From assembly GCF_004331695.1 (NCBI RefSeq), contig NZ_SJSL01000005.1:1-64000 (forward strand): a stretch of 64,000 bases of DNA, written 5' to 3'. The notes below the pieces were generated by a model, which made no database searches, was not told where the DNA came from, and worked only from the letters and a program-made list of their open reading frames with translations. A program made the position numbers and the translations under genes. Of the stretch, positions 1-64,000 are shown in pieces (position 1 is the first letter of the stretch; each line of letters begins with the position of its first letter). The DNA comes from Pedobacter psychroterrae. GTDB lineage: Bacteria > Bacteroidota > Bacteroidia > Sphingobacteriales > Sphingobacteriaceae.

Positions 1-240
1 ACCCTGATCAGCATTTGACGCAAGCGGGCTGCCCGACTCCCAAACCTCGGCCTGGCTGATGTACTTTTTGTACCAGTTCACGAAATAGCGAACTACTTCG
101 CCGCTGCTAAGCCCATACTTACGGCCAAGCTGCGCCTGGCTCAGTTTGCCTTCAAGGTATTCCCGGGCAACGGCAATTTTAAAAGAATCCTCATAGGTAA
201 CAAATGTCCCTGTCTGTGTCCCTTTTCTCGGTTTTTCCAT
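1..240 (-). CDS. Transposase-like HTH protein (IS3-type OrfA-like), cut by the window edge
   Basis: The minus-strand frame opens with ATG at 240 and runs off the left edge without a stop, giving 80 residues. It begins MEKPRKGTQTG and holds a helix-turn-helix (LSQAQLGRKYGLSSGEV) followed by a Trp/Tyr/Lys-rich segment. This resembles the DNA-binding OrfA subunit of IS3-family transposases, which normally precedes an integrase-type OrfB; that part would lie outside the window. The gene starts 65 bp beyond the stop of gspF and points the same way, so an insertion element probably abuts the 3' end of the secretion operon. No terminal inverted repeat could be fixed in 241-305. It could also be a stand-alone HTH protein. 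Confidence 0.6.
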   Translation of the reverse strand, partial: MEKPRKGTQTGTFVTYEDSFKIAVAREYLEGKLSQAQLGRKYGLSSGEVVRYFVNWYKKYISQAEVWESGSPLASNADQG

Positions 241-305
241 AGTAATATAAAGTTAAATGGTTAGTCCGAATTTGGTAAGGCAATTTTAGGAATAGACAAA
301 CCAAC

Positions 306-1469
306 CTAAAAACTATTACCCATTTCAAACATTGGCAGGTACATGGAGATCAAGATAAATCCTACTACCAGCCCCAGAAATATGATAATCAGCGGTTCGA
401 TCAACTTGCTTACTGTACTAGTTTGATGCTCTACTTCCTTTACATACTGATCAGCTATGTTCTCAAAAAAGTAATCCAGCTTATTGATCTCCTCTCCCAC
501 TTTTACCAGCTGGATCATTTTAGGCGGATAGATAGAAAACTCCTGCAAGCTCAGGTGCAGCGATTTCCCCGCCATAATCTCCAGTTCCACTTTTTTAAGG
601 GACTGCTCAACAGGATAAAACCCGATGGTATGTCTCGACATGGCTATCGCCCTTAGCAAAGGGATCTTAGTGCTGATCAATAAGCGCATGGTATTGCAAA
701 ACCTGGCCAGATATATCTTGGTGACCAATTCGCCAATCAACGGAATCTTCAAGACGAGGCGACTGGATAAATCTCTGAACCTATGTTTATTCCGGTTGGC
801 GTAAAGGAAAGAAATAAGCAGGCCTAAGACCAGCACTCCGGGTAAAAACAGCGCGCCCATCAGCTTCGAACTTCTGATCACCATATCTGTCATCCATGGA
901 AGTTTACCTCCAAAGCGTTTAAATACATCGCTGAACATGGGCACGACAAACCGCAGCATAAAGAATACCGCAGCTGCAGAGGTACACAAGACAATGGCAG
1001 GATAAGTCAGCGCAGCAACTATTTTCCTACGCTGCTCTACTTTCCGCTTGTAATATACAGCCAGGTCCTTCAGTACTTCGGCCAGGTTACCAGTCTCCTC
1101 ACCTATCTCGATACTGAAAAAATCATAGTCAGAAAATTTGCCGGTACCTTTTACAGCCCGGGCCAGCGACTCACCATTAATCACTTTCTCTTTAATTTCT
1201 TTATATATTCCAAGGTGCTTGTCCTTCAGGCTTTCCAGTGTCACCAGATCCAGACTATTTTTAAGATCAATCCCCGATTGCAGCAAGGTGCTTAGCTCAA
1301 AAAAGAAATGGTCTTTTTTCTGATCATTCAAATGACTCCCTCCAAAAGTAAGGTCTTTAGTAAACAATTCTTTCAATTTAGACCACCTATAGTGCTGATT
1401 ATCAACTGGTATATGATTACTTGTTTTCTTATGTTGCCTGCGAAATTCAGCGATGTTTACTTGTTCCAT
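306..1469 (-). CDS. gspF: GspF/PilC-like inner-membrane platform protein
   Basis: This is the polytopic platform protein of type II secretion/type IV pilus machines, which sits in the inner membrane and connects the GspE ATPase to pseudopilus assembly. It has 387 residues, the usual family length. Two T2SSF repeats are visible, around residues 54-177 and 255-380, each with the family Gly-Glu-Glu motif (123-129 and 334-337). Membrane spans lie near 148-175, 205-224 and 358-382, and the tail (LIEPLIIIFLGLVVGFIL) is typical of GspF. It is the last gene of the 13-gene operon and its start overlaps the preceding pseudopilin gene by 13 nt, suggesting translational coupling. Identification is firm; whether the machine secretes proteins or builds a pilus cannot be told from this gene. 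Confidence 0.93.
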   Translation of the reverse strand: MEQVNIAEFRRQHKKTSNHIPVDNQHYRWSKLKELFTKDLTFGGSHLNDQKKDHFFFELSTLLQSGIDLKNSLDLVTLESLKDKHLGIYKEIKEKVINGESLARAVKGTGKFSDYDFFSIEIGEETGNLAEVLKDLAVYYKRKVEQRRKIVAALTYPAIVLCTSAAAVFFMLRFVVPMFSDVFKRFGGKLPWMTDMVIRSSKLMGALFLPGVLVLGLLISFLYANRNKHRFRDLSSRLVLKIPLIGELVTKIYLARFCNTMRLLISTKIPLLRAIAMSRHTIGFYPVEQSLKKVELEIMAGKSLHLSLQEFSIYPPKMIQLVKVGEEINKLDYFFENIADQYVKEVEHQTSTVSKLIEPLIIIFLGLVVGFILISMYLPMFEMGNSF

Positions 1470-1954
1470 AATGTGTCTGTATAATTAAATAAATCTTCGG
1501 CTGAATAACTTTTGGTTACGCTGATCAATATCGGAGAGCCTTCAAATTCAAACCTAAACACCATCTGGTCTACAATACTGTTTGAAACTTCCCTACCCTC
1601 AAAGAAAGTAATGAGCGCCAGGTTTTTCATTTTGAAAGTATCCGGCAGATTATCTTTCTGCCGGATCAGAAAGTCAGGATATACCAGATAGCGTGATCCT
1701 GAAGAATCAGAAAGGCCGTTAAATCTTATTTGGTCGCCAGAACTTGAGACCACTGACGCACTGCCCAGGTCTTCATCAAACAGCTTTCTGAGCAATTGCA
1801 CATCAGCATGGGAAATAGTTTTAGCATGATAATCACGGTAAATTTTGCTAAAAAGTGTAAATGCAGTATAGGCCATGCCCACCACAATTCCTGCCAGCAT
1901 CATTGCCAACACAATTTCAAATAGCGTAAATGATTTAATCCTCCCCTGCTTCAT
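1457..1954 (-). CDS. Minor pseudopilin (GspJ-like)
   Basis: A 165-residue protein with a class III (prepilin-type) N-terminus: a short basic leader (MKQGRIKS), then FTLFE with the conserved Glu at mature position 5, then a hydrophobic helix of about 20 residues. The leader ends in Ser, where canonical prepilins have Gly. The rest is a small periplasmic domain without a family I can name. Position and size suggest the GspJ slot, a tip subunit of the pseudopilus, but this is inference. The start overlaps the upstream minor pseudopilin gene by 20 nt and the end overlaps gspF by 13 nt. Confidence 0.8.
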   Translation of the reverse strand: MKQGRIKSFTLFEIVLAMMLAGIVVGMAYTAFTLFSKIYRDYHAKTISHADVQLLRKLFDEDLGSASVVSSSGDQIRFNGLSDSSGSRYLVYPDFLIRQKDNLPDTFKMKNLALITFFEGREVSNSIVDQMVFRFEFEGSPILISVTKSYSAEDLFNYTDTLWNK

Positions 1955-2306
1955 ACGCTGACACCCATTTTAAATGCCGGGTCAAAACCTGGCCCTTTTC
2001 ATCCGTACCCGTCATTTTCATTAATAGCATTCCGGGAAAACGCTCATCCACTACATAGCTCAGTTCAAAAACACTTTTCTGCCTGACCAATCTGGCTGGC
2101 TCTGTATTTCTTGCGGTACTTAGGCTATCCATTAAAAATCGTGCTTCAGCATCTGCACGCAATTGCCCGTTATTGACCCCTGTGGTCAAAACCTTCGTAT
2201 AAATCACCATTCCCGCAGAAAAACTGATCATCAGGATCAGCAATGCAATGATGGTTTCAACGATAGTTGCGGACTTCAGTTTGATGTCTTTTATTCTAAC
2301 CTGCAT
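1935..2306 (-). CDS. Minor pseudopilin (GspI-like)
   Basis: A 123-residue prepilin-like protein. The leader MQVRIKDIKLKS is followed by ATIVE (Glu at mature position 5) and a hydrophobic helix (TIIALLILMISFSAGMVIY). As in the other prepilins here, the residue before the presumed cleavage site is Ser rather than Gly. The short globular part fits a GspI-type minor pseudopilin. The start overlaps the preceding large membrane protein by 16 nt and the 3' end overlaps the GspJ-like gene by 20 nt, so expression is probably coupled. The I versus H assignment is uncertain. Confidence 0.78.
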   Translation of the reverse strand: MQVRIKDIKLKSATIVETIIALLILMISFSAGMVIYTKVLTTGVNNGQLRADAEARFLMDSLSTARNTEPARLVRQKSVFELSYVVDERFPGMLLMKMTGTDEKGQVLTRHLKWVSAYEAGED

Positions 2307-3529
2307 AACACTTTCCCTTTATTACTTTCGGCATTCAACAACACGGAACTTAAATAATACTTTGACAATGCTTTTTTGTCCAAACGCACATCTATCAGGT
2401 AATTTTCATAAATGGCAGCCCCTACATTGGCTATCAGCCGTATGGCAGAGACGGATCCATGTATAACTGCTTTTTTATTCAAGCCTACATACCCCTGACA
2501 CCAGATTTCTCCTTTAATCAATGTCCTTTCGCCTATTGATATGATTGGCATTAGTAAAGACCGTTCTCCCTCATACGCAAATAGTTGACCCGATATCCTT
2601 ACATCTTTCCCTACTTTTATAAGCGCCTGAAATTTGGCGCTGTCATTTTTTATCAGCACCAATGCTGAGGGGTAGGTAAGTTGAGTTGAGTCACCCAATA
2701 AGATAGAATCAGTTGCAAATACCTGCAAATTTCCCCTGAACTTTTTTCCGATCCTCACTTCAGGTGCCATGAGGATCACTTTATCAAGCAATGAACCTTC
2801 AGCGACTACAATTAAACTGTCAGAGGAAATAATCACATTACCCTTTGCACTAAACCCGTTTGGAAGCAGCACTTCCTTAGGGAAATGGAACCTGGCAGGC
2901 TTATGAGTAAAAGAATTTCTAATAGAATCAGGCAATTGCGCGGTACTATCTATCGCTAAATCACTTAAGTCACTGATCCTTCCTATCAGCTCCATATCCG
3001 GTTTCGGCAGGTTTCTACCGCTCGATTTGATACTTCCATACACCAGTGTCTTGTCTTTGTAACCGTATGATTCTACATAACCTGCTTTAATGCCGGACTT
3101 GGGCAGATAGGCTGTTCCCTTAATCATGCTTTCGCCCGTAATGGACATGGGCCTGTCCTCATCCGTCAAATACAGAACTTTTAAAGTGTCTGTCGGCATA
3201 GCTCCAATCATAAAAGCTGTACCCACGCTATCCTGCTGAATCCAGCTTTTCACCACTCCTATTTCATAAATCCCCCAGCTTCGCTTTTCCAACAGCACAC
3301 TGTCCCTGTCCTGACCAAACAGGCTGATCCGCATAGAAGTATCTGTTTTAAATTCTTTTTGCAATACCATTAGTGTTCCGGATGCTACATTTTCTTTAAG
3401 CACCCTCAGCCTGTTCTGCTTGCGCTCAAACATTTTGTAGGTAAACCCAATCATGAGTAAGGCTCCGCAGATCAATACAATAAGAATTGAAATGATTAAG
3501 GAAATGTACAATGCAGATGAGCGGATCAT
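2291..3529 (-). CDS. Membrane-anchored protein with bactofilin-like repeats, in the GspK/PilX position
   Basis: A 412-residue protein. An N-terminal hydrophobic segment (about residues 6-28, ALYISLIISILIVLICGALL) resembles the anchor of PilX/GspK-type subunits, but there is no clear prepilin cleavage motif with Glu5. The C-terminal half (about 200-380) has short repeating strands such as GNVIISSDSLIVV, GKDVRISGQL, GERTLIKGEIWCQG and KAVIHGSVSAI, the pattern of polymer-forming bactofilin beta-helices. It overlaps both neighbours (4 nt upstream, 16 nt downstream), so it belongs to the secretion operon. Its role is unknown; it may be a periplasmic scaffold or tip protein. I know of no standard T2SS subunit with this architecture. 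Confidence 0.7.
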   Translation of the reverse strand: MIRSSALYISLIISILIVLICGALLMIGFTYKMFERKQNRLRVLKENVASGTLMVLQKEFKTDTSMRISLFGQDRDSVLLEKRSWGIYEIGVVKSWIQQDSVGTAFMIGAMPTDTLKVLYLTDEDRPMSITGESMIKGTAYLPKSGIKAGYVESYGYKDKTLVYGSIKSSGRNLPKPDMELIGRISDLSDLAIDSTAQLPDSIRNSFTHKPARFHFPKEVLLPNGFSAKGNVIISSDSLIVVAEGSLLDKVILMAPEVRIGKKFRGNLQVFATDSILLGDSTQLTYPSALVLIKNDSAKFQALIKVGKDVRISGQLFAYEGERSLLMPIISIGERTLIKGEIWCQGYVGLNKKAVIHGSVSAIRLIANVGAAIYENYLIDVRLDKKALSKYYLSSVLLNAESNKGKVLCRLE

Positions 3530-4050
3530 TTTTTCTTAAATTTTAAAAACCTTTTAAATTTCCGATAGAACCCCACCGTATCTGTTTTCTGTTGTTTCAG
3601 GATGCCTTTTCTATATTTCATGGTATCCACAGGCCGGCCTGAGCTATCGAACTGCATAAACAGCCCATCCAGTAAGCCATTTTTATACATCTTGCGCTGC
3701 ATTAAATTTCCATCGCCATACCAGCTCAGCCAGCTGCCCGTTTTTAATCCATGATCTAACTGCCCTGCGACCAGCAACCTTTTACTTCCTGAATGATAGG
3801 ATTTGAAATTACCATGAAGCAGTTTACCCGAATAGGCACCCTGGGAACTATTGATCCTGCCATTCTCAAACCAGAAATAGGTATGCCTGAGATCGATGCT
3901 GATCTTTCCTTCCATCAATTCCGCTTTGATAACAGTATCGGCCACCTGCACCATCACACGGTTCTTAATCAGATCGATTTGCTTTAGCTCCATTGGCTTG
4001 CAAGCGACCAACCAGCTTAAACCCAGTAGTAGTATTATTTTCCCCTTCAT
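3526..4050 (-). CDS. Lipoprotein with MORN/YwqK-type repeats, in the secretion operon
   Basis: A 174-residue protein beginning with a lipoprotein signal (MKGKIILLLGLSWLVAC, lipobox Val-Ala-Cys). After about residue 60 it carries repeats of the form GxFKSYHSGSKRLLVAGQL, GSWLSWYGDGNLMQRKMY and GLFMQFDSSGRPVDTMKY, which match the MORN-variant repeats of YwqK-family proteins. Such repeats usually make beta-hairpin interaction surfaces. The gene starts 1 nt after the GspC/PilP-like gene and overlaps the next gene by 4 nt. By position it could be the secretin pilotin or an outer-membrane accessory factor, but that is inference; the family is often annotated as antitoxin-like without functional support here. 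Confidence 0.75.
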   Translation of the reverse strand: MKGKIILLLGLSWLVACKPMELKQIDLIKNRVMVQVADTVIKAELMEGKISIDLRHTYFWFENGRINSSQGAYSGKLLHGNFKSYHSGSKRLLVAGQLDHGLKTGSWLSWYGDGNLMQRKMYKNGLLDGLFMQFDSSGRPVDTMKYRKGILKQQKTDTVGFYRKFKRFLKFKKK

Positions 4051-4051
4051 C

Positions 4052-4543
4052 TTATTCCGCTTTAATTGTGATCATTTTGCCTTTAAACCGCATCATTATG
4101 GCCTGCTTTTGTATCGCTGTCAAGGTCACACCGCCAATGGTATCCCCTTTTTTCATCATTTTTTCCTTACCATTATAACTGATAATGGCTACACTGTTCT
4201 TTTCTCTCCCGTCCCTTACATAACCTAAGTATTTCATTTGCCCTGCAGGATTTATTTCAGGCGGCACTGGCAAACTTGTCAGCGGCACTTTTCTGCTGTT
4301 AATATTCGAAGTGTCTTTTTTTATAGCAGGTGTTCCGGTAAAAGGATCCTGGTAATTCATCAGCAATTTGAAGGTATCAGGATACAATTTCGGGACGTCG
4401 GTTTTTCGCGAGGGCAAAACGCTTGCCCTATACATCACATCATTATCCTTATCGCTTACAGACAAGAAAACTCTGAAAAGAATGACACCCCAAATTCCCA
4501 ATACTGAAAAAACCAGCAAATAAACAATTGATTTAGACTTCAT
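4052..4543 (-). CDS. GspC/PilP-like inner-membrane to secretin connector
   Basis: A 163-residue protein with one N-terminal membrane span (about residues 7-28), a Pro-rich periplasmic linker, and a C-terminal domain from about residue 104 (MKYLGYVRDG, VAIISYNGKE, MMKKGDTIGGVTLTAI). That pattern resembles the homology region of GspC and the beta-domain of PilP, which link the inner-membrane platform to the secretin N-domains. It overlaps the GspM/PilO-like gene by 4 nt and is followed 1 nt later by the MORN lipoprotein gene. Gene order (L-M-C/P after the secretin) agrees with the assignment. Confidence 0.75.
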   Translation of the reverse strand: MKSKSIVYLLVFSVLGIWGVILFRVFLSVSDKDNDVMYRASVLPSRKTDVPKLYPDTFKLLMNYQDPFTGTPAIKKDTSNINSRKVPLTSLPVPPEINPAGQMKYLGYVRDGREKNSVAIISYNGKEKMMKKGDTIGGVTLTAIQKQAIMMRFKGKMITIKAE

Positions 4544-5067
4544 GGATTTCTCCTTTCCGGTAGCGCCAAAAGCTGGATCTTTAAAGTCGTTTGCAATGCC
4601 CTTGGATTCCGGTTGTAACTCAGCCCTCCAACCAGCCCTATATTCCTAATCGTATCCAGTGCATGCTGCAGAGCAAGCAAACTGTGAAAATCTCCGTTGA
4701 ACACCACTTCTTGTCTCAGCACAGTCTGCTGTTCGCTTTCCATACGGCTCAATTCCGGAAATGCGGCTACCGAACAGTTAAATTGCTGGGAGAGCTTTGC
4801 ACATTGGTTCCACAGGTCATTTTTCCATAGCAGTGTATCAACCAGAAAGCGCCTGTATAAACTACTGACGGCCGCTTCACGGCTAACTGAATAAGCCGGA
4901 CTAATGCTCAAACTCCCGGCGCTATTTTCCTGTTTCAGCCCTGAATATCTTCGGTAATTTTCCATGCCGGGTTTAAAACAGCACTGATAAGCCGCAAAGC
5001 CGATCACTAAACCCAGAGGCAGCATTACTTTAGATAAAAGAAGATAATTGATTTCCTTAACCTTCAT
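4540..5067 (-). CDS. GspM/PilO-like assembly protein
   Basis: A 175-residue protein with a short cytoplasmic N-terminus, one membrane span (about residues 12-30) and a periplasmic region ending in a small alpha/beta domain (HSLLALQHALDTIRNIGLVGGLSYN). The pattern of single span, coiled region and ferredoxin-like domain fits PilO/GspM, which pairs with GspL/PilN in the inner membrane. The start overlaps the upstream GspL-like gene by 11 nt and the end overlaps the GspC/PilP-like gene by 4 nt. Sequence similarity within this family is always low, so identification leans on context. Confidence 0.72.
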   Translation of the reverse strand: MKVKEINYLLLSKVMLPLGLVIGFAAYQCCFKPGMENYRRYSGLKQENSAGSLSISPAYSVSREAAVSSLYRRFLVDTLLWKNDLWNQCAKLSQQFNCSVAAFPELSRMESEQQTVLRQEVVFNGDFHSLLALQHALDTIRNIGLVGGLSYNRNPRALQTTLKIQLLALPERRNP

Positions 5068-6121
5068 AATCCTTTAAAACTATGTAAATGGTGAAATTCC
5101 CCATCCCGCTCTCCTTGTTTAATTCATACTGACCAATGGCACATGCAGCTACAAAGCTTTTAGACCTGATCTCAAACAACCAGTTGTTTAGCGTGGCAGC
5201 CTGGTCGCAAACTCCACTCACCACAATCTTGTTTACTTCATAGATTTCTGTAGATGCAGCACCTTGTATTTTTGTCGGTTTTAGCGGATTGATGTTTAAT
5301 TGCCGCAGCGTAATTGCAGCAGGTTTGCTGACCATCAGCTGATCAGTAAGCCAGGCTAAGGGATATCCCCCTGCCCAGCCGGTATGGATGATAAGCACCG
5401 CTTTCTGCATCACATCAGCCTCCATTTCCTGATATTTCTTAATTTCCATCCCAGTCGCGTTTCTTTTAAGAGCAAGTTGGTCGGCCTTTCCATCAAAATA
5501 ACCCGACAACAGGAAACTAATGACCAGCAAGGCAAAGAGTGTGCTTCCAAAAACAACTGCTACCCCAAGTACCCTAGCCTTTGCAAACATTTGCCGGCGG
5601 TTATGGGCAAAGTTCACCTCCTGCACTTCAACTATTTCCTGGTTCAGTAGCACCTGAAAGGCAGCTTTGTAAGCAGAATCATCATCCAGTTCGCCTAAAC
5701 TAAGTGCGACAACCTGAAAGCCCAGATCATTCAGTTCTGATAGTATTTGATCAGCTACTTTCCTGCGGATCAGAGAAACCATCGCCTGCTGCGCTGTGCT
5801 ATACAGCTGAAAGTAAAATTCATCCGGATTGGCATTTGGCATCACCAGTTGAACCACTTGCTTATCCATCACCAGCACATTCTTAACCTCTTTCGTTAAG
5901 ACACCCTTTCCAGTCAGGCATATCGCTACGGGTCCTGGCTTAAAGTGTTTGGCAAAATGGGCTATATTTTTAAGATCTTCCTTTTTACTGGTTACGGAAA
6001 GCAGATCTCCCGACAGCCTCAGGGTACAGGCGTTGATGTGATCAACACCCTCCTTTCCTAACCTGAGTTCAACACCAATAAGTGCCTGTAGTTCAAACCG
6101 TTCCTTAATCCGCTGCAGCAT
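5057..6121 (-). CDS. GspL/PilM-PilN-like assembly protein
   Basis: A 354-residue protein. Residues 1-190 are soluble and read like a reduced actin-like PilM/GspL cytoplasmic domain (ALIGVELRLG, GPVAICLTGKGVLTKEV). A single membrane span follows near 187-208 (GVAVVFGSTLFALLVISFLL), then a periplasmic coiled region and a terminal domain (LRQLNINPLKP, VVSGVCDQAATLNNWLFEI) resembling PilN/GspL. This single-protein layout corresponds to GspL, which anchors the GspE ATPase. Its start codon overlaps the secretin stop by 1 nt (TAATG) and its end overlaps the GspM-like gene by 11 nt. Confidence 0.75.
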   Translation of the reverse strand: MLQRIKERFELQALIGVELRLGKEGVDHINACTLRLSGDLLSVTSKKEDLKNIAHFAKHFKPGPVAICLTGKGVLTKEVKNVLVMDKQVVQLVMPNANPDEFYFQLYSTAQQAMVSLIRRKVADQILSELNDLGFQVVALSLGELDDDSAYKAAFQVLLNQEIVEVQEVNFAHNRRQMFAKARVLGVAVVFGSTLFALLVISFLLSGYFDGKADQLALKRNATGMEIKKYQEMEADVMQKAVLIIHTGWAGGYPLAWLTDQLMVSKPAAITLRQLNINPLKPTKIQGAASTEIYEVNKIVVSGVCDQAATLNNWLFEIRSKSFVAACAIGQYELNKESGMGNFTIYIVLKDYEG

Positions 6122-8052
6122 TACTGATAAATTATGGTTGGTTTAATAAACACAAGCGTCACCACCTTGCTTTTGGTTCTTTCCCTGCTACTGAACAGCC
6201 ATTTGATAACCGGAATGCGGGAAAGGAAAGGCACGCCGCTTCCGGTTTCGCTTCTTTCTGTACGTTCCATTCCGCCAAGTACGATCATGTCTTCATTATG
6301 TGCCCTGATGATCGATTCAAACTTGCTGGTAGAAGTTGGAGGAGGCGCATTGGCAGGTGGGATGCCAATAAAATCAGAGATCTCTACCATGATCTTCAGC
6401 GTCACCTGATCGTCCCCGGATACCAGCGGGGTGATACCGATAGCTAGATTGGCCTCTACCTTGTTAAATTGCTCCGTAAATACCGTTTGCGTGTTTACAG
6501 AAGAGAACACATTCTGTGTCTTGGTCACATAGTAGCGGGTAGTGCCGATGCTCAGGTTTGCCGTATGGCCATTTAAAGTGGCCAGTTTGGGCACCTGCCT
6601 GATCTCAGCATTTTCAGTGCCTTCAAGTGCGTTCAACTTTACATAAAAATTTGGCGTTACCTTGCCGATATTGAATACGCTGTTGCTGCCCAGTTTGCCC
6701 AGCAGGTCATTAATGGTACTGGCTCCAAGGGTCATGTCTACACCTGAAAATAACTGACCACGGGTTTTCACTACAGAATCTGCCACCCCTGCTGAAATAC
6801 CGGTTTTTGTTGTGTGTCCTTTTCGTACGTCCAGGAGCGTTACCTCGATGAGCACCATTGGCACCAGCTTATCCAGCTCTTTGATATACGCCTCCACTTC
6901 TGCGATCTGCGGGGATGAGCCCGACAACAACAGTGTATTCTGCTCTTTAAACTCCTTGATCTCAATACCCTTTTTCAGCTCAGTCGGGATCATCATCATA
7001 ATGGTATCAATGGCACGGTATTGCAGTTGCAGCACTTTATTTCTGCGCAGTCCTTCCAGCTTGCGGTCGCCGATCAAATAGATCCCATTTTCTACTTTAT
7101 AAGTATAATCTGTACCATTAAACATCGCGGTCAGGAAATGGTCAAAACTCATGTTATTTACTTTGGTGCTGATATTGCCTTTCAGTTCAGAATACAGAAA
7201 ATAATTAGCACCGGTTTCGTTAGCTGCTGATTTTACCAGGTCGATAATGGGCGTATTCAACGCATCGATGGTCAGCAGTTTGCCTTTTTTATCTACATTA
7301 AAACTGGAAGGAGCAGCTCCGGTCTGGGAGGGTTTCATCTGCTTTCTTACGTCTGTATTTTTATCTGCGTTGATGTATAATTCCTCCCCCTCCGCCAGCG
7401 GCTGGAAGATAAAGACCTGATCGCTGGTCTTTTCCAACTTCAGGTCATTTGCAAAAGCCAGTTTCTCCAATGCAGTTTCAAAAGGTGCATCGGTAAAAAA
7501 CCCGCTTAGCAGTTTGGTTTTTAAAGAAAACGGGACAACGATGTTTTTGCCCGATAAGCGGCTGATTTTCCGGGCCACATGTACCAGACTGTCGCTGTTC
7601 AATTCCATAGACAGCGTACCAGATGCGCCATACTTTACCGCAATATCTTTGGGTACATACACAGGGTTTACTATCGGCGGACTGTATTGTGCTACGGTAA
7701 TGATAGATCCGATCACATTGATTTCCAGGTCATAGCTTTTTGCCAGAAACAGCAATACGTTGAGTGCATTTTCATTGGTTACATTGCTGCTTATTTTAAT
7801 ACTGAGCATCGGATCTACGTTGATATTGAGCTGATTGGCCTGTGCCAGGGCCCTTAAGAACTCCTGGATTGACACACCCGAAAGGCCGACCTCTACCTTT
7901 TGTTTCAGCCCAGGCACCGAAGCGGATAGTCCAACGAGTTTTTTCTCCAGCAAGTCTATGCGTTCTTCCTTTGTTTGCTGGGCCAGTGCAGGCAGGGAAT
8001 GCAATTGCAATCCGAATGCGAGAAATAAAATTATATAGAGCGTCCTGGTCAT
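6121..8052 (-). CDS. gspD: Secretin (GspD/PilQ family), outer-membrane pore
   Basis: Outer-membrane secretin forming the exit channel. I choose ATG at 8052 over an upstream in-frame start at 8127 because it gives a clean signal peptide (MTRTLYIILFLAFGLQLHSLPALA, cleaved before QQT) and lies 1 nt after the ATPase stop; the mature chain then fits a 643-residue precursor. An STN/N0-like domain is visible near residues 57-125 (VSIQEFLRALAQANQLNINV), followed by further N-type domains and the C-terminal secretin domain (ITPLVSGDDQVTLKIMVEI, MIVLGGMERTE, VPFLSRIPVIKWLF, VTLVFIKPTII). The ending is typical of the family. The downstream GspL-like gene overlaps by 1 nt. Confidence 0.93.
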   Translation of the reverse strand: MTRTLYIILFLAFGLQLHSLPALAQQTKEERIDLLEKKLVGLSASVPGLKQKVEVGLSGVSIQEFLRALAQANQLNINVDPMLSIKISSNVTNENALNVLLFLAKSYDLEINVIGSIITVAQYSPPIVNPVYVPKDIAVKYGASGTLSMELNSDSLVHVARKISRLSGKNIVVPFSLKTKLLSGFFTDAPFETALEKLAFANDLKLEKTSDQVFIFQPLAEGEELYINADKNTDVRKQMKPSQTGAAPSSFNVDKKGKLLTIDALNTPIIDLVKSAANETGANYFLYSELKGNISTKVNNMSFDHFLTAMFNGTDYTYKVENGIYLIGDRKLEGLRRNKVLQLQYRAIDTIMMMIPTELKKGIEIKEFKEQNTLLLSGSSPQIAEVEAYIKELDKLVPMVLIEVTLLDVRKGHTTKTGISAGVADSVVKTRGQLFSGVDMTLGASTINDLLGKLGSNSVFNIGKVTPNFYVKLNALEGTENAEIRQVPKLATLNGHTANLSIGTTRYYVTKTQNVFSSVNTQTVFTEQFNKVEANLAIGITPLVSGDDQVTLKIMVEISDFIGIPPANAPPPTSTSKFESIIRAHNEDMIVLGGMERTERSETGSGVPFLSRIPVIKWLFSSRERTKSKVVTLVFIKPTIIYQ

Positions 8053-8053
8053 A

Positions 8054-9463
8054 TCAGTTAAGTAATAAGGGATAAATTTCTTCAATCGAAGTGTCACCGG
8101 CGGCAAACAGGTCAAAAGCATTGGCACTTAGACTTCCTATGCCTTTTTGTTTGAGTAACATTTCCGCGTTCCCGTCTCCCGACTTCACTAAGGCTGATAG
8201 CTCCCTGTCCAGCGGAATAACCTCATATACCGCTTTTCTGCCTTTATATCCAGTGAAATAACATCGGTCGCAACCCTGCAACACATAATGAGTCCTGACT
8301 TCGTAATAGGGTTTAAAACTTTGCGGATAGCGTTTTTCATCCATTGGCTCTGCAGTTTTGCAGTGCGGACAAAGCAAGCGTACCAACCGCTGCGCTACAG
8401 AAGTATTAAGGGTATTCGCCACCAAAAAAGCCGGAATGCCCATATCAATTAATCTTGAGATCGTGCCCCAAGCAGAATTAGTATGGATGGTCGATAATAC
8501 CAGATGCCCGGTCAGGGCAGCCCTCATGGCCATATTTGCTGTCTCCGGATCACGGATTTCACCCACCATGATCACATCCGGATCCTGCCGTAAAAAAGTC
8601 CGCAGGGCAGACGCGAAGCTCAGTCCGATACTTTCCTTTAACTGCACCTGATTGATCCCTTCAAGGGTGTATTCAATCGGGTCTTCTATCGTCAGGATGT
8701 TCCTGGTGTTTTTATTGAGTAGCTTTAAAGTAGCGTACAGTGTAGTTGTCTTACCGGAACCGGTAGGCCCGCTGATTAGGACAATGCCATTAGGCCGCTT
8801 TACCCCCTCCAGGTAATTATGCAGATCCCTTTCTGAAAGGCCAAGTTTAAACAGGTCAATGTTAGTAGCATCATTGTTTAGCAAGCGCAGCACAACCTTT
8901 TCTCCATGGAGGGTGGGTAAAACAGACACACGGATATCAAACTGTTCCGCGCCATTTTTAAAGGTGATCCTTCCATCCTGTGGCAACCTTTTTTCTGCGA
9001 TATCCAAATTAGCCAGTATTTTGATCCTGTTGATGATTGCCGGATATTCCAGCCGGCTGAGCAGATACCTTTCGATCAGCATGCCATCTATGCGGATCCT
9101 GACCCTACACTTTTCCTCATAAGCTTCAATATGGATGTCACTGCTCTTAAGCTTCCTAGCTTCAGAGATCAGTTTATGTAAAAAATCGTCAGAAGAAGGC
9201 TCATGGTCCAGGTTTTCAATTCCTGCGGCCTTTTGTTCCTTCAGGTAGTGTTGCTGTAACAGCTTAGAAACTACTTCAGGGGCTGTTGGCTCCAGGCTCA
9301 CGTTTTTGCCCAGCAGTATTTCCAGTTCATCGCCAAGTGTTTCTGTATCGGCCTCCAGGTCACAATACAGTTCAAGCAGGTCATTTTTATAAGTAACTGG
9401 AATAACCCTGTAATGCCAGGCCTGTTCTGTACTAATCTCATGTAAAACGGCTGTATCTTTCAT
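8054..9463 (-). CDS. gspE: GspE/PilB-family assembly ATPase
   Basis: Hexameric cytoplasmic ATPase that powers pseudopilus extension. Of 469 residues, the N-terminal 80 are a short N1-type domain. The core contains Walker A GPTGSGKT (232-239), the Asp box TIEDPIEY (258-265), Walker B VIMVGEIRD (297-305) and the His box (GHLVLSTIHTN, 319-329). A tetracysteine zinc motif is present as C365-x2-C368 and C398-x2-C401, which marks GspE/PilB rather than PilT retraction ATPases. No PilT-like gene is present in the window. It overlaps the prepilin peptidase gene by 4 nt (ATGA) and is followed 1 nt later by the secretin gene. Confidence 0.96.
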   Translation of the reverse strand: MKDTAVLHEISTEQAWHYRVIPVTYKNDLLELYCDLEADTETLGDELEILLGKNVSLEPTAPEVVSKLLQQHYLKEQKAAGIENLDHEPSSDDFLHKLISEARKLKSSDIHIEAYEEKCRVRIRIDGMLIERYLLSRLEYPAIINRIKILANLDIAEKRLPQDGRITFKNGAEQFDIRVSVLPTLHGEKVVLRLLNNDATNIDLFKLGLSERDLHNYLEGVKRPNGIVLISGPTGSGKTTTLYATLKLLNKNTRNILTIEDPIEYTLEGINQVQLKESIGLSFASALRTFLRQDPDVIMVGEIRDPETANMAMRAALTGHLVLSTIHTNSAWGTISRLIDMGIPAFLVANTLNTSVAQRLVRLLCPHCKTAEPMDEKRYPQSFKPYYEVRTHYVLQGCDRCYFTGYKGRKAVYEVIPLDRELSALVKSGDGNAEMLLKQKGIGSLSANAFDLFAAGDTSIEEIYPLLLN

Positions 9464-9966
9464 AAGAGGTAGTTTTCAAACCATTGTACATTGTTGATTT
9501 TTACATCAAATAGTGAAGCACTTAGGATACAAGCGAATAGCAACATTCCCTGCATTCCTGCTAACGGTATGGTGTAATTCTTTGGCTTGGCCAACAGCAT
9601 GTATGTCCCTGTCGCGATGGCTATGAATACCAGACTTGACAGGTAAAACACAAAGAAATTAACAGGTGAAAAATAGAGGCTCAGGCACAACAGCATCAAT
9701 AGATCTCCCCATCCGATATGGGATTTAAGCAGGTTTGTAAACCTGTGGTTTTTGAGGCTGATAAATAAAGTAGCCAGGCCGAAGTTTATCAGGAGTAAGC
9801 CAATGTTTATAAAAGCTTCTGTAATATTGAAATCTTTATTACCGAGTAGCATGAGGACTGCCAGCAAGGGGAAGGCATACCAGGAAATAGCACGGCACCT
9901 GAAGTCTTGCAGGGCCATTACCATTAAAATAAGCAAAATGGAAAGCTGGATGAATAGCTGCATCAT
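9460..9966 (-). CDS. Prepilin peptidase (A24 aspartic protease), peptidase domain only
   Basis: Integral membrane protease that would cleave the prepilins of this operon. The reading frame extends upstream to 10041 inside the pseudopilin gene, but ATG at 9966 (or 9963) is preferred because it begins 4 nt after the pseudopilin stop and starts directly with a membrane span. The 168-residue product has both catalytic aspartates of the A24 family: D21 in ALQDFRCRAI and D88 in IGWGD. The N-terminal cytoplasmic domain with the Cys motif and the N-methyltransferase activity of full-length PilD is absent, so this is a minimal type. It overlaps gspE by 4 nt. Confidence 0.8.
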   Translation of the reverse strand: MMQLFIQLSILLILMVMALQDFRCRAISWYAFPLLAVLMLLGNKDFNITEAFINIGLLLINFGLATLFISLKNHRFTNLLKSHIGWGDLLMLLCLSLYFSPVNFFVFYLSSLVFIAIATGTYMLLAKPKNYTIPLAGMQGMLLFACILSASLFDVKINNVQWFENYLL

Positions 9967-9970
9967 CGCC

Positions 9971-10375
9971 TTAATCAGGTTGTGTTTCGCGAAGGTTCTT
10001 TTCCTGGTCGATCTCCCAAACGTTAAAAGTTCCGTTTCCATTAAAATCTACGGCAGCCGTGGCCCGCACTACAAAGTTTGTAGCCGTAGCACTTACTACT
10101 TCCAGTTGATAATTGGCTTTGCCATCTGCACCGTCGGTCGTCAGTTTTTCCTGCGTAAAGCCTATTTCTTCGAGGTTACTGGAATATCTGGAATGTTCGT
10201 AGAAGTAAGCTTTTTGGAGTTGATGGGCATGTTCGAGTTGCATTTTGGCCTCTGTGGTTTTGGCTTTAGTAATCAGCGGCATGAGGTTGGGTAGCGCCAA
10301 TAGCACAAGTATGCCAATGATGACGAGCACAACCAGGATCTCTGTGAGCGTATAGGCAGATAGTTTAGTTTTCAT
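9971..10375 (-). CDS. gspG: Major pseudopilin (GspG/type IV pilin-like)
   Basis: Main fibre subunit of the machine. ATG at 10375 is preferred over an in-frame upstream start at 10411, because it produces the short leader MKTKLSA followed by YTLTEILVVLVIIGILVLLA, a classic pilin N-terminus with Glu at mature position 5. The residue before the cleavage site is Ala instead of Gly. The remainder (LEHAHQLQKAYFYEHSRYSSNLEEIGF, then a beta-rich tail) matches the GspG/PilE layout; 134 residues is normal. The gene overlaps the HTH gene upstream by 11 nt and the prepilin peptidase follows 4 nt later. Confidence 0.88.
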   Translation of the reverse strand: MKTKLSAYTLTEILVVLVIIGILVLLALPNLMPLITKAKTTEAKMQLEHAHQLQKAYFYEHSRYSSNLEEIGFTQEKLTTDGADGKANYQLEVVSATATNFVVRATAAVDFNGNGTFNVWEIDQEKNLRETQPD

Positions 10376-10658
10376 TTCGCCCCTCCTCATCCAGCATGTG
10401 CTTGATTGCATTGATGATCTCTGCTTTCCTGTTGTCTTCGAAACCGATCTTCACAATCCCTTCTTTAGTGTAGACATAGGATTTTCTATCTCGATTGTAT
10501 TCAATCGGTGCATCCAAAATTTCTCTCATACATCTGATGATCTTTTTTACCAGACTCGGTGAGATGTCAAATCGTCTGGCCAGGTCGGCCGGTGAACCTG
10601 TTGCCTTTCTTTTGATGAGTGCGTTAAAGGCGATCACTCTTTTAAATTGCTCTTCCAT
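10365..10658 (-). CDS. HTH regulator heading the secretion operon
   Basis: A 97-residue DNA-binding protein. The N-terminal half carries a winged-helix/HTH of the kind found in HTH_11/YafY-type regulators (SPADLARRFDISPSLVKKIIRCMREI), followed by a wing-like stretch (APIEYNRDRKSYVYTKEG) and a short C-terminal helix. It is the first gene of the operon; its 3' end overlaps the pseudopilin gene by 11 nt. A perfect 32-bp palindrome begins 7 bp upstream of its ATG, which makes autoregulation of the operon the simplest idea. No effector domain is visible, so what it senses is unknown. Confidence 0.75.
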   Translation of the reverse strand: MEEQFKRVIAFNALIKRKATGSPADLARRFDISPSLVKKIIRCMREILDAPIEYNRDRKSYVYTKEGIVKIGFEDNRKAEIINAIKHMLDEEGRNEN

Positions 10659-10665
10659 TTGATGA

Positions 10666-10697
10666 CGCTTATTTTATACATATGTATAAAATAAGCG
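10666..10697. promoter_or_regulatory. Perfect 32-bp palindrome upstream of the secretion operon
   Basis: Positions 10666-10697 are a perfect 16+16 inverted repeat with no spacer; the outer arm reads CGCTTATTTTATACAT and the centre is ACATATGT. It sits 7 bp from the ATG of the HTH gene, so it covers the ribosome-binding region and probably the start of the transcript. The symmetry suits a dimeric or tetrameric repressor, most simply the HTH protein itself. In RNA it could also fold into a hairpin blocking translation. A second, 12-bp palindrome (TCTTGCGCAAGA, 10754-10765) lies between the two divergent genes. Confidence 0.75.
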
Positions 10698-10832
10698 CTT
10701 GAAAAGATATTTTTTCCGCAAACAGAAGTTTTTATTGCGTGAACATAGAGATTTCTTGCGCAAGATTTTAAAGCTCTACTGGCTATCTTGTTTAAATTGG
10801 TTATAAATAATACTAACTTATATCTAGTTCCT

Positions 10833-11555
10833 ATGACGCTTAAATCTATTATGATTGTAAAAGACAGTTCCTTAGCTGAAAATCTATCCAAAAAAATTAA
10901 AATCAACAACTCAATTGAATTATTGGCATTAACACATAAGCCAATGGAGATGATCTCAAGGCATCATTCCACCATCGATGTCGTATTTTTTGAAGTAAAT
11001 GACGATGGGGTTTCCAATCTGGAGAAAATACTACAGCTCTCCAAACAGTTTAAATCGATTGTGCTGATCTTCGAAAGCCAGAACCATTTGATGAAGACCC
11101 ACGATCTATCTGACATAGAGTTCTTATTTCATCCGATTTTCACATGGCAGTTTGATTTAATAATTCAGAAGATAACTAAAAAAATTCCTTCAATTAATCT
11201 GAACAAATTCATGACTAAAGGGGATTTTATGATTATGGATATCGCTAAAAAAAAAATTATCCGCTGTTTTTACGAAGAAGTCACTGTTATTGAAATTGCA
11301 GACAAATCTTTGACGATACATTCTGCTAACCAGCGACCAATAGAATCTAACTTACCCCTTAATAAAATTCAGGCATTGCTCGAACCTGTTGGCCTATTTT
11401 TCAGGGTTCATAAATCATTCATTATTTCAAGAGATTACATAGATAGTATTGCAGGAGATTTCATTAAGATGAATCATTATGGCAAATCGATTAAAATGGG
11501 ACCCCATTATCGTAAAGATTTTGATAAATATTTGGCGACTATATTGTTTAAGTGA
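10833..11555 (+). CDS. LytTR-family regulator with a degenerate receiver
   Basis: A transcription factor of 240 residues from ATG 10833; an upstream in-frame TTG at 10788 is possible but less likely. The C-terminal 100 residues are a LytTR DNA-binding domain (FFRVHKSFIISRDYIDSIAG). The N-terminal part has the beta-alpha layout of a response-regulator receiver, but the phospho-acceptor Asp is replaced by Glu (E54 in VFFEVND) and the conserved Lys before Pro is His (H100). It is therefore probably not switched by phosphorylation. No histidine kinase is nearby. It is divergent from the secretion operon and shares its 175-bp intergenic region, so it may regulate that operon. Confidence 0.8.
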   Translation: MTLKSIMIVKDSSLAENLSKKIKINNSIELLALTHKPMEMISRHHSTIDVVFFEVNDDGVSNLEKILQLSKQFKSIVLIFESQNHLMKTHDLSDIEFLFHPIFTWQFDLIIQKITKKIPSINLNKFMTKGDFMIMDIAKKKIIRCFYEEVTVIEIADKSLTIHSANQRPIESNLPLNKIQALLEPVGLFFRVHKSFIISRDYIDSIAGDFIKMNHYGKSIKMGPHYRKDFDKYLATILFK

Positions 11556-11742
11556 TTGATATATATTTAGGGGATTTCATCCGTCGATAGTTTCAGCAGT
11601 ATAGAAAAGTAAAGCTTACAAGACTTGTTATTTTATAAATATAAAACTTGGTGAGCTTTTACACCTTAACATTGAATAGTAAGCAATAGTTTTCATTTCA
11701 CTACTAAACAAGATATAGAAACCGATATCTTATCTGGAAAAA

Positions 11743-11795
11743 ATTATGTTGAAATGTGTCCTAACATTATAATTCAGATCACATTTCAACATAAT
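11743..11795. repeat. 16-bp perfect inverted repeat, 21-nt spacer
   Basis: Arms at 11743-11758 and 11780-11795 are perfectly complementary (core ATGTTGAAATGTG and its complement). They lie in the 281-bp gap between the LytTR stop and the 3' end of the minus-strand gene at 11837, where two transcripts converge. A bidirectional terminator is plausible, although there is no clear T-tract. A smaller hairpin (ATTACCA/TGGTAAT, 11805-11824) lies just downstream of the minus-strand gene. Nothing else was seen in 11556-11836. Confidence 0.5.
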
Positions 11796-11836
11796 AACTT
11801 ACCCATTACCAAAAAAATGGTAATAACACGATCCAG

Positions 11837-12196
11837 TTATTTACAACCAAAATCAGCTTTCCCTAATGGGATTTTCTTGCCTTGTGCTAACAAGAATACT
11901 GTGTCACTTCCTTTTAGTTTATATATCTGCTGACTAACTTCTATTTTATCATATAAACCGGTTTTCTCCATAACTAGATTAAGAGTCAGAACAGAATCTC
12001 TCGAATCAAGTATTTTTATGATTGGATAAGAATGCTGCGAAACATCGACATACTTGTCTTTCACGACCCCGATATATTGATTGCCGATAAACTCTTGATC
12101 TAATATACAATCAGTATCCGATAAATTAGGGAGCAGCAGTTTAACGAGAAGAAAAAAAACTACTATAAACCCTAAACTTAATAACAAATATTTCAT
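11837..12196 (-). CDS. Small membrane-anchored protein, putative immunity for the orphan Rhs tip
   Basis: A 119-residue protein with an N-terminal hydrophobic anchor (residues 1-23, YLLLSLGFIVVFFLLVKLLL) and a periplasmic or extracytoplasmic part that includes Cys residues (DTDCIL and C-terminal FGCK). I do not recognise the family. It starts 4 nt after the stop of the orphan Rhs C-terminal region, the usual position of an immunity gene behind an Rhs toxin tip. An envelope-anchored immunity protein would fit a toxin acting on membranes or in the periplasm, but this is inference from position only. Confidence 0.5.
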   Translation of the reverse strand: MKYLLLSLGFIVVFFLLVKLLLPNLSDTDCILDQEFIGNQYIGVVKDKYVDVSQHSYPIIKILDSRDSVLTLNLVMEKTGLYDKIEVSQQIYKLKGSDTVFLLAQGKKIPLGKADFGCK

Positions 12197-12200
12197 CCTT

Positions 12201-13337
12201 CTAAAAATTTGGTCGTAATAAACCGACCATATAAAAAACTAATGGAATGGGTGATGTATAAGTTTTCGTCAATGTATACCCACCTGTATATTTGACACCT
12301 GCTCCAACGCCTACCCCATATATTGCATAAGTTGGTTTAGTGATATCATCTGCTGAATAACTTCCGGACACAGGACCGATCCCGCCCGCAACTGTCTCTC
12401 CATAGCCGCTTAAGTTGAATTGACCAGTATTAGAGGATCCAGCTAGCAACTGCCCCGAAATGGATGCATTAAAGTATAGTGGATTTTTAGGAACACCAAT
12501 AGAAAGGTAAGGCGTCTTAAACGGCCCTTTTCCGAACGCTCCTACTGATAATTCCAGCCCTTGGTAAAACAAACCTAATCCAGCAGACAACGACACTCCA
12601 CTTCCTCCAACTTTTTTGTTCTCTTTAATCGTATTCTTGATTTCCATCTTTTTTTCTGCAATTTTCTTTGGGTTTTTCTTCTTTTTCTCTTCATCTCCTG
12701 GTCCATCGGAGCGCTTCCCTATATTAATCCCTAACTCCATATCCATATTTTTTGCATAATTATTAAATGACTGAGGAGCCATACCATCGGGATCAGTAAA
12801 CCTCATTGGATTATTGAACGCATAATTATAAGGAGAATGTCTCCTCATCATTTCCGCCAACGGATCCACCACATTCCACCTTCCAATTACCGGATCATAG
12901 AACCTTGCGCCGTAATCAAAAACATCAGCTAACGCTGTTTGCAACTCCTTGCCATTATAAAGATAATTGTTTTTATCACCAGATACAAATTTTGCCCTGC
13001 TTAATCCAAATGCATAAAACTCATCTTCCTGTATCAACCTTGCAGTTCCCGAGTTGTCATCAAAAGACACTCTTGCATTGCCAAGGTGGTCTTTCAGGCT
13101 GTACTCGTATTTATAAACCCCTGTGCTGCTATTTCTAACCGCCCGACCTTCGTCTGTAGACATAAAATCAAGCACATTATTTTTATAATGCACCCCGCTG
13201 ATATATTCCACGGTTAGTGATCCCTGAACGGATTTTAGTTTGTTGCCTCCTGCATCATAAGTATAAGTTGCTCCAATACCTCCAGTCACTGTAGCAGGCA
13301 GATTCAAATGGTTATAGGTCATGCCTACACTTCTCAT
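12201..13337 (-). CDS. 3' part of orphan Rhs core with variable C-terminal tip
   Basis: Residues 1-165 repeat the end of the neighbouring full-length Rhs core (MRSVGMTYNHLNLPATV through GRWNVVDPLAE, NPMRFTDPDGM). After that the sequence is unrelated: a Lys-rich stretch (EEKKKKNPKKIAEKKMEIK) and a Gly/Ser-rich, beta-like end of about 130 residues (GVSLSAGLGLFYQGLELSVG, ISGQLLAGSSNTGQFNLSGY). I cannot assign a toxin family; the composition suggests a membrane-active or barrel-like domain. The true reading frame comes from 13334-14313 but is broken by a 1-nt deletion at 13365/13366. The ATG at 13337 is internal and could at most serve as a restart. A small putative immunity gene follows 4 nt later. 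Confidence 0.65.
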   Translation of the reverse strand: MRSVGMTYNHLNLPATVTGGIGATYTYDAGGNKLKSVQGSLTVEYISGVHYKNNVLDFMSTDEGRAVRNSSTGVYKYEYSLKDHLGNARVSFDDNSGTARLIQEDEFYAFGLSRAKFVSGDKNNYLYNGKELQTALADVFDYGARFYDPVIGRWNVVDPLAEMMRRHSPYNYAFNNPMRFTDPDGMAPQSFNNYAKNMDMELGINIGKRSDGPGDEEKKKKNPKKIAEKKMEIKNTIKENKKVGGSGVSLSAGLGLFYQGLELSVGAFGKGPFKTPYLSIGVPKNPLYFNASISGQLLAGSSNTGQFNLSGYGETVAGGIGPVSGSYSADDITKPTYAIYGVGVGAGVKYTGGYTLTKTYTSPIPLVFYMVGLLRPNF

Positions 13338-14301
13338 CCCATCTGTCTTGGCATTACCGTTTTCACGTAAGCGAAACTTCCCGCCATTAACCCTGAAACA
13401 CTGCTCAGCTGGTTGCTATTTCCGCTGCTAGCATAGGTATAGCTGATTGGCGTACTGCTTGAAAGCCCGCGGCGTAGGGAAGTAATGTTACCATTCTTGT
13501 CATAAACAAGGGTTTCATTTAGCTCACTGGCGGTGCTGTAAGTACTTTGCAGCAAACGATTAATATTATCATAGCCATAGGTAAACCACTTATTCCCACT
13601 GGTGGGCGCAGTATACTCAAATTCTGAAATGTTACCATTGTACTGACTTACACCTCCCCTTGTAGGAACATCATACCTCAGTTCGAAGCTCAGTAAAGGT
13701 GCGCTCGCAGTCCTTAGCCAGCCACGTTCGTTGTATGAGTAGGTAACAGTCTGAAGAAATGTTGAACCACTGTTGGTAGAGTGCAGCTTTTTCTTGTAAG
13801 GCTGACCAAGATCATCATATTCCAAACGCGAAAGCAAGGTTCTTGTGCCGGTATTCATTGTTTGCCAGGTATCTATTTTGCGGCCACGGTGGTCGTAAGT
13901 ATATTCAGTCAAGGATTTAAGCGTCTCGGTTCCGCCTACTTTATGGCTCCTGTTGCTGGTCAGCACAGCGCCTGTGAAATCATAGGTATTGCTTACCTCG
14001 TCGTAATTACCTGCAACCACCAATCCGCCTTTATAGTGCTGTTTAAAGCTGCGCACTACCCTTCCTTCGGCATCATAATAATTAACGCCCCAGAGCATAT
14101 CTGAAACTGTTCCAACCACTGCAGTTTTACTGCCTGTAAGCTGTCCCCTGGTCATACCGCTGGCATCTGAACCTGCGTAAGGGTAAGGGTTGCCGCCAGG
14201 AAAGTTGTAATCATCATAGTAACTGATGCTCAAAGTAGTTCCCCAGCTGGTTGGATACGAAACATTTGTGTATCCATTGCCTGTGGTAATCCTGCTCTCC
14301 C
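12852..14301. repeat. Direct repeat of the Rhs core, copy 2
   Basis: About 1.45 kb that matches 15582-17031 in the same orientation. Homology starts near the segment coding for the end of the core (VVDPLAE) and ends in CCTGCTCTCCC at 14291-14301. Differences are scattered and mostly in third codon positions, with one 1-nt deletion. Recombination between the copies would swap or delete the toxin tips and immunity genes between them. Confidence 0.85.
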
Positions 14302-14313
14302 CAGAGGAAAGTT
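13334..14313 (-). pseudogene. Headless orphan Rhs core fragment, frameshifted
   Basis: This frame repeats residues of the full-length Rhs (ITTGNGYTNVSYPTSWG, SISYYDDYNFPGGNPYPY, through SVSGLMAGSFAY) with many synonymous differences, then shifts into VKTVMPRQMG and stops. Comparison with the intact copy shows one T (position 16095 in the intact copy) missing between 13365 and 13366; the offset between copies changes from 2729 to 2730 there, confirming a single-base deletion. The 5' end of homology is at about 14301, shortly after a TAA in the same frame, and there is no ATG at the start. The fragment therefore lacks its own head, signal peptide and start, as do orphan Rhs-CT modules elsewhere. 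Confidence 0.8.
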
Positions 14314-14359
14314 ATGAAACAAATTGCCGCATGAGTTTAAAAGAAAAAGAATCAAAAAA

Positions 14360-14410
14360 AGGTATTGAAATATGAAAAACTCAGAAGGGAGTTTCCCACA
14401 TTCAATACCT
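14360..14410. repeat. Imperfect hairpin in the gap between the immunity gene and the orphan Rhs fragment
   Basis: Outer arms AGGTATTGAA (14360-14369) and TTCAATACCT (14401-14410) and inner arms AAACTC (14377-14382) and GAGTTT (14389-14394) form a long interrupted stem. It lies in the 227-bp stretch 14314-14540, which otherwise contains no gene, next to the point where Rhs core homology ends. It could be a remnant of an insertion or recombination site, or a terminator after the immunity gene. Confidence 0.45.
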
Positions 14411-14540
14411 CGAACAACAATAATAATTAATATTGTAAGAATCTTGTCCTAACAACAGGGAGTGCTGTATGGACAACTAAAAAATACAAAGACTTAAGAT
14501 ATATTTAAATTCTAGGAAAATTTAAATTAGCTAATTATCA

Positions 14541-14861
14541 TTAGATATTTATTTGATTTTGTAATTTATCTAAAGTACATTTTGCTCTTTTAAGCAACTC
14601 CTTTTCATTAATATTTAATTTGTTAGTCCCATCACGTAACTCATCAGGAACGTAATCGTCTACATCAAGGAAAAAGGTGTCAAGAATTTGGCTAATTGAA
14701 TTTTCAAAAGAACCTGACATCCAATATGGATCATTTCTTCTAGTAGCAAGAAAGTTCTTTTCAAAAAATTCAGTTGTTATTTCCTTGGAAACAAATAACA
14801 AAATGAGATTAAGGTACTTTTGTAAATGGATTCCGTCTAAATATTTTTGTTGATCTACCAT
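14541..14861 (-). CDS. Colicin D-type immunity protein for the Rhs tRNase tip
   Basis: A 106-residue acidic, helical protein with no signal or membrane span, so cytoplasmic. The layout (FVSKEITTEFFEKNFLATRRND early, ILDTFFLDVDDYVPDELRD in the middle, ELLKRAKCTLDKLQ at the end) matches my knowledge of the colicin D-type immunity family (Colicin_immun). Its ATG (14859-14861) overlaps the stop of the upstream Rhs gene by 7 nt, so toxin and immunity are co-translated. The neighbouring toxin tip looks like colicin D, making the pair mutually supportive. It should block the tRNase active site. Confidence 0.8.
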   Translation of the reverse strand: MVDQQKYLDGIHLQKYLNLILLFVSKEITTEFFEKNFLATRRNDPYWMSGSFENSISQILDTFFLDVDDYVPDELRDGTNKLNINEKELLKRAKCTLDKLQNQINI

Positions 14862-17800
14862 AAGAATTGTTTTGTTAAAATTCCGTTAGTTTGAGTGGGA
14901 CTTAATGTAGCACCACTTATAAATTTCCCTGAAGGAGAAGCAATTACATTTAATCCTGTTTCAGCATTTAAGTAAAATGTAACTGGATTTTCAGCATTCC
15001 TGTACGTACCTTGAATCATTGTGGTTCCTGATGCATTAATATGTTTATTTATCTCTGAACTAAATTTCCCAGCGTTAACCTTATTATAATTTCCTATCAC
15101 TCCAAAATCTTCAGCATGTTTAAATTTAGCCTGTAATTGTTTGGCAGTAAAATTTAAAATACTACTACTTTCTCCAACTAATGTTTGGGTTGCTGCTATT
15201 TTTGGAAGTCCTCCCAACGTTCCCTCAACTCCGCCCATAGCGAGCCCCATTGCAGCCTGTGCTGTTGAACCGAACTCTAGTATACCTCCGGCAGCTTTTA
15301 CATCTGCTTTTTGATCATTTAGCTTGTCATTGATGTCTCGAATTCTTTTGGGAACATTTTTTACATAATCCGGATCTTCTTTGTGAACCTGATTAGCTGC
15401 CTTATCCATCATTCCATCTGCATAGGTTTTCAATCCAAAAACGGACTTTACTTTGTATTTCGCTTCTTGATACAAAGCAGAAAAGTACGAGCTTGGTGGC
15501 CATGGCCACATACCATCAGGGTCCACAAAGCTAATCGGATTATTAAATGCGTAAGTGTATGGCGACCATCTTCTTCCTTTCTCCGCTAACGGATCCACCA
15601 CATTCCACCTTCCAATCACCGGATCGTAGAACCTTGCCCCGTAATCATAAACATCAGCTAACGCCGTTTGCAACTCCTTGCCATTATAAAGATAATTGTT
15701 TTTATCACCAGATACAAATTTTGCCCTGCTTAATCCAAATGCATAAAACTCATCTTCCTGGATCAGCCTTGCTGTACCTGCATTGTCATCGAACGATACC
15801 CTTGTATTGCCAAGGTGATCTTTAAGGCTGTACTCGTATTTATAAACCCCTGTGCCACTATTTCTAACCGCACGGCCTTCATCTGTCGACATAAAATCAA
15901 GTACATTATTTTTATAATGTACCCCGCTGATATATTCCATTGTAAGTGAACCCTGAACGGACTTTAACTTGTTGCCGCCTGCATCATAAGTATAAGTTGC
16001 ACCAATACCTCCGGTTACAGTAGCTGGCAGATTCAAATGATTATAAGTCATGCCTACGCTTCTCATCCCATCTGTCTTGGCATTACCATTTTCATCGTAA
16101 GCGAAACTTCCCGCCAATAATCCTGAAACACTGCTCAGCTGGTTGCTGTTTCCGCTGCTCGCATAGGTATAGCTGATTGGTGTACTGCTGGAAAGACCGC
16201 GCTGTAATGAAGTAATGTTACCATTCTTGTCATAAACAAGGGTTTCATTTAGCTCACTGGCGGTGCTGTAAGTACTTTGCAGCAAACGGTTAATGTTATC
16301 ATAACCATAAGTAAACCATTTATTCCCACTGGTAGGCGCGGTGTACTCAAATTCTGAAATGTTACCATTGTACTGACTTACACCTCCCCTTGTAGGAACA
16401 TCATACCGCAGTTCGAAGCTCAGCAGTGGTGCGCTTGCTGTCCTTAGCCAGCCACGCTCGTTGTAGGCATAAGTGACAGTCTGAAGAAATGTAGAACCGC
16501 TGTTGGTAGAGTGCAGCTTCTTTTTATAAGGCTGGCCAAGATCATCATATTCCAATCTAGAAAGTAAGGTCCTTGTGCCGGTATTCATTGTTTGCCAGGT
16601 ATCTATTTTGCGGCCACGCTGATCATAGGTATACTCGGTCAAAGATTTAAGGGTCTCCGTTCCGCCTACTTTATGACTCCTGTTACTGGTAAGCACAGCA
16701 CCAGTGAAATCATAGGTATTGCTTACCTCGTCGTAATTACTTGCAATCACCGACCCACCTTTGTAGTGCTGCTTAAAGCTGCGCACTACCCTGCCGTCCG
16801 CATCATAGTAATTAACACCCCAGAGCATATCTGAAACTGTTCCAACCACTGCCGTTTTACTACCTGTTAGCTGCCCTCTGGTCATACCACTGGCATCTGA
16901 ACCAGCGTATGGGTAAGGATTGCCACCAGGAAAGTTATAGTCATCATAGTAACTTATGCTCAAAGTAGTCCCCCAGCTGGTTGGATATGAAACATTGGTG
17001 TATCCATTACCTGTGGTGATCCTGCTCTCCCACTCTCCGCTTTGTCCGTCAACACTGCTCTGTATGGTACTTCTGTTATTTCCACCAGGTACATGGGTAC
17101 TGCTAAAGATCCCAGTGATCACCGTCCTGCCTGAGGCATCATACTTGATGACATTCCACTGTTGATAGGGAGTTTTCATCCGCTGAAGACTATCCTGGCT
17201 CATTACCACCTGGTTTAGTTTATTGTAAACCATGTATTCCCAGCCCTTGCCCGGAACTTTCTTTGCAATCATGCGCTGCCTGTCATCGTAATGGTACTGA
17301 TAGCATAAATTGTCCAAAACTGTTTGACTTGGTACACCACTCGCATCTGGTTCTGCTTTTGGTGGAAGCACAAAACACAGATTACCCGTTTCATCATATA
17401 CATAATAAGTGGATAGCGTTTGTGTACTGCCGCCTACATTGTTATACTGGCGTTTTAGGATGACCTGGCCTTCGTTGTTTTTGTACTCATACACTGCTCC
17501 ATCTACCCCAACAACATTTTCATTCTGTACCAATTGAATAAATACATCATAAGTCCCATAATTAGTACCGCCGGTGCGTACTAGTTTTCTAGAATTTGTG
17601 GAAGAATTGATCGCTACTGTATATTTGGCAACGTCTCCACCACCTATAACTACCCTGGTTCTGGCAGTATGGCCTGATCCAATAGCGAAATTAGTTCCGG
17701 GAGCGCCTGTTTCCAATACCCTGCCTAATGGAGAATTGTCAAATACTGTCTGGCTAAAGGCAGACGAATTATGGGAAATGGAAGGTGTCCGGCTTGGCCC

Positions 17801-18202
17801 TGTGTAATAGGAAGATACCGGGCTTATACTACCCATCCCGTAGAAGTTTTGGCCGCCCGCAGTTTGTACATACGGAAGGTAGCTTTTCACTTGCCGCCCC
17901 ATCCCATCATACCTGATCAACTGGACCAGGTCGTTAAAACCTGGTGTTGCTTTAATACTTTGTGTTTCTACCAGCCTGCCAAAATGATCCAGTGTTTGGA
18001 CATCGACGTTGACCTGACTGGCCAGGTGCGTGGTCGTTGCAGGATTGGTAATTCCTGGCACCCGAACATTGTAGGTAACAATGGCATTCATATAGGGATT
18101 CAATACCGTATTATTTTGCTGTGCAGCCAAGCGGGTATAAGCTGAAGGTAAAACCGTTGCCATCAGCAACAGCTTTACAACTTTATATTTTAATGCTTTC
18201 AT
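14855..18202 (-). CDS. Full-length Rhs (DUF6443) protein with colicin D-like tRNase C-terminus
   Basis: An 1115-residue exported Rhs protein: signal peptide (about residues 1-26, LLLMATVLPSAYTRLA), a DUF6443-type head (NPYMNAIVTYNVRVPGI, TLDHFGRLVETQSI), many YD repeats, and the Rhs-associated core ending in NNPISFVDPDGM near residue 898. The last 217 residues are the variable tip. Its final 97 residues (from about 1019) contain KHAEDFG (Lys1028-His1029), GNYNKVN, IQGTYR, NPVTFYLNAETGLNVI and GKFISGATLSP, a pattern I recognise from the colicin D tRNA-cleaving domain, where a His is catalytic. The colicin D immunity-like gene downstream supports this. It starts 7 nt after the 1207-aa YD-repeat partner. 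Export and delivery route are unknown. Confidence 0.85.
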   Translation of the reverse strand: MKALKYKVVKLLLMATVLPSAYTRLAAQQNNTVLNPYMNAIVTYNVRVPGITNPATTTHLASQVNVDVQTLDHFGRLVETQSIKATPGFNDLVQLIRYDGMGRQVKSYLPYVQTAGGQNFYGMGSISPVSSYYTGPSRTPSISHNSSAFSQTVFDNSPLGRVLETGAPGTNFAIGSGHTARTRVVIGGGDVAKYTVAINSSTNSRKLVRTGGTNYGTYDVFIQLVQNENVVGVDGAVYEYKNNEGQVILKRQYNNVGGSTQTLSTYYVYDETGNLCFVLPPKAEPDASGVPSQTVLDNLCYQYHYDDRQRMIAKKVPGKGWEYMVYNKLNQVVMSQDSLQRMKTPYQQWNVIKYDASGRTVITGIFSSTHVPGGNNRSTIQSSVDGQSGEWESRITTGNGYTNVSYPTSWGTTLSISYYDDYNFPGGNPYPYAGSDASGMTRGQLTGSKTAVVGTVSDMLWGVNYYDADGRVVRSFKQHYKGGSVIASNYDEVSNTYDFTGAVLTSNRSHKVGGTETLKSLTEYTYDQRGRKIDTWQTMNTGTRTLLSRLEYDDLGQPYKKKLHSTNSGSTFLQTVTYAYNERGWLRTASAPLLSFELRYDVPTRGGVSQYNGNISEFEYTAPTSGNKWFTYGYDNINRLLQSTYSTASELNETLVYDKNGNITSLQRGLSSSTPISYTYASSGNSNQLSSVSGLLAGSFAYDENGNAKTDGMRSVGMTYNHLNLPATVTGGIGATYTYDAGGNKLKSVQGSLTMEYISGVHYKNNVLDFMSTDEGRAVRNSGTGVYKYEYSLKDHLGNTRVSFDDNAGTARLIQEDEFYAFGLSRAKFVSGDKNNYLYNGKELQTALADVYDYGARFYDPVIGRWNVVDPLAEKGRRWSPYTYAFNNPISFVDPDGMWPWPPSSYFSALYQEAKYKVKSVFGLKTYADGMMDKAANQVHKEDPDYVKNVPKRIRDINDKLNDQKADVKAAGGILEFGSTAQAAMGLAMGGVEGTLGGLPKIAATQTLVGESSSILNFTAKQLQAKFKHAEDFGVIGNYNKVNAGKFSSEINKHINASGTTMIQGTYRNAENPVTFYLNAETGLNVIASPSGKFISGATLSPTQTNGILTKQFLW
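15582..17031. repeat. Direct repeat of the Rhs core, copy 1 (inside the intact gene)
   Basis: Matches 12852-14301. This copy keeps the reading frame through the position where copy 2 has lost a T (16095 here). It is part of the full-length Rhs gene 14855-18202. Confidence 0.85.
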
Positions 18203-18209
18203 GGTCTTA

Positions 18210-21200
18210 TTAATTAAGTGCTCCCATAATATACTGGTAGCTTTTCACAATATTTCCCTGCTGATCTTTCACGTTTTTAAGCCGCTGAGAATTATCGTAT
18301 TCATAATATTGGGCGCCGCCTTTGCTATCTATTGTGCACGTAATTCCTACCAATGGATCATACACATAAGTTGTCATCTGGGCATCCGCCGGATGAAAAC
18401 GCAATTCATCAATCGAACCGCTACCTGACACAGTGATAGTGCCGGATGCGCTTGTGATTTCCCTTTCGGCCAAGGTCCAGCTTCCATAGGTTTTTTTAAT
18501 TACGGCAGCCCCTACTGTACCTCCTGTAACGCTAACGGATGCTCCGGATTTATACCAATAAGAGATTACATATTTTTTTGTTGAAGGAGTATAAGTACTC
18601 TTCGTGATCGCACCGCTTGATAAAGAGTAAGCAAGCTTGCCAGACGGACTACTTGCATCGGCGATAGGCGTACCCGAATAGGTCCAGTTGCTGACATCGG
18701 AATGTTCAAAACTGCTATAGGCAACCTCTGCACTAAGGTAAGCGCTTTGGTAACCGTCGACTAATTCTGCGTTATTCACCTTAGCAACCGGATATTGATT
18801 TTTGTAACCCCAAAACACCACATTACCAGGGCCTCCTAAATCCTTGTACTGGTGGACTTGCCCCTTGTTATAATACTCATAAGAAACTTCCGGAGTAAAT
18901 AAACTGGTATTCAAATGCGAGCCGACACTAAAATAGTTGCCAGCATAAGTTGGATTACTCCCCACTTTCATTTTATAGGTCTTGTCATTCAACAATGAAC
19001 CAAACTGCACTTTAAATGTATTCACAAGACCATCGCGAACATACTCTGTTGAACCCAACTTGAATGTAGAAAATTGCTCCACCACTTCATCCAGGCCTAT
19101 TTTATCTGATTTCATAAAATCAATAGCTGCATTGAGAGATCCTGAATAGTCCTGAGCATACTTTAACCTCGTGATCGTAGAATCACCTTTCGTATTTTTA
19201 GTCGTAATCCGGCTAGGCAATAAGTGGGCTAAATTATCATAGTAGAATTTAGTATCGTTTGTTATAGAGGAATAGGCATAATCATCATAGACTTTGTGCT
19301 GCTCGGTTTCCTTTTTTACAACATTTGACAATGTATTCAGATCCAAAAGAACAGTATGATATTTTCCGTTATAGTTTTCAGTCAGATCATCAAACACAAC
19401 ATTTGTGCCCGTGATGTAATCCATGCGCCCATTGCCAGTGTCATTCATCTGGTTATAAAGATAAATGATCGTACCACCTCTGTTTTCACCATACGGATTA
19501 TCTCTAAGCGTAGTTCCGCCTGAAATGTGATATGGCCCGGACATTTGTCCGGTAAGCGTGCCGTAAAAATTCACCAGCTTATTCGTACTGTTTTGCGGTG
19601 CATCAAATGATTTGAAGGTATATTTGGTATCTTCGACGGTATTATAATAAGGGGCTGTATAGAGATATTTCTTGATACCGGCCACACCAACCCCAAAGTC
19701 CCTGCTTACTCCAGGTGTAATTTCCATGAATGGAAGACCGGGATTTTCTAAGGTTGCACCGAAAGGGTCCCATTTAGCGTCAGGCGCGTCTCCTGGTGAT
19801 AGCAAGTTACTGTAGTATACAGTTTTTCCATAACTATCACTAAGGGCGTCCTTCATCAAAAATTCCGTTACTGATTGATAGGCTCCGTAACTGCCACCAT
19901 GCTGGACCAAATTATTAACTGGATGCGACAAAAGCATGATATTATTCCTTCCTACCGGATTACCGGCAAGTCCATTATAATACATAGATTGGTTCCGTAG
20001 TACTACACCCGGAGTAGTAACCATCCCATAACCGTTTGTTTCTGCAACTGATCCGGGTGTCGCATAAGTACCCATGCCATAGACATACTTCTTTTTAAAA
20101 TTTTTCTCAATATCAGTGAGTCCTGAATACAGATCATCATGATCAAGTTTTTTGGTAATTGATTTAATCCGGATACCGCCACCCGACTCTATTCGTGCTA
20201 TATTTGAAGAGAGGTCTGGTCTTTCTATAAAATACATTTGATGAGGTTCATACTCGTACTCATACAATCCACCGGTAGGTGTTATGACTTTTTTTAATGT
20301 CCCTTTAACCGCGTTGGCAAAACTATAGCTCCTATCGGCGAAGGGTATGGTACATATGATGACACCTGTAATTGGATCAACAACCGCACTATGTAATCCA
20401 TAATGCCCCAATGCGTCAGGACGGGAATACCTGATCGATTTAGACGATGTATATGGAGTATTAGTAATTGGGTAATGAGCACGTGTCCTTAAAGCTAAAA
20501 CACCATCAGGATTATCTAACATTGTTAAGTTTCCGGTTTGTCCATTGTAAAATCCCCACCTGTCTTGTGCTTTACTTCCAGTATTAGCAACAACGGGCAG
20601 TTTGCCTTCGTAGGTGAAATCCCATGCTGACTGCCATGTATCGGTCTTATCATAAACATGCACTGCTAATAGATAATGTCCGTAGTTCTGATCTGCTACG
20701 TCATACTCAAATCCATATCTCTTTATAAGGGTTGTTACCCCATTTATCTTTTGATTAATACGGATACTGGTGAGTACGTCCTGACCGGCAATGTCTGCTG
20801 ACTGATATTCAAATATGACACTGCCATTGGGAAAATTAATAGTACTCAATCGAGTGTGCATTAATGTTTCTACCTTTGACTGTGATATCATAGGATCTTG
20901 TATCAGGTAAAACTGGTCATCAGTATGAGGTGTCATACCCCCATGCACGGGACTGGCCGCCCTTGTCTCACGATAAAGAGGCAATGACTCCGTTGTACTA
21001 ATTCGGGTTTTAGGTACAAGTTTCGGATTTTGAGATCCCATGGTTTCGTAGGCGAAGAAGACCGTATCTTTAAATTTCGAAGATACAATGGTTGAAAGAT
21101 CCCAATCTCTTGACTCTACACCCGGTTCTTGATTCCATTCCTGTCCCAGAGTTACCCTTGTAGGAGTGGCAGTATTTCTCATGAAATCAATCCTTCTTGT

Positions 21201-21833
21201 CGTTTTTTTGTGTTCACCGGTAGTAAAATTATATTGCAATCCATCTGTCGTTTTAATTAAACCTGGATGTACTATCGTAATAAGCGGATCATATGGAAAG
21301 GTCAATCCATTTTTGACATACGTGCCTCCCATCCCATTTGGCAAAGAATAGTTGTAAGTATCCCAGCCACTATCTTTCTTCCCATCAAGTATCTCGCCTA
21401 TCACCGATCTATGAGTTGAGTTGGAGTGAGGATCTAAGTTAGCCACATTTGGCAGGGGATATAATAGTATACCTTCTGAACCTAAATCATCCTTGCCCTG
21501 AATATTCCTAACGATCTTTCCACCGGCACTAAGTTCCCAGCCCATACCAACAGCGCTGGCTTCCTGTCCTACCTTCAATCCCGTCGCACTATAATTTAAT
21601 GTTATGGGTACGACGATATCGTTTACTTTTATTTCATATAATGGGATTCCTATCTTAAGTGTCCCTGTAGTCATGTCCACATTGTCCAGACTAGCGGAGT
21701 TCAAAAAATCTCCTGTTTTTGGCGCATTGCCTATAGAGCCGAGTGCTCTCTTGTTATAGCTAAGCTGTGCCTTACTTTCTATACTCATCCCTACAACCAT
21801 AAGGATGCCTATGAGGTAAAATTTCTCTTTCAT
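18210..21833 (-). CDS. Large YD-repeat partner of Rhs
   Basis: A 1207-residue secreted protein with a signal peptide (MKEKFYLIGILMVVGMSIESKAQ). The N-terminal part (NVDMTTGTLKIGIPLYEIKVNDIVVPITLNYSATG, then VGMGWELSAGGKIVR) recalls the SpvB/TcB-type start of toxin-complex proteins. The C-terminus has YD-type motifs (QYYEYDNSQRLKNVKDQQGN). A carbohydrate-binding-like jellyroll may occupy about residues 1040-1120 (YSSFEHSDVSNWTYSGTP). It lies 7 nt upstream of the Rhs gene, so both are one operon; together they may form a split TcB/TcC-like cocoon around the toxin tip. That role is inference. No close functional homologue is known to me. Confidence 0.75.
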   Translation of the reverse strand: MKEKFYLIGILMVVGMSIESKAQLSYNKRALGSIGNAPKTGDFLNSASLDNVDMTTGTLKIGIPLYEIKVNDIVVPITLNYSATGLKVGQEASAVGMGWELSAGGKIVRNIQGKDDLGSEGILLYPLPNVANLDPHSNSTHRSVIGEILDGKKDSGWDTYNYSLPNGMGGTYVKNGLTFPYDPLITIVHPGLIKTTDGLQYNFTTGEHKKTTRRIDFMRNTATPTRVTLGQEWNQEPGVESRDWDLSTIVSSKFKDTVFFAYETMGSQNPKLVPKTRISTTESLPLYRETRAASPVHGGMTPHTDDQFYLIQDPMISQSKVETLMHTRLSTINFPNGSVIFEYQSADIAGQDVLTSIRINQKINGVTTLIKRYGFEYDVADQNYGHYLLAVHVYDKTDTWQSAWDFTYEGKLPVVANTGSKAQDRWGFYNGQTGNLTMLDNPDGVLALRTRAHYPITNTPYTSSKSIRYSRPDALGHYGLHSAVVDPITGVIICTIPFADRSYSFANAVKGTLKKVITPTGGLYEYEYEPHQMYFIERPDLSSNIARIESGGGIRIKSITKKLDHDDLYSGLTDIEKNFKKKYVYGMGTYATPGSVAETNGYGMVTTPGVVLRNQSMYYNGLAGNPVGRNNIMLLSHPVNNLVQHGGSYGAYQSVTEFLMKDALSDSYGKTVYYSNLLSPGDAPDAKWDPFGATLENPGLPFMEITPGVSRDFGVGVAGIKKYLYTAPYYNTVEDTKYTFKSFDAPQNSTNKLVNFYGTLTGQMSGPYHISGGTTLRDNPYGENRGGTIIYLYNQMNDTGNGRMDYITGTNVVFDDLTENYNGKYHTVLLDLNTLSNVVKKETEQHKVYDDYAYSSITNDTKFYYDNLAHLLPSRITTKNTKGDSTITRLKYAQDYSGSLNAAIDFMKSDKIGLDEVVEQFSTFKLGSTEYVRDGLVNTFKVQFGSLLNDKTYKMKVGSNPTYAGNYFSVGSHLNTSLFTPEVSYEYYNKGQVHQYKDLGGPGNVVFWGYKNQYPVAKVNNAELVDGYQSAYLSAEVAYSSFEHSDVSNWTYSGTPIADASSPSGKLAYSLSSGAITKSTYTPSTKKYVISYWYKSGASVSVTGGTVGAAVIKKTYGSWTLAEREITSASGTITVSGSGSIDELRFHPADAQMTTYVYDPLVGITCTIDSKGGAQYYEYDNSQRLKNVKDQQGNIVKSYQYIMGALN

Positions 21834-22255
21834 AATTGAATTGATTAATATTATGTTTATGATTTAAAGCCGGCTAGCCATAGCCGACTATTCCAAATGC
21901 AGTTGCCGTATTAAGTTGGACTGAGGTTTTTCATGGATGCCATTTTAGATTAGGGATTCTGTTAATTCATCCATCAGCCCGCACCACTTATGGTCATAGA
22001 TGGAGGGCTAATTAGATACAGACTAAGCTAAAACAGCCCGGTACAGCCGGTGTGAACCCAAGAAATAATTGAAAAAAGTATTGAAGGCAGGAATATCTGC
22101 CAGAAAATGCACATACGGATAGAAAGCGCAGTATTTAAATTGCGCCATACAATGCATTCAATTAGAAGGGAATTTTTCGGGATAAAAAATGAATATGCTT
22201 TGCTCTAAAGAATCAGAACAAAGCATATATAGCGTATTAAATTTAACGAAGTATA
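21834..22255. other. 422-bp intergenic region
   Basis: This gap separates the 3' end of the GH29 fucosidase gene from the start of the YD-repeat gene, both on the minus strand. It holds the fucosidase terminator at its right end (22180-22228) and must hold the Rhs operon promoter, but I found no convincing TTTG/TAnnTTTG pair. No open frame of useful length is present. Confidence 0.6.
22180..22228 (-). terminator. Terminator of the GH29 fucosidase gene
   Basis: A 10-bp perfect stem, ATATGCTTTG (22193-22202) with CAAAGCATAT (22219-22228), lies 27 bp beyond the stop codon at 22256. On the minus strand the stem is followed by a T-rich run (TCATTTTTTATCC), as expected for intrinsic termination. 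Confidence 0.65.
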
Positions 22256-23908
22256 TTAACTAATCTTCAGCACATACGCATACGACAGCGCTGGTTTGCC
22301 AACTGGCAACTTGATCTTCAGCCCTTCCGCATCTCTAGTAAAGTCCTTAATTGCGCCATGGCCCAACATAGTGATGCTATTCACCCTTGCCAAAGCAGGA
22401 TTGTCTGAACCAAGACTTTTTATAACCAGCTCACCGTCCTCAGGCCATCCCATAGGTATGGCATACAGTAACTTCCCTTTCGTAGTAAACCGGATATCCT
22501 GTGCGCCAAAGGGCTTGCCTTTGCCTTCATTGAATCCCTGGGCGCTTAAGGGCGCTGCATTTTCTATGGCCGGACCTTCACCAAATTTCTTCCAGGGCCT
22601 CGTGCCAATGATTGCTTCTTTGTTGACCTTCATCCATTCGCCAATCTCCGTCACCACCTTTAGCTCGTCACTGTCCATCGTACCGTCGCCGCGCAAAGGC
22701 ACATTCAGCAACAGGTTACCATTCTTACTCACCACATCGGCAAGGGTATGGATTACGGTTTTCGCACTTTTATAGTGATGGTTGTCGTAAATACGACGGT
22801 CGTAATGCCAGGAGCCTATACAGGTATCTGTCTGCCAGGTATAAGGTTCTATTTCGTTGCTCTGCCCCCGTTCGATATCCCATACCATACACTGACGCTG
22901 CTCCTTGTCCAGTATCTTTCCGTTAATTACGGCCTTGAGCTTACCATGCTTTTTAACGCTTTTATTATACAAATGCGCAGCAATACGCAAGCCTGCATCG
23001 CTGATGGGCCAGAATGGTAAGGCAGTATCATCAAAGTAAACCAATTGGGGATCATACTGATCAATCAGGTCTATCGTGCGCTGGTAAAATTTCTCTATGT
23101 GTTCTTCAGTCGGTTTAGCTACCCCACCTCCCCAGTTCCACTGACTATGTATGGTTCCGTTGTTTTCACTGCGTTCGCTTAAAGGATGGTTTTGTGCATA
23201 TAATTCCTGAGGATCCTGGCCATCCCACCATTTGCCCTGACCGTCTGCTTTAGTAAGCTTACCGTCGTAGGGTACACCGGCCATAGGCCCGCTTTTATCC
23301 GCACGCTGAGCCGTTTCGTACCAGCTCCAGGCATGGGCCGCATGTACACTCACGCCAAATTGTATTTTATGTTTTTTTGCTGCTTTCGCCCATCCGCCTA
23401 CAATGTCTTTCTTTGGGCCCATATTGACAGAGTTCCAGGCCTGGTGCTTGCTATTGTACAGATCCAGGTTGTCATGGTGATTGGCCAGGGCCACAAAATA
23501 CTGGGCACCAGCATTTTTATAAAGGCCTACCAGATACTCCGGATCCCATTTCTCGGCCTTCCATTCATTGATCACATCTTTAAAACCAAACTTGGAGGGA
23601 TGGCCATATTTCTCCACATGATATTTATACTGGTCACTCCCTTCTTCATACATGCCACGGGCATACCAATCGCCGCGCTCTGGCTGACACTGTGGCCCCC
23701 AATGTGCCCAGATACCAAACTTTGCATCTTTATACCAGTCTGGCACCTGGTAGCTTTTCAATGATTCCCAGGTAGGCGAAAAAGGTGGTCTGGCAAATTC
23801 CGCAGCACCATCGGGATCCAGTAGCCAGGTGGATGCTGACAATTTACTGGAAATTGCGAATGCTGGAATTACTGTTGCCAGTCCTTTTAATAATGCTCTT
23901 CTTTTCAT
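22256..23908 (-). CDS. GH29 alpha-L-fucosidase, exported
   Basis: A 550-residue glycosidase. The N-terminus has a twin-arginine start (MKRRALLKG) and a hydrophobic stretch ending near Ser-Ala-Ser, so Tat export is likely. The catalytic domain shows GH29 landmarks: WYKDAKFGIWAHWGPQ, YFVALANHHDNLDLY, HAWSWYE and LIDQYDPQLVYFDDTALPF, the last being where the nucleophile Asp is expected. A C-terminal beta domain follows (about 430-550). It should release alpha-linked L-fucose from glycans in the periplasm. An AraC regulator and a sugar-type alcohol dehydrogenase gene lie just upstream. GH29 members with galactosidase activity exist, so the substrate is not certain. Confidence 0.88.
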   Translation of the reverse strand: MKRRALLKGLATVIPAFAISSKLSASTWLLDPDGAAEFARPPFSPTWESLKSYQVPDWYKDAKFGIWAHWGPQCQPERGDWYARGMYEEGSDQYKYHVEKYGHPSKFGFKDVINEWKAEKWDPEYLVGLYKNAGAQYFVALANHHDNLDLYNSKHQAWNSVNMGPKKDIVGGWAKAAKKHKIQFGVSVHAAHAWSWYETAQRADKSGPMAGVPYDGKLTKADGQGKWWDGQDPQELYAQNHPLSERSENNGTIHSQWNWGGGVAKPTEEHIEKFYQRTIDLIDQYDPQLVYFDDTALPFWPISDAGLRIAAHLYNKSVKKHGKLKAVINGKILDKEQRQCMVWDIERGQSNEIEPYTWQTDTCIGSWHYDRRIYDNHHYKSAKTVIHTLADVVSKNGNLLLNVPLRGDGTMDSDELKVVTEIGEWMKVNKEAIIGTRPWKKFGEGPAIENAAPLSAQGFNEGKGKPFGAQDIRFTTKGKLLYAIPMGWPEDGELVIKSLGSDNPALARVNSITMLGHGAIKDFTRDAEGLKIKLPVGKPALSYAYVLKIS

Positions 23909-24040
23909 AACAAGGTTTCAAATGGTTCATTCAAAGAAATGGGATTTACAGGTGCAAGCCCTTAAGGTATTAACCACCTTATAAGCTATTTTAACATTTG
24001 ATCTGAAAATTGGATATTTTAAGGTTAATATCTTAAATAC

Positions 24041-24910
24041 TCAACGGATCATATGGCTCTCCTGGTACAGCTTTGGTGTTTTTCCGGTAATCAGTTTGAA
24101 GTTCTTATGAAAACAGGTAAAGTTGTTGTAGCCAGATTCATAACAGACCTGCTTGATGTCGAGCTTATTTTCCAGAATGAGCTTGCAGGCATAGCCGATC
24201 CTGATGTCTATCAGAAACCGTGAAAAGGTCTTGCCTGTCCGTGTTTTAAAGTAACGGCAAAAAGAATTGGGCACCAGATCTGCCACTTCAGAAATTTCCT
24301 CCAACTGGATCTTCCGCTTAAAATTGTTCAGCGCAAAATTGTAGATGTTGTTCATCCGCTCACTTTCTATCTCTTTAAAATCATGTTTGAAGCCAATGGA
24401 GGAGAGCAGGGCGACCTGCGGCAAGGCAGAAATGCTCACCAGGCACTCCAGCAGTGCTATGATCTTTGCTGATCCGCTATGCTGATAAATCTGCTCTATC
24501 CGGGTAGCGATACCTACCGCATGCTGGCCCCTTATCAGAATTCCCCGCTTTGCTTTTTCGAGAATATTGCGTACTGATTTAAACTCTGGAAGGAATAAAA
24601 ACCGCTCTCCCAGAAAGTTGTCAAAGAAATGGATCACAGTGGAATAGGGTTCCAGAGAGCTTTCATCAGCCAGATAGGCGGCATCATACCGCCAGTAATG
24701 GGGCAAATCGCGGCCGACCAATACAATGTCCCCCGGAGCAAATCTTTTGATGTTATCTCCTACAAATTGCGTCCCGCTGCCTTTATGAAAACAGATCAGT
24801 TCTATCTCAGTATGGTAATGCCACCTGTTGTTGATATTAGGGATCATATCCTTCCTGACACTGAAGGACTGGTCGGCACTGTTGGCTATCTTGAGATGTA
24901 GCGGTTTCAT
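24041..24910 (-). CDS. AraC-family regulator with N-terminal cupin sensor
   Basis: A 289-residue regulator counted from ATG 24910 (MKPLHLK); an in-frame start at 24946 adds an unlikely hydrophobic lead. The N-terminal half is an AraC-type cupin (WHYHTEIELICFHKGSGTQFVGD, FAPGDIVLVGRDLPHYW), the usual sugar-sensing domain. The C-terminal 100 residues contain two HTHs (LEEISEVADLVPNSFCRYFK and VCYESGYNNFTCFHKNFK). It is divergent from the dehydrogenase gene, with a 12-bp inverted repeat between them, and lies upstream of the fucosidase. It probably controls one or both, with fucose or a related sugar as a candidate signal. Confidence 0.88.
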   Translation of the reverse strand: MKPLHLKIANSADQSFSVRKDMIPNINNRWHYHTEIELICFHKGSGTQFVGDNIKRFAPGDIVLVGRDLPHYWRYDAAYLADESSLEPYSTVIHFFDNFLGERFLFLPEFKSVRNILEKAKRGILIRGQHAVGIATRIEQIYQHSGSAKIIALLECLVSISALPQVALLSSIGFKHDFKEIESERMNNIYNFALNNFKRKIQLEEISEVADLVPNSFCRYFKTRTGKTFSRFLIDIRIGYACKLILENKLDIKQVCYESGYNNFTCFHKNFKLITGKTPKLYQESHMIR

Positions 24911-24979
24911 ACTGCTATTTAAGAAAATATACGCAAAAATCAGCATAAGATCATAATGATGTTAATAAAACTTAATAGC

Positions 24980-25017
24980 AGGATAAAGCAGTAGCGTTTA
25001 TCAACCTGCTTTATCCT
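24980..25017. promoter_or_regulatory. 12-bp perfect inverted repeat before the dehydrogenase gene
   Basis: AGGATAAAGCAG (24980-24991) and its exact complement CTGCTTTATCCT (25006-25017) are separated by 14 nt; a further TTTATCCT copy follows at 25021-25028, right up to the ATG at 25030. The element lies in the divergent region between the AraC gene (start 24910) and the dehydrogenase gene, and would overlap the latter's leader. It is most likely a regulator binding site; an RNA hairpin that hides the start region is the alternative. Confidence 0.6.
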
Positions 25018-25029
25018 ACTTTTATCCTG

Positions 25030-26040
25030 ATGAAAGCACTGATCTGTACCACTCCTGGTGAATTTAAATACATAGAAAAAGATGTTCCTGCTATAAAAGA
25101 AGGCTTTACACTGTTAAAGGTTAAAAGCGTGGGAATCTGCGGCACTGACTACCACGCTTTTGAGGGCACCCAGCCTTTTTTTAATTACCCGCGGATATTG
25201 GGCCATGAAATTGCTGCTGAAATAGCGGAGACTGCAGAAAATGGCTTTAACAAGGGCGACATGGTGACCATCAGTCCGTATTTCTATTGCGGCCACTGCA
25301 TCGCCTGCCTTAACGGAAAAACGAATTGCTGCGAAAGCATGCAGGTCTGCGGGGTGCACATAGATGGGGCAATGTGCGAATATTTGCTGGTTCCGGATTA
25401 TTCACTCGTTTCGGGCAAAGGCTTAACTGCCGATGAGCTGGTTTTAGTAGAACCCCTGGCCATTGGGGCTCATGCGGTACGCAGGGCTGATATTAAGCCA
25501 GGTGAATTTGTATTGGTAATTGGCGCAGGCCCGATCGGCCTGGGAACGATGGACTTTGCTAAGATTGCCGGAGCAGAAGTAATTGCGCTGGATGTAAACG
25601 GAAAAAGATTGGAGTTCTGCAGGGATAAACTGGGCATCACCCATGTAATCAATGCTGCTGAAGAAAATGTATTGGAGCAGTTGAAATACATCACCAATGG
25701 CGACATGCCTACGGTAGTGATGGACTGCTCAGGCAACCTGAAGGCCATCAACAACGCCTTCCAATACATGGCTCATGGTGCCCGTTTTGTGATGGTCGGC
25801 TTGCAAAAGCAGGAGATCAGCTTCAGTCACCCTGAGTTTCATAAACGGGAGGCCTCCCTGATGAGCAGCCGCAATGCGCTGCCTGCTGATTTTGCCCATG
25901 TGATAGATTGTATAAAAAGCAAAAGAGTCCAACCTGCGGATTATATCACCCACAAGTTGGACTTCAATGAGGTTAAAGATCAGTTTGCTGATCTTGCTAA
26001 ACCGTATAGCGGTGTAGTAAAGGCTATTTTACGCCTGTAA
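25030..26040 (+). CDS. Zinc-dependent alcohol/sugar dehydrogenase (MDR family)
   Basis: A 336-residue cytoplasmic NAD(P)-dependent dehydrogenase of the medium-chain family. Catalytic zinc ligands are visible in SVGICGTDYHAFEG (Cys) and ILGHEIAAEI (His-Glu), and the structural zinc loop has four Cys (CGHCIACLNGKTNCC). The Rossmann motif is VIGAGPIGLG, with an Asp after the second strand (VIALDVNGKR) suggesting NAD. The best family relatives oxidise sugar alcohols or sugar acids (threonine/sorbitol/galactonate dehydrogenase types). Next to the AraC and fucosidase genes, a role in fucose oxidation is plausible but unproven. Its 3' end overlaps the convergent hydrolase gene by 17 nt. Confidence 0.85.
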   Translation: MKALICTTPGEFKYIEKDVPAIKEGFTLLKVKSVGICGTDYHAFEGTQPFFNYPRILGHEIAAEIAETAENGFNKGDMVTISPYFYCGHCIACLNGKTNCCESMQVCGVHIDGAMCEYLLVPDYSLVSGKGLTADELVLVEPLAIGAHAVRRADIKPGEFVLVIGAGPIGLGTMDFAKIAGAEVIALDVNGKRLEFCRDKLGITHVINAAEENVLEQLKYITNGDMPTVVMDCSGNLKAINNAFQYMAHGARFVMVGLQKQEISFSHPEFHKREASLMSSRNALPADFAHVIDCIKSKRVQPADYITHKLDFNEVKDQFADLAKPYSGVVKAILRL

Positions 26041-27124
26041 GCATCTTAATAGAATCTACCTCTGCCTGTCTGTAAACTGATCCGTCAGGCCTGAAGATAT
26101 CATGAAACCATAATTTAGGCTCACTTCCATCAGGCAGCGGGGTATCCCAGGCATATTTGGTATTGGTTTTACCCGCTACCAGCCCCCAGTTGTACGCACC
26201 GATATTTTCTGCCTTTAAAATCGGCATGATGTTGCTGAACAAGCTGTTCCTGCTTCTGGCCATATATTCGGTACAGATCAGCGGACGCTTGGACACACTT
26301 CTGAGTGAATCTATCCATTTCTTATGATCTGCGGGATCACCATAATTGTGGTAAGTAGTTACGTCTGAGTTTTCTACCTGGTATTTATTCAACTCTGTCA
26401 GGTCTTTTTTCCATACGCCTATAGAAAGCGGCTGACTAGGATTGACTTGTCTGGCCCAGGTAAATACTTTTTGTACCAGCGGCATGCTCTTGTTGCCATA
26501 GCCTGAATTGCCCGGTTCGTTATACAAATCCCAAAGTACAATCCGCTTGTCATCTCTGAAAGTATTGAGGATATCCTTTACATAAGTTTCCAGTGTATCT
26601 GTAAGGGTAGAATCCTGGTGCAGCAGATCTCCCGGATCTCTCAACCATCCTGAATTGTGTATCCCCGGTTTTGGTTCAGGCTGCTTGCCAATTTTATAAG
26701 TAGGATTCCAGCAGTCGTCAAAGATCACAAACAAAGTAGAGATCTTGTGGCTGTCTGCAATGTCCAGGTACTTGCCTACACGGCCTTTAAATCCTTCCGG
26801 ATCTTGTTGCCATGCCTTGTGGTGCAGGTATACCCGCATAGAGTTCATACCAATTTTCTCTGCCCAGCCAAGCTCTCTGTTGATGGTAGCGGTATCGAAA
26901 GTATCTTCCTGCCACATCTCCAATTGGTTGATGGCTGTACTTGGGATAAAATCACTCCCCCGCAACCAGCCCCACTGTTTGTACCAGTCATTGGCTTTTT
27001 CCACGCTCCATATTTCACGGGGCGCAGCGTTCACATCGGCAGTTGTTTTCTTTTCGCCCTGCGTACAGCTATACAAGCCCAAACCCAGCACTGCTGCTGC
27101 TAAATAATTTGATAGTTTCTTCAT
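26024..27124 (-). CDS. GH-A clan glycoside hydrolase, lipoprotein (GH5/xylanase-like)
   Basis: A 366-residue lipoprotein (signal with lipobox LYSC, residues 17-20) that acts at the periplasmic or outer surface. The TIM-barrel shows clan GH-A signatures: the acid/base Glu in LWDLYNEPGNS and the nucleophile Glu in RPLICTEYMAR, plus WGWLRGSDFIPS near the start. Such proteins are commonly annotated as cellulase-family or 1,4-beta-xylanase; the true substrate is unknown. It is the last gene of the LacI-linked PmoA-ThuA-Gfo-Gfo operon, 37 nt after the oxidoreductase gene, and its end overlaps the convergent dehydrogenase gene by 17 nt. Confidence 0.82.
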   Translation of the reverse strand: MKKLSNYLAAAVLGLGLYSCTQGEKKTTADVNAAPREIWSVEKANDWYKQWGWLRGSDFIPSTAINQLEMWQEDTFDTATINRELGWAEKIGMNSMRVYLHHKAWQQDPEGFKGRVGKYLDIADSHKISTLFVIFDDCWNPTYKIGKQPEPKPGIHNSGWLRDPGDLLHQDSTLTDTLETYVKDILNTFRDDKRIVLWDLYNEPGNSGYGNKSMPLVQKVFTWARQVNPSQPLSIGVWKKDLTELNKYQVENSDVTTYHNYGDPADHKKWIDSLRSVSKRPLICTEYMARSRNSLFSNIMPILKAENIGAYNWGLVAGKTNTKYAWDTPLPDGSEPKLWFHDIFRPDGSVYRQAEVDSIKMLTGVK

Positions 27125-27161
27125 ACTAATGGTTTAAAATTAAATGGTCGCTACCAAGATA

Positions 27162-28532
27162 CTATTTTCTGGCGAGCTCCAAAGCTGCTGTGGTAGTATA
27201 ATACTTGGCGATCATATTGGGCACTTCCCATTCCGGCATGCTTCCTTTTTTCAGGTATTCCAAAAACTTCTCTGTTACGCGGGCAAAATGTGCTTCATGT
27301 CCTTCTTTGTATTTTTCAGGAACACTCACCTCCCAGCCTTTTGCCAGTTTCTTGAGCTCCACACCCGGGAATTTTGCCTGTACCTGTTTGAATTTCTCCA
27401 TTAAAACAGCCTCGTATGCCGGATCTGCTTTGCCTGCCAGTTCCACATATAAAGCTGGTTTGTATTTCTGCGCTGCGCCCTGCTTGATGATCAGGTTGGC
27501 TTTGGTACCACGCATGATGGAGTAGTGGGTATCACCGGTTCCTTCCGGCGCCTTATAAACCCATTTTACCGATACTTTGGCATGAACCCCTTTCAGGGCA
27601 TAATTGATCTCTCCGTTGGAGTATACCTTCAATATGCTGTCCTTGCTCACATCCTTTTTAAGATAGTCCGGAAAGCCATTGAGCTTGGTAACGGCGTTGA
27701 ACTGGCTCAATGTCATATCGGTAGCCGAGCGGATGGCAGACGTAAGCTGGATGTCTTTTTTATAATCCAGTACCTGGTCCGGGAAGCATTCCCACTGGAT
27801 CAAATCTACCAGGTGGGTTGTCACATCGACGATACCCTCCCCTTCCTGACTCACGTCCATAAACCAGGCAGGTCGCTTCAAGGGATTGCCGGATACGAAT
27901 TTATAGAAATGGTGGATGCTTTCTTTGGTCACTGCCGGGTTCTCTGGTGTTCCTTTTTCAAGCTTACCAAAGATCTCCGGGATCAAGGAAAGTTCGCGCT
28001 GCAGCATGGTGCTGATCTCATAACGCTCGGTCATGATGTCGTACAACAGCAACTTTTTATCGGCGGCTGTTTCAAAAGCCTGCTTCAATACTTCAAACGC
28101 TTCCTTATTGATCACCATGGGTTTGTCGGCCAGCACATTAAGGCCGGCATCGATAGATTGTTTGATATAATCTGTCTTCTTTTGGTTGTTGCCTGCCAAA
28201 ACCACTACGTTACCGGCTTTGTCTGCCAGCATTTTTTTGAAGTAGTCGTCGCCAATATACACTTCTTCCTTCCATGCGGTTGGTTTTTCTGCATTGGCAT
28301 TGTACTGCGTTATCAGTTTCAGGTGCGACTCCAGTTCCTCGCCCTTGGGTGCGTAGACGTGCACTACAGAGTCTACATCAGGATACATCGATTTCTGCAA
28401 GAGCGCGGAATGGAAATGCCCCGGATCCAAAGCAATCAGTTTTATCTTGTTGTTAGCTTGTTCTGTTGCTTTTTGCGGATTGCCGCAGCCCGCAACTGCG
28501 ATTAAAGACAATATGGCAAGTTTTGATCTCAT
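27162..28532 (-). CDS. Lipoprotein of the Gfo/Idh/MocA oxidoreductase family
   Basis: A 456-residue protein with a lipoprotein signal (lipobox Val-Ala-Gly-Cys at residues 13-16). The fold follows Gfo/Idh/MocA: an N-terminal nucleotide-binding part (KLIALDPGHFHSALLQ, VVVLAGNNQKKTDYIKQSI) and the family motif GLNVLADKPMVIN, where the Lys of the EKP-like motif is kept. The large C-terminal domain contains HHFYKFVSG and DVTTHLVDLIQWE. The usual GxGxxG is absent, so cofactor binding may be altered. It starts 1 nt after the Tat-exported Gfo protein, so both probably act together outside the cytoplasm on a sugar substrate. Confidence 0.78.
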   Translation of the reverse strand: MRSKLAILSLIAVAGCGNPQKATEQANNKIKLIALDPGHFHSALLQKSMYPDVDSVVHVYAPKGEELESHLKLITQYNANAEKPTAWKEEVYIGDDYFKKMLADKAGNVVVLAGNNQKKTDYIKQSIDAGLNVLADKPMVINKEAFEVLKQAFETAADKKLLLYDIMTERYEISTMLQRELSLIPEIFGKLEKGTPENPAVTKESIHHFYKFVSGNPLKRPAWFMDVSQEGEGIVDVTTHLVDLIQWECFPDQVLDYKKDIQLTSAIRSATDMTLSQFNAVTKLNGFPDYLKKDVSKDSILKVYSNGEINYALKGVHAKVSVKWVYKAPEGTGDTHYSIMRGTKANLIIKQGAAQKYKPALYVELAGKADPAYEAVLMEKFKQVQAKFPGVELKKLAKGWEVSVPEKYKEGHEAHFARVTEKFLEYLKKGSMPEWEVPNMIAKYYTTTAALELARK

Positions 28533-28533
28533 A

Positions 28534-29973
28534 CTAGGCCTTCTTTTTATGGTTTACATAATTGGTTCCGTAAGGATAACGCTGAGGTCTGGATAATAAT
28601 TTATTGGCCTCTACATTGTCTTTAAAGACTTCCTTTTTCGGGTCCCAATATAGCTTTTGTCCTTCAAATTTCATAGCGGCATGTGCTACCAGACAGGCAC
28701 TGCAGGAGCGGTGCGCTACTTCGGCCGGACTGATGGTCTCTTTTTTATTCTGGATACATTCCAGCCAGTTGCGGTGCTGCTCCGGACTTTCGTACAGATG
28801 GATCTCGTTCTTTGCGATTTCTGAGGTCAGTATTTTAGGATCACTGACCGTCAGGGCTTTCAGTTTACCACCAGTTGCGCCAGGATCTGAGGCGGTTACC
28901 GCTACATCACCCCTCGATACAAAGATCCATCCATCGGTGCCCTCAAACTTGATTCCGTTGGGATTCTTGCTGTCCATCAGCATGGTTACACCATTTGCAT
29001 ATTTGGAAGTGACCTGGTAGTCGCCATGTACATTCCACAAGCCTGCTTTAGGGAAATCAGCCTTGGCAGTTACTTCTATTGGCCCGGTTAGCTCGGTATT
29101 CATTCCCCAATGGGCAATGTCGATGTGGTGTACGCCCCAGCCGGTGATCATTCCGGCGCCAAACTGCTCAAGTCGCAGCCATCCGCCCCTGGAGTTGAAA
29201 TCGGTCTGTGAGTGCACTCTGTCGCCCGTATAATAAATATATGGCGTAGAGCCCAGCCACATATCATAGTTTAATCCCTCTGGAATCGGCATATTTTTGG
29301 GATCGCCTCCTGCTGGATCTGCTGGCAGCCCGATGTGTACGGTATGCAGTTTACCGATCCTGCCATTGCGCACAAGCTCGCAGGCACGCTTAAATTGTGG
29401 CCATGGATCTACAGAGCGCTGCTGACTGCCCAACTGAAACCTTACGCCTGATTTGCGGACTGCATCGCTCATCTGACGACCCTCTTCTATAGTCAGTGAA
29501 GTTGGCTTTTGGAGGTAAATGTGCTTTCCGGCCAGTGCGGCTTCAATAGCAGGTTGTGCATGCCAGTGATCGGGTGTACTGATCATTACGGCATCGATGT
29601 CTTTATTGTCCAGAAGCGCATGATAATCATCATAGGTCTGCACATCGATATAGCCCTGCTTGCCCATTTTCTTGTCATACCAGCCTTCTATCATCTTCTT
29701 GCCGCTGATAAGCCTTGATTTGTCTACATCTGCAATGGCCATGATGCGGGCCACGTCATTTTTGAATGTTTCTGCAAGGTCATGTGTACGTGCAATACGG
29801 CCACAGCCTATTTGTCCAATATTTATTTTATTACTCGGTGCATTTTTACCGAATACAGAAGCCGGAACGATGGTAGGGAAACCCGTCAATGCGATGCCTC
29901 CTACTACAGCTGTTTTGGCAGCGGTTTTCATAAATCCCCTGCGGTCATACATTGGTTTTTCGAGATTACTCAT
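28534..29973 (-). CDS. Tat-exported Gfo/Idh/MocA oxidoreductase
   Basis: A 479-residue oxidoreductase. A twin-arginine signal is clear (DRRGFMKTAAKTAVVGGIAL), which allows export with a bound nicotinamide cofactor. The NAD(P) motif is INIGQIGCGRIARTHD and the catalytic EKP-type motif is AGKHIYLQKPTSLTIEEGR. The C-terminal part has WGVHHIDIAHWGMN, the His-rich segment typical of the family. It sits in an operon with ThuA-domain and DUF6807 proteins, a lipoprotein paralogue (1 nt downstream) and a hydrolase, an arrangement suggesting oxidation of glycosides to keto-sugars in the periplasm. The substrate is not known. Confidence 0.87.
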   Translation of the reverse strand: MSNLEKPMYDRRGFMKTAAKTAVVGGIALTGFPTIVPASVFGKNAPSNKINIGQIGCGRIARTHDLAETFKNDVARIMAIADVDKSRLISGKKMIEGWYDKKMGKQGYIDVQTYDDYHALLDNKDIDAVMISTPDHWHAQPAIEAALAGKHIYLQKPTSLTIEEGRQMSDAVRKSGVRFQLGSQQRSVDPWPQFKRACELVRNGRIGKLHTVHIGLPADPAGGDPKNMPIPEGLNYDMWLGSTPYIYYTGDRVHSQTDFNSRGGWLRLEQFGAGMITGWGVHHIDIAHWGMNTELTGPIEVTAKADFPKAGLWNVHGDYQVTSKYANGVTMLMDSKNPNGIKFEGTDGWIFVSRGDVAVTASDPGATGGKLKALTVSDPKILTSEIAKNEIHLYESPEQHRNWLECIQNKKETISPAEVAHRSCSACLVAHAAMKFEGQKLYWDPKKEVFKDNVEANKLLSRPQRYPYGTNYVNHKKKA

Positions 29974-30003
29974 GATTATTTGGTTAAAATTTGTGTATAC
30001 TGA

Positions 30004-30858
30004 TTAATATTTAACTTCTGTATCCCTGGATGTGGCGTAGGCTTTGGTATAATCAAGCTTACCTACCAGTGAAGCAATGTAATCCATGCCCTGCAGGATG
30101 TGCTTCATAAAGGTTGGTTCCTGGTAATACTCCTTGTTGTGACCCAGTGTAGTGATCCATACATTGCCCCCATCAAATGTCTGGTACCATGCTGCCGGGT
30201 ACAGGTCTTTAAACGGTCCGGCTACTTTAGCTACTTTTGCCGTATCCTTTTTCAGACTGTGCAAGTCATGCGCAATGGTCACTTTAATACCCGGATACAT
30301 TTCCTTGGTAAAATAGCATTCGTCGCCCAGACTGCGTTCCCATACTTTAGGGAGGCCTTTCATGCTTGGATGAGACGGATCAATGATTTTAACGTTGAAC
30401 TTCTGGTTTGACGCATGCCATTCAAATGTTCCGCCGATCATCTGCTTGAACCAGGTCCATTTTCTTTCGGTACCCGTTACGGAATGTATGCCTACAAATC
30501 CGCCTCCGGCCTGCAGGTATCTCCTGAACTCTAAGCGCTGCTGGTCATTGTCAAACACATCATTGTTGGTACTGGTGAATACCAGCATTTTATATTTCTT
30601 TAGGTTTGCTTCTGTAAATACTGAAGGGTCATCTGAGACGTCTACGGTAAACTTATTTTCGGCACCAAGTGTCTGTATACATTTTACAGCACTGGGGATG
30701 TTGTCGTGAATAAAGCCTTTTCCATTTTTTGTATAAACCAACACCCTTGTTCCCTTTATGTTAGATTTAACCGTTGCCTGGGCCTGTTGCGCAGCAAAGC
30801 CCAGTAAAAGAAAGCTTAGCAGCAATAGTGTTTTTTGTTTGAAATTTTGGTGATTCAT
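30004..30858 (-). CDS. ThuA-domain protein, secreted
   Basis: A 284-residue protein with a signal peptide (LLLLSFLLLGFAAQQAQA). The rest is one ThuA domain, a glutamine-amidotransferase-like fold: RVLVYTKNGKGFIHDNIP, MLVFTSTNNDVFDNDQQ, YLQAGGGFVGIHSVTG and NVWITTLGHNKEYY. In Agrobacterium, ThuA acts with the oxidoreductase ThuB in trehalose use, and 3-keto-sugar chemistry has been linked to that pair. Here it lies 30 nt upstream of the Tat-exported Gfo protein and 21 nt downstream of the DUF6807 gene, so it is likely part of the same periplasmic pathway. The catalytic role of the domain is still unclear. Confidence 0.87.
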   Translation of the reverse strand: MNHQNFKQKTLLLLSFLLLGFAAQQAQATVKSNIKGTRVLVYTKNGKGFIHDNIPSAVKCIQTLGAENKFTVDVSDDPSVFTEANLKKYKMLVFTSTNNDVFDNDQQRLEFRRYLQAGGGFVGIHSVTGTERKWTWFKQMIGGTFEWHASNQKFNVKIIDPSHPSMKGLPKVWERSLGDECYFTKEMYPGIKVTIAHDLHSLKKDTAKVAKVAGPFKDLYPAAWYQTFDGGNVWITTLGHNKEYYQEPTFMKHILQGMDYIASLVGKLDYTKAYATSRDTEVKY

Positions 30859-30879
30859 CTTATTGTGTGTTTTCTGTTA

Positions 30880-32142
30880 TTATTTGTTGATTGGTTTGAC
30901 ACTCACTTGCGGCGCATTTGCAAAGCCCTTCCATGCTGCTTCGGCCTTTTCTTTATTAAACTTACCATTAAAAACCAAAAAACGATATTTAAGGATATAG
31001 TCCTGGCCTTTCAGCAGCGGCCAGTCTTTGTCTTTGGTTGGGGAGAAATTGGCATATACATCCCCTTTTCCATTTATCTTCTCCGGCCAGATCCTGAGCG
31101 GTTCGGGATAGTTGTAATTGGATGGATAAGACATCATCACAGCACCTCCGTAGTCGCTGTCCAGGCTGCCCTGCACAATCACCCAGCGGGCTTTAGTACC
31201 ATCGGCATCTTTGCGTGTCTTGCCTTCTGAAGTGAGTGTCTCACTGTTGCTGTCCTGCCATTTTTCAGTAGCCCGCCACCCCAGTCCGCCGTAGCGGTAT
31301 TCTTTTAGTGTAACGGGACTGTCGCCGGCACAGTTCATCTGGATGGTAATATCAGCAATGTAATAATCCTGATCTGCTTTTGGCTGATAAATCCTGACAG
31401 ATTGCAGCTCATTGATGGCTACCTTCTTTTCACCGTTCTTTTTAAACGCAATGTGTTCATGCAGGGTCTGGTAATCGGCGTACACCGCACCTTCGCTGAC
31501 AGATACAAAATTGGCAAACTTAACCGTTCCTTTTTTATCCTTCAGGTTCCAAAAATCTATCATCTCACCCTCAAACATAACGTGTGTCCATGGGTTCCAT
31601 AGTCCGTAATGGTGGTAATGATCGGGTGCATTGATTCGGGTGAGCGACTGTCCATGAGGTGTCCAGAGCGGATGTATAAATCCACTTCGTCTAAACGCGG
31701 TATCAACCCCTTTGGGCGGGTACATGGTTTTAAAATTGTACTGGAGCAGGTTTTTATTATTGGCAGTTATAATCAATGCTCCGTCTTTTGTAACAGTTTT
31801 GATGTGATCGGATATTTTTAGCGGAGTACCTTTTTCCAGTTCGAAAATCCGCTTTGTGGCAGCACCGTTATCCTGCTTCATCATCCAGTAAAGGGTACGC
31901 TGTCCTTTGTTTTCAATTTGATAGGCTACGGGGATCCGCTTGTTGTTTTTAACTTCAACCAAACTGATCACAGAATCGGGCAGATAGGTGATTTTATCAA
32001 GTTGAATGCTCACAGGGATGTCAAGCGATTGATTTTGCTGCTGCGGGGCAACTTCCAGCGTAGCAATTCTCTGGGCGCTTGCCATGGTTAGCATCGAAAA
32101 ACATACAGCGAAAGCCACTATGGTTTTGAGTGATGTGTTCAT
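30880..32142 (-). CDS. PmoA-type (DUF6807) secreted protein
   Basis: A 420-residue protein counted from ATG 32142, which gives a good signal peptide (MNTSLKTIVAFAVCFSMLTMASA). An in-frame start at 32301 would run back through the operator and terminator, so it is rejected. The body matches the PmoA/DUF6807 family: PLWTPHGQSLTRINAPDHYHHYGLW, EMIDFWNLKDKKGTV, and VMMSYPSNYNYPEPLRIWP. The His cluster DHYHHYG could bind metal or sugar; the fold is probably mutarotase-like. It opens the operon of ThuA and Gfo genes, and a LacI-type operator lies 36 bp upstream. Function is unknown but the context is periplasmic sugar processing. Confidence 0.8.
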   Translation of the reverse strand: MNTSLKTIVAFAVCFSMLTMASAQRIATLEVAPQQQNQSLDIPVSIQLDKITYLPDSVISLVEVKNNKRIPVAYQIENKGQRTLYWMMKQDNGAATKRIFELEKGTPLKISDHIKTVTKDGALIITANNKNLLQYNFKTMYPPKGVDTAFRRSGFIHPLWTPHGQSLTRINAPDHYHHYGLWNPWTHVMFEGEMIDFWNLKDKKGTVKFANFVSVSEGAVYADYQTLHEHIAFKKNGEKKVAINELQSVRIYQPKADQDYYIADITIQMNCAGDSPVTLKEYRYGGLGWRATEKWQDSNSETLTSEGKTRKDADGTKARWVIVQGSLDSDYGGAVMMSYPSNYNYPEPLRIWPEKINGKGDVYANFSPTKDKDWPLLKGQDYILKYRFLVFNGKFNKEKAEAAWKGFANAPQVSVKPINK

Positions 32143-32178
32143 ACTTATTGGTTTACTTTTACTAATATACAATTTATA

Positions 32179-32192
32179 TGCAATCGATTGCA
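32179..32192. promoter_or_regulatory. LacI-type operator upstream of the PmoA-ThuA-Gfo operon
   Basis: TGCAATCGATTGCA, a perfect 14-bp palindrome with a central CG, as preferred by LacI-family repressors. It is identical to the sites at 39988 and 42241. It lies 36 bp before the DUF6807 start codon and just after a terminator. The LacI-type gene at 42274-43305 is the obvious candidate binder. Confidence 0.85.
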
Positions 32193-32200
32193 CCGATAAT

Positions 32201-32233
32201 TTTAAAAAAAGCAGATCTAGATAGATCTGCTTT
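32201..32233 (-). terminator. Terminator at the end of the SusC operon
   Basis: A 12-bp near-gapless stem (AAAGCAGATCTA, 32208-32219, with TAGATCTGCTTT, 32222-32233) is followed on the minus strand by a run of seven T. It lies 43 bp beyond the stop of the last SusC-operon gene (32276) and just before the operator of the next operon, so it separates the two units. Confidence 0.85.
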
Positions 32234-32275
32234 CCATAAAACACACGCAGACAACGAAACCCAAATCCGTGTGGT

Positions 32276-33427
32276 TTATCTGATGAATACGCCTGCTTCA
32301 TGTATGTTTACATTGACAGAAGTACTTGTGTAGTCATTCTTATAGATGTGTTTGAAATACCTGAACGACCTTACCCTTGTCAGGTCTGCATATACAGGTT
32401 TGGCAGTCTGCGGACTACCAGTATTCACTGTAGGCGTATTTGCGATGACAAAATCTCCCAGTGTTTCCCAGTCTGTACCATTATTGCTGATCTGGATTTC
32501 CAAGGTTTTTAGCGGATTGGTACTCCTCTGATAGAAATAAAAGCCTTCTACATCATTAACTACCGATTTCATATCCACAATTACCCAATGCGGGTATTTG
32601 ATACTTGCTGCGATCTGGCTAACGTATAAATTGGTCAGGTTGCCGTCTATTAGGTTTACCGCCCTGCGATTGCCCGCCACATCTTCACTGGAAGCAGTAA
32701 TGGTCCAGCCTGTTTTGGCCACTTCAACGGGAGCGCCCTTTATCTTTACCGTTTTGTACCCAGTGTAAAAGCTGTCTATCGCTAATGGCGAAGGAAGATA
32801 TTTGGTACGGTAAGTAAAGCTTGTAGTAGCGTTTACATTGGTGAGTATCGTGGCTGCGATCTCAGAGGAAACATCAAGCTTATGAGCACCACCCATGAGA
32901 TCTGTGTAGCTCAGTTCAGACGATATGGCTTCTTTAAATGAAACAGCACCCCAATCTATGCGGGCACTGTCGCGCCCTATGACAGAAGCAACGTTGACTG
33001 GTCTGATTAAAATAGTTTTTTGATAATTCTCGCCATACACATTTCCCAGTATTTCAGTCTTGACTGATTTATTCCCGTCGGCATCAAAAGTAAATATTTC
33101 AAATACATAAGTACCTTCATTCATGTTACTGAGGGTCACATTGACTGTATCGATACCACCTGTCCTGGTGATGGGTACTTTGACAGAATCCTTACGGTTG
33201 TTCCAGTAGATCAATGCCCGGTTGATCTTTGGATCGGCAAATATTATCCATGATAGTTTCAACCGGTGATTTCCAGAGTGTACCTTCAGCGAGTCAGGTC
33301 TTCCGGTATATTTGATCGGTCCATCCTTGATAAACCCAGAATAGTTACTGTCCATTTTACTGCAGCTGATGATAAAACCAACCAACAGCATAAAGGAAAG
33401 GATAAGTATATTTTTATTTTGTTTCAT
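32276..33427 (-). CDS. DUF4998/discoidin-like surface lipoprotein
   Basis: A 383-residue lipoprotein from ATG 33427 (signal with lipobox Ile-Ile-Ser-Cys); the longer frame to 33475 adds only basic residues before the signal. The N-terminal half fits DUF4998 (GRPDSLKVHSGNHRLKLSWIIFADPKINRALIYWNN). The C-terminal 140 residues look like an F5/8 type C (discoidin) carbohydrate-binding domain (AVNLIDGNLTNLY, YPHWVIVDMKSV, LEIQISNNGTDWETLGDF). It is the last gene of the SusC-SusD operon and probably helps to bind glycan at the cell surface. Confidence 0.82.
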   Translation of the reverse strand: MKQNKNILILSFMLLVGFIISCSKMDSNYSGFIKDGPIKYTGRPDSLKVHSGNHRLKLSWIIFADPKINRALIYWNNRKDSVKVPITRTGGIDTVNVTLSNMNEGTYVFEIFTFDADGNKSVKTEILGNVYGENYQKTILIRPVNVASVIGRDSARIDWGAVSFKEAISSELSYTDLMGGAHKLDVSSEIAATILTNVNATTSFTYRTKYLPSPLAIDSFYTGYKTVKIKGAPVEVAKTGWTITASSEDVAGNRRAVNLIDGNLTNLYVSQIAASIKYPHWVIVDMKSVVNDVEGFYFYQRSTNPLKTLEIQISNNGTDWETLGDFVIANTPTVNTGSPQTAKPVYADLTRVRSFRYFKHIYKNDYTSTSVNVNIHEAGVFIR

Positions 33428-33475
33428 AACATCACGTTTAAAATCCTTGTTTTTGTATTTATATACCCTATGCAA

Positions 33476-34666
33476 TTATTCCCTTTTCCCCCAGAAGGTG
33501 AGTTCAGAGAGATAGATATAGTCAAGGAGGTCCCAGGTTTCCAAAACTTTAACCCTAAGGTACCTCACTGCAGGTGCATCATCAGGGAAGGTAAAGTCTT
33601 CACCATTGGTACTGGCATACAGATTATCCTCGTCGGTATTGATTCCTACGGGACTTCCGGACGGTTTGTAAGATTCACAATCCATCAGCTTCACCCACCC
33701 TGTCCAGCTACCCTGGGGATCAGGATTATTGCTCCCCCATATTTCCCATTTTCTTGGAGCACCTAGCCTGTAGGCATAAAGTTTTGGAGAACCCCTGTGG
33801 AACAGTTTGTAACGGCTAAGTTTTGCTTTTACCTTTAAGTCAAATGAAAAGTGCTGTGGCATGCCAGCTCCCGGCTTGGTATGCAGGCCTACTTCACTTA
33901 CAGGCCCGGTAATGTTGTCCCAAAGTTTATCTACAGTATGGCCACTTAAATGTGCTTCATAAGTATCGGTAGGTAAGTTGTAAGTCTGAAAGGGCTTAGG
34001 TATCAATTCTTCAAAAACCGGTGTCAGCTCCACAAATGCAGTATCTGACAGATTGCCCCAGCGGTCTCTTACCACCGCTCCGAATTTCCGTTTCACGTTT
34101 TCAAAACCACGGGAGTAAAACTTAGGGTTTTTCGACTTGCTGTAATACGTATCTACTTCCGTCATTTGTCCGGAAGCATTTGGCGTGAACAGCGTAACCG
34201 CTACACTGGCTTCTCCTTGGTTTTGGAAAGTCACCACTACACCACCAAATGTTTCCTTAAACTCGAGGGTACTGTATACTTCCTGTAAGGGAGGAGTCAA
34301 AGGCGTGACCTTCACAGTCACGGGTGCGGAAGACTTTTCGCCATTGCTGACTGCGTAAAGTTTTACCTCGTGCTCTTCGGTATTAGGGAAGCCGTCTACC
34401 AGGATGTAATTGGTATAGTTGGAAGATTTGGCTTCTTTTAGCTCTCCTGGTCTGATCTCATATTCTGCCCTTACGTAACGCAAGCTCGCATCTGACGGTA
34501 ATGTATAAAAGATCTTGGCAGAACCCGGCAGGCGCTCTACCCTGATATTGGAAACCTGTCCCGGTGCCACGTCTTCGATCAGGCTAACATATTCTTTTTC
34601 TTGCTTACATCCTGATAAGGCAAACAACAGTATCAGAACAGTGTTTAATATTTTACGCATATTCAT
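33476..34666 (-). CDS. DUF4959/DUF5000-type surface lipoprotein
   Basis: A 396-residue lipoprotein (lipobox Ala-Leu-Ser-Gly-Cys, Cys20). The N-terminal region resembles DUF4959, an Ig-like domain (VAPGQVSNIRVERLPGSAKIFYTLP); the middle resembles DUF5126 (SGQMTEVDTYYSKSKNPKFYSRGFENVKRKFGAVV is typical in style); the C-terminus resembles DUF5000, a discoidin-type binding domain (LWDNITGPVSEVGLHTK, AYRLGAPRKWEIWGSNNPD). This trio commonly follows SusC/SusD genes in Bacteroidota. It lies 25 nt after the SusD gene. Expected role: surface glycan-binding protein. Confidence 0.83.
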   Translation of the reverse strand: MNMRKILNTVLILLFALSGCKQEKEYVSLIEDVAPGQVSNIRVERLPGSAKIFYTLPSDASLRYVRAEYEIRPGELKEAKSSNYTNYILVDGFPNTEEHEVKLYAVSNGEKSSAPVTVKVTPLTPPLQEVYSTLEFKETFGGVVVTFQNQGEASVAVTLFTPNASGQMTEVDTYYSKSKNPKFYSRGFENVKRKFGAVVRDRWGNLSDTAFVELTPVFEELIPKPFQTYNLPTDTYEAHLSGHTVDKLWDNITGPVSEVGLHTKPGAGMPQHFSFDLKVKAKLSRYKLFHRGSPKLYAYRLGAPRKWEIWGSNNPDPQGSWTGWVKLMDCESYKPSGSPVGINTDEDNLYASTNGEDFTFPDDAPAVRYLRVKVLETWDLLDYIYLSELTFWGKRE

Positions 34667-34691
34667 CTTATTTCATTTTTAATATCCATAA

Positions 34692-36593
34692 CTACCAGCC
34701 AGGATTTTGAACAGTATTTTTATTTGCAAGCATTTCAGTTTCCCGTATAGGCCATAGATAATCTCTGGTGGTAAACACCTGTTTAAATATTTGTTTTTCC
34801 CTGTAATAACCAGCACTGGTTACCTGCGCTAAATCCCATCCGGTAATTGGTTTATTGAGTTCCGATATGGCTGTTTTCCAGCGACGAAGATCCCAGAAAC
34901 GCTGCCCTTCAAAAGCTAGCTCTATCAAACGCTCTTGCCTGATAATGTCTCTCATACCATCTTTTACACCAGGTTTTCCGGGGTTTACAGAAGCTGTTTG
35001 CCATGAAGTAACCACTCCTTGAAGTCCAGCTCTTTCCCTTACCCTGTCAATCCATTTATACACTTCTGCTCCGGGGCCTGTGGTTTCATTCAGCGCCTCT
35101 GCATACAGTAGGTAAAGATCCGCAAGGCGGATAACAGGCCAAGGGTAGTCGATTTTGGTATACGTATTCCCATCGCCTATGACATTGGTATAGTAAACCA
35201 GCTTCTTAGGCCAGAATCCTGTAGCATTGTGCGAATGATTGGCGATGGTAGATGCCGACTGGCCCTTTTTTGCCATAAGATACCAGGGATCATTGTCATT
35301 AAACCTGCCCTGTCCGTACCAGATGCCTCCATCAAATCCAAGACTTGCATAATACCTGGGCTCACGGTTGAAGTTGATGGATGCCGTTGTATACCCGTAT
35401 TTCAAATTATAACGTTCTTCTTGTCCTGCAGTTTTGAGTTCATATCGTCCGGCATAATCCCATTCTGAATCTTCTGTAATAGGCACGCCCCGGTCTGAGT
35501 AGAACACTTCCGTCACCTTAATAGGCACCCCAAGGTTTCCTGCTACACCTCCATTGGTTCGCTTGGCGGGATCTAGCCCCCTTGTAGTGGCCTGTACCTG
35601 TAGGGTGCTGGCTGTACTGTTTGGATTTCCCCAAATAATTTCTGCGTTCCATTTTTCTGTAAGGCTGTTGCGGATGTTAAGCTGGATCCTGGTAGTGTCT
35701 GACACATTGTACTGCTGTCCGCTTTGACTGTAATAATACAATTTGCTGCCATTCATTTCGCAGAGCTCTATGGCTTCCTTACAAGCTGCCGCGGCTTTTT
35801 CCCATTTGCCCTGATCGATGGTGGTATTGAATAACGCAGTACCCTGATTGTCAGTAAACCCTATATAATCCGAGTTCCCGTTAAATAAGGGGCTGGCCGC
35901 TGTAACCAGCACATAAGCCTTCAAGGCCAAAACAATCGGCCTGGTGATCCGCCCTAATTCTGCCGCTTCATTGTCTATCCTGTTTGGCAGCATTTCAGGT
36001 GCTGCTGCTTCATCCAAAAGCTGCACGACATAGTTAAAGCAATCATCTACTTTATCCCTTCTTACTTTAACTTCTTCTATTCCTGCAGATACCGGCAAAT
36101 TCTCTTTCTTCAGCGGAATAGGCCCGTACATCCGGATCAGCCAAAAGTGGTAATAGGCTTTTAAAAACTTTGCTTCGGCTATCCAGCGGTCGCGCTCATA
36201 CTCATCCAGATCGGGAACAGTACCAACATTCTCTAAAAAGATATTACAATCCCTGATGCCCTGGTATAAATCTTTGCCTCCCTGGCTACCCTGCCAATAA
36301 TTCAGGTAGGGATCCAGTACGTTTTGAAAACCTCTGGCTATACTATAGCCAGTAGTGGAATAATCGTTGTGCAGCCAAAACTCATCTCCGGCTGTAAAAG
36401 CCGGATTGGCCGTAAGGCTACTTTGCAGTGGCATGTACGCATAGCAAGTAAATAAAAACCGCTCCGCGCTGATGCGCATCGTAAATGCATTTTCTATGGT
36501 TGGTATATTATCGGGAACGATATCCAGGTATTTTTTGCACGAGCTGCACACAGTAAGCAACACTATATAAAGTCCAATTTTTATATTTCTCAT
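34692..36593 (-). CDS. SusD/RagB-family glycan-binding lipoprotein
   Basis: A 633-residue outer-membrane lipoprotein (lipobox Ser-Ser-Cys at residues 17-19). SusD features are the early helical TPR region (FLFTCYAYMPLQ, IRDCNIFLENVGTVPDLDEYERDRWIAEAKFLKAYYHFWLI) and the late RagB motif (WPVIRLADLYLLYAEALNE, IDRVRERAGL, IRQERLIELAFEGQRFWDLRRWK). It forms the lid of the SusC transporter and captures oligosaccharides. It starts 11 nt after the SusC stop. Confidence 0.95.
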   Translation of the reverse strand: MRNIKIGLYIVLLTVCSSCKKYLDIVPDNIPTIENAFTMRISAERFLFTCYAYMPLQSSLTANPAFTAGDEFWLHNDYSTTGYSIARGFQNVLDPYLNYWQGSQGGKDLYQGIRDCNIFLENVGTVPDLDEYERDRWIAEAKFLKAYYHFWLIRMYGPIPLKKENLPVSAGIEEVKVRRDKVDDCFNYVVQLLDEAAAPEMLPNRIDNEAAELGRITRPIVLALKAYVLVTAASPLFNGNSDYIGFTDNQGTALFNTTIDQGKWEKAAAACKEAIELCEMNGSKLYYYSQSGQQYNVSDTTRIQLNIRNSLTEKWNAEIIWGNPNSTASTLQVQATTRGLDPAKRTNGGVAGNLGVPIKVTEVFYSDRGVPITEDSEWDYAGRYELKTAGQEERYNLKYGYTTASINFNREPRYYASLGFDGGIWYGQGRFNDNDPWYLMAKKGQSASTIANHSHNATGFWPKKLVYYTNVIGDGNTYTKIDYPWPVIRLADLYLLYAEALNETTGPGAEVYKWIDRVRERAGLQGVVTSWQTASVNPGKPGVKDGMRDIIRQERLIELAFEGQRFWDLRRWKTAISELNKPITGWDLAQVTSAGYYREKQIFKQVFTTRDYLWPIRETEMLANKNTVQNPGW

Positions 36594-36604
36594 CTTCGTT
36601 CTGT

Positions 36605-39600
36605 TTAAAATGCTACGTTAAGACCTAAATTAAATACTTTTTGAACCGGGTATCCAAGTCCGTTTCCGGCCATCTCTACGTCCCATAATCCGAATTTACT
36701 AAATGTGAGCAGGTTAGTGCCGTTCACATAAATCCTCGGTGCAGACATGCGAAGGCGGTCGGCGATTCTTTTAGGAAGTGTATAACCAAACTCCACCTGT
36801 TTCAACCTAAGAAAAGCCCCGTTTCGCATAAACCAGGTACTGGTCTGAGAATTGTTCTGGCTCACTCCAGGCGCACTAAGACGAGGCCACAAAGCATATA
36901 CATTGCGGTTTTCTTCCGACCAGTGATCATCGGCATAAGCTTTCAGCAGCTGGTTTTGGGTAATGCCGCTAATCACTTCATTCTGATAGGTGTAGGAAAC
37001 GAAAGGCGCGGTAGCCTGCGGATCTATCCAGAATGATTCGCGGGTAAGGCCCTGAAAGAATGCCGACATATCAAATCCTTTAAATCCAGCAGAAAGTCCG
37101 AATCCGTAAACAATTTCCGGTTCGGTTGGAAAGCCTATCGGAACCTGATCAAGCACAGTTATCTTGCCATCACCGTTTACATCTCTGTATTTAATATCAC
37201 CACCCCTTACTTCTCCACCGAAACTTTGCAGCGGCGAATTAGCTACCTCTGCATCATCCACAAATAAGCTTTCTCCTATATAACCAAAAACCTGGCTGAT
37301 CGGAAGACCGATGCGGGATTTCCAGGGCTCATTCATGTAGTCATACTCTTCAAACACGGTATACTTACTGGTGGCATAGGTGAAGTTTGCACGCCCTTGC
37401 ATCCAGAAGGCATTGTTGAACGAATGGTTGTAGGACATCTGAACGTCTACTCCTTTACCCTGTGCCTTACCTATATTGGCGTATGGCTGCACCCATAGCC
37501 CCATCGAAGCGGGAGTGGAAACGCGCTGTTGTAAAATATTTTCTCTCCTTTCCGTATAATACTCTGCTATAACTTCGAGTTTATTGAACAGACCCATTTC
37601 GAGTGCAACATTCATTTTCTTGGCAGTTTCCCAGGTGATGTTTTGATCCGAATACCGGCTTACGGTAATACCGTTCCTGGAATATCCTGCATCGCGACCG
37701 AAAACAGAACGGTAATCCACATTGTTCATATTTACCTCCGACAGGTATAAGAAACGTCCGCTCCCAATATTGTCATTTCCTACCAATCCGTAGGTACCCC
37801 TTAACCTTAGATTGTTGATGGTATTTTTTAACGGTTTCCAGAAGGCTTCATTAGATACGCTCCAGGCCAGTCCAGCGGCAGGGAAGAACCCAAACCGGTG
37901 GTCTTCATAAAAACGCTCAGTACCGTTATAGCCAAAGTTGAATTCAGCAAAGTACCTGGAGTCGTATGAATAAGTAGCCCGACCAGATAAACCCACGTTT
38001 CTGAAAGGCAGGGACTGCTGCAATGTTGGGGCATTGGCTGTGAGGCTCTGCCGCATGATGGAAACTAGTAAGCCACTTAAAGTATGCTTGTTGAAATCAC
38101 GGGTATAGTTGACCGCCGATTCAATGTAGAATGTAGAATTGATGGTTTTTTCACCAGGAGAATAGGTTAAGAAATCTGTTCCGGAGTCGGGGTTGACAAC
38201 ATTCACCCGATAAGTGTTTTCACGTCTGTTGTATTGCCCTAACTGGTAAAAGAACGGAGAATAAGCCCTGGTAACATCAAAGAATGCACCTCTGGTAGTA
38301 TTCAGCATGGTCCTGAAGGAAAGTCCTTGTGTAAGCATCGATAAGTCCTGCTTCAACTCAAACTGGGCAACCATACTTGACCTGGAATAGTCTTTATATC
38401 CGCTTACCATATCCGCATAGGGATTCAGGTAATTACCGTCAACTGAATTACCGAACATGATGTGTTTGACAAATTGATGGTCATCATCTACAGGATAGGT
38501 AGCAGGAAACAACACCGGATTGGTACGCATTACCCTTCTGTACATGGCAGTACCGCCATCGACCGGACCCGTATAGTCATCAAAATTACCACTTAGCCTG
38601 ATGATCATTTCTGTTGATTTGGTCAGGTTGACATTTACATTGGACCTTAACGAATAATTTTTTAGCTTGATATTGCTGTTAAAGTTGCTCCGTTCGTCCA
38701 CTTTTAAGACCCCATTATCCTGATTGAAGGCTCCGGCCACATAATACTTAGCGACAGATCCACCACCGCTTACACTCAAATTGGCACGCTGGTTCATGGT
38801 GTAATCTTTAAAAAGCTCTTTGCGCCAGTCTGTAGAGGGATAGATATAGGAACCCGAACCCAATACCGTATTGTCAATCTTATCATCACTGTAAGGAAGT
38901 TCGCGCAATGGATCGCGTGTAAGTATAGCCTCGTTGTGCAAGCGCATGTAAGTAACCGGATCTGCGAGTTCTACATTTTTTGTAGCTGTGGACATGGAAT
39001 TTTCCAGCCGCAGAGAGATCTTGGCCTTACCCTCTTTACCCTCCTTTGTGGTTACCAGCACGACCCCATTGGCACCCCTTGCACCATACAAGGCGGTCGC
39101 CGTAGCATCTTTCATAATAGAAAAGCTATTGATATCATCCGGATTAAGGCGGGCAAGATCTGTACTGGACAGCTCTACCCCATCGATCAGGATCAGCGGA
39201 TTTCTATTGGTACCGAAGGTAGTGATCCCCCGTATGAAGAAATTGGCATTGTCTTCACCCGGTTCACCACTCCGCTGATAGGCAATCATACCTGCTATTC
39301 TTCCTGCAAGGGCGGTTGTAAGGTTACTGGAAGGCACTTTCAGCTCCTTTGGATTGATTGTAGTGATGGAACCAATAACCGATTCCTTTTTTTGCTTTCC
39401 AAAAGCCACAACCACGGCTTCGTCAAGCATATTATCTGCAGATTTAATGACTACGTTGATTACTGCCCTGCCTTTCACGGCGATTTCTTGGGTTTCAAAT
39501 CCGACCATTTTAAAGACCAGGATTGAATTGTCATCAGGCACTTCAAGAAAATACCTTCCGTTTACATCGGTGGTAGTCCCAATGTTTGGCTTGTCTTTAA

Positions 39601-39802
39601 CAAGCACTGTCACGCCAGGCAAGGCACCCGTGGTATCAGAAACCAAACCCCTTACTTCTTTGTTTTGAAAGTTACTTTCAAATCTGATACTTATGGTTCT
39701 AGGGGGTGATTTTTTTGCATAAACACCCAATCCGGTTATGCAAATGCAACATGTTAGCAGAAGTTGTCGAAAACTTCCATTGGTTCGTAATTTTTTAAGC
39801 AT
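36605..39802 (-). CDS. SusC/RagA-family TonB-dependent outer-membrane transporter
   Basis: A 1065-residue outer-membrane importer of oligosaccharides. Order of parts: signal region to about residue 30, a carboxypeptidase-regulatory-like domain (EVRGLVSDTTGALPGVTVLVKDKPNIGTTTDVNGRY, about 47-120), the TonB plug (VTTINPKELKVPSSNLTTALAGRIAGMIAYQRSGEPG, NPLILIDGVELSSTDLARLNPDDI, ATALYGARGANGVVLVTTKEGKEG), then the barrel ending in Phe. No extra N-terminal signalling domain is seen, so it is not a sigma/anti-sigma type. It heads the SusC-SusD-lipoprotein operon; a promoter and LacI operator lie about 200 bp upstream, giving a long leader. Confidence 0.95.
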   Translation of the reverse strand: MLKKLRTNGSFRQLLLTCCICITGLGVYAKKSPPRTISIRFESNFQNKEVRGLVSDTTGALPGVTVLVKDKPNIGTTTDVNGRYFLEVPDDNSILVFKMVGFETQEIAVKGRAVINVVIKSADNMLDEAVVVAFGKQKKESVIGSITTINPKELKVPSSNLTTALAGRIAGMIAYQRSGEPGEDNANFFIRGITTFGTNRNPLILIDGVELSSTDLARLNPDDINSFSIMKDATATALYGARGANGVVLVTTKEGKEGKAKISLRLENSMSTATKNVELADPVTYMRLHNEAILTRDPLRELPYSDDKIDNTVLGSGSYIYPSTDWRKELFKDYTMNQRANLSVSGGGSVAKYYVAGAFNQDNGVLKVDERSNFNSNIKLKNYSLRSNVNVNLTKSTEMIIRLSGNFDDYTGPVDGGTAMYRRVMRTNPVLFPATYPVDDDHQFVKHIMFGNSVDGNYLNPYADMVSGYKDYSRSSMVAQFELKQDLSMLTQGLSFRTMLNTTRGAFFDVTRAYSPFFYQLGQYNRRENTYRVNVVNPDSGTDFLTYSPGEKTINSTFYIESAVNYTRDFNKHTLSGLLVSIMRQSLTANAPTLQQSLPFRNVGLSGRATYSYDSRYFAEFNFGYNGTERFYEDHRFGFFPAAGLAWSVSNEAFWKPLKNTINNLRLRGTYGLVGNDNIGSGRFLYLSEVNMNNVDYRSVFGRDAGYSRNGITVSRYSDQNITWETAKKMNVALEMGLFNKLEVIAEYYTERRENILQQRVSTPASMGLWVQPYANIGKAQGKGVDVQMSYNHSFNNAFWMQGRANFTYATSKYTVFEEYDYMNEPWKSRIGLPISQVFGYIGESLFVDDAEVANSPLQSFGGEVRGGDIKYRDVNGDGKITVLDQVPIGFPTEPEIVYGFGLSAGFKGFDMSAFFQGLTRESFWIDPQATAPFVSYTYQNEVISGITQNQLLKAYADDHWSEENRNVYALWPRLSAPGVSQNNSQTSTWFMRNGAFLRLKQVEFGYTLPKRIADRLRMSAPRIYVNGTNLLTFSKFGLWDVEMAGNGLGYPVQKVFNLGLNVAF

Positions 39803-39987
39803 AGTTTTACTATTTGGTTAGGTTTTTCATCAAATCTTATCTCATCCCTTAGATACGATCGAATCGGATTTTGTTTTACGATTTTGAGGCCTTAAATGGT
39901 CAACCAGAACTTAATTTAGAAATGCTGTCTGCTGTGTAGAGTTGCTGCATAGTTTATTCATTTAGTTTATTATTTGGTTTTGTTATA

Positions 39988-40001
39988 TGCAATCGATTGC
40001 A
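39988..40001. promoter_or_regulatory. LacI-type operator at the SusC promoter
   Basis: TGCAATCGATTGCA, identical to the sites at 32179 and 42241. It lies 10 bp downstream of the predicted -7 box (40011-40018), so a bound repressor would cover the transcription start, a classic repression geometry. Confidence 0.88.
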
Positions 40002-40010
40002 CACATAATG

Positions 40011-40042
40011 TAAATATAATTTAAAAAAGCATAAGTATCAAA
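40011..40042 (-). promoter_or_regulatory. Bacteroidota promoter of the SusC operon
   Basis: On the minus strand TTTG (40039-40042) is followed by 20 nt and TATATTTA (40011-40018), one base from the TAnnTTTG consensus. Transcription would begin near 40004, at the edge of the LacI-type operator. The spacing and box sequences fit the primary sigma factor of Bacteroidota. Confidence 0.7.
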
Positions 40043-40130
40043 ATAAAATATAAAAAAATATCACGTAATTAACTCTCAATCAGGCATCGACAAGCCATTT
40101 ATGCGTACCAGAACCTCAGAACAGACAATC

Positions 40131-40144
40131 TGCAATCGAACGCA
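40131..40144. promoter_or_regulatory. Possible auxiliary LacI operator
   Basis: TGCAATCGAACGCA matches the 14-bp operator at 12 positions. It lies 143 bp (centre to centre) upstream of the main SusC operator, overlapping the region just downstream of uxuA. It might allow DNA looping, but a chance match is possible. Confidence 0.4.
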
Positions 40145-40148
40145 TAAA

Positions 40149-41312
40149 TTATGCACTACTTTCAAGGCCATATTCCAATCCCCGTAACTCTGCCAGCCCC
40201 TTCAACCTTCCTATTGCTGAATAACCCGGATTGGTTATTTTATGCAGATCGTCCAACATCTGGAGGCCGTGATCTGGACGATAAGGAATAGGATCTGTTC
40301 TTTGCTGATTGATGGCAACCAGTTCTTTCATCACCGCATACATGTCCACATCGCCCTTAAGATGACCTGATTCATAAAAATTATTGTTTTCCACCCTGGT
40401 TACATTCCGCAAATGCGCAAAGTAAACCCGGTGCCCCACTGCCTTAAGTATAGCTGCTATATCTTCGTTATGCACCCCGGCTCCTAATGATCCTGTACAA
40501 AAACAAATTCCATTATGTACACTCCTGTTGTTTTCAATGATATACAGCAAATCTTCCTTACTGGTTGCGATCCTTGGCAATCCTAAAATTGAATAAGGCG
40601 GATCATCCGGATGCAGGGTCATCTTGATACCTGACTCATTGCAGGTTTCTTCTATTGCGTCTAAAAAACGAAGCAGGTTTTTGCGCAACCCCTCAGGTCC
40701 CAATTCATTATATATCGCAAGGCTCTGATGTAATTGCGCGATGGTGGTGCTTCCTTCTGTAGGAACTCCCATCAAAATATTGTCTTTAAGCAGCTGCAAG
40801 CCTTCTGGTGTCGATCCTTTAAACCGCAGTTCGGCCTGCTCTGCAATATTTGCCGCATAATCCCTGTCCGCACCTTCCCTTTTTAACAAATAAATATCAA
40901 ATACAGCAAGATCAACCCAGTCCATCAACAGAGATCTGGACCCGTCTGTCAATTCATAATCCAATGTGGTACGGGTCCAGTCCAGCACCGGCATAAAATT
41001 GTAACAAACAATTTTAAGTCCGGATGAAGCAAGGTTGCGCAAGGTCTGATTGTAATTATCGAGATACTTTTGGCAGTCTGCTGCTCCCGTTTTAATAGAT
41101 TCATGTACCGGAACACTTTCTACAACCGTCCATTTTAATCCTGCCGCCTCTATAATATGTTTACGCTGTTCAATCTCCTCAACAGTCCATACCTCACCAT
41201 GCGGAACCTGATGGAGCGCACTTACAATATCTGTAGCGCCTGCCTGTTTAATATCTATAAGTGTTACCGGATCATTTGGCCCATACCATCTCCAGGATTG
41301 AAGTAGCGACAT
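40149..41312 (-). CDS. uxuA: Mannonate dehydratase
   Basis: UxuA dehydrates D-mannonate to 2-keto-3-deoxygluconate, the third step of glucuronate breakdown, in the cytoplasm. The 387-residue length is typical. Family landmarks include the start SWRWYGPNDPVTLIDIKQAGATDIVSALH, IVCYNFMPVLDWTRT, MTLHPDDPPYSILGLPRIATS, and ICFCTGSLGAGVHNED with HLRNVTR, supplying the metal-binding His and Cys residues. It lies 46 nt after an SDR gene that likely makes mannonate from fructuronate; the pair is preceded by a promoter containing a LacI operator. KDG kinase and aldolase are not obvious in this window. Confidence 0.93.
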   Translation of the reverse strand: MSLLQSWRWYGPNDPVTLIDIKQAGATDIVSALHQVPHGEVWTVEEIEQRKHIIEAAGLKWTVVESVPVHESIKTGAADCQKYLDNYNQTLRNLASSGLKIVCYNFMPVLDWTRTTLDYELTDGSRSLLMDWVDLAVFDIYLLKREGADRDYAANIAEQAELRFKGSTPEGLQLLKDNILMGVPTEGSTTIAQLHQSLAIYNELGPEGLRKNLLRFLDAIEETCNESGIKMTLHPDDPPYSILGLPRIATSKEDLLYIIENNRSVHNGICFCTGSLGAGVHNEDIAAILKAVGHRVYFAHLRNVTRVENNNFYESGHLKGDVDMYAVMKELVAINQQRTDPIPYRPDHGLQMLDDLHKITNPGYSAIGRLKGLAELRGLEYGLESSA

Positions 41313-41358
41313 ACTCTATTATTTATTGGTTTATATATTTGGTTTTAAAAAAAGGAGT

Positions 41359-42180
41359 TTATACTCCGCAATAGGCATTGAATCCACCGTCTACCAATAC
41401 CGTTTCCCCGCTTACAAAAGAAGAGGCCTCGCTCAGCAGATAAATTAAAGTTCCGGTTAATTCCTTTGGATCACCAAACCTGCCAAAAGGGGTATTGTTA
41501 ATGAATTTCTGCGCTCTATCAGTATACGACCCGTCGGCATTGGTCAACAAATCCCTGTTCTGTTCAGTTAAAAATACTCCTGGCGCAATTGCGTTAACAC
41601 GCAGACCTCCCCCATAACGTAATCCTAGCTCTACAGCCATCCATTGCGTATAAGCTTCAATGCCTGATTTGGCAAGTGTATAACCAAGTACCCGCGTGAT
41701 AGGGCGCTGAGCTGCCAATGAAGAAATATTGACAATGGAACCTTTCCCTTTTTCTGCCATTACCCGTCCGAAAATATGGGTTGGGATCACCGTACCAAAT
41801 AGATTCAGGTCTACCGCTTTCTTTATATCGGAGACAGTTGCATCAAAAAGATTATCGTCCGGACCGATTACGGATCCGGCGATGTTACCACCTGCGGCAT
41901 TTACCAGGCCGTCAATTGTTCCCCAAACTTCCAGTACTTTTTCTTTTGCTTTAGTAACCTGTTCTTCGTCCAGAACATCTGCAAGTACCGCTATTGCTTC
42001 TCCTCCTGCTTCCTTAATAGACGCTACACAACTGTCGGCCCTTTCCTTATTCCTTCCCAGAACCACTACTTTGGCACCAGCCTTGGCCACATCAAGCGAA
42101 AATGCAGTTCCTAGTACACCAGTTGCACCAGTAATAATAATTACTTTGTTCTTTAATGAGAATTGATTGTTTTCTTCCAT
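41359..42180 (-). CDS. SDR oxidoreductase, probable D-mannonate oxidoreductase (fructuronate reductase)
   Basis: A 273-residue short-chain dehydrogenase. The cofactor motif is TGATGVLGTAF, the second motif NAAGGNIAG, and the catalytic set is Ser in IVNISSLAA with Tyr-x3-Lys in LGYTLAKSG. The C-terminus VSGETVLVDGGFNAYCGV is standard for the family. Pairing with uxuA suggests reduction of fructuronate to mannonate, a reaction done by SDR enzymes instead of UxuB in several Bacteroidota; this is inferred from context. It is the first gene after a promoter with an embedded LacI operator. Confidence 0.85.
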   Translation of the reverse strand: MEENNQFSLKNKVIIITGATGVLGTAFSLDVAKAGAKVVVLGRNKERADSCVASIKEAGGEAIAVLADVLDEEQVTKAKEKVLEVWGTIDGLVNAAGGNIAGSVIGPDDNLFDATVSDIKKAVDLNLFGTVIPTHIFGRVMAEKGKGSIVNISSLAAQRPITRVLGYTLAKSGIEAYTQWMAVELGLRYGGGLRVNAIAPGVFLTEQNRDLLTNADGSYTDRAQKFINNTPFGRFGDPKELTGTLIYLLSEASSFVSGETVLVDGGFNAYCGV

Positions 42181-42232
42181 TTAATATATCTACTTAAAAC
42201 AGGCTTAATTTCTATTTGCTTTGGTTTAAAAG

Positions 42233-42263
42233 TAAATATATGCAATCGATTGCATATTGCAAA
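42233..42263 (-). promoter_or_regulatory. Promoter of the SDR-uxuA operon with LacI operator in the spacer
   Basis: On the minus strand TTTG (42260-42263), 19 nt, then TATATTTA (42233-42240). The operator TGCAATCGATTGCA fills 42241-42254 of the spacer, directly touching the -7 box. A bound repressor would exclude RNA polymerase. The SDR start codon is at 42180, leaving a short leader. Confidence 0.8.
42241..42254. promoter_or_regulatory. LacI-type operator of the SDR-uxuA operon
   Basis: TGCAATCGATTGCA, third identical copy in the window, positioned between the -33 and -7 boxes. Confidence 0.88.
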
Positions 42264-42273
42264 AAAAATAAAT

Positions 42274-43305
42274 TTATTTATCTGTGGAATCTCTTTTTAC
42301 CAGATCAACCGCTATAGTGACTGATATATAGTTCTTGCCGGGCTTTAACTTCTGCTGAATCAGGTTCATAATCATTCCTGCTGCCTGGGTGCCGACTTCA
42401 GATGGATACTGCTCAACCGATGTGATGGTAGGTTTTATTATTTCTGTGAGCGGGTCATTTGAATAACCGGTAATCTTAAGTTGCGCAGGTATCTCCACAC
42501 CGCGGTTTTTAGCATAGGTGGTAACCGCCAAAGCTACGGTATCATTGCAGCAGAAAACAGCATCAGGCCAGGTATCCCGCTTGCCTGAAAACAAGGCTTC
42601 ACAGCTTTGCAATGCGCTTTCCTTCGTTAGGTCATGAAAAAATGTCCTGTTAGGACCCGGAGAAAGCTCATAACCTTTTAATGCATCAGCATACCCCTCA
42701 TACCTTTCCCTGTACAGGTTACAAAACAAGGGGCCTCCTATAAATGCAACATTCCTGCAGCCCTGTGTCAGCAAATGATTGGTAGCCATATTTGCTCCAT
42801 GGTAGTCATCACCCTGTATTTTATGCGCAGGATAATTTTTAGGGACCCTGTCAAAGAACACCAGGGGCCTGTTGCTTCTGGAGAAAACATCAAAATGAGC
42901 AAAATCAGTTGTATTTAAAGTAGAGGATACGATCAGACCCTCTACCCTGGAGGCATACAAGGCATTGACCAGCTCCTTTTCCAGTTCATGCGACTCGTTC
43001 GACTGACAGATCATCAGATTATACTTATGCTCATGCAGTTTATTTTGTATTGCTGTGATTACGGTAGACTGATAATATCTTGAGATCCGGGGAATGATCA
43101 GGCCAATCGTATTGGATTTACTGTTCCTTAAGCTGGCCGCAACCGCATTATAACTATAACCAAGTCTGTTTGCTGCTTCGTTAACCTTTATTTTGGTCTC
43201 CTGACTAATATGCGGGTGGTCCTGTAGTGCCCTTGATACGGTTGAAGAAGATAAACCTAATTCAAGGGCTATATCTTTCATCGTATTGTCTGATCCTTTT
43301 TTCAT
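42274..43305 (-). CDS. LacI-family transcriptional regulator
   Basis: A 343-residue repressor counted from ATG 43305 (MKKGSDNTMKDIALEL). The upstream frame to 43341 would run into the operator-like site and is disfavoured. The N-terminal HTH is clear (TMKDIALELGLSSSTVSRALQDHPHIS, with hinge NAVAASLRN), followed by a periplasmic-binding-protein-like sensor (TIGLIIPRISRYYQ, VEGLIVSSTL, FIGGPLFCNLYRERYEGY). It sits just upstream of the SDR-uxuA operon. A degenerate operator lies 32 bp before its start, pointing to autoregulation. The ligand is probably a uronate catabolite or the imported glycan, not determined. Confidence 0.9.
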   Translation of the reverse strand: MKKGSDNTMKDIALELGLSSSTVSRALQDHPHISQETKIKVNEAANRLGYSYNAVAASLRNSKSNTIGLIIPRISRYYQSTVITAIQNKLHEHKYNLMICQSNESHELEKELVNALYASRVEGLIVSSTLNTTDFAHFDVFSRSNRPLVFFDRVPKNYPAHKIQGDDYHGANMATNHLLTQGCRNVAFIGGPLFCNLYRERYEGYADALKGYELSPGPNRTFFHDLTKESALQSCEALFSGKRDTWPDAVFCCNDTVALAVTTYAKNRGVEIPAQLKITGYSNDPLTEIIKPTITSVEQYPSEVGTQAAGMIMNLIQQKLKPGKNYISVTIAVDLVKRDSTDK

Positions 43306-43336
43306 TAAGCTAATGGGAATTTCATTTATGCAAATA

Positions 43337-43350
43337 TGCAATCGATTTCT
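43337..43350. promoter_or_regulatory. Degenerate LacI-type operator upstream of the regulator gene
   Basis: TGCAATCGATTTCT matches 12 of 14 positions of the operator, with the left half intact. It lies 32 bp before the start codon of the LacI gene, suggesting weaker autoregulation. Confidence 0.6.
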
Positions 43351-43459
43351 AATATATTAAGTTTTCTTTAATAATTAAAATGAAGCATTGGGATTGATGG
43401 TAAGATGGCTTTTTAAGGGTTCCCTTTCCGAGCCGTTATAGAAGGATCATAGAACTGTG

Positions 43460-44314
43460 CTATACCGGATTTATGGCAAACCCGAGCGGCATCGTATATT
43501 TTACCCTTACATTCTGACCATTCTGCCTGCCTGGTTTCCATTTTGGTGATTTGCTTATTACTCTCAGCGCTTCTTCATCACAACCATAGCCGATGCCTTT
43601 TATCACTGTTACATTGGTAACAGAACCATCTTTCTCTACTACAAAACTGACAAACACCTTGCCCTGCTTACCCTGATCCATCGCCATTGGAGGGTACCGT
43701 AAGTGTTTTTGAATGAATCGGGTCCATTCTTTCATACCACCCACAAATTCAGGATATACTTCTATGGTAGTTGCATTATAAATTTCATTGTCTGTTGCAG
43801 TACCTTCTCCGGTTCCGTTTCCACCAACAGCCCCGTTTCCTTCTCCCTGTGAAGGCACAGCAATCAGGCTGTTTTCTAATCCCGACTGCGTTACCGGACC
43901 TATCACTGCCATGTCAATATCTTTGATGGTTGGGGGATCTATCAGCGCTGCATCTTCTACTACGACTGGCTTATTAGGAAGCGCAATCATCTTAACTTTC
44001 TCTTTAACAGGTTCGGCTTTTGGCATTTCCTGCTTTTCCTGTGGTTTGATCTTTTCTACCACAGGCACCGGAAGCTCAATCAGGTCTATCATGGTATCTG
44101 GCTTAACCACATCAACCTGAGCCGCATTAAAATGCTTATAGATCATTGGAGCGGCAAACAGCATGATAAACAGCGGCACCGCAATGAACAGCGCACGCAG
44201 GGTGTTTTGGTTGGAATGCAGGCGCAGTTCGTAAGCACCATAAGATTGGTTCCTGTTTTTGAATACCAGATTGAGCCACTCGATCTTGTACAAATTTGAT
44301 GAATTGTTAAGCAT
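43460..44314 (-). CDS. TonB-family energy transducer
   Basis: A 284-residue protein with a cytoplasmic N-terminus (NLVFKNRNQSYGAYELR, typical of Bacteroidota TonB proteins), one membrane span near 42-60, a Pro/Glu/Lys-rich periplasmic linker (VVEKIKPQEKQEMPKAEPVKEKVK) and a C-terminal TonB domain (YPEFVGGMKEWTRFIQKHLRYPPMAMDQGKQGKVFVSFVVEKDGSVTNVTV). It transmits proton-motive energy to TonB-dependent transporters such as the SusC protein here. ExbB/ExbD genes are not adjacent. It is 65 bp downstream of the kinase gene and may be independently transcribed. Confidence 0.92.
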   Translation of the reverse strand: MLNNSSNLYKIEWLNLVFKNRNQSYGAYELRLHSNQNTLRALFIAVPLFIMLFAAPMIYKHFNAAQVDVVKPDTMIDLIELPVPVVEKIKPQEKQEMPKAEPVKEKVKMIALPNKPVVVEDAALIDPPTIKDIDMAVIGPVTQSGLENSLIAVPSQGEGNGAVGGNGTGEGTATDNEIYNATTIEVYPEFVGGMKEWTRFIQKHLRYPPMAMDQGKQGKVFVSFVVEKDGSVTNVTVIKGIGYGCDEEALRVISKSPKWKPGRQNGQNVRVKYTMPLGFAINPV

Positions 44315-44379
44315 GGTTATATAGATTAGTTACTCTTAAGATGTAACCGGTACCTTTATTCCATAACAATTCTATAATA

Positions 44380-45390
44380 TTAGTTCCTGAAGCCGTATGA
44401 TTTTGACAGCGCAAGGCATTCTTCTGCCGGAACTATCCCATCAGATGATGTGGCAGCAAATAAGCTTGAGGCAGCTGCACAGACTCCCAGTTTGAGGCAA
44501 GTTTGCATCTCCTGATCGTCATGAACCCCTATCAAAACGCCTGCGGCAAAAGCATCTCCTGCCCCAACAGCTCCCTGTATCTTATCTGCCGGTAAATTTA
44601 TACTCGGTTGAAATAATTGCTGATCCTGTTTGTTTACCGCAATCACACCCATAGGGAAATGAAGGATCACCCAGCTTCTTACACCCATTTCAATAATTGT
44701 GGAGGCAGCTTCGTAGCATTTGTCCAGCATTGGCTGCCCCTGATCAGAAACGGTTTGGATCCCGGTGATCATTCCCGCCTCAAATTCGTTTAAGAACAGG
44801 TAGTCTATATAAGGAAGCGCGGGAGTTACAACCTCTTTAAACCTGTCTGACTTCTCACTTACAATATCGGCCGAGGTGATAAAACCATGTTCACTTGCTT
44901 TTTTTAAAACACTCATGGCCCTTGTTGTCCCATCTTCCTGTTTAGCATCCAAAGTATCCAGCAGCAACAGGTAACCCAGGTGAAAGATCTTCGCACCGGA
45001 ACCGGAGAAATCAAAATGAGGAATATCCAGTAGTGCATTTGCCCCTCTTTGATGAAAAAAGGTTCTTTTACCGGTTGATTTTACCGTCATCACATCTGTA
45101 TAAGAAGTATAAGCTCCGGGCATTTTTTGAATCTGCGCAGTGCCTATACCCAAATTCTGACAGTCCTGGATGATCTGCGTGCCGCGGTCATCATCTCCTA
45201 CCAGGCCAACGCCATTTAGCGGAAAACCAGCATTTAACTTAACCAGTCCCTTTAAAATATTGTATGCAGAGCCGCCATTGCTACTGTATTCGCTAAGAAT
45301 ATTAACCAGTTTTTCTTCTTCCGGGAAAGCATCAACTACTTTGACCTGGTCTATTATCCAATTGCCGCCAACCAATATTCCATTTCTCAT
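44380..45390 (-). CDS. PfkB-family carbohydrate kinase
   Basis: A 336-residue ribokinase-like kinase. Substrate-site motif near the start: SSNGGSAYNILKGLVKL; the ATP/anion-hole motif is GAVGAGDAFAAGV with the catalytic Asp. PfkB kinases phosphorylate sugars such as fructose, tagatose, ribose or KDG; specificity cannot be read here. It is the last gene of a four-gene operon (aldolase, Gfo oxidoreductase, lyxose-isomerase-like cupin, kinase), 2 nt after the cupin gene. The logical job is to phosphorylate the ketose made by the isomerase so that the aldolase can split it. Confidence 0.88.
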   Translation of the reverse strand: MRNGILVGGNWIIDQVKVVDAFPEEEKLVNILSEYSSNGGSAYNILKGLVKLNAGFPLNGVGLVGDDDRGTQIIQDCQNLGIGTAQIQKMPGAYTSYTDVMTVKSTGKRTFFHQRGANALLDIPHFDFSGSGAKIFHLGYLLLLDTLDAKQEDGTTRAMSVLKKASEHGFITSADIVSEKSDRFKEVVTPALPYIDYLFLNEFEAGMITGIQTVSDQGQPMLDKCYEAASTIIEMGVRSWVILHFPMGVIAVNKQDQQLFQPSINLPADKIQGAVGAGDAFAAGVLIGVHDDQEMQTCLKLGVCAAASSLFAATSSDGIVPAEECLALSKSYGFRN

Positions 45391-45392
45391 AG

Positions 45393-45965
45393 CTATCTTT
45401 CGCTTACCAATTTTATGATCAGGGCTTCGTCCTCTTCTATCTCTGAGAAGCGTCCAATAGCTTCATTAGAAAAGAAATTGTCATTGAGGTCGTCATTTGC
45501 AGTAGATACTTCACCAATGACACATTCATCGGAACCTGGATAGAACTCATGCCAGACACCCGGCTCGATGGTTACCCGTTCTCCTGGTTTTAAGCTAATT
45601 TTTTCTCCGGACTTTATCAATCTTGCTTCACCATTTACTTTTATAGTCAGGCTGTTTGAAGTTTGTGCTTTTGCAGGATCACCTGTCCAAAACTGCACGA
45701 TAAGATTTCCGGCCCTGGAAATGATGTCTTCCTTCTTCTTTTTATGCATATGTGCGGGTGTGACCTGATTTTTCACCGCGTACATTAATTTCTCACAATA
45801 TTCAGCTTCTTCTGCCAGATTTACCAACACAAGACCAGTAGTTAAAAATGATCCTAAGCCAAAATCAGTGATGTCCCATTTCGGGTTTGGTGGCAAAAAC
45901 CAGCCATTTTGTCTAAAAAAATTGGCGGCGGTTATGATTGCCTGATTTATTTCTGATCTTTTCAT
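45393..45965 (-). CDS. D-lyxose ketol-isomerase-like cupin
   Basis: A 190-residue single-domain cupin. Motifs match the D-lyxose isomerase family: metal ligands in VTPAHMHKKKKEDIISRAG (two His, Glu), the second set in LKPGERVTIEPGVWHEFY (Glu, His) and the family segment VIGEVSTANDDLNDNFF. Such enzymes interconvert an aldose and its ketose with Mn. It overlaps the Gfo oxidoreductase gene by 4 nt and precedes the kinase gene by 2 nt, so it is part of a dedicated catabolic route. The true sugar may differ from lyxose or mannose. Confidence 0.85.
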   Translation of the reverse strand: MKRSEINQAIITAANFFRQNGWFLPPNPKWDITDFGLGSFLTTGLVLVNLAEEAEYCEKLMYAVKNQVTPAHMHKKKKEDIISRAGNLIVQFWTGDPAKAQTSNSLTIKVNGEARLIKSGEKISLKPGERVTIEPGVWHEFYPGSDECVIGEVSTANDDLNDNFFSNEAIGRFSEIEEDEALIIKLVSER

Positions 45966-47104
45966 GTCTGTGCGTGGTAATTAATTTCTTCAACAGTATT
46001 ATTTGTAAATGATTTAAGTGCCGCATTAAAAATGCGATGGCTTGCTACAGCTTCCTCCGGCGTTACGCAACCAAACCTGCCATTCAGGGCACCTTCTCTT
46101 TCCACCACATAGGCTGCCAGCATTTGCATAAAACAATCAGGAAATCCGGGTTCAAAGATTCCTCCGGTGATTGTTGGAAAGACCATCCCTTTAAAGCCCA
46201 GGTCTGTCCGCTGCCAAAATTGTTCATCCTGACAGGTAAATATCCACAAGGTCTTGGTGTCTTTAGTACTATATCTTACACCACCCCTGGTACCCAATAC
46301 TTCAATGTACCAGGTATTGGTTTCTCCAGCTGCCATGCGTTTCATTTCTAAAGTCATTGGCACCCTGTTGCCGCCTATCTCAACCTGGGTATGTAGCGAA
46401 GCATTATTCCATGTATCACATACCGCTTTTCCACCTTTACCATCCGGACGTTCGGTGATGATCTTTTGCAATTGCGCATGTACCATTTCCGGCATCCAGC
46501 CCAATCGCAAAGGTACATGCAATACATGCATGCCCAGGTCGCCCATTACGCCTATTTCCCCGCAAAACTTATTTTGCCTTTTCCAATTGATCGGTTTAGC
46601 AGGATCAAGGTCGCTCGAATGAAGGAAACCAGCTTTAATTTCTATAATCTGGCCTAGTTTACCCGAAAGCACTTCCTGCATTACCCGTTGCGGGCCTGGC
46701 AGAAAAGGCATCTCTGAACTGCAGCGTACAAAGCGGCCCAGACGTTTTGCTTCCTCTTGTATTGTTATTGCGGCATCAAGGTCAATCCCAAAAGGTTTTT
46801 CTGCCAGCAGGTCCTTACCGGCAGCCAGCACTTCCAGATAATATTCTTTGTGCAGATTATGGGGTAAGGCCACATATACAATATCTATGTCTTCGCGCGC
46901 AAGTAATTCCTTATAATTTGTAGTAAGCAGCGCTACTGTCGGAATGGCTTGATACCATGACAACACCGCTTCATTGAGATCGCAAACTGCTTTTAAAGCT
47001 ACATTTACAGGAAAATCATTCAGTACAAACCATCGCCCAAAAGCGCTGGCAGCCTCCCTGCCCATTAAGCCGCCTCCAATGATTCCTATGTTTACCGTTT
47101 TCAT
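45962..47104 (-). CDS. Cytoplasmic Gfo/Idh/MocA sugar dehydrogenase
   Basis: A 380-residue oxidoreductase without a signal peptide. NAD(P) motif: VNIGIIGGGLMGREAASAF; catalytic motif: AGKDLLAEKPFGIDLDAA (Glu-Lys-Pro). The C-terminal domain has GEIGVMGDLGMHVLHVPLRLGW, with the conserved Asp and His positions. The family oxidises sugars or inositols at one hydroxyl. It lies 11 nt after the aldolase gene and overlaps the isomerase gene by 4 nt. An oxidation-isomerisation-phosphorylation-aldol cleavage order resembles inositol catabolism in logic, but the partner families differ. Confidence 0.88.
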   Translation of the reverse strand: MKTVNIGIIGGGLMGREAASAFGRWFVLNDFPVNVALKAVCDLNEAVLSWYQAIPTVALLTTNYKELLAREDIDIVYVALPHNLHKEYYLEVLAAGKDLLAEKPFGIDLDAAITIQEEAKRLGRFVRCSSEMPFLPGPQRVMQEVLSGKLGQIIEIKAGFLHSSDLDPAKPINWKRQNKFCGEIGVMGDLGMHVLHVPLRLGWMPEMVHAQLQKIITERPDGKGGKAVCDTWNNASLHTQVEIGGNRVPMTLEMKRMAAGETNTWYIEVLGTRGGVRYSTKDTKTLWIFTCQDEQFWQRTDLGFKGMVFPTITGGIFEPGFPDCFMQMLAAYVVEREGALNGRFGCVTPEEAVASHRIFNAALKSFTNNTVEEINYHAQT

Positions 47105-47115
47105 AAGTTCTGATT

Positions 47116-47946
47116 CTATTTTATTAAATCCAAAACGTCTGAAGGACGTGCCCCTTCATGCACAATCGCCATTAAAGCTTTTGTCATCCCTGCAGGATCT
47201 GCATGCTGTATTACATTTCTGCCGTACACGATCCCCTTAGCCCCTTGCTGCATTAATCCGTAAGTTCTTTCCAGGATTTCTGCATCACTTGCTTTTCCTC
47301 CCCCTCTGACAAGCACCGGGATGTTTCCCGCAATTTCGATTATTTTGTGGTAGTCATTAACATCATCTGTAGGATCAGCCTTGATTATATCAGCTCCCAG
47401 TTCTACCCCCTGCCTTACCAGTGAAACAATCTTTTGTGAATCACCGTCTACCATATAGCCCCCCACTTCCTTATTGGGCCTGAATACCAATGGCTCTACC
47501 ATTAACGGCATGGAATACTGATCGCACAGAGGTTTGATTTTTAAAATATTCTGAATACACTGATCTGTCACTTCAGGTTCATCAGGGATACTAAACAAGT
47601 TGACCACTACACAGACTGCATCTAATCTTATCGCTTGTTCTACCGGATTTTCTATCATGCGGCTAAAAAGCCTTCGGGGCAATTCCTTTCCGTAAACATT
47701 GGCAACGTCTGTTCTAAGTACCAGTGCAGGTTTGTATTTGCCTGGTATAGCCTGAAGATATTGAGCTTGCCCCACCGTCAACTGAATGGCATCAGGACCG
47801 GCCGCCACCAGGACGTCTACTGCCGACTTAATGTTTTCTATTCCATTCAGGAAAGACACCTCATTAAAAAAGCCATGGTCAATGGCTACATCAAAGCAAT
47901 TTCCGGATTTACCGTTAAACAATCTATTAAGCTTATATGATTTCAT
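47116..47946 (-). CDS. DeoC/LacD-family class I aldolase (FbaB/LsrF-like)
   Basis: A 276-residue TIM-barrel aldolase. Features: CFDVAIDHGFFNEVSFLNGIENI at the start, MPLMVEPLVFRP in the middle, GADIIKADPTDDVNDY with the Schiff-base Lys expected in IIKAD, and VLVRGGGKASDAEILERTYGLMQQGAKGIVYGRNVIQH with the phosphate-binding GGG and GR. Members include FbaB, LsrF, YihT and LacD, all acting on phosphorylated ketoses. It is the first gene of the operon, reading from a promoter that overlaps a GntR-type operator. The substrate is unknown. Confidence 0.87.
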   Translation of the reverse strand: MKSYKLNRLFNGKSGNCFDVAIDHGFFNEVSFLNGIENIKSAVDVLVAAGPDAIQLTVGQAQYLQAIPGKYKPALVLRTDVANVYGKELPRRLFSRMIENPVEQAIRLDAVCVVVNLFSIPDEPEVTDQCIQNILKIKPLCDQYSMPLMVEPLVFRPNKEVGGYMVDGDSQKIVSLVRQGVELGADIIKADPTDDVNDYHKIIEIAGNIPVLVRGGGKASDAEILERTYGLMQQGAKGIVYGRNVIQHADPAGMTKALMAIVHEGARPSDVLDLIK

Positions 47947-47989
47947 ACGTGGTTACTAATATATCTGGTTGCAGCTGCCCGCTGCAAAT

Positions 47990-48021
47990 CAAACATAAAA
48001 AAAACAGCTTGTATATACAAG
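47990..48021 (-). promoter_or_regulatory. Promoter of the aldolase-oxidoreductase-isomerase-kinase operon
   Basis: On the minus strand CTTG (48018-48021), 20 nt, then TATGTTTG (47990-47997), a perfect TAnnTTTG -7 box. The -33 box is the outer part of the palindrome CTTGTATATACAAG, so a bound GntR protein would block polymerase. The aldolase start codon is at 47946. Confidence 0.75.
48008..48021. promoter_or_regulatory. GntR/HutC-type operator
   Basis: CTTGTATATACAAG, a perfect 14-bp palindrome, resembles known sites of UTRA-domain regulators such as TreR. It lies in the divergent region between the aldolase operon and the GntR gene and overlaps the operon's -33 box. A weaker copy (TTGTATATTG, 48051-48060) lies by the regulator's own promoter. 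Confidence 0.8.
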
Positions 48022-48050
48022 ATAAAAATTACTATTTATTTTCATTTATA

Positions 48051-48080
48051 TTGTATATTGAGAGTCGCAATACTATTTTG
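48051..48080 (+). promoter_or_regulatory. Possible promoter of the GntR gene
   Basis: TTG (48051-48053), 20 nt, then TATTTTG (48074-48080), a -7 box one base short of consensus. The -33 box lies in a degenerate copy of the operator, so autoregulation is likely. The ATG is at 48110. Confidence 0.45.
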
Positions 48081-48109
48081 TCTAAGTTGTTAATCAGTAA
48101 CCAAAGAAA

Positions 48110-48823
48110 ATGCTCAAAAAAGAATTTCCACTATACAAAAAGGTATTTGATGACCTTAAATTATTAATAGATTCAGGGAAATATCAGAAAGGTGCACTGC
48201 TTCCATCAGAGAATGAACTTTGCAAAACTTATAAAACGACCAGGGTTACCATAAGACAGGCGCTTTCAGGATTAATGACAATCGGGTATATTACCAGGCA
48301 CCACGGCAAGGGCAGTATCGTTTCTGAACCCAAAAATGGACTTGGTATCCTTTCAATAAGCGGAGTAACGGAAGGTGTGGGCAACCAAACATTAACCACA
48401 CTGATTCTTCAAAAACCGGTAAAGCAAAAATGGCCTGCTGATTTCTCTTATGAACTAAACGAAGAAGAGCTAAGCCATGGCTGTATATTTTTTACCCGCC
48501 TGCGCCATATAAATGACATTCCGGTACTCTATGAAGAAACCTATATAGGTAATATCAACCTTCCAAGGTTCACTTCAAAAAAACTGGACAATGCTTCACT
48601 CTTTAAAGTACTTAAAACGTTTTACGATATTGAGGTTAAAGAAGGGGAACAAAAAATCTGGGCAATACATGGCGACAAAAAAATCAGCAGCCTGCTCAAT
48701 ATTAAAATAAGTCATCCTATTGTGCATATGAAAAGAAGGCTGCAGACCAACATAAAAGACGTCAATATATTCTCTTCTGTTTACTGCAATACGGCCGAAT
48801 ATTTCCTCCAGGATTACTTTTAA
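48110..48823 (+). CDS. GntR/HutC-family regulator with UTRA sensor
   Basis: A 237-residue regulator. N-terminal winged helix: PLYKKVFDDLKLLIDSGKYQKGALLPSENELCKTYKTTRVTIRQALSGL is the GntR signature, followed by the wing HHGKGSIV. The C-terminal 150 residues form a UTRA ligand-binding domain (FFTRLRHINDIPVLYEETYIG, IKISHPIVHMKRRLQTN). It is divergent from the aldolase/oxidoreductase/isomerase/kinase operon and a perfect palindrome lies between them. It should repress that operon until a pathway sugar or sugar phosphate binds. Confidence 0.92.
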   Translation: MLKKEFPLYKKVFDDLKLLIDSGKYQKGALLPSENELCKTYKTTRVTIRQALSGLMTIGYITRHHGKGSIVSEPKNGLGILSISGVTEGVGNQTLTTLILQKPVKQKWPADFSYELNEEELSHGCIFFTRLRHINDIPVLYEETYIGNINLPRFTSKKLDNASLFKVLKTFYDIEVKEGEQKIWAIHGDKKISSLLNIKISHPIVHMKRRLQTNIKDVNIFSSVYCNTAEYFLQDYF

Positions 48824-49002
48824 AGGGTTTTTATCAAATTCAGAAAATGGAGGCCAACCAGTCGTTTAATCATTTTTGAAGGACGTTTTATATAATTTGA
48901 TTGACATTTCTTTGAATACTTATCAATATTTGTATTTTTACGTTCAATTAGATGGAATAATTCAAAAAAAATCCTATTTTTGATAAAATTTTAAACAAAT
49001 AA

Positions 49003-51186
49003 ATGAAAAGCTTAAGAACAATTGCATTAAAAGAGGCGCAAACAAGAATTTCACCAGAGGTAAAGTCTCCTTCGACTAAGATTTCTGAGTTTTTTGGCGT
49101 TAATGTTTTTGACAAAAGAAAAATGAAAGATTTCTTGTCAAAAGAGGTTTATGAGAAACTTGTTTCAGCCATTGACCAGGGTGAACTAATCAACCATGAT
49201 GATGCCAATCAGATTGCTACAGCGATGAAAAGTTGGGCTATGGGAAAAGGTGCTACGCACTATACTCACTGGTTTCAGCCTTTAACTGGTACTACTGCTG
49301 AAAAACATGATTCATTTTTTGAACCTAGCAGTGATGGTGCAATTGAAAAATTTGCAGGCAGTGCGCTTGTTCAGCAAGAACCTGATGCTTCAAGTTTCCC
49401 TAATGGTGGTATCCGCAATACTTTTGAAGCCCGCGGTTACACAGCATGGGACCCTTCTTCTCCTGCATTCATTATGGAAAGCAAAGCTGGTAAAACACTT
49501 TGTATTCCTACCGTATTTGTTTCTTACACCGGCGAAGCATTAGATTATAAAGCTCCTTTATTAAAAGCACTTGCTGCTATGGATAAAGCTGCTGTTGATG
49601 TTTGCCAGTATTTTGATAAAAGTATCACCAAAGTAAATGCATCTTTAGGTATCGAGCAGGAATATTTCCTGGTAGACCTTGCATTATACAATGCCCGCCC
49701 GGATCTTGTAATGACCGGACGTGCATTATTCGGACATATGTCTGCTAAAGGACAACAATTAGAAGATCATTATTTTGGATCTATTCCTGAGCGTGTATTC
49801 ACTTATATGGTTGACTTTGAAAATGAAGCCCTTAAATTAGGTATTCCTTTGAAAACACGTCACAATGAGGTGGCTCCAATGCAATTTGAGTGTGCTCCTA
49901 TCTATGAAGAAATCAACCTTGCGATTGACCACAACCAATTGTTGATGGACTTGATGGAGAAAGTTGCTTTGAGACATAACTTTAAAGTGCTTTTACATGA
50001 AAAACCATATGCAGGTATCAACGGATCAGGTAAACACAACAACTGGTCGCTGATCACTGACACTGGTAAAAATCTATTGGCTCCGGGAAAAACGCCTAAA
50101 AACAACCTGATGTTCTTAGCATTCTTCGTAAACACGGTTAAAGCTGTTCACGAACATGCAGATTTATTGAGAGCTTCTATCGCTTCAGTAAGCAATGATC
50201 ACCGTCTGGGTGCCAACGAGGCCCCTCCTGCGATCATTTCTATCTTCCTTGGTCAGCAATTGAACGAGGTTCTTGACGAAATAGAGCATTCACGTATCAG
50301 CAAAAAAATCAAAGAAGACAATGCTTTGTGGTTGGGTATCCCTAAAATCCCGCAAATATTGTTGGACAACACAGATCGTAACCGTACTTCTCCTTTTGCC
50401 TTTACGGGTAATAAATTTGAGTTGAGAGCCGTAGGTTCTACTGCTAATTCTTCTGCTCCTATGACTGTATTAAACGCAATCGTAGCTGATCAGTTGACTA
50501 AATTTAAAATTGAAGTAGATAAACTGATCAAAAAAGGCGAGAAAAAAGACATCGCTTTATTGACAGTGATCAAAAAATACATCAAAGAGTCTAAAGACAT
50601 CCGTTTTGAAGGAAATGGCTATAGCCAGGAATGGGCTGATGAAGCAGAAAGACGCGGCTTGAAAAACATCAAAACTACTCCGGTAGCGTTGGATGCTTAT
50701 GTAAGCGAGAAGTCTACAGAATTGTTTGGCAAAACGAACATCTTCAACAAACGCGAACTTCATGCACGTCATGAAATTTTGCTGGAGAACTATTACAAAA
50801 AATTACAGATTGAAGCAAGGGTAATGGGCGAAGTTACCAACAGCATGATCATTCCTGCTGCCATCGCTTACCAAAATACGCTGATTGAAAATGCCAAAGG
50901 ATTGAAAGACCTTGGTATCGACGGAGCTGCTTTGGAAGCTCCAATTGCGATTATCAAGAAATTGTCTGAGCATTTAGGTATCGTTAAAACAAGTATTGAT
51001 GCAATGCTTGAAGAACGTAAGAAAACAAATGCTATTGAAGATAGCCGTGAGAAAGCGATCGGTTATGATGAGAACGTAAAATCTTACTTCGATACCATCC
51101 GTTACCATACTGACAAATTAGAGCAGATTGTTGACGACAGTGTATGGCCTCTGCCTAAATTCAGAGAATTATTATTTGTTAAATAA
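49003..51186 (+). CDS. glnN: Glutamine synthetase type III
   Basis: A 727-residue GSIII, the large form common in Bacteroidota, which makes glutamine from glutamate, ammonia and ATP. Landmarks: VNVFDKRKMKDFL near the start, ATHYTHWFQPLTGTTAEKHDSF, SLGIEQEYFLVD, KTRHNEVAPMQFECAP, EKPYAGINGSGKHNNWSL (catalytic and ATP-site residues), and DNTDRNRTSPFAFTGNKFELRAVGS. The ending (DSVWPLPKFRELLFVK) is typical. It is transcribed alone from the plus strand; a strong terminator follows (51223-51257). No PII gene is nearby. Confidence 0.97.
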   Translation: MKSLRTIALKEAQTRISPEVKSPSTKISEFFGVNVFDKRKMKDFLSKEVYEKLVSAIDQGELINHDDANQIATAMKSWAMGKGATHYTHWFQPLTGTTAEKHDSFFEPSSDGAIEKFAGSALVQQEPDASSFPNGGIRNTFEARGYTAWDPSSPAFIMESKAGKTLCIPTVFVSYTGEALDYKAPLLKALAAMDKAAVDVCQYFDKSITKVNASLGIEQEYFLVDLALYNARPDLVMTGRALFGHMSAKGQQLEDHYFGSIPERVFTYMVDFENEALKLGIPLKTRHNEVAPMQFECAPIYEEINLAIDHNQLLMDLMEKVALRHNFKVLLHEKPYAGINGSGKHNNWSLITDTGKNLLAPGKTPKNNLMFLAFFVNTVKAVHEHADLLRASIASVSNDHRLGANEAPPAIISIFLGQQLNEVLDEIEHSRISKKIKEDNALWLGIPKIPQILLDNTDRNRTSPFAFTGNKFELRAVGSTANSSAPMTVLNAIVADQLTKFKIEVDKLIKKGEKKDIALLTVIKKYIKESKDIRFEGNGYSQEWADEAERRGLKNIKTTPVALDAYVSEKSTELFGKTNIFNKRELHARHEILLENYYKKLQIEARVMGEVTNSMIIPAAIAYQNTLIENAKGLKDLGIDGAALEAPIAIIKKLSEHLGIVKTSIDAMLEERKKTNAIEDSREKAIGYDENVKSYFDTIRYHTDKLEQIVDDSVWPLPKFRELLFVK

Positions 51187-51222
51187 AACCAACACCTAAT
51201 AACCAGCTATTTTTAGTTTTGT

Positions 51223-51257
51223 AACCTCTGCCTTAACTGGCAGGGGTTATTTTTTAT
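51223..51257 (+). terminator. Terminator of the GSIII gene
   Basis: Stem AACCTCTGCC (51223-51232) with GGCAGGGGTT (51239-51248), one T-G wobble, loop TTAACT, followed by ATTTTTTAT. It lies 36 bp after the stop. The T-tract runs straight into the purM -7 box. Confidence 0.85.
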
Positions 51258-51264
51258 ATCTTTG
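51257..51264 (+). promoter_or_regulatory. -7 box of the purM promoter
   Basis: TATCTTTG matches the Bacteroidota TAnnTTTG consensus exactly and lies only 7 bp before the ATG at 51272. Transcription would start at or next to the start codon, giving an almost leaderless mRNA. No good TTTG was found about 20 bp upstream; that position is inside the glnN terminator stem. Confidence 0.5.
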
Positions 51265-51271
51265 CAGCAAC

Positions 51272-52453
51272 ATGAGTGATAACAGGTACAACCAGCGTGG
51301 CGTTTCTGCCTCTAAAGAAGATGTGCACCAGGCCATCAAGAATATAGATAAGGGCATATTTCCTCAAGCCTTTTGCAAGATCATCCCTGATATTTTAGGT
51401 AACGACGATTCATTTTGCAACATCATGCATGCCGATGGCGCAGGTACAAAATCTTCTTTGGCTTATATATACTGGAAAGAAACCGGCGACATTTCTGTAT
51501 GGAAAGGCATTGCGCAGGATGCAATCATCATGAACATAGACGACCTGATCTGTGTAGGTGCTACTGATAATATCCTCTTATCTTCTACCATAGGACGTAA
51601 TAAAAATCTGATCCCCGGTGAAGTGATCGCAGCAATTATCAATGGCACGGAAGAGATTTTGGCCGAACTGCGTTCACAAGGCATTTCTATTTACTCTACC
51701 GGTGGTGAGACAGCTGATGTGGGCGACTTAGTGCGTACCATTATCGTAGACTCAACAGTTACCTGCCGTATGGAACGTGCTAAGGTAATCAGTAACCATA
51801 AAATTCAGGCAGGCAATGTTATTGTCGGGTTATCATCTTACGGACAAGCTTCATACGAAACCGAGTACAACGGCGGCATGGGCTCTAATGGTCTTACTTC
51901 TGCCAGACATGATGTATTTGATAAGTCTGTGGCTTCTGCTTTTCCGGAAAGCTATGACCCTTCTGTTCCGTATGACCTGGTATTTTCAGGAGGAAAAAAA
52001 CTAACTGATCTGGTTGAAATTACCGAGGGGGTTAGTGTAACAGCTGGTAAACTGGTACTTTCCCCTACGCGTACCTATGCACCCGTTATCAAACAGATTC
52101 TTGAATCTTACAGAACTCAAATAGCTGGCATCGTTCATTGTAGTGGTGGCGCACAGACCAAAGTGCTCCATTTCGTAAATGATGATGTACATATCATAAA
52201 AGACAACCTGTTCCCTATTCCCCCGCTTTTCAGGCTCATCCAGGAGCAGTCGGGCACTGACTGGAAGGAAATGTACAAGGTATTCAACATGGGTCACCGT
52301 ATGGAGCTGTATGTTCCTGAAGAAATTGCTGAAGAAATCATTGCCATATCAAAAAGCTTCAACATCGACGCACAGATTATCGGCAAGGTGGAAGCTTCGG
52401 ATCAGAAACAGGTAACTATTAAATCAGAAAACGGGGAGTTCGTTTATCACTGA
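51272..52453 (+). CDS. purM: Phosphoribosylformylglycinamidine cyclo-ligase (AIR synthase)
   Basis: PurM closes the imidazole ring in purine synthesis (FGAM + ATP to AIR). The 393-residue length is the longer Bacteroidota form. Motifs: YNQRGVSASKEDVHQAIKNI at the start, MHADGAGTKSSLAYIYWKETG (ATP/FGAM site), MNIDDLICVGATDNILLSSTIGRN, IYSTGGETADVGDLVRT, and VGLSSYGQASYETEYNGGMGSNGLTSARH. Its end overlaps the convergent FAD-oxidase gene by 7 nt. It is monocistronic and next to glnN, which supplies glutamine used in purine synthesis. Confidence 0.95.
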   Translation: MSDNRYNQRGVSASKEDVHQAIKNIDKGIFPQAFCKIIPDILGNDDSFCNIMHADGAGTKSSLAYIYWKETGDISVWKGIAQDAIIMNIDDLICVGATDNILLSSTIGRNKNLIPGEVIAAIINGTEEILAELRSQGISIYSTGGETADVGDLVRTIIVDSTVTCRMERAKVISNHKIQAGNVIVGLSSYGQASYETEYNGGMGSNGLTSARHDVFDKSVASAFPESYDPSVPYDLVFSGGKKLTDLVEITEGVSVTAGKLVLSPTRTYAPVIKQILESYRTQIAGIVHCSGGAQTKVLHFVNDDVHIIKDNLFPIPPLFRLIQEQSGTDWKEMYKVFNMGHRMELYVPEEIAEEIIAISKSFNIDAQIIGKVEASDQKQVTIKSENGEFVYH

Positions 52454-53937
52454 CCATAAGTTTTAAAGAACTGGTTGCTAAAACGCATATCCGGATCATA
52501 TTTTCTTTTTAAACTGAAAAATTTCCTGGCCTTTGGGTAGGCTCGATACAGCTGCTCCTGGCTGGCATGCAGACGGTAAGGAAGATAATAAGTTCCTTTT
52601 AAAGTTAAGGCTATGTCAATCAGGCGTTGTGTTAAGTACTGCATTTCCTGTTCTGCTGCTTTGTCTTTCTTTTGATTGAACAGCATTACAAAACCAAATA
52701 CCTCTTCATTGGCGTAGTTCATATACGTATCTTCATCTTTCATCACATTTCTCAGGGTAATGTTTAAGAGATCTATTTTATGTCCCGGCAGCTCTTTGCG
52801 TAAAGCTTCTATAAATTCAGATACCCTGACTTTAGGGATAAAATACTCATGAAGAATATCGGTATATCCGGTATCGGTAGTCTGAAAGGTTTCCACTCCT
52901 TCGCTAAACAGTCTGTTTCTTGAAAATTTCTTATCATTCATCAACTTAACAGCTTGTTTCTCAATCCTCCAACGCAGATTTTTTCCATAATCGCTATTGG
53001 CCGAGGCTCTGAATAATATTCTCCGGAAAGTTGCAAAAGTATTTTCCTGCTTTAACCTTACAACAGGATCTGCGGTAGTGAGATAAGTGGCCAGAATAGC
53101 TTCCTCCATAAAATGCTCGCTGTTTACATTGATCCTTCCGTATACTAAACCTATATTGGGGTTGGTGGCGGCCAGCCGGTCATATTCCTTAATATAGTCC
53201 CTGCTTTTGATAACATATTGTTTCGCGCTGTAAATCTTATTATCAGTTACCTCCAGCCGCACATCGAGGATCACACCAAAAAGACCATATCCCCCAAGTA
53301 CCAAAGAAAAGAGTTCCTGATTTTCTGTCCTGCTGCAGGTTACAATTTCACCATCCGCCTTTACCAATCTGAAAGACCTTACAGAAGAAGCTATCGGCGG
53401 CGAGTTGGGCTGCCAGCCATGACAGTTCACACTAATAGATCCGCCAACTGAAAATGAATTGTTAGACTGCATGATCTTGACTGATTTACCGTAATTATCC
53501 AGATAAGGAATCACCTGATTCCATAAGGCACCGGCACCTACGAGAAGTACATCATTTAATGTATCCAGACGCATGTAGTTGAAATGCTTCATGTCCAGCA
53601 CTATTCCGTTTGCCGAAATCGTATGGCCTCCCATACTGTGCTGCGCTCCTGCTATGGAAATATTTTTGTGGGTAGCCGCAGATTGCTTAACAAGACCGAC
53701 AATCTGCATTACGGCACTGTCACCGGCACTACTGAGTTGGATGAGGGTATCTACCTTTGTCTTATTTAAATTGCTTGCGTCTTGTGAATAACCAGATAAA
53801 TTTTCCTTTTTGTGTTCGCGGTCCGCAAAATAGGTATAGGTTAAAAAAACGATAGGCCGGCCAATAAGTATTATCAGGAGTATAAATACTCCTGATAATA
53901 TAATTTTTCCGGTTGTTAATTTTAATGAAGCAGCCAA
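52447..53937 (-). CDS. Membrane-anchored FAD-dependent oxidase (VAO/ALO-like)
   Basis: A 496-residue flavoprotein with one N-terminal membrane span (about residues 13-35). The PCMH-type FAD domain is visible: ISIAGAQHSMGGHTISANGIVLDMKHFN, VGAGALWNQVIPYLDNYG and NNSFSVGGSISVNCHGW. The C-terminal half resembles aldonolactone oxidases (YYLPYRLHASQEQLYRAYPKARKF). It probably oxidises a sugar, aldonolactone or alditol. It is the last gene of the GH92 operon, 15 nt after the transporter gene. A 15-bp perfect inverted repeat lies in its codons 13-23. Confidence 0.82.
   Translation of the reverse strand: MAASLKLTTGKIILSGVFILLIILIGRPIVFLTYTYFADREHKKENLSGYSQDASNLNKTKVDTLIQLSSAGDSAVMQIVGLVKQSAATHKNISIAGAQHSMGGHTISANGIVLDMKHFNYMRLDTLNDVLLVGAGALWNQVIPYLDNYGKSVKIMQSNNSFSVGGSISVNCHGWQPNSPPIASSVRSFRLVKADGEIVTCSRTENQELFSLVLGGYGLFGVILDVRLEVTDNKIYSAKQYVIKSRDYIKEYDRLAATNPNIGLVYGRINVNSEHFMEEAILATYLTTADPVVRLKQENTFATFRRILFRASANSDYGKNLRWRIEKQAVKLMNDKKFSRNRLFSEGVETFQTTDTGYTDILHEYFIPKVRVSEFIEALRKELPGHKIDLLNITLRNVMKDEDTYMNYANEEVFGFVMLFNQKKDKAAEQEMQYLTQRLIDIALTLKGTYYLPYRLHASQEQLYRAYPKARKFFSLKRKYDPDMRFSNQFFKTYGQ
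53869..53900. repeat. 15-bp perfect inverted repeat with 2-nt centre inside the 5' end of the FAD-oxidase gene
   Basis: Arms at 53869-53883 and 53886-53900 are exactly complementary. They fall in codons for the membrane span (GVFILLIILI), 38-69 nt after the start. The mRNA could form a stable hairpin that slows early translation, or the site could bind a protein. Codon constraint on Leu/Ile repeats may also produce it. Confidence 0.6.
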
Positions 53938-53952
53938 AGCGTCATTTATATA

Positions 53953-55200
53953 TTAATGATGCTTTACTTTATAGAATTTATAGCCAAACATAAAGATTAT
54001 CACGTAACAAATAATTGGGGTATAATAAGCATTGGCGACGCCATGATGATCTGCTACAAAGCCCATTATTAGAGGAAAAAGTGCTCCACCCACGACACCC
54101 ATCGAAATGAATGAAGAGGCAAATTGGGTTTTAGAGCCGAGATTCTTAAGTCCCAAACTAAAAATGGTTGGAAACATGATGCTAAAAAAGAAATTGACCA
54201 TAAGCAATGCGATGAATGAGACCATCCCCATGCCCTGCGCTACAATGATACACATCAGAACATTACCGACCGCAAAGCTTGCGAGCAACTTATTAGGAGC
54301 GACGAAGCGCATTAAGAAAGTTCCGATAATTCTACCTGCTAACATGGCGCCCATAAAAAAGAATCCCATGTAATAACCGGCTTGTTCATCGGTATATCCC
54401 ATAATTTCATGTCCATAGTTGATAAATAATGCCCAGGTACCAACTTGCGCTCCAACATTAAAAAACTGGGCAGCTATGGCCCAGGTAAAATGCTTATGAG
54501 CGAAAAGGCCTTTATCCGGAGCAACATCTACATTGACGGCACCTGCATCAGCAACTGTAACAACATGCGGATCAGTAGTAGCAGGAACCTTGACGAATGA
54601 AAATGAAATAGTTACCAGCAGAATCACAAATCCAATTACCGCGTAAAGCATTTTTACAGATGTGAGGTCCGTACTGCCTTCAACTGCACCGCTGAATAAA
54701 AAATATCCACCAATGATCGGGCCCAGCATAGTACCAACAGCATTAAAGGTCTGCGCGAAATTGATACGCTGGTCGCTTGTACGCTGATCACCCAGTGATG
54801 CAACGAAAGGATGCGCCACAGTCTCCAGTGTAGATAAGCCGCATCCAACAACAAAAAGAGCAATCGCAAAAAAAGTGAATGATGAGATATTTGCAGCCGG
54901 TATAAACAAAAAGGCGCCTGCAGAAAATAGCGACAAGCCCAACAGCACTCCATTCTTATAGCCGAATCTTTTCATAAACAAACCTGCAGGGATACCCATC
55001 ACCCCATAGGCGCCAAAAATGGCAAACTGCACAAACATAGACTGGAATTTGGACAAACTCATCGTTTCCTGAAAATGTTTATTTAACACATCGGCCATGC
55101 TGATGGCAATGCCCCAAAACATAAAGAGTGAGGTTACAAAAACAATAGTTACAAGGAACTTTTTATCCGTAAAAGCTGCTTTAGATTTTAATTCGGTCAT
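53953..55200 (-). CDS. FucP-like sugar:proton symporter (MFS)
   Basis: A 415-residue, twelve-span inner-membrane transporter. The N-terminal part (FVTSLFMFWGIAISMADVLNKHFQ) and the segment VGCGLSTLETVAHPFVASLGDQRTSDQRINFAQTFNAVGTMLGPIIGGYFLF are characteristic of the FucP/GluP/NagP branch, with the Asn-Phe-Ala-Gln motif. It probably imports the sugar freed by the two glycosidases of this operon, with fucose as first guess because a GH95 gene lies just upstream. It starts 42 nt after that gene, beyond a hairpin. Confidence 0.88.
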   Translation of the reverse strand: MTELKSKAAFTDKKFLVTIVFVTSLFMFWGIAISMADVLNKHFQETMSLSKFQSMFVQFAIFGAYGVMGIPAGLFMKRFGYKNGVLLGLSLFSAGAFLFIPAANISSFTFFAIALFVVGCGLSTLETVAHPFVASLGDQRTSDQRINFAQTFNAVGTMLGPIIGGYFLFSGAVEGSTDLTSVKMLYAVIGFVILLVTISFSFVKVPATTDPHVVTVADAGAVNVDVAPDKGLFAHKHFTWAIAAQFFNVGAQVGTWALFINYGHEIMGYTDEQAGYYMGFFFMGAMLAGRIIGTFLMRFVAPNKLLASFAVGNVLMCIIVAQGMGMVSFIALLMVNFFFSIMFPTIFSLGLKNLGSKTQFASSFISMGVVGGALFPLIMGFVADHHGVANAYYTPIICYVIIFMFGYKFYKVKHH

Positions 55201-55227
55201 GGTTTATATTTGATTTATTTGGTTACA

Positions 55228-55261
55228 ATTTAACAATGCGAATTAGTTCGCATTGTTAAAT
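55228..55261 (-). promoter_or_regulatory. Perfect 15-bp hairpin enclosing the GH95 stop codon
   Basis: Arms 55228-55242 and 55247-55261 pair perfectly around a 4-nt loop (TTAG on the plus strand). The GH95 stop codon, 55243-55245, lies in the loop, so the stem comprises the last five codons of GH95 and the following 15 nt. There is no T-tract after it on the minus strand, so it seems to be an intercistronic stabiliser or attenuator between the GH95 and transporter genes rather than a full terminator. Confidence 0.6.
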
Positions 55262-57693
55262 ATATAAACTTGTCCCGGCTTTGTTGCAAAATCATAAAGT
55301 AATGTTTCTTTTACCCCTGTACCCTTCAGTTTGGCCTTATCTGAAATGAGTGGTTTTGCCACTTTATTAATTTGATAAAACGGATTAGCATTTTCTTTAT
55401 CTGCCGGTTTCAGGGCTACTTTTCCTGCTAAAGGAGCAGCCAAGCGCAGCCTGCAATTTCCTCCCAGATGAGACTTTATTTCCAGCCTTTTTACCTGTCC
55501 GTTTTCCCATTCCAGCTTAATAATTTCAAAGCCTCCAAGCACCCTTAATCCACTTACACTTCCCTTTGCCCATACATCAGGCAATGCCGGCAATAAATGT
55601 ATATCGCCGTCGTAGCTTTGTACCAGCATTTCTGCGATACCTGCGGTACAGCCAAAGTTGCCATCTATCTGAAATGGTGGGTGTGCATCAAATAAATTAG
55701 GATAAGTACCACCCGATTCAGATCGGTTACTTGCGGGACTTAGCTGATCCGTCAGCAGTTTATACGCATGATTTCCGTCCAAAAACCTTGCCCACAAATT
55801 TACTTTCCAGCCCATCGACCAGCCGGTAGACACATCTCCGCGATACAATAGCGAAGTACGTGCCGCATCAAATAGTTCCGGCGTGCGGTAAGGAGAGATC
55901 TGGCCTGCAGGATAAACGCCGAACAGATGCGAGACATGCCTGTGCTTGTCATTGGGATTATCCAGATCCTGCAGCCACTCCTGCAACTGCGAATGCTGAC
56001 CTATCTGCATAGGCGGAAGTCTTTTTCTCAAACCTTTTAGCCTTTCCGCAAATTCCTTATCAATCCCCAATATTTCTGAAGCCCTGATCACATTGGAGAA
56101 CAGTTCAAACAGAATCTGATTGTCCATAGTAGTACCGGCCGCGATGGACTTACCCCTCGCCGCCGCTGGTGCATTTTCAGGTGAATTAGAAGGGACTACT
56201 ACCAGCCATTTGTTGAAAGGCTCTTCCACCAGAAAATCGCTATAAAATTCAGCAGACCCTTTAATGGCAGGATAAACCGAAGCCAGGTATTTTTTATCAC
56301 CGCCATATAAGTATTTATCAAAAAGATGTCTGCTCAGCCAGGCACCACCCATCGGCCACATGCCCGAATAGATACCATCCACATGACCTGAGATGCGCCA
56401 CAGATCTGTATTATGATGTGCGACCCAACCCTTTGCCCCGTACATTACTTTAGCTGTCTCCTGTCCACTCTGGGAAAGTTCCTGCACCATCTTTATCAAT
56501 GGCTCATGCATTTCGGTCAGATTGGTGAGCTCGGCAGGCCAGTAATTCATTTCTGTGTTAATATTGATGGTGTACTTGCTGCCCCAGGGTGGGTTCATTT
56601 TATCATTCCAGATACCTTGCAGGTTAGCAGGTTGCCCCCCAGGCTGTGAAGAGGCGATCAGCAGGTACCTGCCAAACTGGAAATACAGCTCTGCCAGTTG
56701 CGGATCATTTCCCTGTGCAAAGTTCTTAATGCGTACATCAGTAGGTTCTTTCGAAGCTGCTGTTGTGCCTAGATCAAGCTTCACACGGTTGAAGAATTTT
56801 TGATAAGCTGCTATATGATTTTTCAAAAGCACAGCATAGCTTTTCTGAACGGCCTTATTTAGATAATCTGCCGCCCGTTTATCCGGATCGCCGGTAATGT
56901 CTTTATAATTGTTGAAATTGGTCCCTATGGAAATGTAAAAAGTAACTGAATTGGCATTGGTAACGCTTATTTTGCCATCGCCGGCCAACATATTTCCGCC
57001 TTCGGCTTTCGCTTTAACTATTGAGCTAAACTTTACTGCGCCTTTTACCCCGTCTTTGTCTCCCGATATGCCTGACAAGATCAATTCATCATTATTCCTG
57101 GTAGTTACGGCCGATTTCTGCAGACTTTGCATATCAGCCGAAAAAGTCAGTTGGCCGGGTTTGCTTGCCGTCAGTCGTACTGCGATCACCTGGTCTGGCA
57201 GGGATGCAAAAACTTCCCTCGTAAATTTCACTTCTCCAACGGTATAGTGAGTCTTCGTCACCGCTGTTTCAATATCCAGCTCCCGATAATAATCCGTGTA
57301 GGCCTCATGCCCGGGGAAGTTGATATTAAGATTTCCCACCAACTGATAGTTCATCCCATTAATAGGAGAAGGAATATTTGCAGCTGCAAGCTTATCGGCT
57401 TCATCATATTTGCCTTCAAAAATGAGCTGCCTGACTCCTGGTAAAGCAGCGAGTGCTTTAGGGTTGTCGTTGCGGTTTGGTCCGCCCGACCAAACAGTAC
57501 TTTCGTTTAATTTGATTAGTTCAGCAGCAGGATTTCCGTACACCATTGCTGCTATCCGCCCATTACCAATGGGCAGCGCTGCTTCCCATGTCTTTTCCGC
57601 AGGTTTATCATACCACAATTTCAAACTGCGTTCCTGCGCGTCAGCACCTTGGCCAATAAATATCAGTATCAAAAATATTAAGACCTTGTTCAT
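55243..57693 (-). CDS. GH95 alpha-L-fucosidase
   Basis: An 816-residue secreted glycosidase (signal MNKVLIFLILIFIGQGADA). GH95 landmarks: LWYDKPAEKTWEAALPIGNGRIAAMVYG, LNESTVWSGGPN, QLVGNLNINFPG, YTININTEMNYWPAELTNLTE (catalytic region), GWVAHHNTDLWRISG, and GGTYPNLFDAHPPFQIDGNFG. GH95 enzymes invert alpha-1,2-fucosyl or alpha-galactosyl bonds. It follows the cytochrome gene by 31 nt and precedes the FucP-like gene. With the GH29 gene at 22256, the strain has two unrelated fucosidases in this window. Confidence 0.93.
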   Translation of the reverse strand: MNKVLIFLILIFIGQGADAQERSLKLWYDKPAEKTWEAALPIGNGRIAAMVYGNPAAELIKLNESTVWSGGPNRNDNPKALAALPGVRQLIFEGKYDEADKLAAANIPSPINGMNYQLVGNLNINFPGHEAYTDYYRELDIETAVTKTHYTVGEVKFTREVFASLPDQVIAVRLTASKPGQLTFSADMQSLQKSAVTTRNNDELILSGISGDKDGVKGAVKFSSIVKAKAEGGNMLAGDGKISVTNANSVTFYISIGTNFNNYKDITGDPDKRAADYLNKAVQKSYAVLLKNHIAAYQKFFNRVKLDLGTTAASKEPTDVRIKNFAQGNDPQLAELYFQFGRYLLIASSQPGGQPANLQGIWNDKMNPPWGSKYTININTEMNYWPAELTNLTEMHEPLIKMVQELSQSGQETAKVMYGAKGWVAHHNTDLWRISGHVDGIYSGMWPMGGAWLSRHLFDKYLYGGDKKYLASVYPAIKGSAEFYSDFLVEEPFNKWLVVVPSNSPENAPAAARGKSIAAGTTMDNQILFELFSNVIRASEILGIDKEFAERLKGLRKRLPPMQIGQHSQLQEWLQDLDNPNDKHRHVSHLFGVYPAGQISPYRTPELFDAARTSLLYRGDVSTGWSMGWKVNLWARFLDGNHAYKLLTDQLSPASNRSESGGTYPNLFDAHPPFQIDGNFGCTAGIAEMLVQSYDGDIHLLPALPDVWAKGSVSGLRVLGGFEIIKLEWENGQVKRLEIKSHLGGNCRLRLAAPLAGKVALKPADKENANPFYQINKVAKPLISDKAKLKGTGVKETLLYDFATKPGQVYIFNNAN

Positions 57694-57724
57694 AATTGTT
57701 ATGCTATAAATATCAAATTAACAC

Positions 57725-59962
57725 TTATTTTTTAGCTGCATCCAGTTCTTTCATTGTCCATGGCGTAGTTCTGCTTAACGATTCCTGTCTCACTTTTTTA
57801 ACAAGTTCCGGTTTTACCACAGCAGCTTTATTTCCCATATCGTTTCTTATATAACTGATCACTGATGCAATGTACTCATCCGTATTGCCTCCCAGCGGCG
57901 GCATAATATCTGCATAGACCTTTCCATCTACCGGACCGCTTAATCCGTGCAGCAATATCTTTATCAATTTCTCCGGATCTCCATTCACATCTTTGGCTCC
58001 GGCCAGGGGTGGTGCAGGCATATCCTTTCCTCCATTATTTATTCCTTTACCATCTGCACCGTGACAGGTAGCACATAACTGTTTAAAGATCAAAGCACCA
58101 TCTTTAATTAGTTTTTGATCTGCTGCTGCCATTAATTTTGATTTTTGATCTGCTTCAGTTTTTGATTTTATATAATTCTGGTATCTGCGCTGAGATTCAT
58201 TCAAGATCTTATTGTCCGGATAGCCCTGCTGAAGATCAGCGATGATAGACTGGGCCTTTTCTGAATTATTAAATCTTAAGGACAAAGCAAGCTGAAAGCG
58301 TACATCTGCACTGGGGTCATTTTTAAGAAATGCTACTCCATTGACAAGCGTTTCATCTCCTGCCCTTATTGGCTCTTCACAGATCCACAGTGCTGTTTTT
58401 CTTACTTCTGCATCTTTGTCTTTTAAAGCCGCCAGCAAGGTAGGCCTGTCCAGCGAATTCAACCCATTCATCGTCCACAATGCATGAATACGGGCCAGTT
58501 GCACAGGTGAATTAAGTGCCACCTCCCTTAGGGCCGGCACCACTGCTTTATCTCCCCTCACTACCATGATCTTTTGGGCATTATCTCTCCACCAGCCATT
58601 TGGATGCGACAGGTACTGTACCAATTGTGAAGTTGGTATACTCAGCATTCTGGGTGGCGTTTTATCAGGCTTTATACCATCATACACTACGCGGTAAATC
58701 CGCCCTCTTCCAATATTCTTATCAAACTTTTTTTCATCGATCTGTTTGCGCAGGTAAGTTCCTTTTTTAGTCCAGTTGCCCTCCTGAATAATGCCACGGT
58801 ACATATCTACAATATACAGGCAGCCATCAGGTCCTGTCACACTGTTGACCGGTCTGAAATTCATATCTGTAGTAGCGATAAATTCTTCCTTATCATAGGC
58901 ATTTTTTAAAGTGATCATGCCATCGGTATTTACTACTTTAGCCCTCCTGATCAGCCTTCCGACAGGTTCAGGTATAAAAAGATCTCCATTCGCATCTGCG
59001 GGCAATGAATTTCCCCTAAACACAGACTGCCCTGCACAGGCAGTAAAATGGTTTAATGTGCTATCAGCTCTTAACCTTGACAATCCTCCCTGAACATCGG
59101 GAGTAGCGATAACCGGCCATACATCCTGAAAGCCTTTATCCAATTGATTTTGCACATCCAACCTTCCAAAATATGGGTTTTGCTGAAAATCAAGAGCGGG
59201 TGTTTCACCACCTGCCGAGGAATAAAACAAGCGTCCATAATCGTCGTTGGCCAGGCCCCATTGTCCGCCCGATCCATTAATTAATTGCTCGGTTTTTAGC
59301 ATTCCATTGTCATACTTATACCGCACATCCTGATAGGTAAGGTACATTTTATTGTCCAGGTTCCAGATCAGGCCACTTTTCTGGTGTTCCAGGTTGTTGG
59401 TATTTACTTCATCGTTGCGAAAAACCATTTTCTTTTCATCTGCCACACCGTCATCATTTGTGTCTCTATAACTGTATATATGGTTGGAATTTGTCTCACC
59501 TACCAGCAGTCTGTCGTCCAGCGCGAGGATCAGTCTCGGCAGCAGCAGATTGTCTATAAAAACTACTGCCTTATCCATTTTTCCATCGCCATTTGTATCC
59601 TCCAGCCTTTTGATTTTACATACCGGACTCATTTCGCCGGTTCCTTCTGCATCCTGCATGTAAGTATTCATCTCGGCGACGAACATTCTGCCGTCTCCGT
59701 CCCACGCTATCGCAACAGGCTCATGGATCATAGGTTCAGTTGCTACCAGCTCTAGTTTGTATCCTTTTTGAATATGGAAAGCTTTAAGGCTTTCTTCCGG
59801 ACTCAGGTATGCCGAAGAAGGGTTTGTGTTGACAACTATTTTACCTTCAGCGTCTCTTTTTACTGCATTCTGTTTTACCTTGCAGGTATAAACCGACATC
59901 GATACGAATAAAATACCCAGTATCAGGTGTGTACTATTCAGGTTCCTTTTGATCAATTGCAT
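57725..59962 (-). CDS. PVC-type cytochrome c / HEAT / sugar-dehydrogenase-like lipoprotein
   Basis: A 745-residue lipoprotein (lipobox Ser-Val-Tyr-Thr-Cys near residue 27). Order of domains: a PQQ-dehydrogenase-like beta-propeller (about 60-420; VAIAWDGDGRMFVAEMNTYM, LIWNLDNKMYLTYQDVRY), HEAT-like repeats (about 440-570), and a C-terminal cytochrome c domain with heme motif CATCH (630-634) and a likely Met ligand in IMPPLGG (687). It probably passes electrons from a periplasmic sugar oxidation to the respiratory chain. The family is common in Planctomycetes and in some Bacteroidota sugar loci. It lies between GH92 and GH95 genes. Its substrate is unknown. Confidence 0.85.
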   Translation of the reverse strand: MQLIKRNLNSTHLILGILFVSMSVYTCKVKQNAVKRDAEGKIVVNTNPSSAYLSPEESLKAFHIQKGYKLELVATEPMIHEPVAIAWDGDGRMFVAEMNTYMQDAEGTGEMSPVCKIKRLEDTNGDGKMDKAVVFIDNLLLPRLILALDDRLLVGETNSNHIYSYRDTNDDGVADEKKMVFRNDEVNTNNLEHQKSGLIWNLDNKMYLTYQDVRYKYDNGMLKTEQLINGSGGQWGLANDDYGRLFYSSAGGETPALDFQQNPYFGRLDVQNQLDKGFQDVWPVIATPDVQGGLSRLRADSTLNHFTACAGQSVFRGNSLPADANGDLFIPEPVGRLIRRAKVVNTDGMITLKNAYDKEEFIATTDMNFRPVNSVTGPDGCLYIVDMYRGIIQEGNWTKKGTYLRKQIDEKKFDKNIGRGRIYRVVYDGIKPDKTPPRMLSIPTSQLVQYLSHPNGWWRDNAQKIMVVRGDKAVVPALREVALNSPVQLARIHALWTMNGLNSLDRPTLLAALKDKDAEVRKTALWICEEPIRAGDETLVNGVAFLKNDPSADVRFQLALSLRFNNSEKAQSIIADLQQGYPDNKILNESQRRYQNYIKSKTEADQKSKLMAAADQKLIKDGALIFKQLCATCHGADGKGINNGGKDMPAPPLAGAKDVNGDPEKLIKILLHGLSGPVDGKVYADIMPPLGGNTDEYIASVISYIRNDMGNKAAVVKPELVKKVRQESLSRTTPWTMKELDAAKK

Positions 59963-59987
59963 GTTAAATTTGGTTATAGATGATTGA

Positions 59988-62189
59988 CTATTTCACACCC
60001 CATTTTTTGTTGGGCAATGGCCCCATTTCCAGTTCAAGCTTTCCACCTGCCACCAGTTGATCATGTGTAAACCATGGGGTATCCAACACTTTACCGTCCA
60101 GTTTAGCACTTTGAATATATTTATTTACCACCGAGCATTTATTTGCTATCACCTGAAACTGTTTTCCATTGGGAAGATCAATACTTGCCTTTTCAAACAA
60201 AGGACTTCCTATCGTATATACTGGTGTACCGGGAGTAACAGGATAGAAGCCCAAAGAAGAAAATACCACAAACGCGGTCATACCACCTCCGTCCTCATCG
60301 CCCGGAATGCCAAATACATTATCCTTAAACCAGGTATCCAATAAAAATCTGATCCTTTTCTGGGTCTTCCATGGTGAAGTGCTATAGTTATATAAATAAG
60401 GAATATGGAAGCTAGGTTCATTACCCATAGAGAATTGCCCTGTTATGCCGGTAAAATCCGGGAATTTAGCCCAAAGCTCATATTTGCTTCTCCCCAATGA
60501 TTCGCGAAAGAGCTGGTCCAGTTTGCTTTCAAAGTTATTTACACCTCCAAAAAGGCCGACTAACCCTTTTACATCATGCTGTACCTGCCACAGGTAAGTC
60601 CAGCCGTTGTTCTCGTCGTAATAGTCACGGCCGCCCATGCCACCGTCAAATTTAGGGTCGATCTTGATCCAGTTACCGGCTTTATCCTTAGGCAAAAACA
60701 TCTGGGTATCGTTGTGCCAAAGGTTTTTGTAGTTATTGCTTCTCGCCATGAATTTCGTATAGTCCTGATCTTTTTTCAGTTCCTGGGCAAATTGGGCCAA
60801 TGCCCAGTCGTCATAGCTATGCCCCAGTGTGATGGCTACTGCCTGGCGTTTTTCAAATCCATGAGCGGTCTTATTGGTCTCTTCCTCTCCTGGTTTTAAA
60901 GCAGGGAAATATCCCTTCTCATAATAAAAATTTTCCAGATCAGTTTTAGGTCCGTTCTTCCATGGAAGCATGGTAGCCTGGGTAGCATTTTTAAGCATAC
61001 CTTCATACGCCACATTTACATCATAGTTCCTGATACCTTTACGGTAACCATCCAAAAATGTGATGGTAGAGTGAAATCCGTTCATACATGGATTATCTCC
61101 ATACAAAAGCGGAAAAGTAGGTACCCAACCGCTCTGCTGATACATCAGCACATAAGAGTTGAGCATATCACCTTCCTGTGCAGGATTAAGAATGGTTCTC
61201 AATGGGTGGTGGGCCAGGTAGCTGTCCCAAACCCAGTCATCTACATAAAAAGGTCTGTTGGTTTTATGGATCTGTTTATCGTATCCGCTATAGTATTGGC
61301 CATCTTCGGTTATGTCTACCATACGCTCGTAAGTACGGTACAAAGCAGTGTAAAACGAGCGCTTCTGCGCTTCGGTACCTCCGGTGGTCTGGATCTGGTT
61401 GATCACCTTAGCCCAGGCTGTTTCGCCTATTTTTGTCTGCTGCTGAAACGACGTGTTCTTTATTTCATTGTTATAGTTCTTTTTAGCCTGTTCCTGACTA
61501 ACAAAAGATAGTGCATACTTAAATTCAATGGTCTTTACTGCCTTATCATTAAAGGTGAGCATGAGTTTACTACCGCTTTTTTCAGCAGTAGCATCGGCGT
61601 TAAACACGCCGTACATATAGACTTTCACACCATCCCATATTTCCATACCGCTGATCTCCTTTGCTGCTGTCAGTACCAATTCATTATCTCTGTTATACTT
61701 ATCAAAAATCAGTGCCTTTGTAATGTTTGCAGGAAATTCAAATCTAAAGATTCCTGCTTTTTTTCCGGGTGTAAACGCTACGGCAATCTCACTGTCTACA
61801 AGATAAGTGGAATAGTACCAGGGGCGGTTGACCTCCAAATCGTGATCATAAGTCATTCGCTTATTATCCTTGGCGTTCAGTGCCGGCTTTACAGAGAATA
61901 CCTGTCCATTACGGTGCGAGACAACAGTCAATGGAAAACTAGAAATCTGATCATCCATATAATCCGCTCTTTGCGGGGTCATTCTGATCACCTGGTTGGG
62001 TAACTGAATGGTTGGCCTGGTAGGCTCCAGAATGGCTCCCACGTTTCCGATACGGGGATCAACGTATTTAAGATTACCTGCTCCCTCATAAGGATTTACC
62101 TGTGCATTAACATCAATCTGCATCAGCAATAGCACACTGCAAAAGCCAATAATGAATGTTGAATTAATTAGTTTAAAAATTTGAGACAT
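59988..62189 (-). CDS. GH92 alpha-mannosidase
   Basis: A 733-residue secreted glycosidase (signal ending VNA, about residue 29). GH92 motifs: VDPRIGNVGAILEPTRPTIQLPNQVIRMTP in the N-terminal beta domain, FYVDDWVWDSYLAHHPLRTILNP, FSMGNEPSFHIPYLYNYS (catalytic region with Glu) and GIPGDEDGGGMTAFVVFSSLGFYPV with the Asp-Glu-Asp calcium/catalytic set. GH92 enzymes trim alpha-mannose from N-glycans. The N-terminal sequence differs slightly from the usual GTGGHG form, so the substrate may differ too. It is the first gene of its operon, 175 bp from the regulator gene. Confidence 0.9.
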   Translation of the reverse strand: MSQIFKLINSTFIIGFCSVLLLMQIDVNAQVNPYEGAGNLKYVDPRIGNVGAILEPTRPTIQLPNQVIRMTPQRADYMDDQISSFPLTVVSHRNGQVFSVKPALNAKDNKRMTYDHDLEVNRPWYYSTYLVDSEIAVAFTPGKKAGIFRFEFPANITKALIFDKYNRDNELVLTAAKEISGMEIWDGVKVYMYGVFNADATAEKSGSKLMLTFNDKAVKTIEFKYALSFVSQEQAKKNYNNEIKNTSFQQQTKIGETAWAKVINQIQTTGGTEAQKRSFYTALYRTYERMVDITEDGQYYSGYDKQIHKTNRPFYVDDWVWDSYLAHHPLRTILNPAQEGDMLNSYVLMYQQSGWVPTFPLLYGDNPCMNGFHSTITFLDGYRKGIRNYDVNVAYEGMLKNATQATMLPWKNGPKTDLENFYYEKGYFPALKPGEEETNKTAHGFEKRQAVAITLGHSYDDWALAQFAQELKKDQDYTKFMARSNNYKNLWHNDTQMFLPKDKAGNWIKIDPKFDGGMGGRDYYDENNGWTYLWQVQHDVKGLVGLFGGVNNFESKLDQLFRESLGRSKYELWAKFPDFTGITGQFSMGNEPSFHIPYLYNYSTSPWKTQKRIRFLLDTWFKDNVFGIPGDEDGGGMTAFVVFSSLGFYPVTPGTPVYTIGSPLFEKASIDLPNGKQFQVIANKCSVVNKYIQSAKLDGKVLDTPWFTHDQLVAGGKLELEMGPLPNKKWGVK

Positions 62190-62364
62190 AAAAATTGATC
62201 AATTGGTTTATATTTAGTTTGGTATGGTTTAACTGCCCTGTTCGTCTACAATGTCCGCGATTCTTATTAACAAAAGCCTAACAAATGATTAATTTGTAAG
62301 CTAAATTCATCGTTTACCCGGAAAAATGAATAAAACCACATATGATATCTGTTTAATTTCCTGT

Positions 62365-64000
62365 CTATTCTAATATTGCCTGGAAGGTCTGCTTATATTC
62401 CTCGCCATATATTGCTTTATATTCTTTACAAAAAGTCTCAAATTTGGTCTTAGCCAAAGAATGCTTACCCAAATGCACCAGTGCTTTACATTTGACGATC
62501 ATGGCTGCTTCATTTACCTGATCAAAATAAAAAATGTAATTGGCCAGGTTAATCAGGAATTCCGGGTCATCTGAAATTTTGACTGTGTTGGCATAGTGAA
62601 GATAAGTATCTATGATCTCATTCGATATTTCAGATTTAAATACATCCAGCCAGTCATATTCAACATTTGACAAGAAACTTCCGCGATGTGTGATTTCCGT
62701 CAGTTCATTTATTCTTTCCTTATCGATCTCACGTTTACTATTGACAATATTGAGGTATTGACTATAGTCAATTTTCACCAACTGATCTTCAAAATTGATC
62801 TTCCAATAGCCAGTTGTTTTGGAGATCTGGCAGGAATCCATTTTTTCGAGAATGGTTTTCAATTTGGCAATGTTCACCGATCTGTTATTTCTGGCACTGT
62901 CAGCAGTTTTATCAAACCAGAGGATCTCCGTCAGTTTTTCTGTACTTATTCCCCTGCCCCATTTAATGGTATATAAAAGTACCACGAGAAAAAGCTCCCT
63001 GATCAACGGCGTAAAATATTTAGTGATGTCATTACCATCTCTGTCAAATAACTGAAGGTCACCAAATAGTAAAATGGCATTTTTCATTTCTGCGGACTGC
63101 GGGGATGTTCCGTCGATTTGTATTTCCTGTTTAACATGATCGTTCCCGGTTTCAACAACCGGTAGCACCGCTTGTTGGCCACCTGCAGAAGGTTTATGAA
63201 GTTTAAGATTTCTTTTTCTATAAATTATTAGAAAGGCGATCAAAAACAAACCTGCCAGCGGCAATAAAAGCCAGGTATTTTTAGACAGCCATAACTCGGG
63301 TGATGCGGCTAAAGCTAATTCAGGGGGGCCTGATAACACATAAATTTTAGCCGTGGTCTGATTTGTCTTTTCATCATGGAATAAGGAAACTGCAACAAAT
63401 TTCTTGCTTTCAGGGCAGTAGAACAAATCTGCAAAAGAATGGATGTCATGAAATGCGTAAGGGATTTCATTACCTGCCAGTTCATACGAAGGATTACTAA
63501 GCGAACCTTTAATGAGCTGCAGAGACGAATTGTACTTTTGATTGGGAAATATCAATGCATAATAAGTGCCGGATTTCTCATCAACTATCATGGAATTCGC
63601 AAAAGCAAATTCTTCCTTTTTTGGCTTTAATTCAAACAGCTTTTTAAATGTTCTGGTTTTAACATCAAAGAAGCTAAGGTCATAAATATTCTTAGGATTT
63701 AAGATCTGTTGACCAGTAGCACTTCCATAACCTCCTAAAATATAGGCACCCTTTTTAACAACCCCCAGGGCAGCAAGGTACCTGGGAGTAAACTCACCGT
63801 TGGCGCTAACACTTTTCCAGGTACTATCTGGCAAGTGATAGCGAAACACGCTTTTCTTATAATTGTATTGCCCATAGCCACCTATTATATACAGGGAACT
63901 ATCCACAGATGAATAAAATTTGTTGGGATGCCAATAATTTGTGATCACATCCGGACTTATATAGGACTTGCTCCAGGTGTGTTTTACAAAGTCAAAGTCG
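62365..64000 (-). CDS. Membrane regulator: kelch-like sensor, one membrane span, SARP-type winged helix and TPR-like region (N-terminus cut by window edge)
   Basis: The frame is open through the right edge; the codons before a GTG at 63948 continue in frame (FDFVKHTWSKSYISPDV), so the N-terminus lies outside. The visible part has kelch-type repeats (SSLYIIGGYGQYNYKKSVFRYH, GAYILGGYGSATG), one membrane span (LLLPLAGLFLIAFLIIY), then a cytoplasmic winged helix in SARP/OmpR style (LLFGDLQLFDRDG, LVVLLYTIKWGRGISTEKLTEILWFD, SARNNRSVNIAKLKTILE, TTGYWKIN) and a helical BTAD/TPR-like end. This looks like a one-component trans-membrane transcription factor. It lies upstream of the GH92 operon and probably controls it. 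Confidence 0.75.
   Translation of the reverse strand, partial: DFDFVKHTWSKSYISPDVITNYWHPNKFYSSVDSSLYIIGGYGQYNYKKSVFRYHLPDSTWKSVSANGEFTPRYLAALGVVKKGAYILGGYGSATGQQILNPKNIYDLSFFDVKTRTFKKLFELKPKKEEFAFANSMIVDEKSGTYYALIFPNQKYNSSLQLIKGSLSNPSYELAGNEIPYAFHDIHSFADLFYCPESKKFVAVSLFHDEKTNQTTAKIYVLSGPPELALAASPELWLSKNTWLLLPLAGLFLIAFLIIYRKRNLKLHKPSAGGQQAVLPVVETGNDHVKQEIQIDGTSPQSAEMKNAILLFGDLQLFDRDGNDITKYFTPLIRELFLVVLLYTIKWGRGISTEKLTEILWFDKTADSARNNRSVNIAKLKTILEKMDSCQISKTTGYWKINFEDQLVKIDYSQYLNIVNSKREIDKERINELTEITHRGSFLSNVEYDWLDVFKSEISNEIIDTYLHYANTVKISDDPEFLINLANYIFYFDQVNEAAMIVKCKALVHLGKHSLAKTKFETFCKEYKAIYGEEYKQTFQAILE

Follow-up and report, generated by a model that had tools for sequence, protein, structure and literature searches.

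PUL regulators studied in Bacteroidota are mostly HTCS, SusR-like or ECF sigma systems. Glucuronate use in Bacteroides is predicted to be controlled by a LacI-family protein, UxuR (BT1434), encoded in uxuRBA beside uxuB and uxuA (PMC3878776). The UxaR/UxuR/KdgR branch of the LacI family has been described, and the norm for operators in this family is an even palindrome with CG at its centre (PMC4052901). In this study, we have explored a locus of the soil bacterium Pedobacter psychroterrae, lying in a window of 64,000 nucleotides (the whole stretch of DNA that was analysed), where a LacI-family regulator also adjoins uxuB and uxuA in the Bacteroides order, lacI-uxuB-uxuA, and where uronate catabolism goes together with a short CG-centred palindrome. 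The two systems are likened here by gene order, regulator family and motif type. Unlike the Bacteroides UxuR regulon, that of Pedobacter adds a SusCD importer operon and a cassette of periplasmic oxidoreductases. Control of a SusC/SusD operon and of monosaccharide breakdown in the cytoplasm by one and the same regulator is shared with Bacteroides ManR and AraR, although these belong to the GntR family (mannose) and the NrtR family (arabinose), respectively (PMC3878776). Based on our results, we consider it very probable that a 14-bp palindrome, TGCAATCGATTGCA, is the operator of a UxuR-like LacI protein that acts locally, repressing its own gene and a PUL for the use of glucuronides. Such a regulon is ordinary in kind, as a local autoregulated UxuR-type LacI repressor that also covers a SusCD operon is of a known type; it can be defined by sequence alone, and it gives a PUL a specific operator and regulator. 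All genes of the locus lie on the minus strand, and the adjacency of susC and susD (TIGR04056, PF07980) marks it as a PUL:

42274..43305, minus strand: lacI, LacI-family repressor, UxuR-like, 343 aa, the proposed regulator (PF00356 HTH and PF13377, both above cut-offs)
41359..42180, minus strand: uxuB, SDR D-mannonate oxidoreductase (fructuronate reductase; NCBIfam NF006132, 342 bits, cut-off 281)
40149..41312, minus strand: uxuA, D-mannonate dehydratase (TIGR00695, 461 bits, cut-off 200; PF03786)
36605..39802, minus strand: susC, TonB-dependent importer (TIGR04056, 969 bits)
34692..36593, minus strand: susD, surface lipoprotein (PF07980)
33476..34666, minus strand: DUF4959-DUF5126-DUF5000 surface/periplasmic protein of the susCD operon (domain matches)
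32276..33475, minus strand: protein with DUF4998 and F5/8-type C domains (domain matches)
30880..32142, minus strand: DUF6807 exported protein (PF14100; beta-sandwich model, pLDDT 90; fold matches Z ~20)
30004..30858, minus strand: ThuA-domain protein with a signal peptide (PF06283; signal judged by eye)
28534..29973, minus strand: Gfo/Idh/MocA oxidoreductase with a twin-arginine-type leader (PF01408/PF19051)
27162..28532, minus strand: Gfo/Idh/MocA-like lipoprotein with a PF16490 C-terminus (solved relative 4oo3, 578 bits)
26024..27124, minus strand: lipoprotein with a GH2-type TIM barrel, last gene of the operon (PF02836, 34.5 bits)

Two start codons were revised with respect to the first-pass annotation: that of lacI is most likely the ATG at 43305, not a TTG inside the operator, and that of the DUF6807 gene is, likewise most probably, the ATG at 32142. 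The sites and predicted signals between these genes are the following:

43337..43350, unstranded: lacI (auto)operator, AGAAATCGATTGCA in the gene direction, 31 bp before the ATG; an identical site occupies this position in P. ginsengisoli
42228..42263, minus strand: predicted Bacteroidota-type uxuB promoter, TTTG-N19-TATATTTA
42241..42254, unstranded: uxuB operator, exact 14-mer filling the spacer from TTTG to TATATTTA
40131..40144, unstranded: auxiliary operator (12/14), 4 bp past the uxuA stop; the susC operator follows 143 bp further downstream
40011..40042, minus strand: predicted susC promoter, TTTG-N20-TATATTTA
39988..40001, unstranded: susC operator, exact 14-mer, 9 bp past the -7 box, about where transcription probably starts
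32195..32245, minus strand: likely terminator of the susCD operon, hairpin and T-run (-19.8 kcal/mol, z -6.75)
32179..32192, unstranded: DUF6807-operon operator, exact 14-mer, 36 bp before the ATG

The sequence TGCAATCGATTGCA is the sole perfect 14-bp palindrome repeated within the window. Its exact copies at 32179, 39988 and 42241 and its 12/14 matches at 40131 and 43337 all lie where they had first been placed, and each exact copy does precede a transcription unit (the DUF6807 operon, susCD and uxuB-uxuA, respectively). The site at 40131 is different in that it heads no operon of its own. A genome-wide scan, which had been proposed as a check, found three exact copies in 5,112,203 bp, all of them at this locus, against a first-order Markov expectation of 0.042 per genome (P for three or more, ~1e-5). 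Looser matching was less useful: allowing up to three mismatches gave an uninformative count (5 observed vs 4.0 expected by chance), which was replaced by exact matches and conservation, and 26 words lie within two mismatches genome-wide. Two one-mismatch words, at C8:963881 within an ORF and at C15:54011 within a coding region, were set aside as likely chance. The central CG is present in 33/33 collected sites, the search pattern itself containing CG. Distances from site to ATG are 31 bp (lacI), 36 bp (DUF6807), 60 bp (uxuB) and 185 bp (susC), the last falling outside the commonest range for LacI regulons, 30-140 bp before the start codon.

Searching with the Bacteroidota consensus TTTG / TAnnTTTG, we found promoters with one mismatch each for uxuB and susC (chance ~0.03-0.04 each, from shuffled sequence); the earlier statement that the operator lies within or beside a good promoter in two cases holds for these two. 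For lacI and the DUF6807 gene, the promoters match this consensus less well. Operators in the -33/-7 spacer (uxuB) and past the -7 box (susC) would suit a repressor, as expected. Some LacI-family proteins activate, such as CcpA and Cra, and this precedent, with an auxiliary site well upstream of the susC promoter, would allow the same regulon to be run by LacI as an activator or in a mixed role. However, the main operators occupy positions typical of repression and a further site lies at the promoter of lacI itself, and we hold an activating LacI to be unlikely, repression being the preferred reading.

The orthologous locus of P. ginsengisoli (LacI 90%, SusC 88%) has exact 14-mers before uxuB and susC and AGAAATCGATTGCA before lacI. 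Furthermore, TGCTTTCGATTGCA, 134 bp upstream of its susC site, is the counterpart of the window site at 40131. Because uxuA is absent from the P. ginsengisoli locus, the auxiliary site is conserved relative to susC and not to the upstream gene. The two 12/14 sites owe their credibility entirely to P. ginsengisoli, which keeps both at the same positions. Its promoters follow a similar plan, with the uxuB operator running directly into TATATTTA and CTTG as the upstream element, and with TTTG-N19-TACATTTA followed by 9 bp to the operator at susC. The DUF6807 gene begins ~50 bp after the DUF4998 gene there, with no operator of its own, and the hairpin and T-run of the window are missing. Either one operon has been split into two in the window or two have been fused in P. 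ginsengisoli; the co-regulation is kept. The lack of a separate operator for the P. ginsengisoli cassette and the weak promoter of the DUF6807 operon were both counted against the regulon model.

Beyond P. ginsengisoli, LacI orthologues at 55-64% were found in Parapedobacter, Pontibacter, Rufibacter and a Chitinophagaceae MAG, a class-wide search for further ones yielding distant orthologues only. Seven Pedobacter genomes with the orthologous regulator contain 16 TGCAAWCGWTTGCA sites, of which 15 adjoin its gene; this proportion carries a mild circularity (the W positions of the pattern were drawn from sites at these loci) from which the exact 14-mer is free, and the reversed control pattern gave 0 sites in the same genomes. 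The 16th site precedes a GH43-like gene and xylulokinase/xylose isomerase genes, near another LacI. Operator-type sites also adjoin lacI orthologues in Parapedobacter, the Chitinophagaceae MAG and Pontibacter; no clear TGCAA-type site was seen just upstream of the two Rufibacter lacI orthologues, nor a clear site just upstream of lacI at its promoter in the Chitinophagaceae MAG. Two exact matches in other genomes were left aside as unrelated or unexplained, one inside a gene (G039) and one before a beta-glucosidase-like gene with no close LacI orthologue (G005). The Pontibacter orthologues sit before kduI instead, and therefore the effector, which would bind the periplasmic-binding-protein-like domain (PF13377), may differ between species.

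The regulator itself can be matched to its site. A LacI paralogue of the same genome (C13:146491, 43%) adjoins kduI and a KduD-like SDR gene (kduI/kduD) and has the site TGAAAACGTTTTCA; across the tree, the second residue of the recognition-helix pair is Ser with TGCAA and Ala with TGAAA, as in this paralogue. This covariation identifies the local LacI as the reader of the 14-mer about as well as sequence can. A competing assignment gives the 14-mers mainly to another paralogue, for example of the xylose type, with a different site for the local lacI: the xylulokinase-linked LacI of this genome has an operator, AGCAATCGATTGCG (C1:1606377), identical to TGCAATCGATTGCA at 12/14 positions, and in another genome (G067) xylose genes with a LacI nearby are preceded by an exact TGCAATCGATTGCA. 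Nevertheless, the xylose operator departs from the 14-mer at either end, no exact copy of the 14-mer exists in the genome outside this locus, and in seven genomes sites of this kind are next to the orthologous lacI, which leaves this assignment very unlikely; near-identical operators such as AGCAATCGATTGCG may still leave room for cross-talk. Finally, a repeat or restriction-type motif, as the perfect palindrome and its ClaI-like central core might suggest, can practically be dismissed with only three copies, all intergenic near start codons, at conserved positions and with a reversed-pattern control of 0.

The single local LacI regulon first proposed thus stands, on the genome scan, the P. 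ginsengisoli footprints, the operator-lacI association in other families and the helix/operator covariation. From site positions, exclusivity in the genome, phylogenetic conservation and promoter geometry, together with this covariation, we infer binding and repression by LacI. Without inducer, a LacI dimer would occupy the spacer of the uxuB-uxuA promoter and block transcription, and LacI would also cover the susCD start region, with help, perhaps through looping, from the auxiliary site 143 bp upstream, as well as the region before the DUF6807-ThuA-Gfo-Gfo operon and its own promoter. When a glucuronide arrives and is degraded, one of the products, which may be glucuronate, fructuronate or mannonate, would release LacI, allowing coordinated SusCD import and periplasmic processing by the cassette. 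UxuB and UxuA would then convert fructuronate to mannonate and 2-keto-3-deoxygluconate in the cytoplasm. The glucuronate isomerase would come from outside the locus, two uxaC genes being present elsewhere in the genome. One relative (G062) has the orthologous lacI beside a full uronate operon (uxuB, uxuA, uxaC, a PfkB-family kinase, KDPG aldolase and an MFS transporter). The four units (lacI, uronate operon, importer and secreted oxidoreductases) are probably switched on together by glucuronic-acid-decorated sugars.

The importer points in the same direction. Its nearest operon orthologues beyond P. ginsengisoli have 65-70% identity, and three of them (one in Parapedobacter, the others in two more genomes of the family) are headed by a GH67 alpha-glucuronidase; GH43 and GH115 also occur in the orthologous susCD loci examined. 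A further genome (G565) has an orthologous importer with uxuB and a LacI, GH67 not being in the stretch read. The GH67 PUL of Parapedobacter composti (L019/L102) is the closest comparison, with an orthologous LacI (64%), SusC (70%) and SusD (65%), operators of the same type and orthologues of the DUF5000 and DUF4998 proteins; an HTCS gene lies beside it. Where P. composti has GH67, GH43, a sulfatase and GH115, the window has uxuBA and the oxidoreductase cassette, and both GH67 and GH115 are missing from the window genome and that of P. ginsengisoli. Based on gene content, the likeliest substrate is a glucuronide, possibly derived from glucuronoxylan. The linkage of the three units had been taken to imply a single glycan; the glucuronoxylan-type enzymes (GH67, GH115, GH43) beside the importer orthologues support that claim in part, in that they point to glucuronides as candidate substrates.

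The most interesting part of the locus is the oxidoreductase cassette, under uronate control and standing where relatives keep a glucuronidase, and we regard it as the lead to follow. "Periplasmic redox operon", its first label, describes well the two Gfo/Idh/MocA proteins with export signals; it is incomplete in that the operon also encodes DUF6807, ThuA and a GH2-like barrel, for which no PDB relative was found by sequence. The nearest described systems are those of glycoside 3-oxidation in Bacteroidota/Alistipes (AL3, 8tdf/8tdh; BT_2158), which also have an exported Gfo/Idh/MocA dehydrogenase in a sugar-uptake operon. By profile, the closest solved relatives of the exported Gfo protein (28534..29973) are the Alistipes glucoside-3-dehydrogenases 8tdf/8tdh, and DgpA and AL3 score high in fold comparison, but the whole Gfo superfamily exceeds Z 25 and the model has a pLDDT of 71. 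The glycoside 3-dehydrogenase model NF058561 (BT_2158) gave 117.5 bits vs a cut-off of 750, and the scanned operon proteins gave no match to PF06439 (3-keto-disaccharide hydrolase) or AP_endonuc_2, in whose place DUF6807 and ThuA stand here; PF06439 is present in three related LacI loci (L025, L061, L065). The cassette is accordingly not classed as a member of the BT2156-2160 / AL3 3-keto-glycoside pathway, although it may work like it. DUF6807 is predicted with confidence to combine an Ig-like domain and a large beta-sandwich resembling PL26 lyase, (alpha-)mannosidase and mutarotase domains. Lyase activity was rejected as a conclusion from fold alone, since PL26, alpha-mannosidase and mutarotases share a common sugar-binding beta-sandwich. 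A literature search gave no paper on DUF6807, ThuA and DUF1080 together, nor on a glucuronide 3-dehydrogenase with beta-elimination.

One tentative hypothesis, possible but on balance doubtful, would be that the cassette removes glucuronic acid oxidoreductively in the periplasm from imported glucuronides (3-oxidation, then elimination or hydrolysis), replacing GH67/GH115 under the same LacI and importer. Such an oxidative replacement of the alpha-glucuronidase would fit the facts. A natural comparison is available, as the same regulator and an orthologous importer go with GH67 in one species and with the oxidoreductase cassette in a second one without GH67 and GH115. A conserved, uncharacterised secreted cassette (DUF6807, ThuA and two Gfo/Idh/MocA proteins) is tied in this way to glucuronate metabolism, and its function can thereby be tested directly. 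The DUF6807-ThuA-Gfo/Idh/MocA-Gfo/Idh/MocA arrangement is conserved in the family. An MFS transporter precedes it in one genome (G539), and in another (G648) a one-mismatch site, TGCAATCGATTGCG, lies just before DUF6807, one of eight such words in that genome. In G565 the cassette is ~840 kb from the lacI-uxuB-susCD locus, yet it has TGCAACCGATTGCA 58 bp upstream; only three words of that genome are within one mismatch of the 14-mer, and the other two lie at the lacI-susCD-uxuA locus.

In the window, the susCD and DUF6807 operons are separated by a strong terminator (32195-32245) and an operator; their counterparts in the relative P. ginsengisoli form a single continuous operon. Orthologous LacI regulators at three loci of other species (L061, L065 and L025) have as neighbours a 3-keto-disaccharide hydrolase (PF06439), AP_endonuc_2 or DUF7133-cytochrome c proteins, so that uronate control is again paired with oxidative glycoside enzymes. 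In the Parapedobacter composti locus (L019/L102), the perfect palindrome TGGAATCGATTCCA at L019:11400 lies within the GH67 coding region; the main operator is approximately 300 bp upstream of it, and it is possible that this palindrome serves as an auxiliary operator.

In the P. psychroterrae genome itself, AGCAATCGATTGCG is found 1 kb beyond the window (C11:64970-64983), upstream of another susC-like gene, and an identical copy on a second contig (C1:1606377-1606390) is flanked by a xylulokinase gene and a LacI gene. These sites probably represent a parallel xylose-type LacI regulon, with an operator that is different at the ends only.

Other genes are present in the window:
44380-47946, minus strand: separate operon of a PfkB kinase, a D-lyxose isomerase-like protein, a Gfo/Idh/MocA oxidoreductase and a DeoC/LacD aldolase
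48110-48823, plus strand: gene divergent from this operon, which looks like a GntR regulator
57725-59962, minus strand: DUF7133, HEAT and cytochrome c protein, adjoining GH92 and GH95 genes
14855-18202, minus strand: RHS-repeat protein carrying a Colicin D (tRNase) domain at its C-terminus
14541-14861, minus strand: small ORF, next after the RHS-repeat gene

The last two are likely a polymorphic toxin pair, in which the small ORF may encode the immunity protein.
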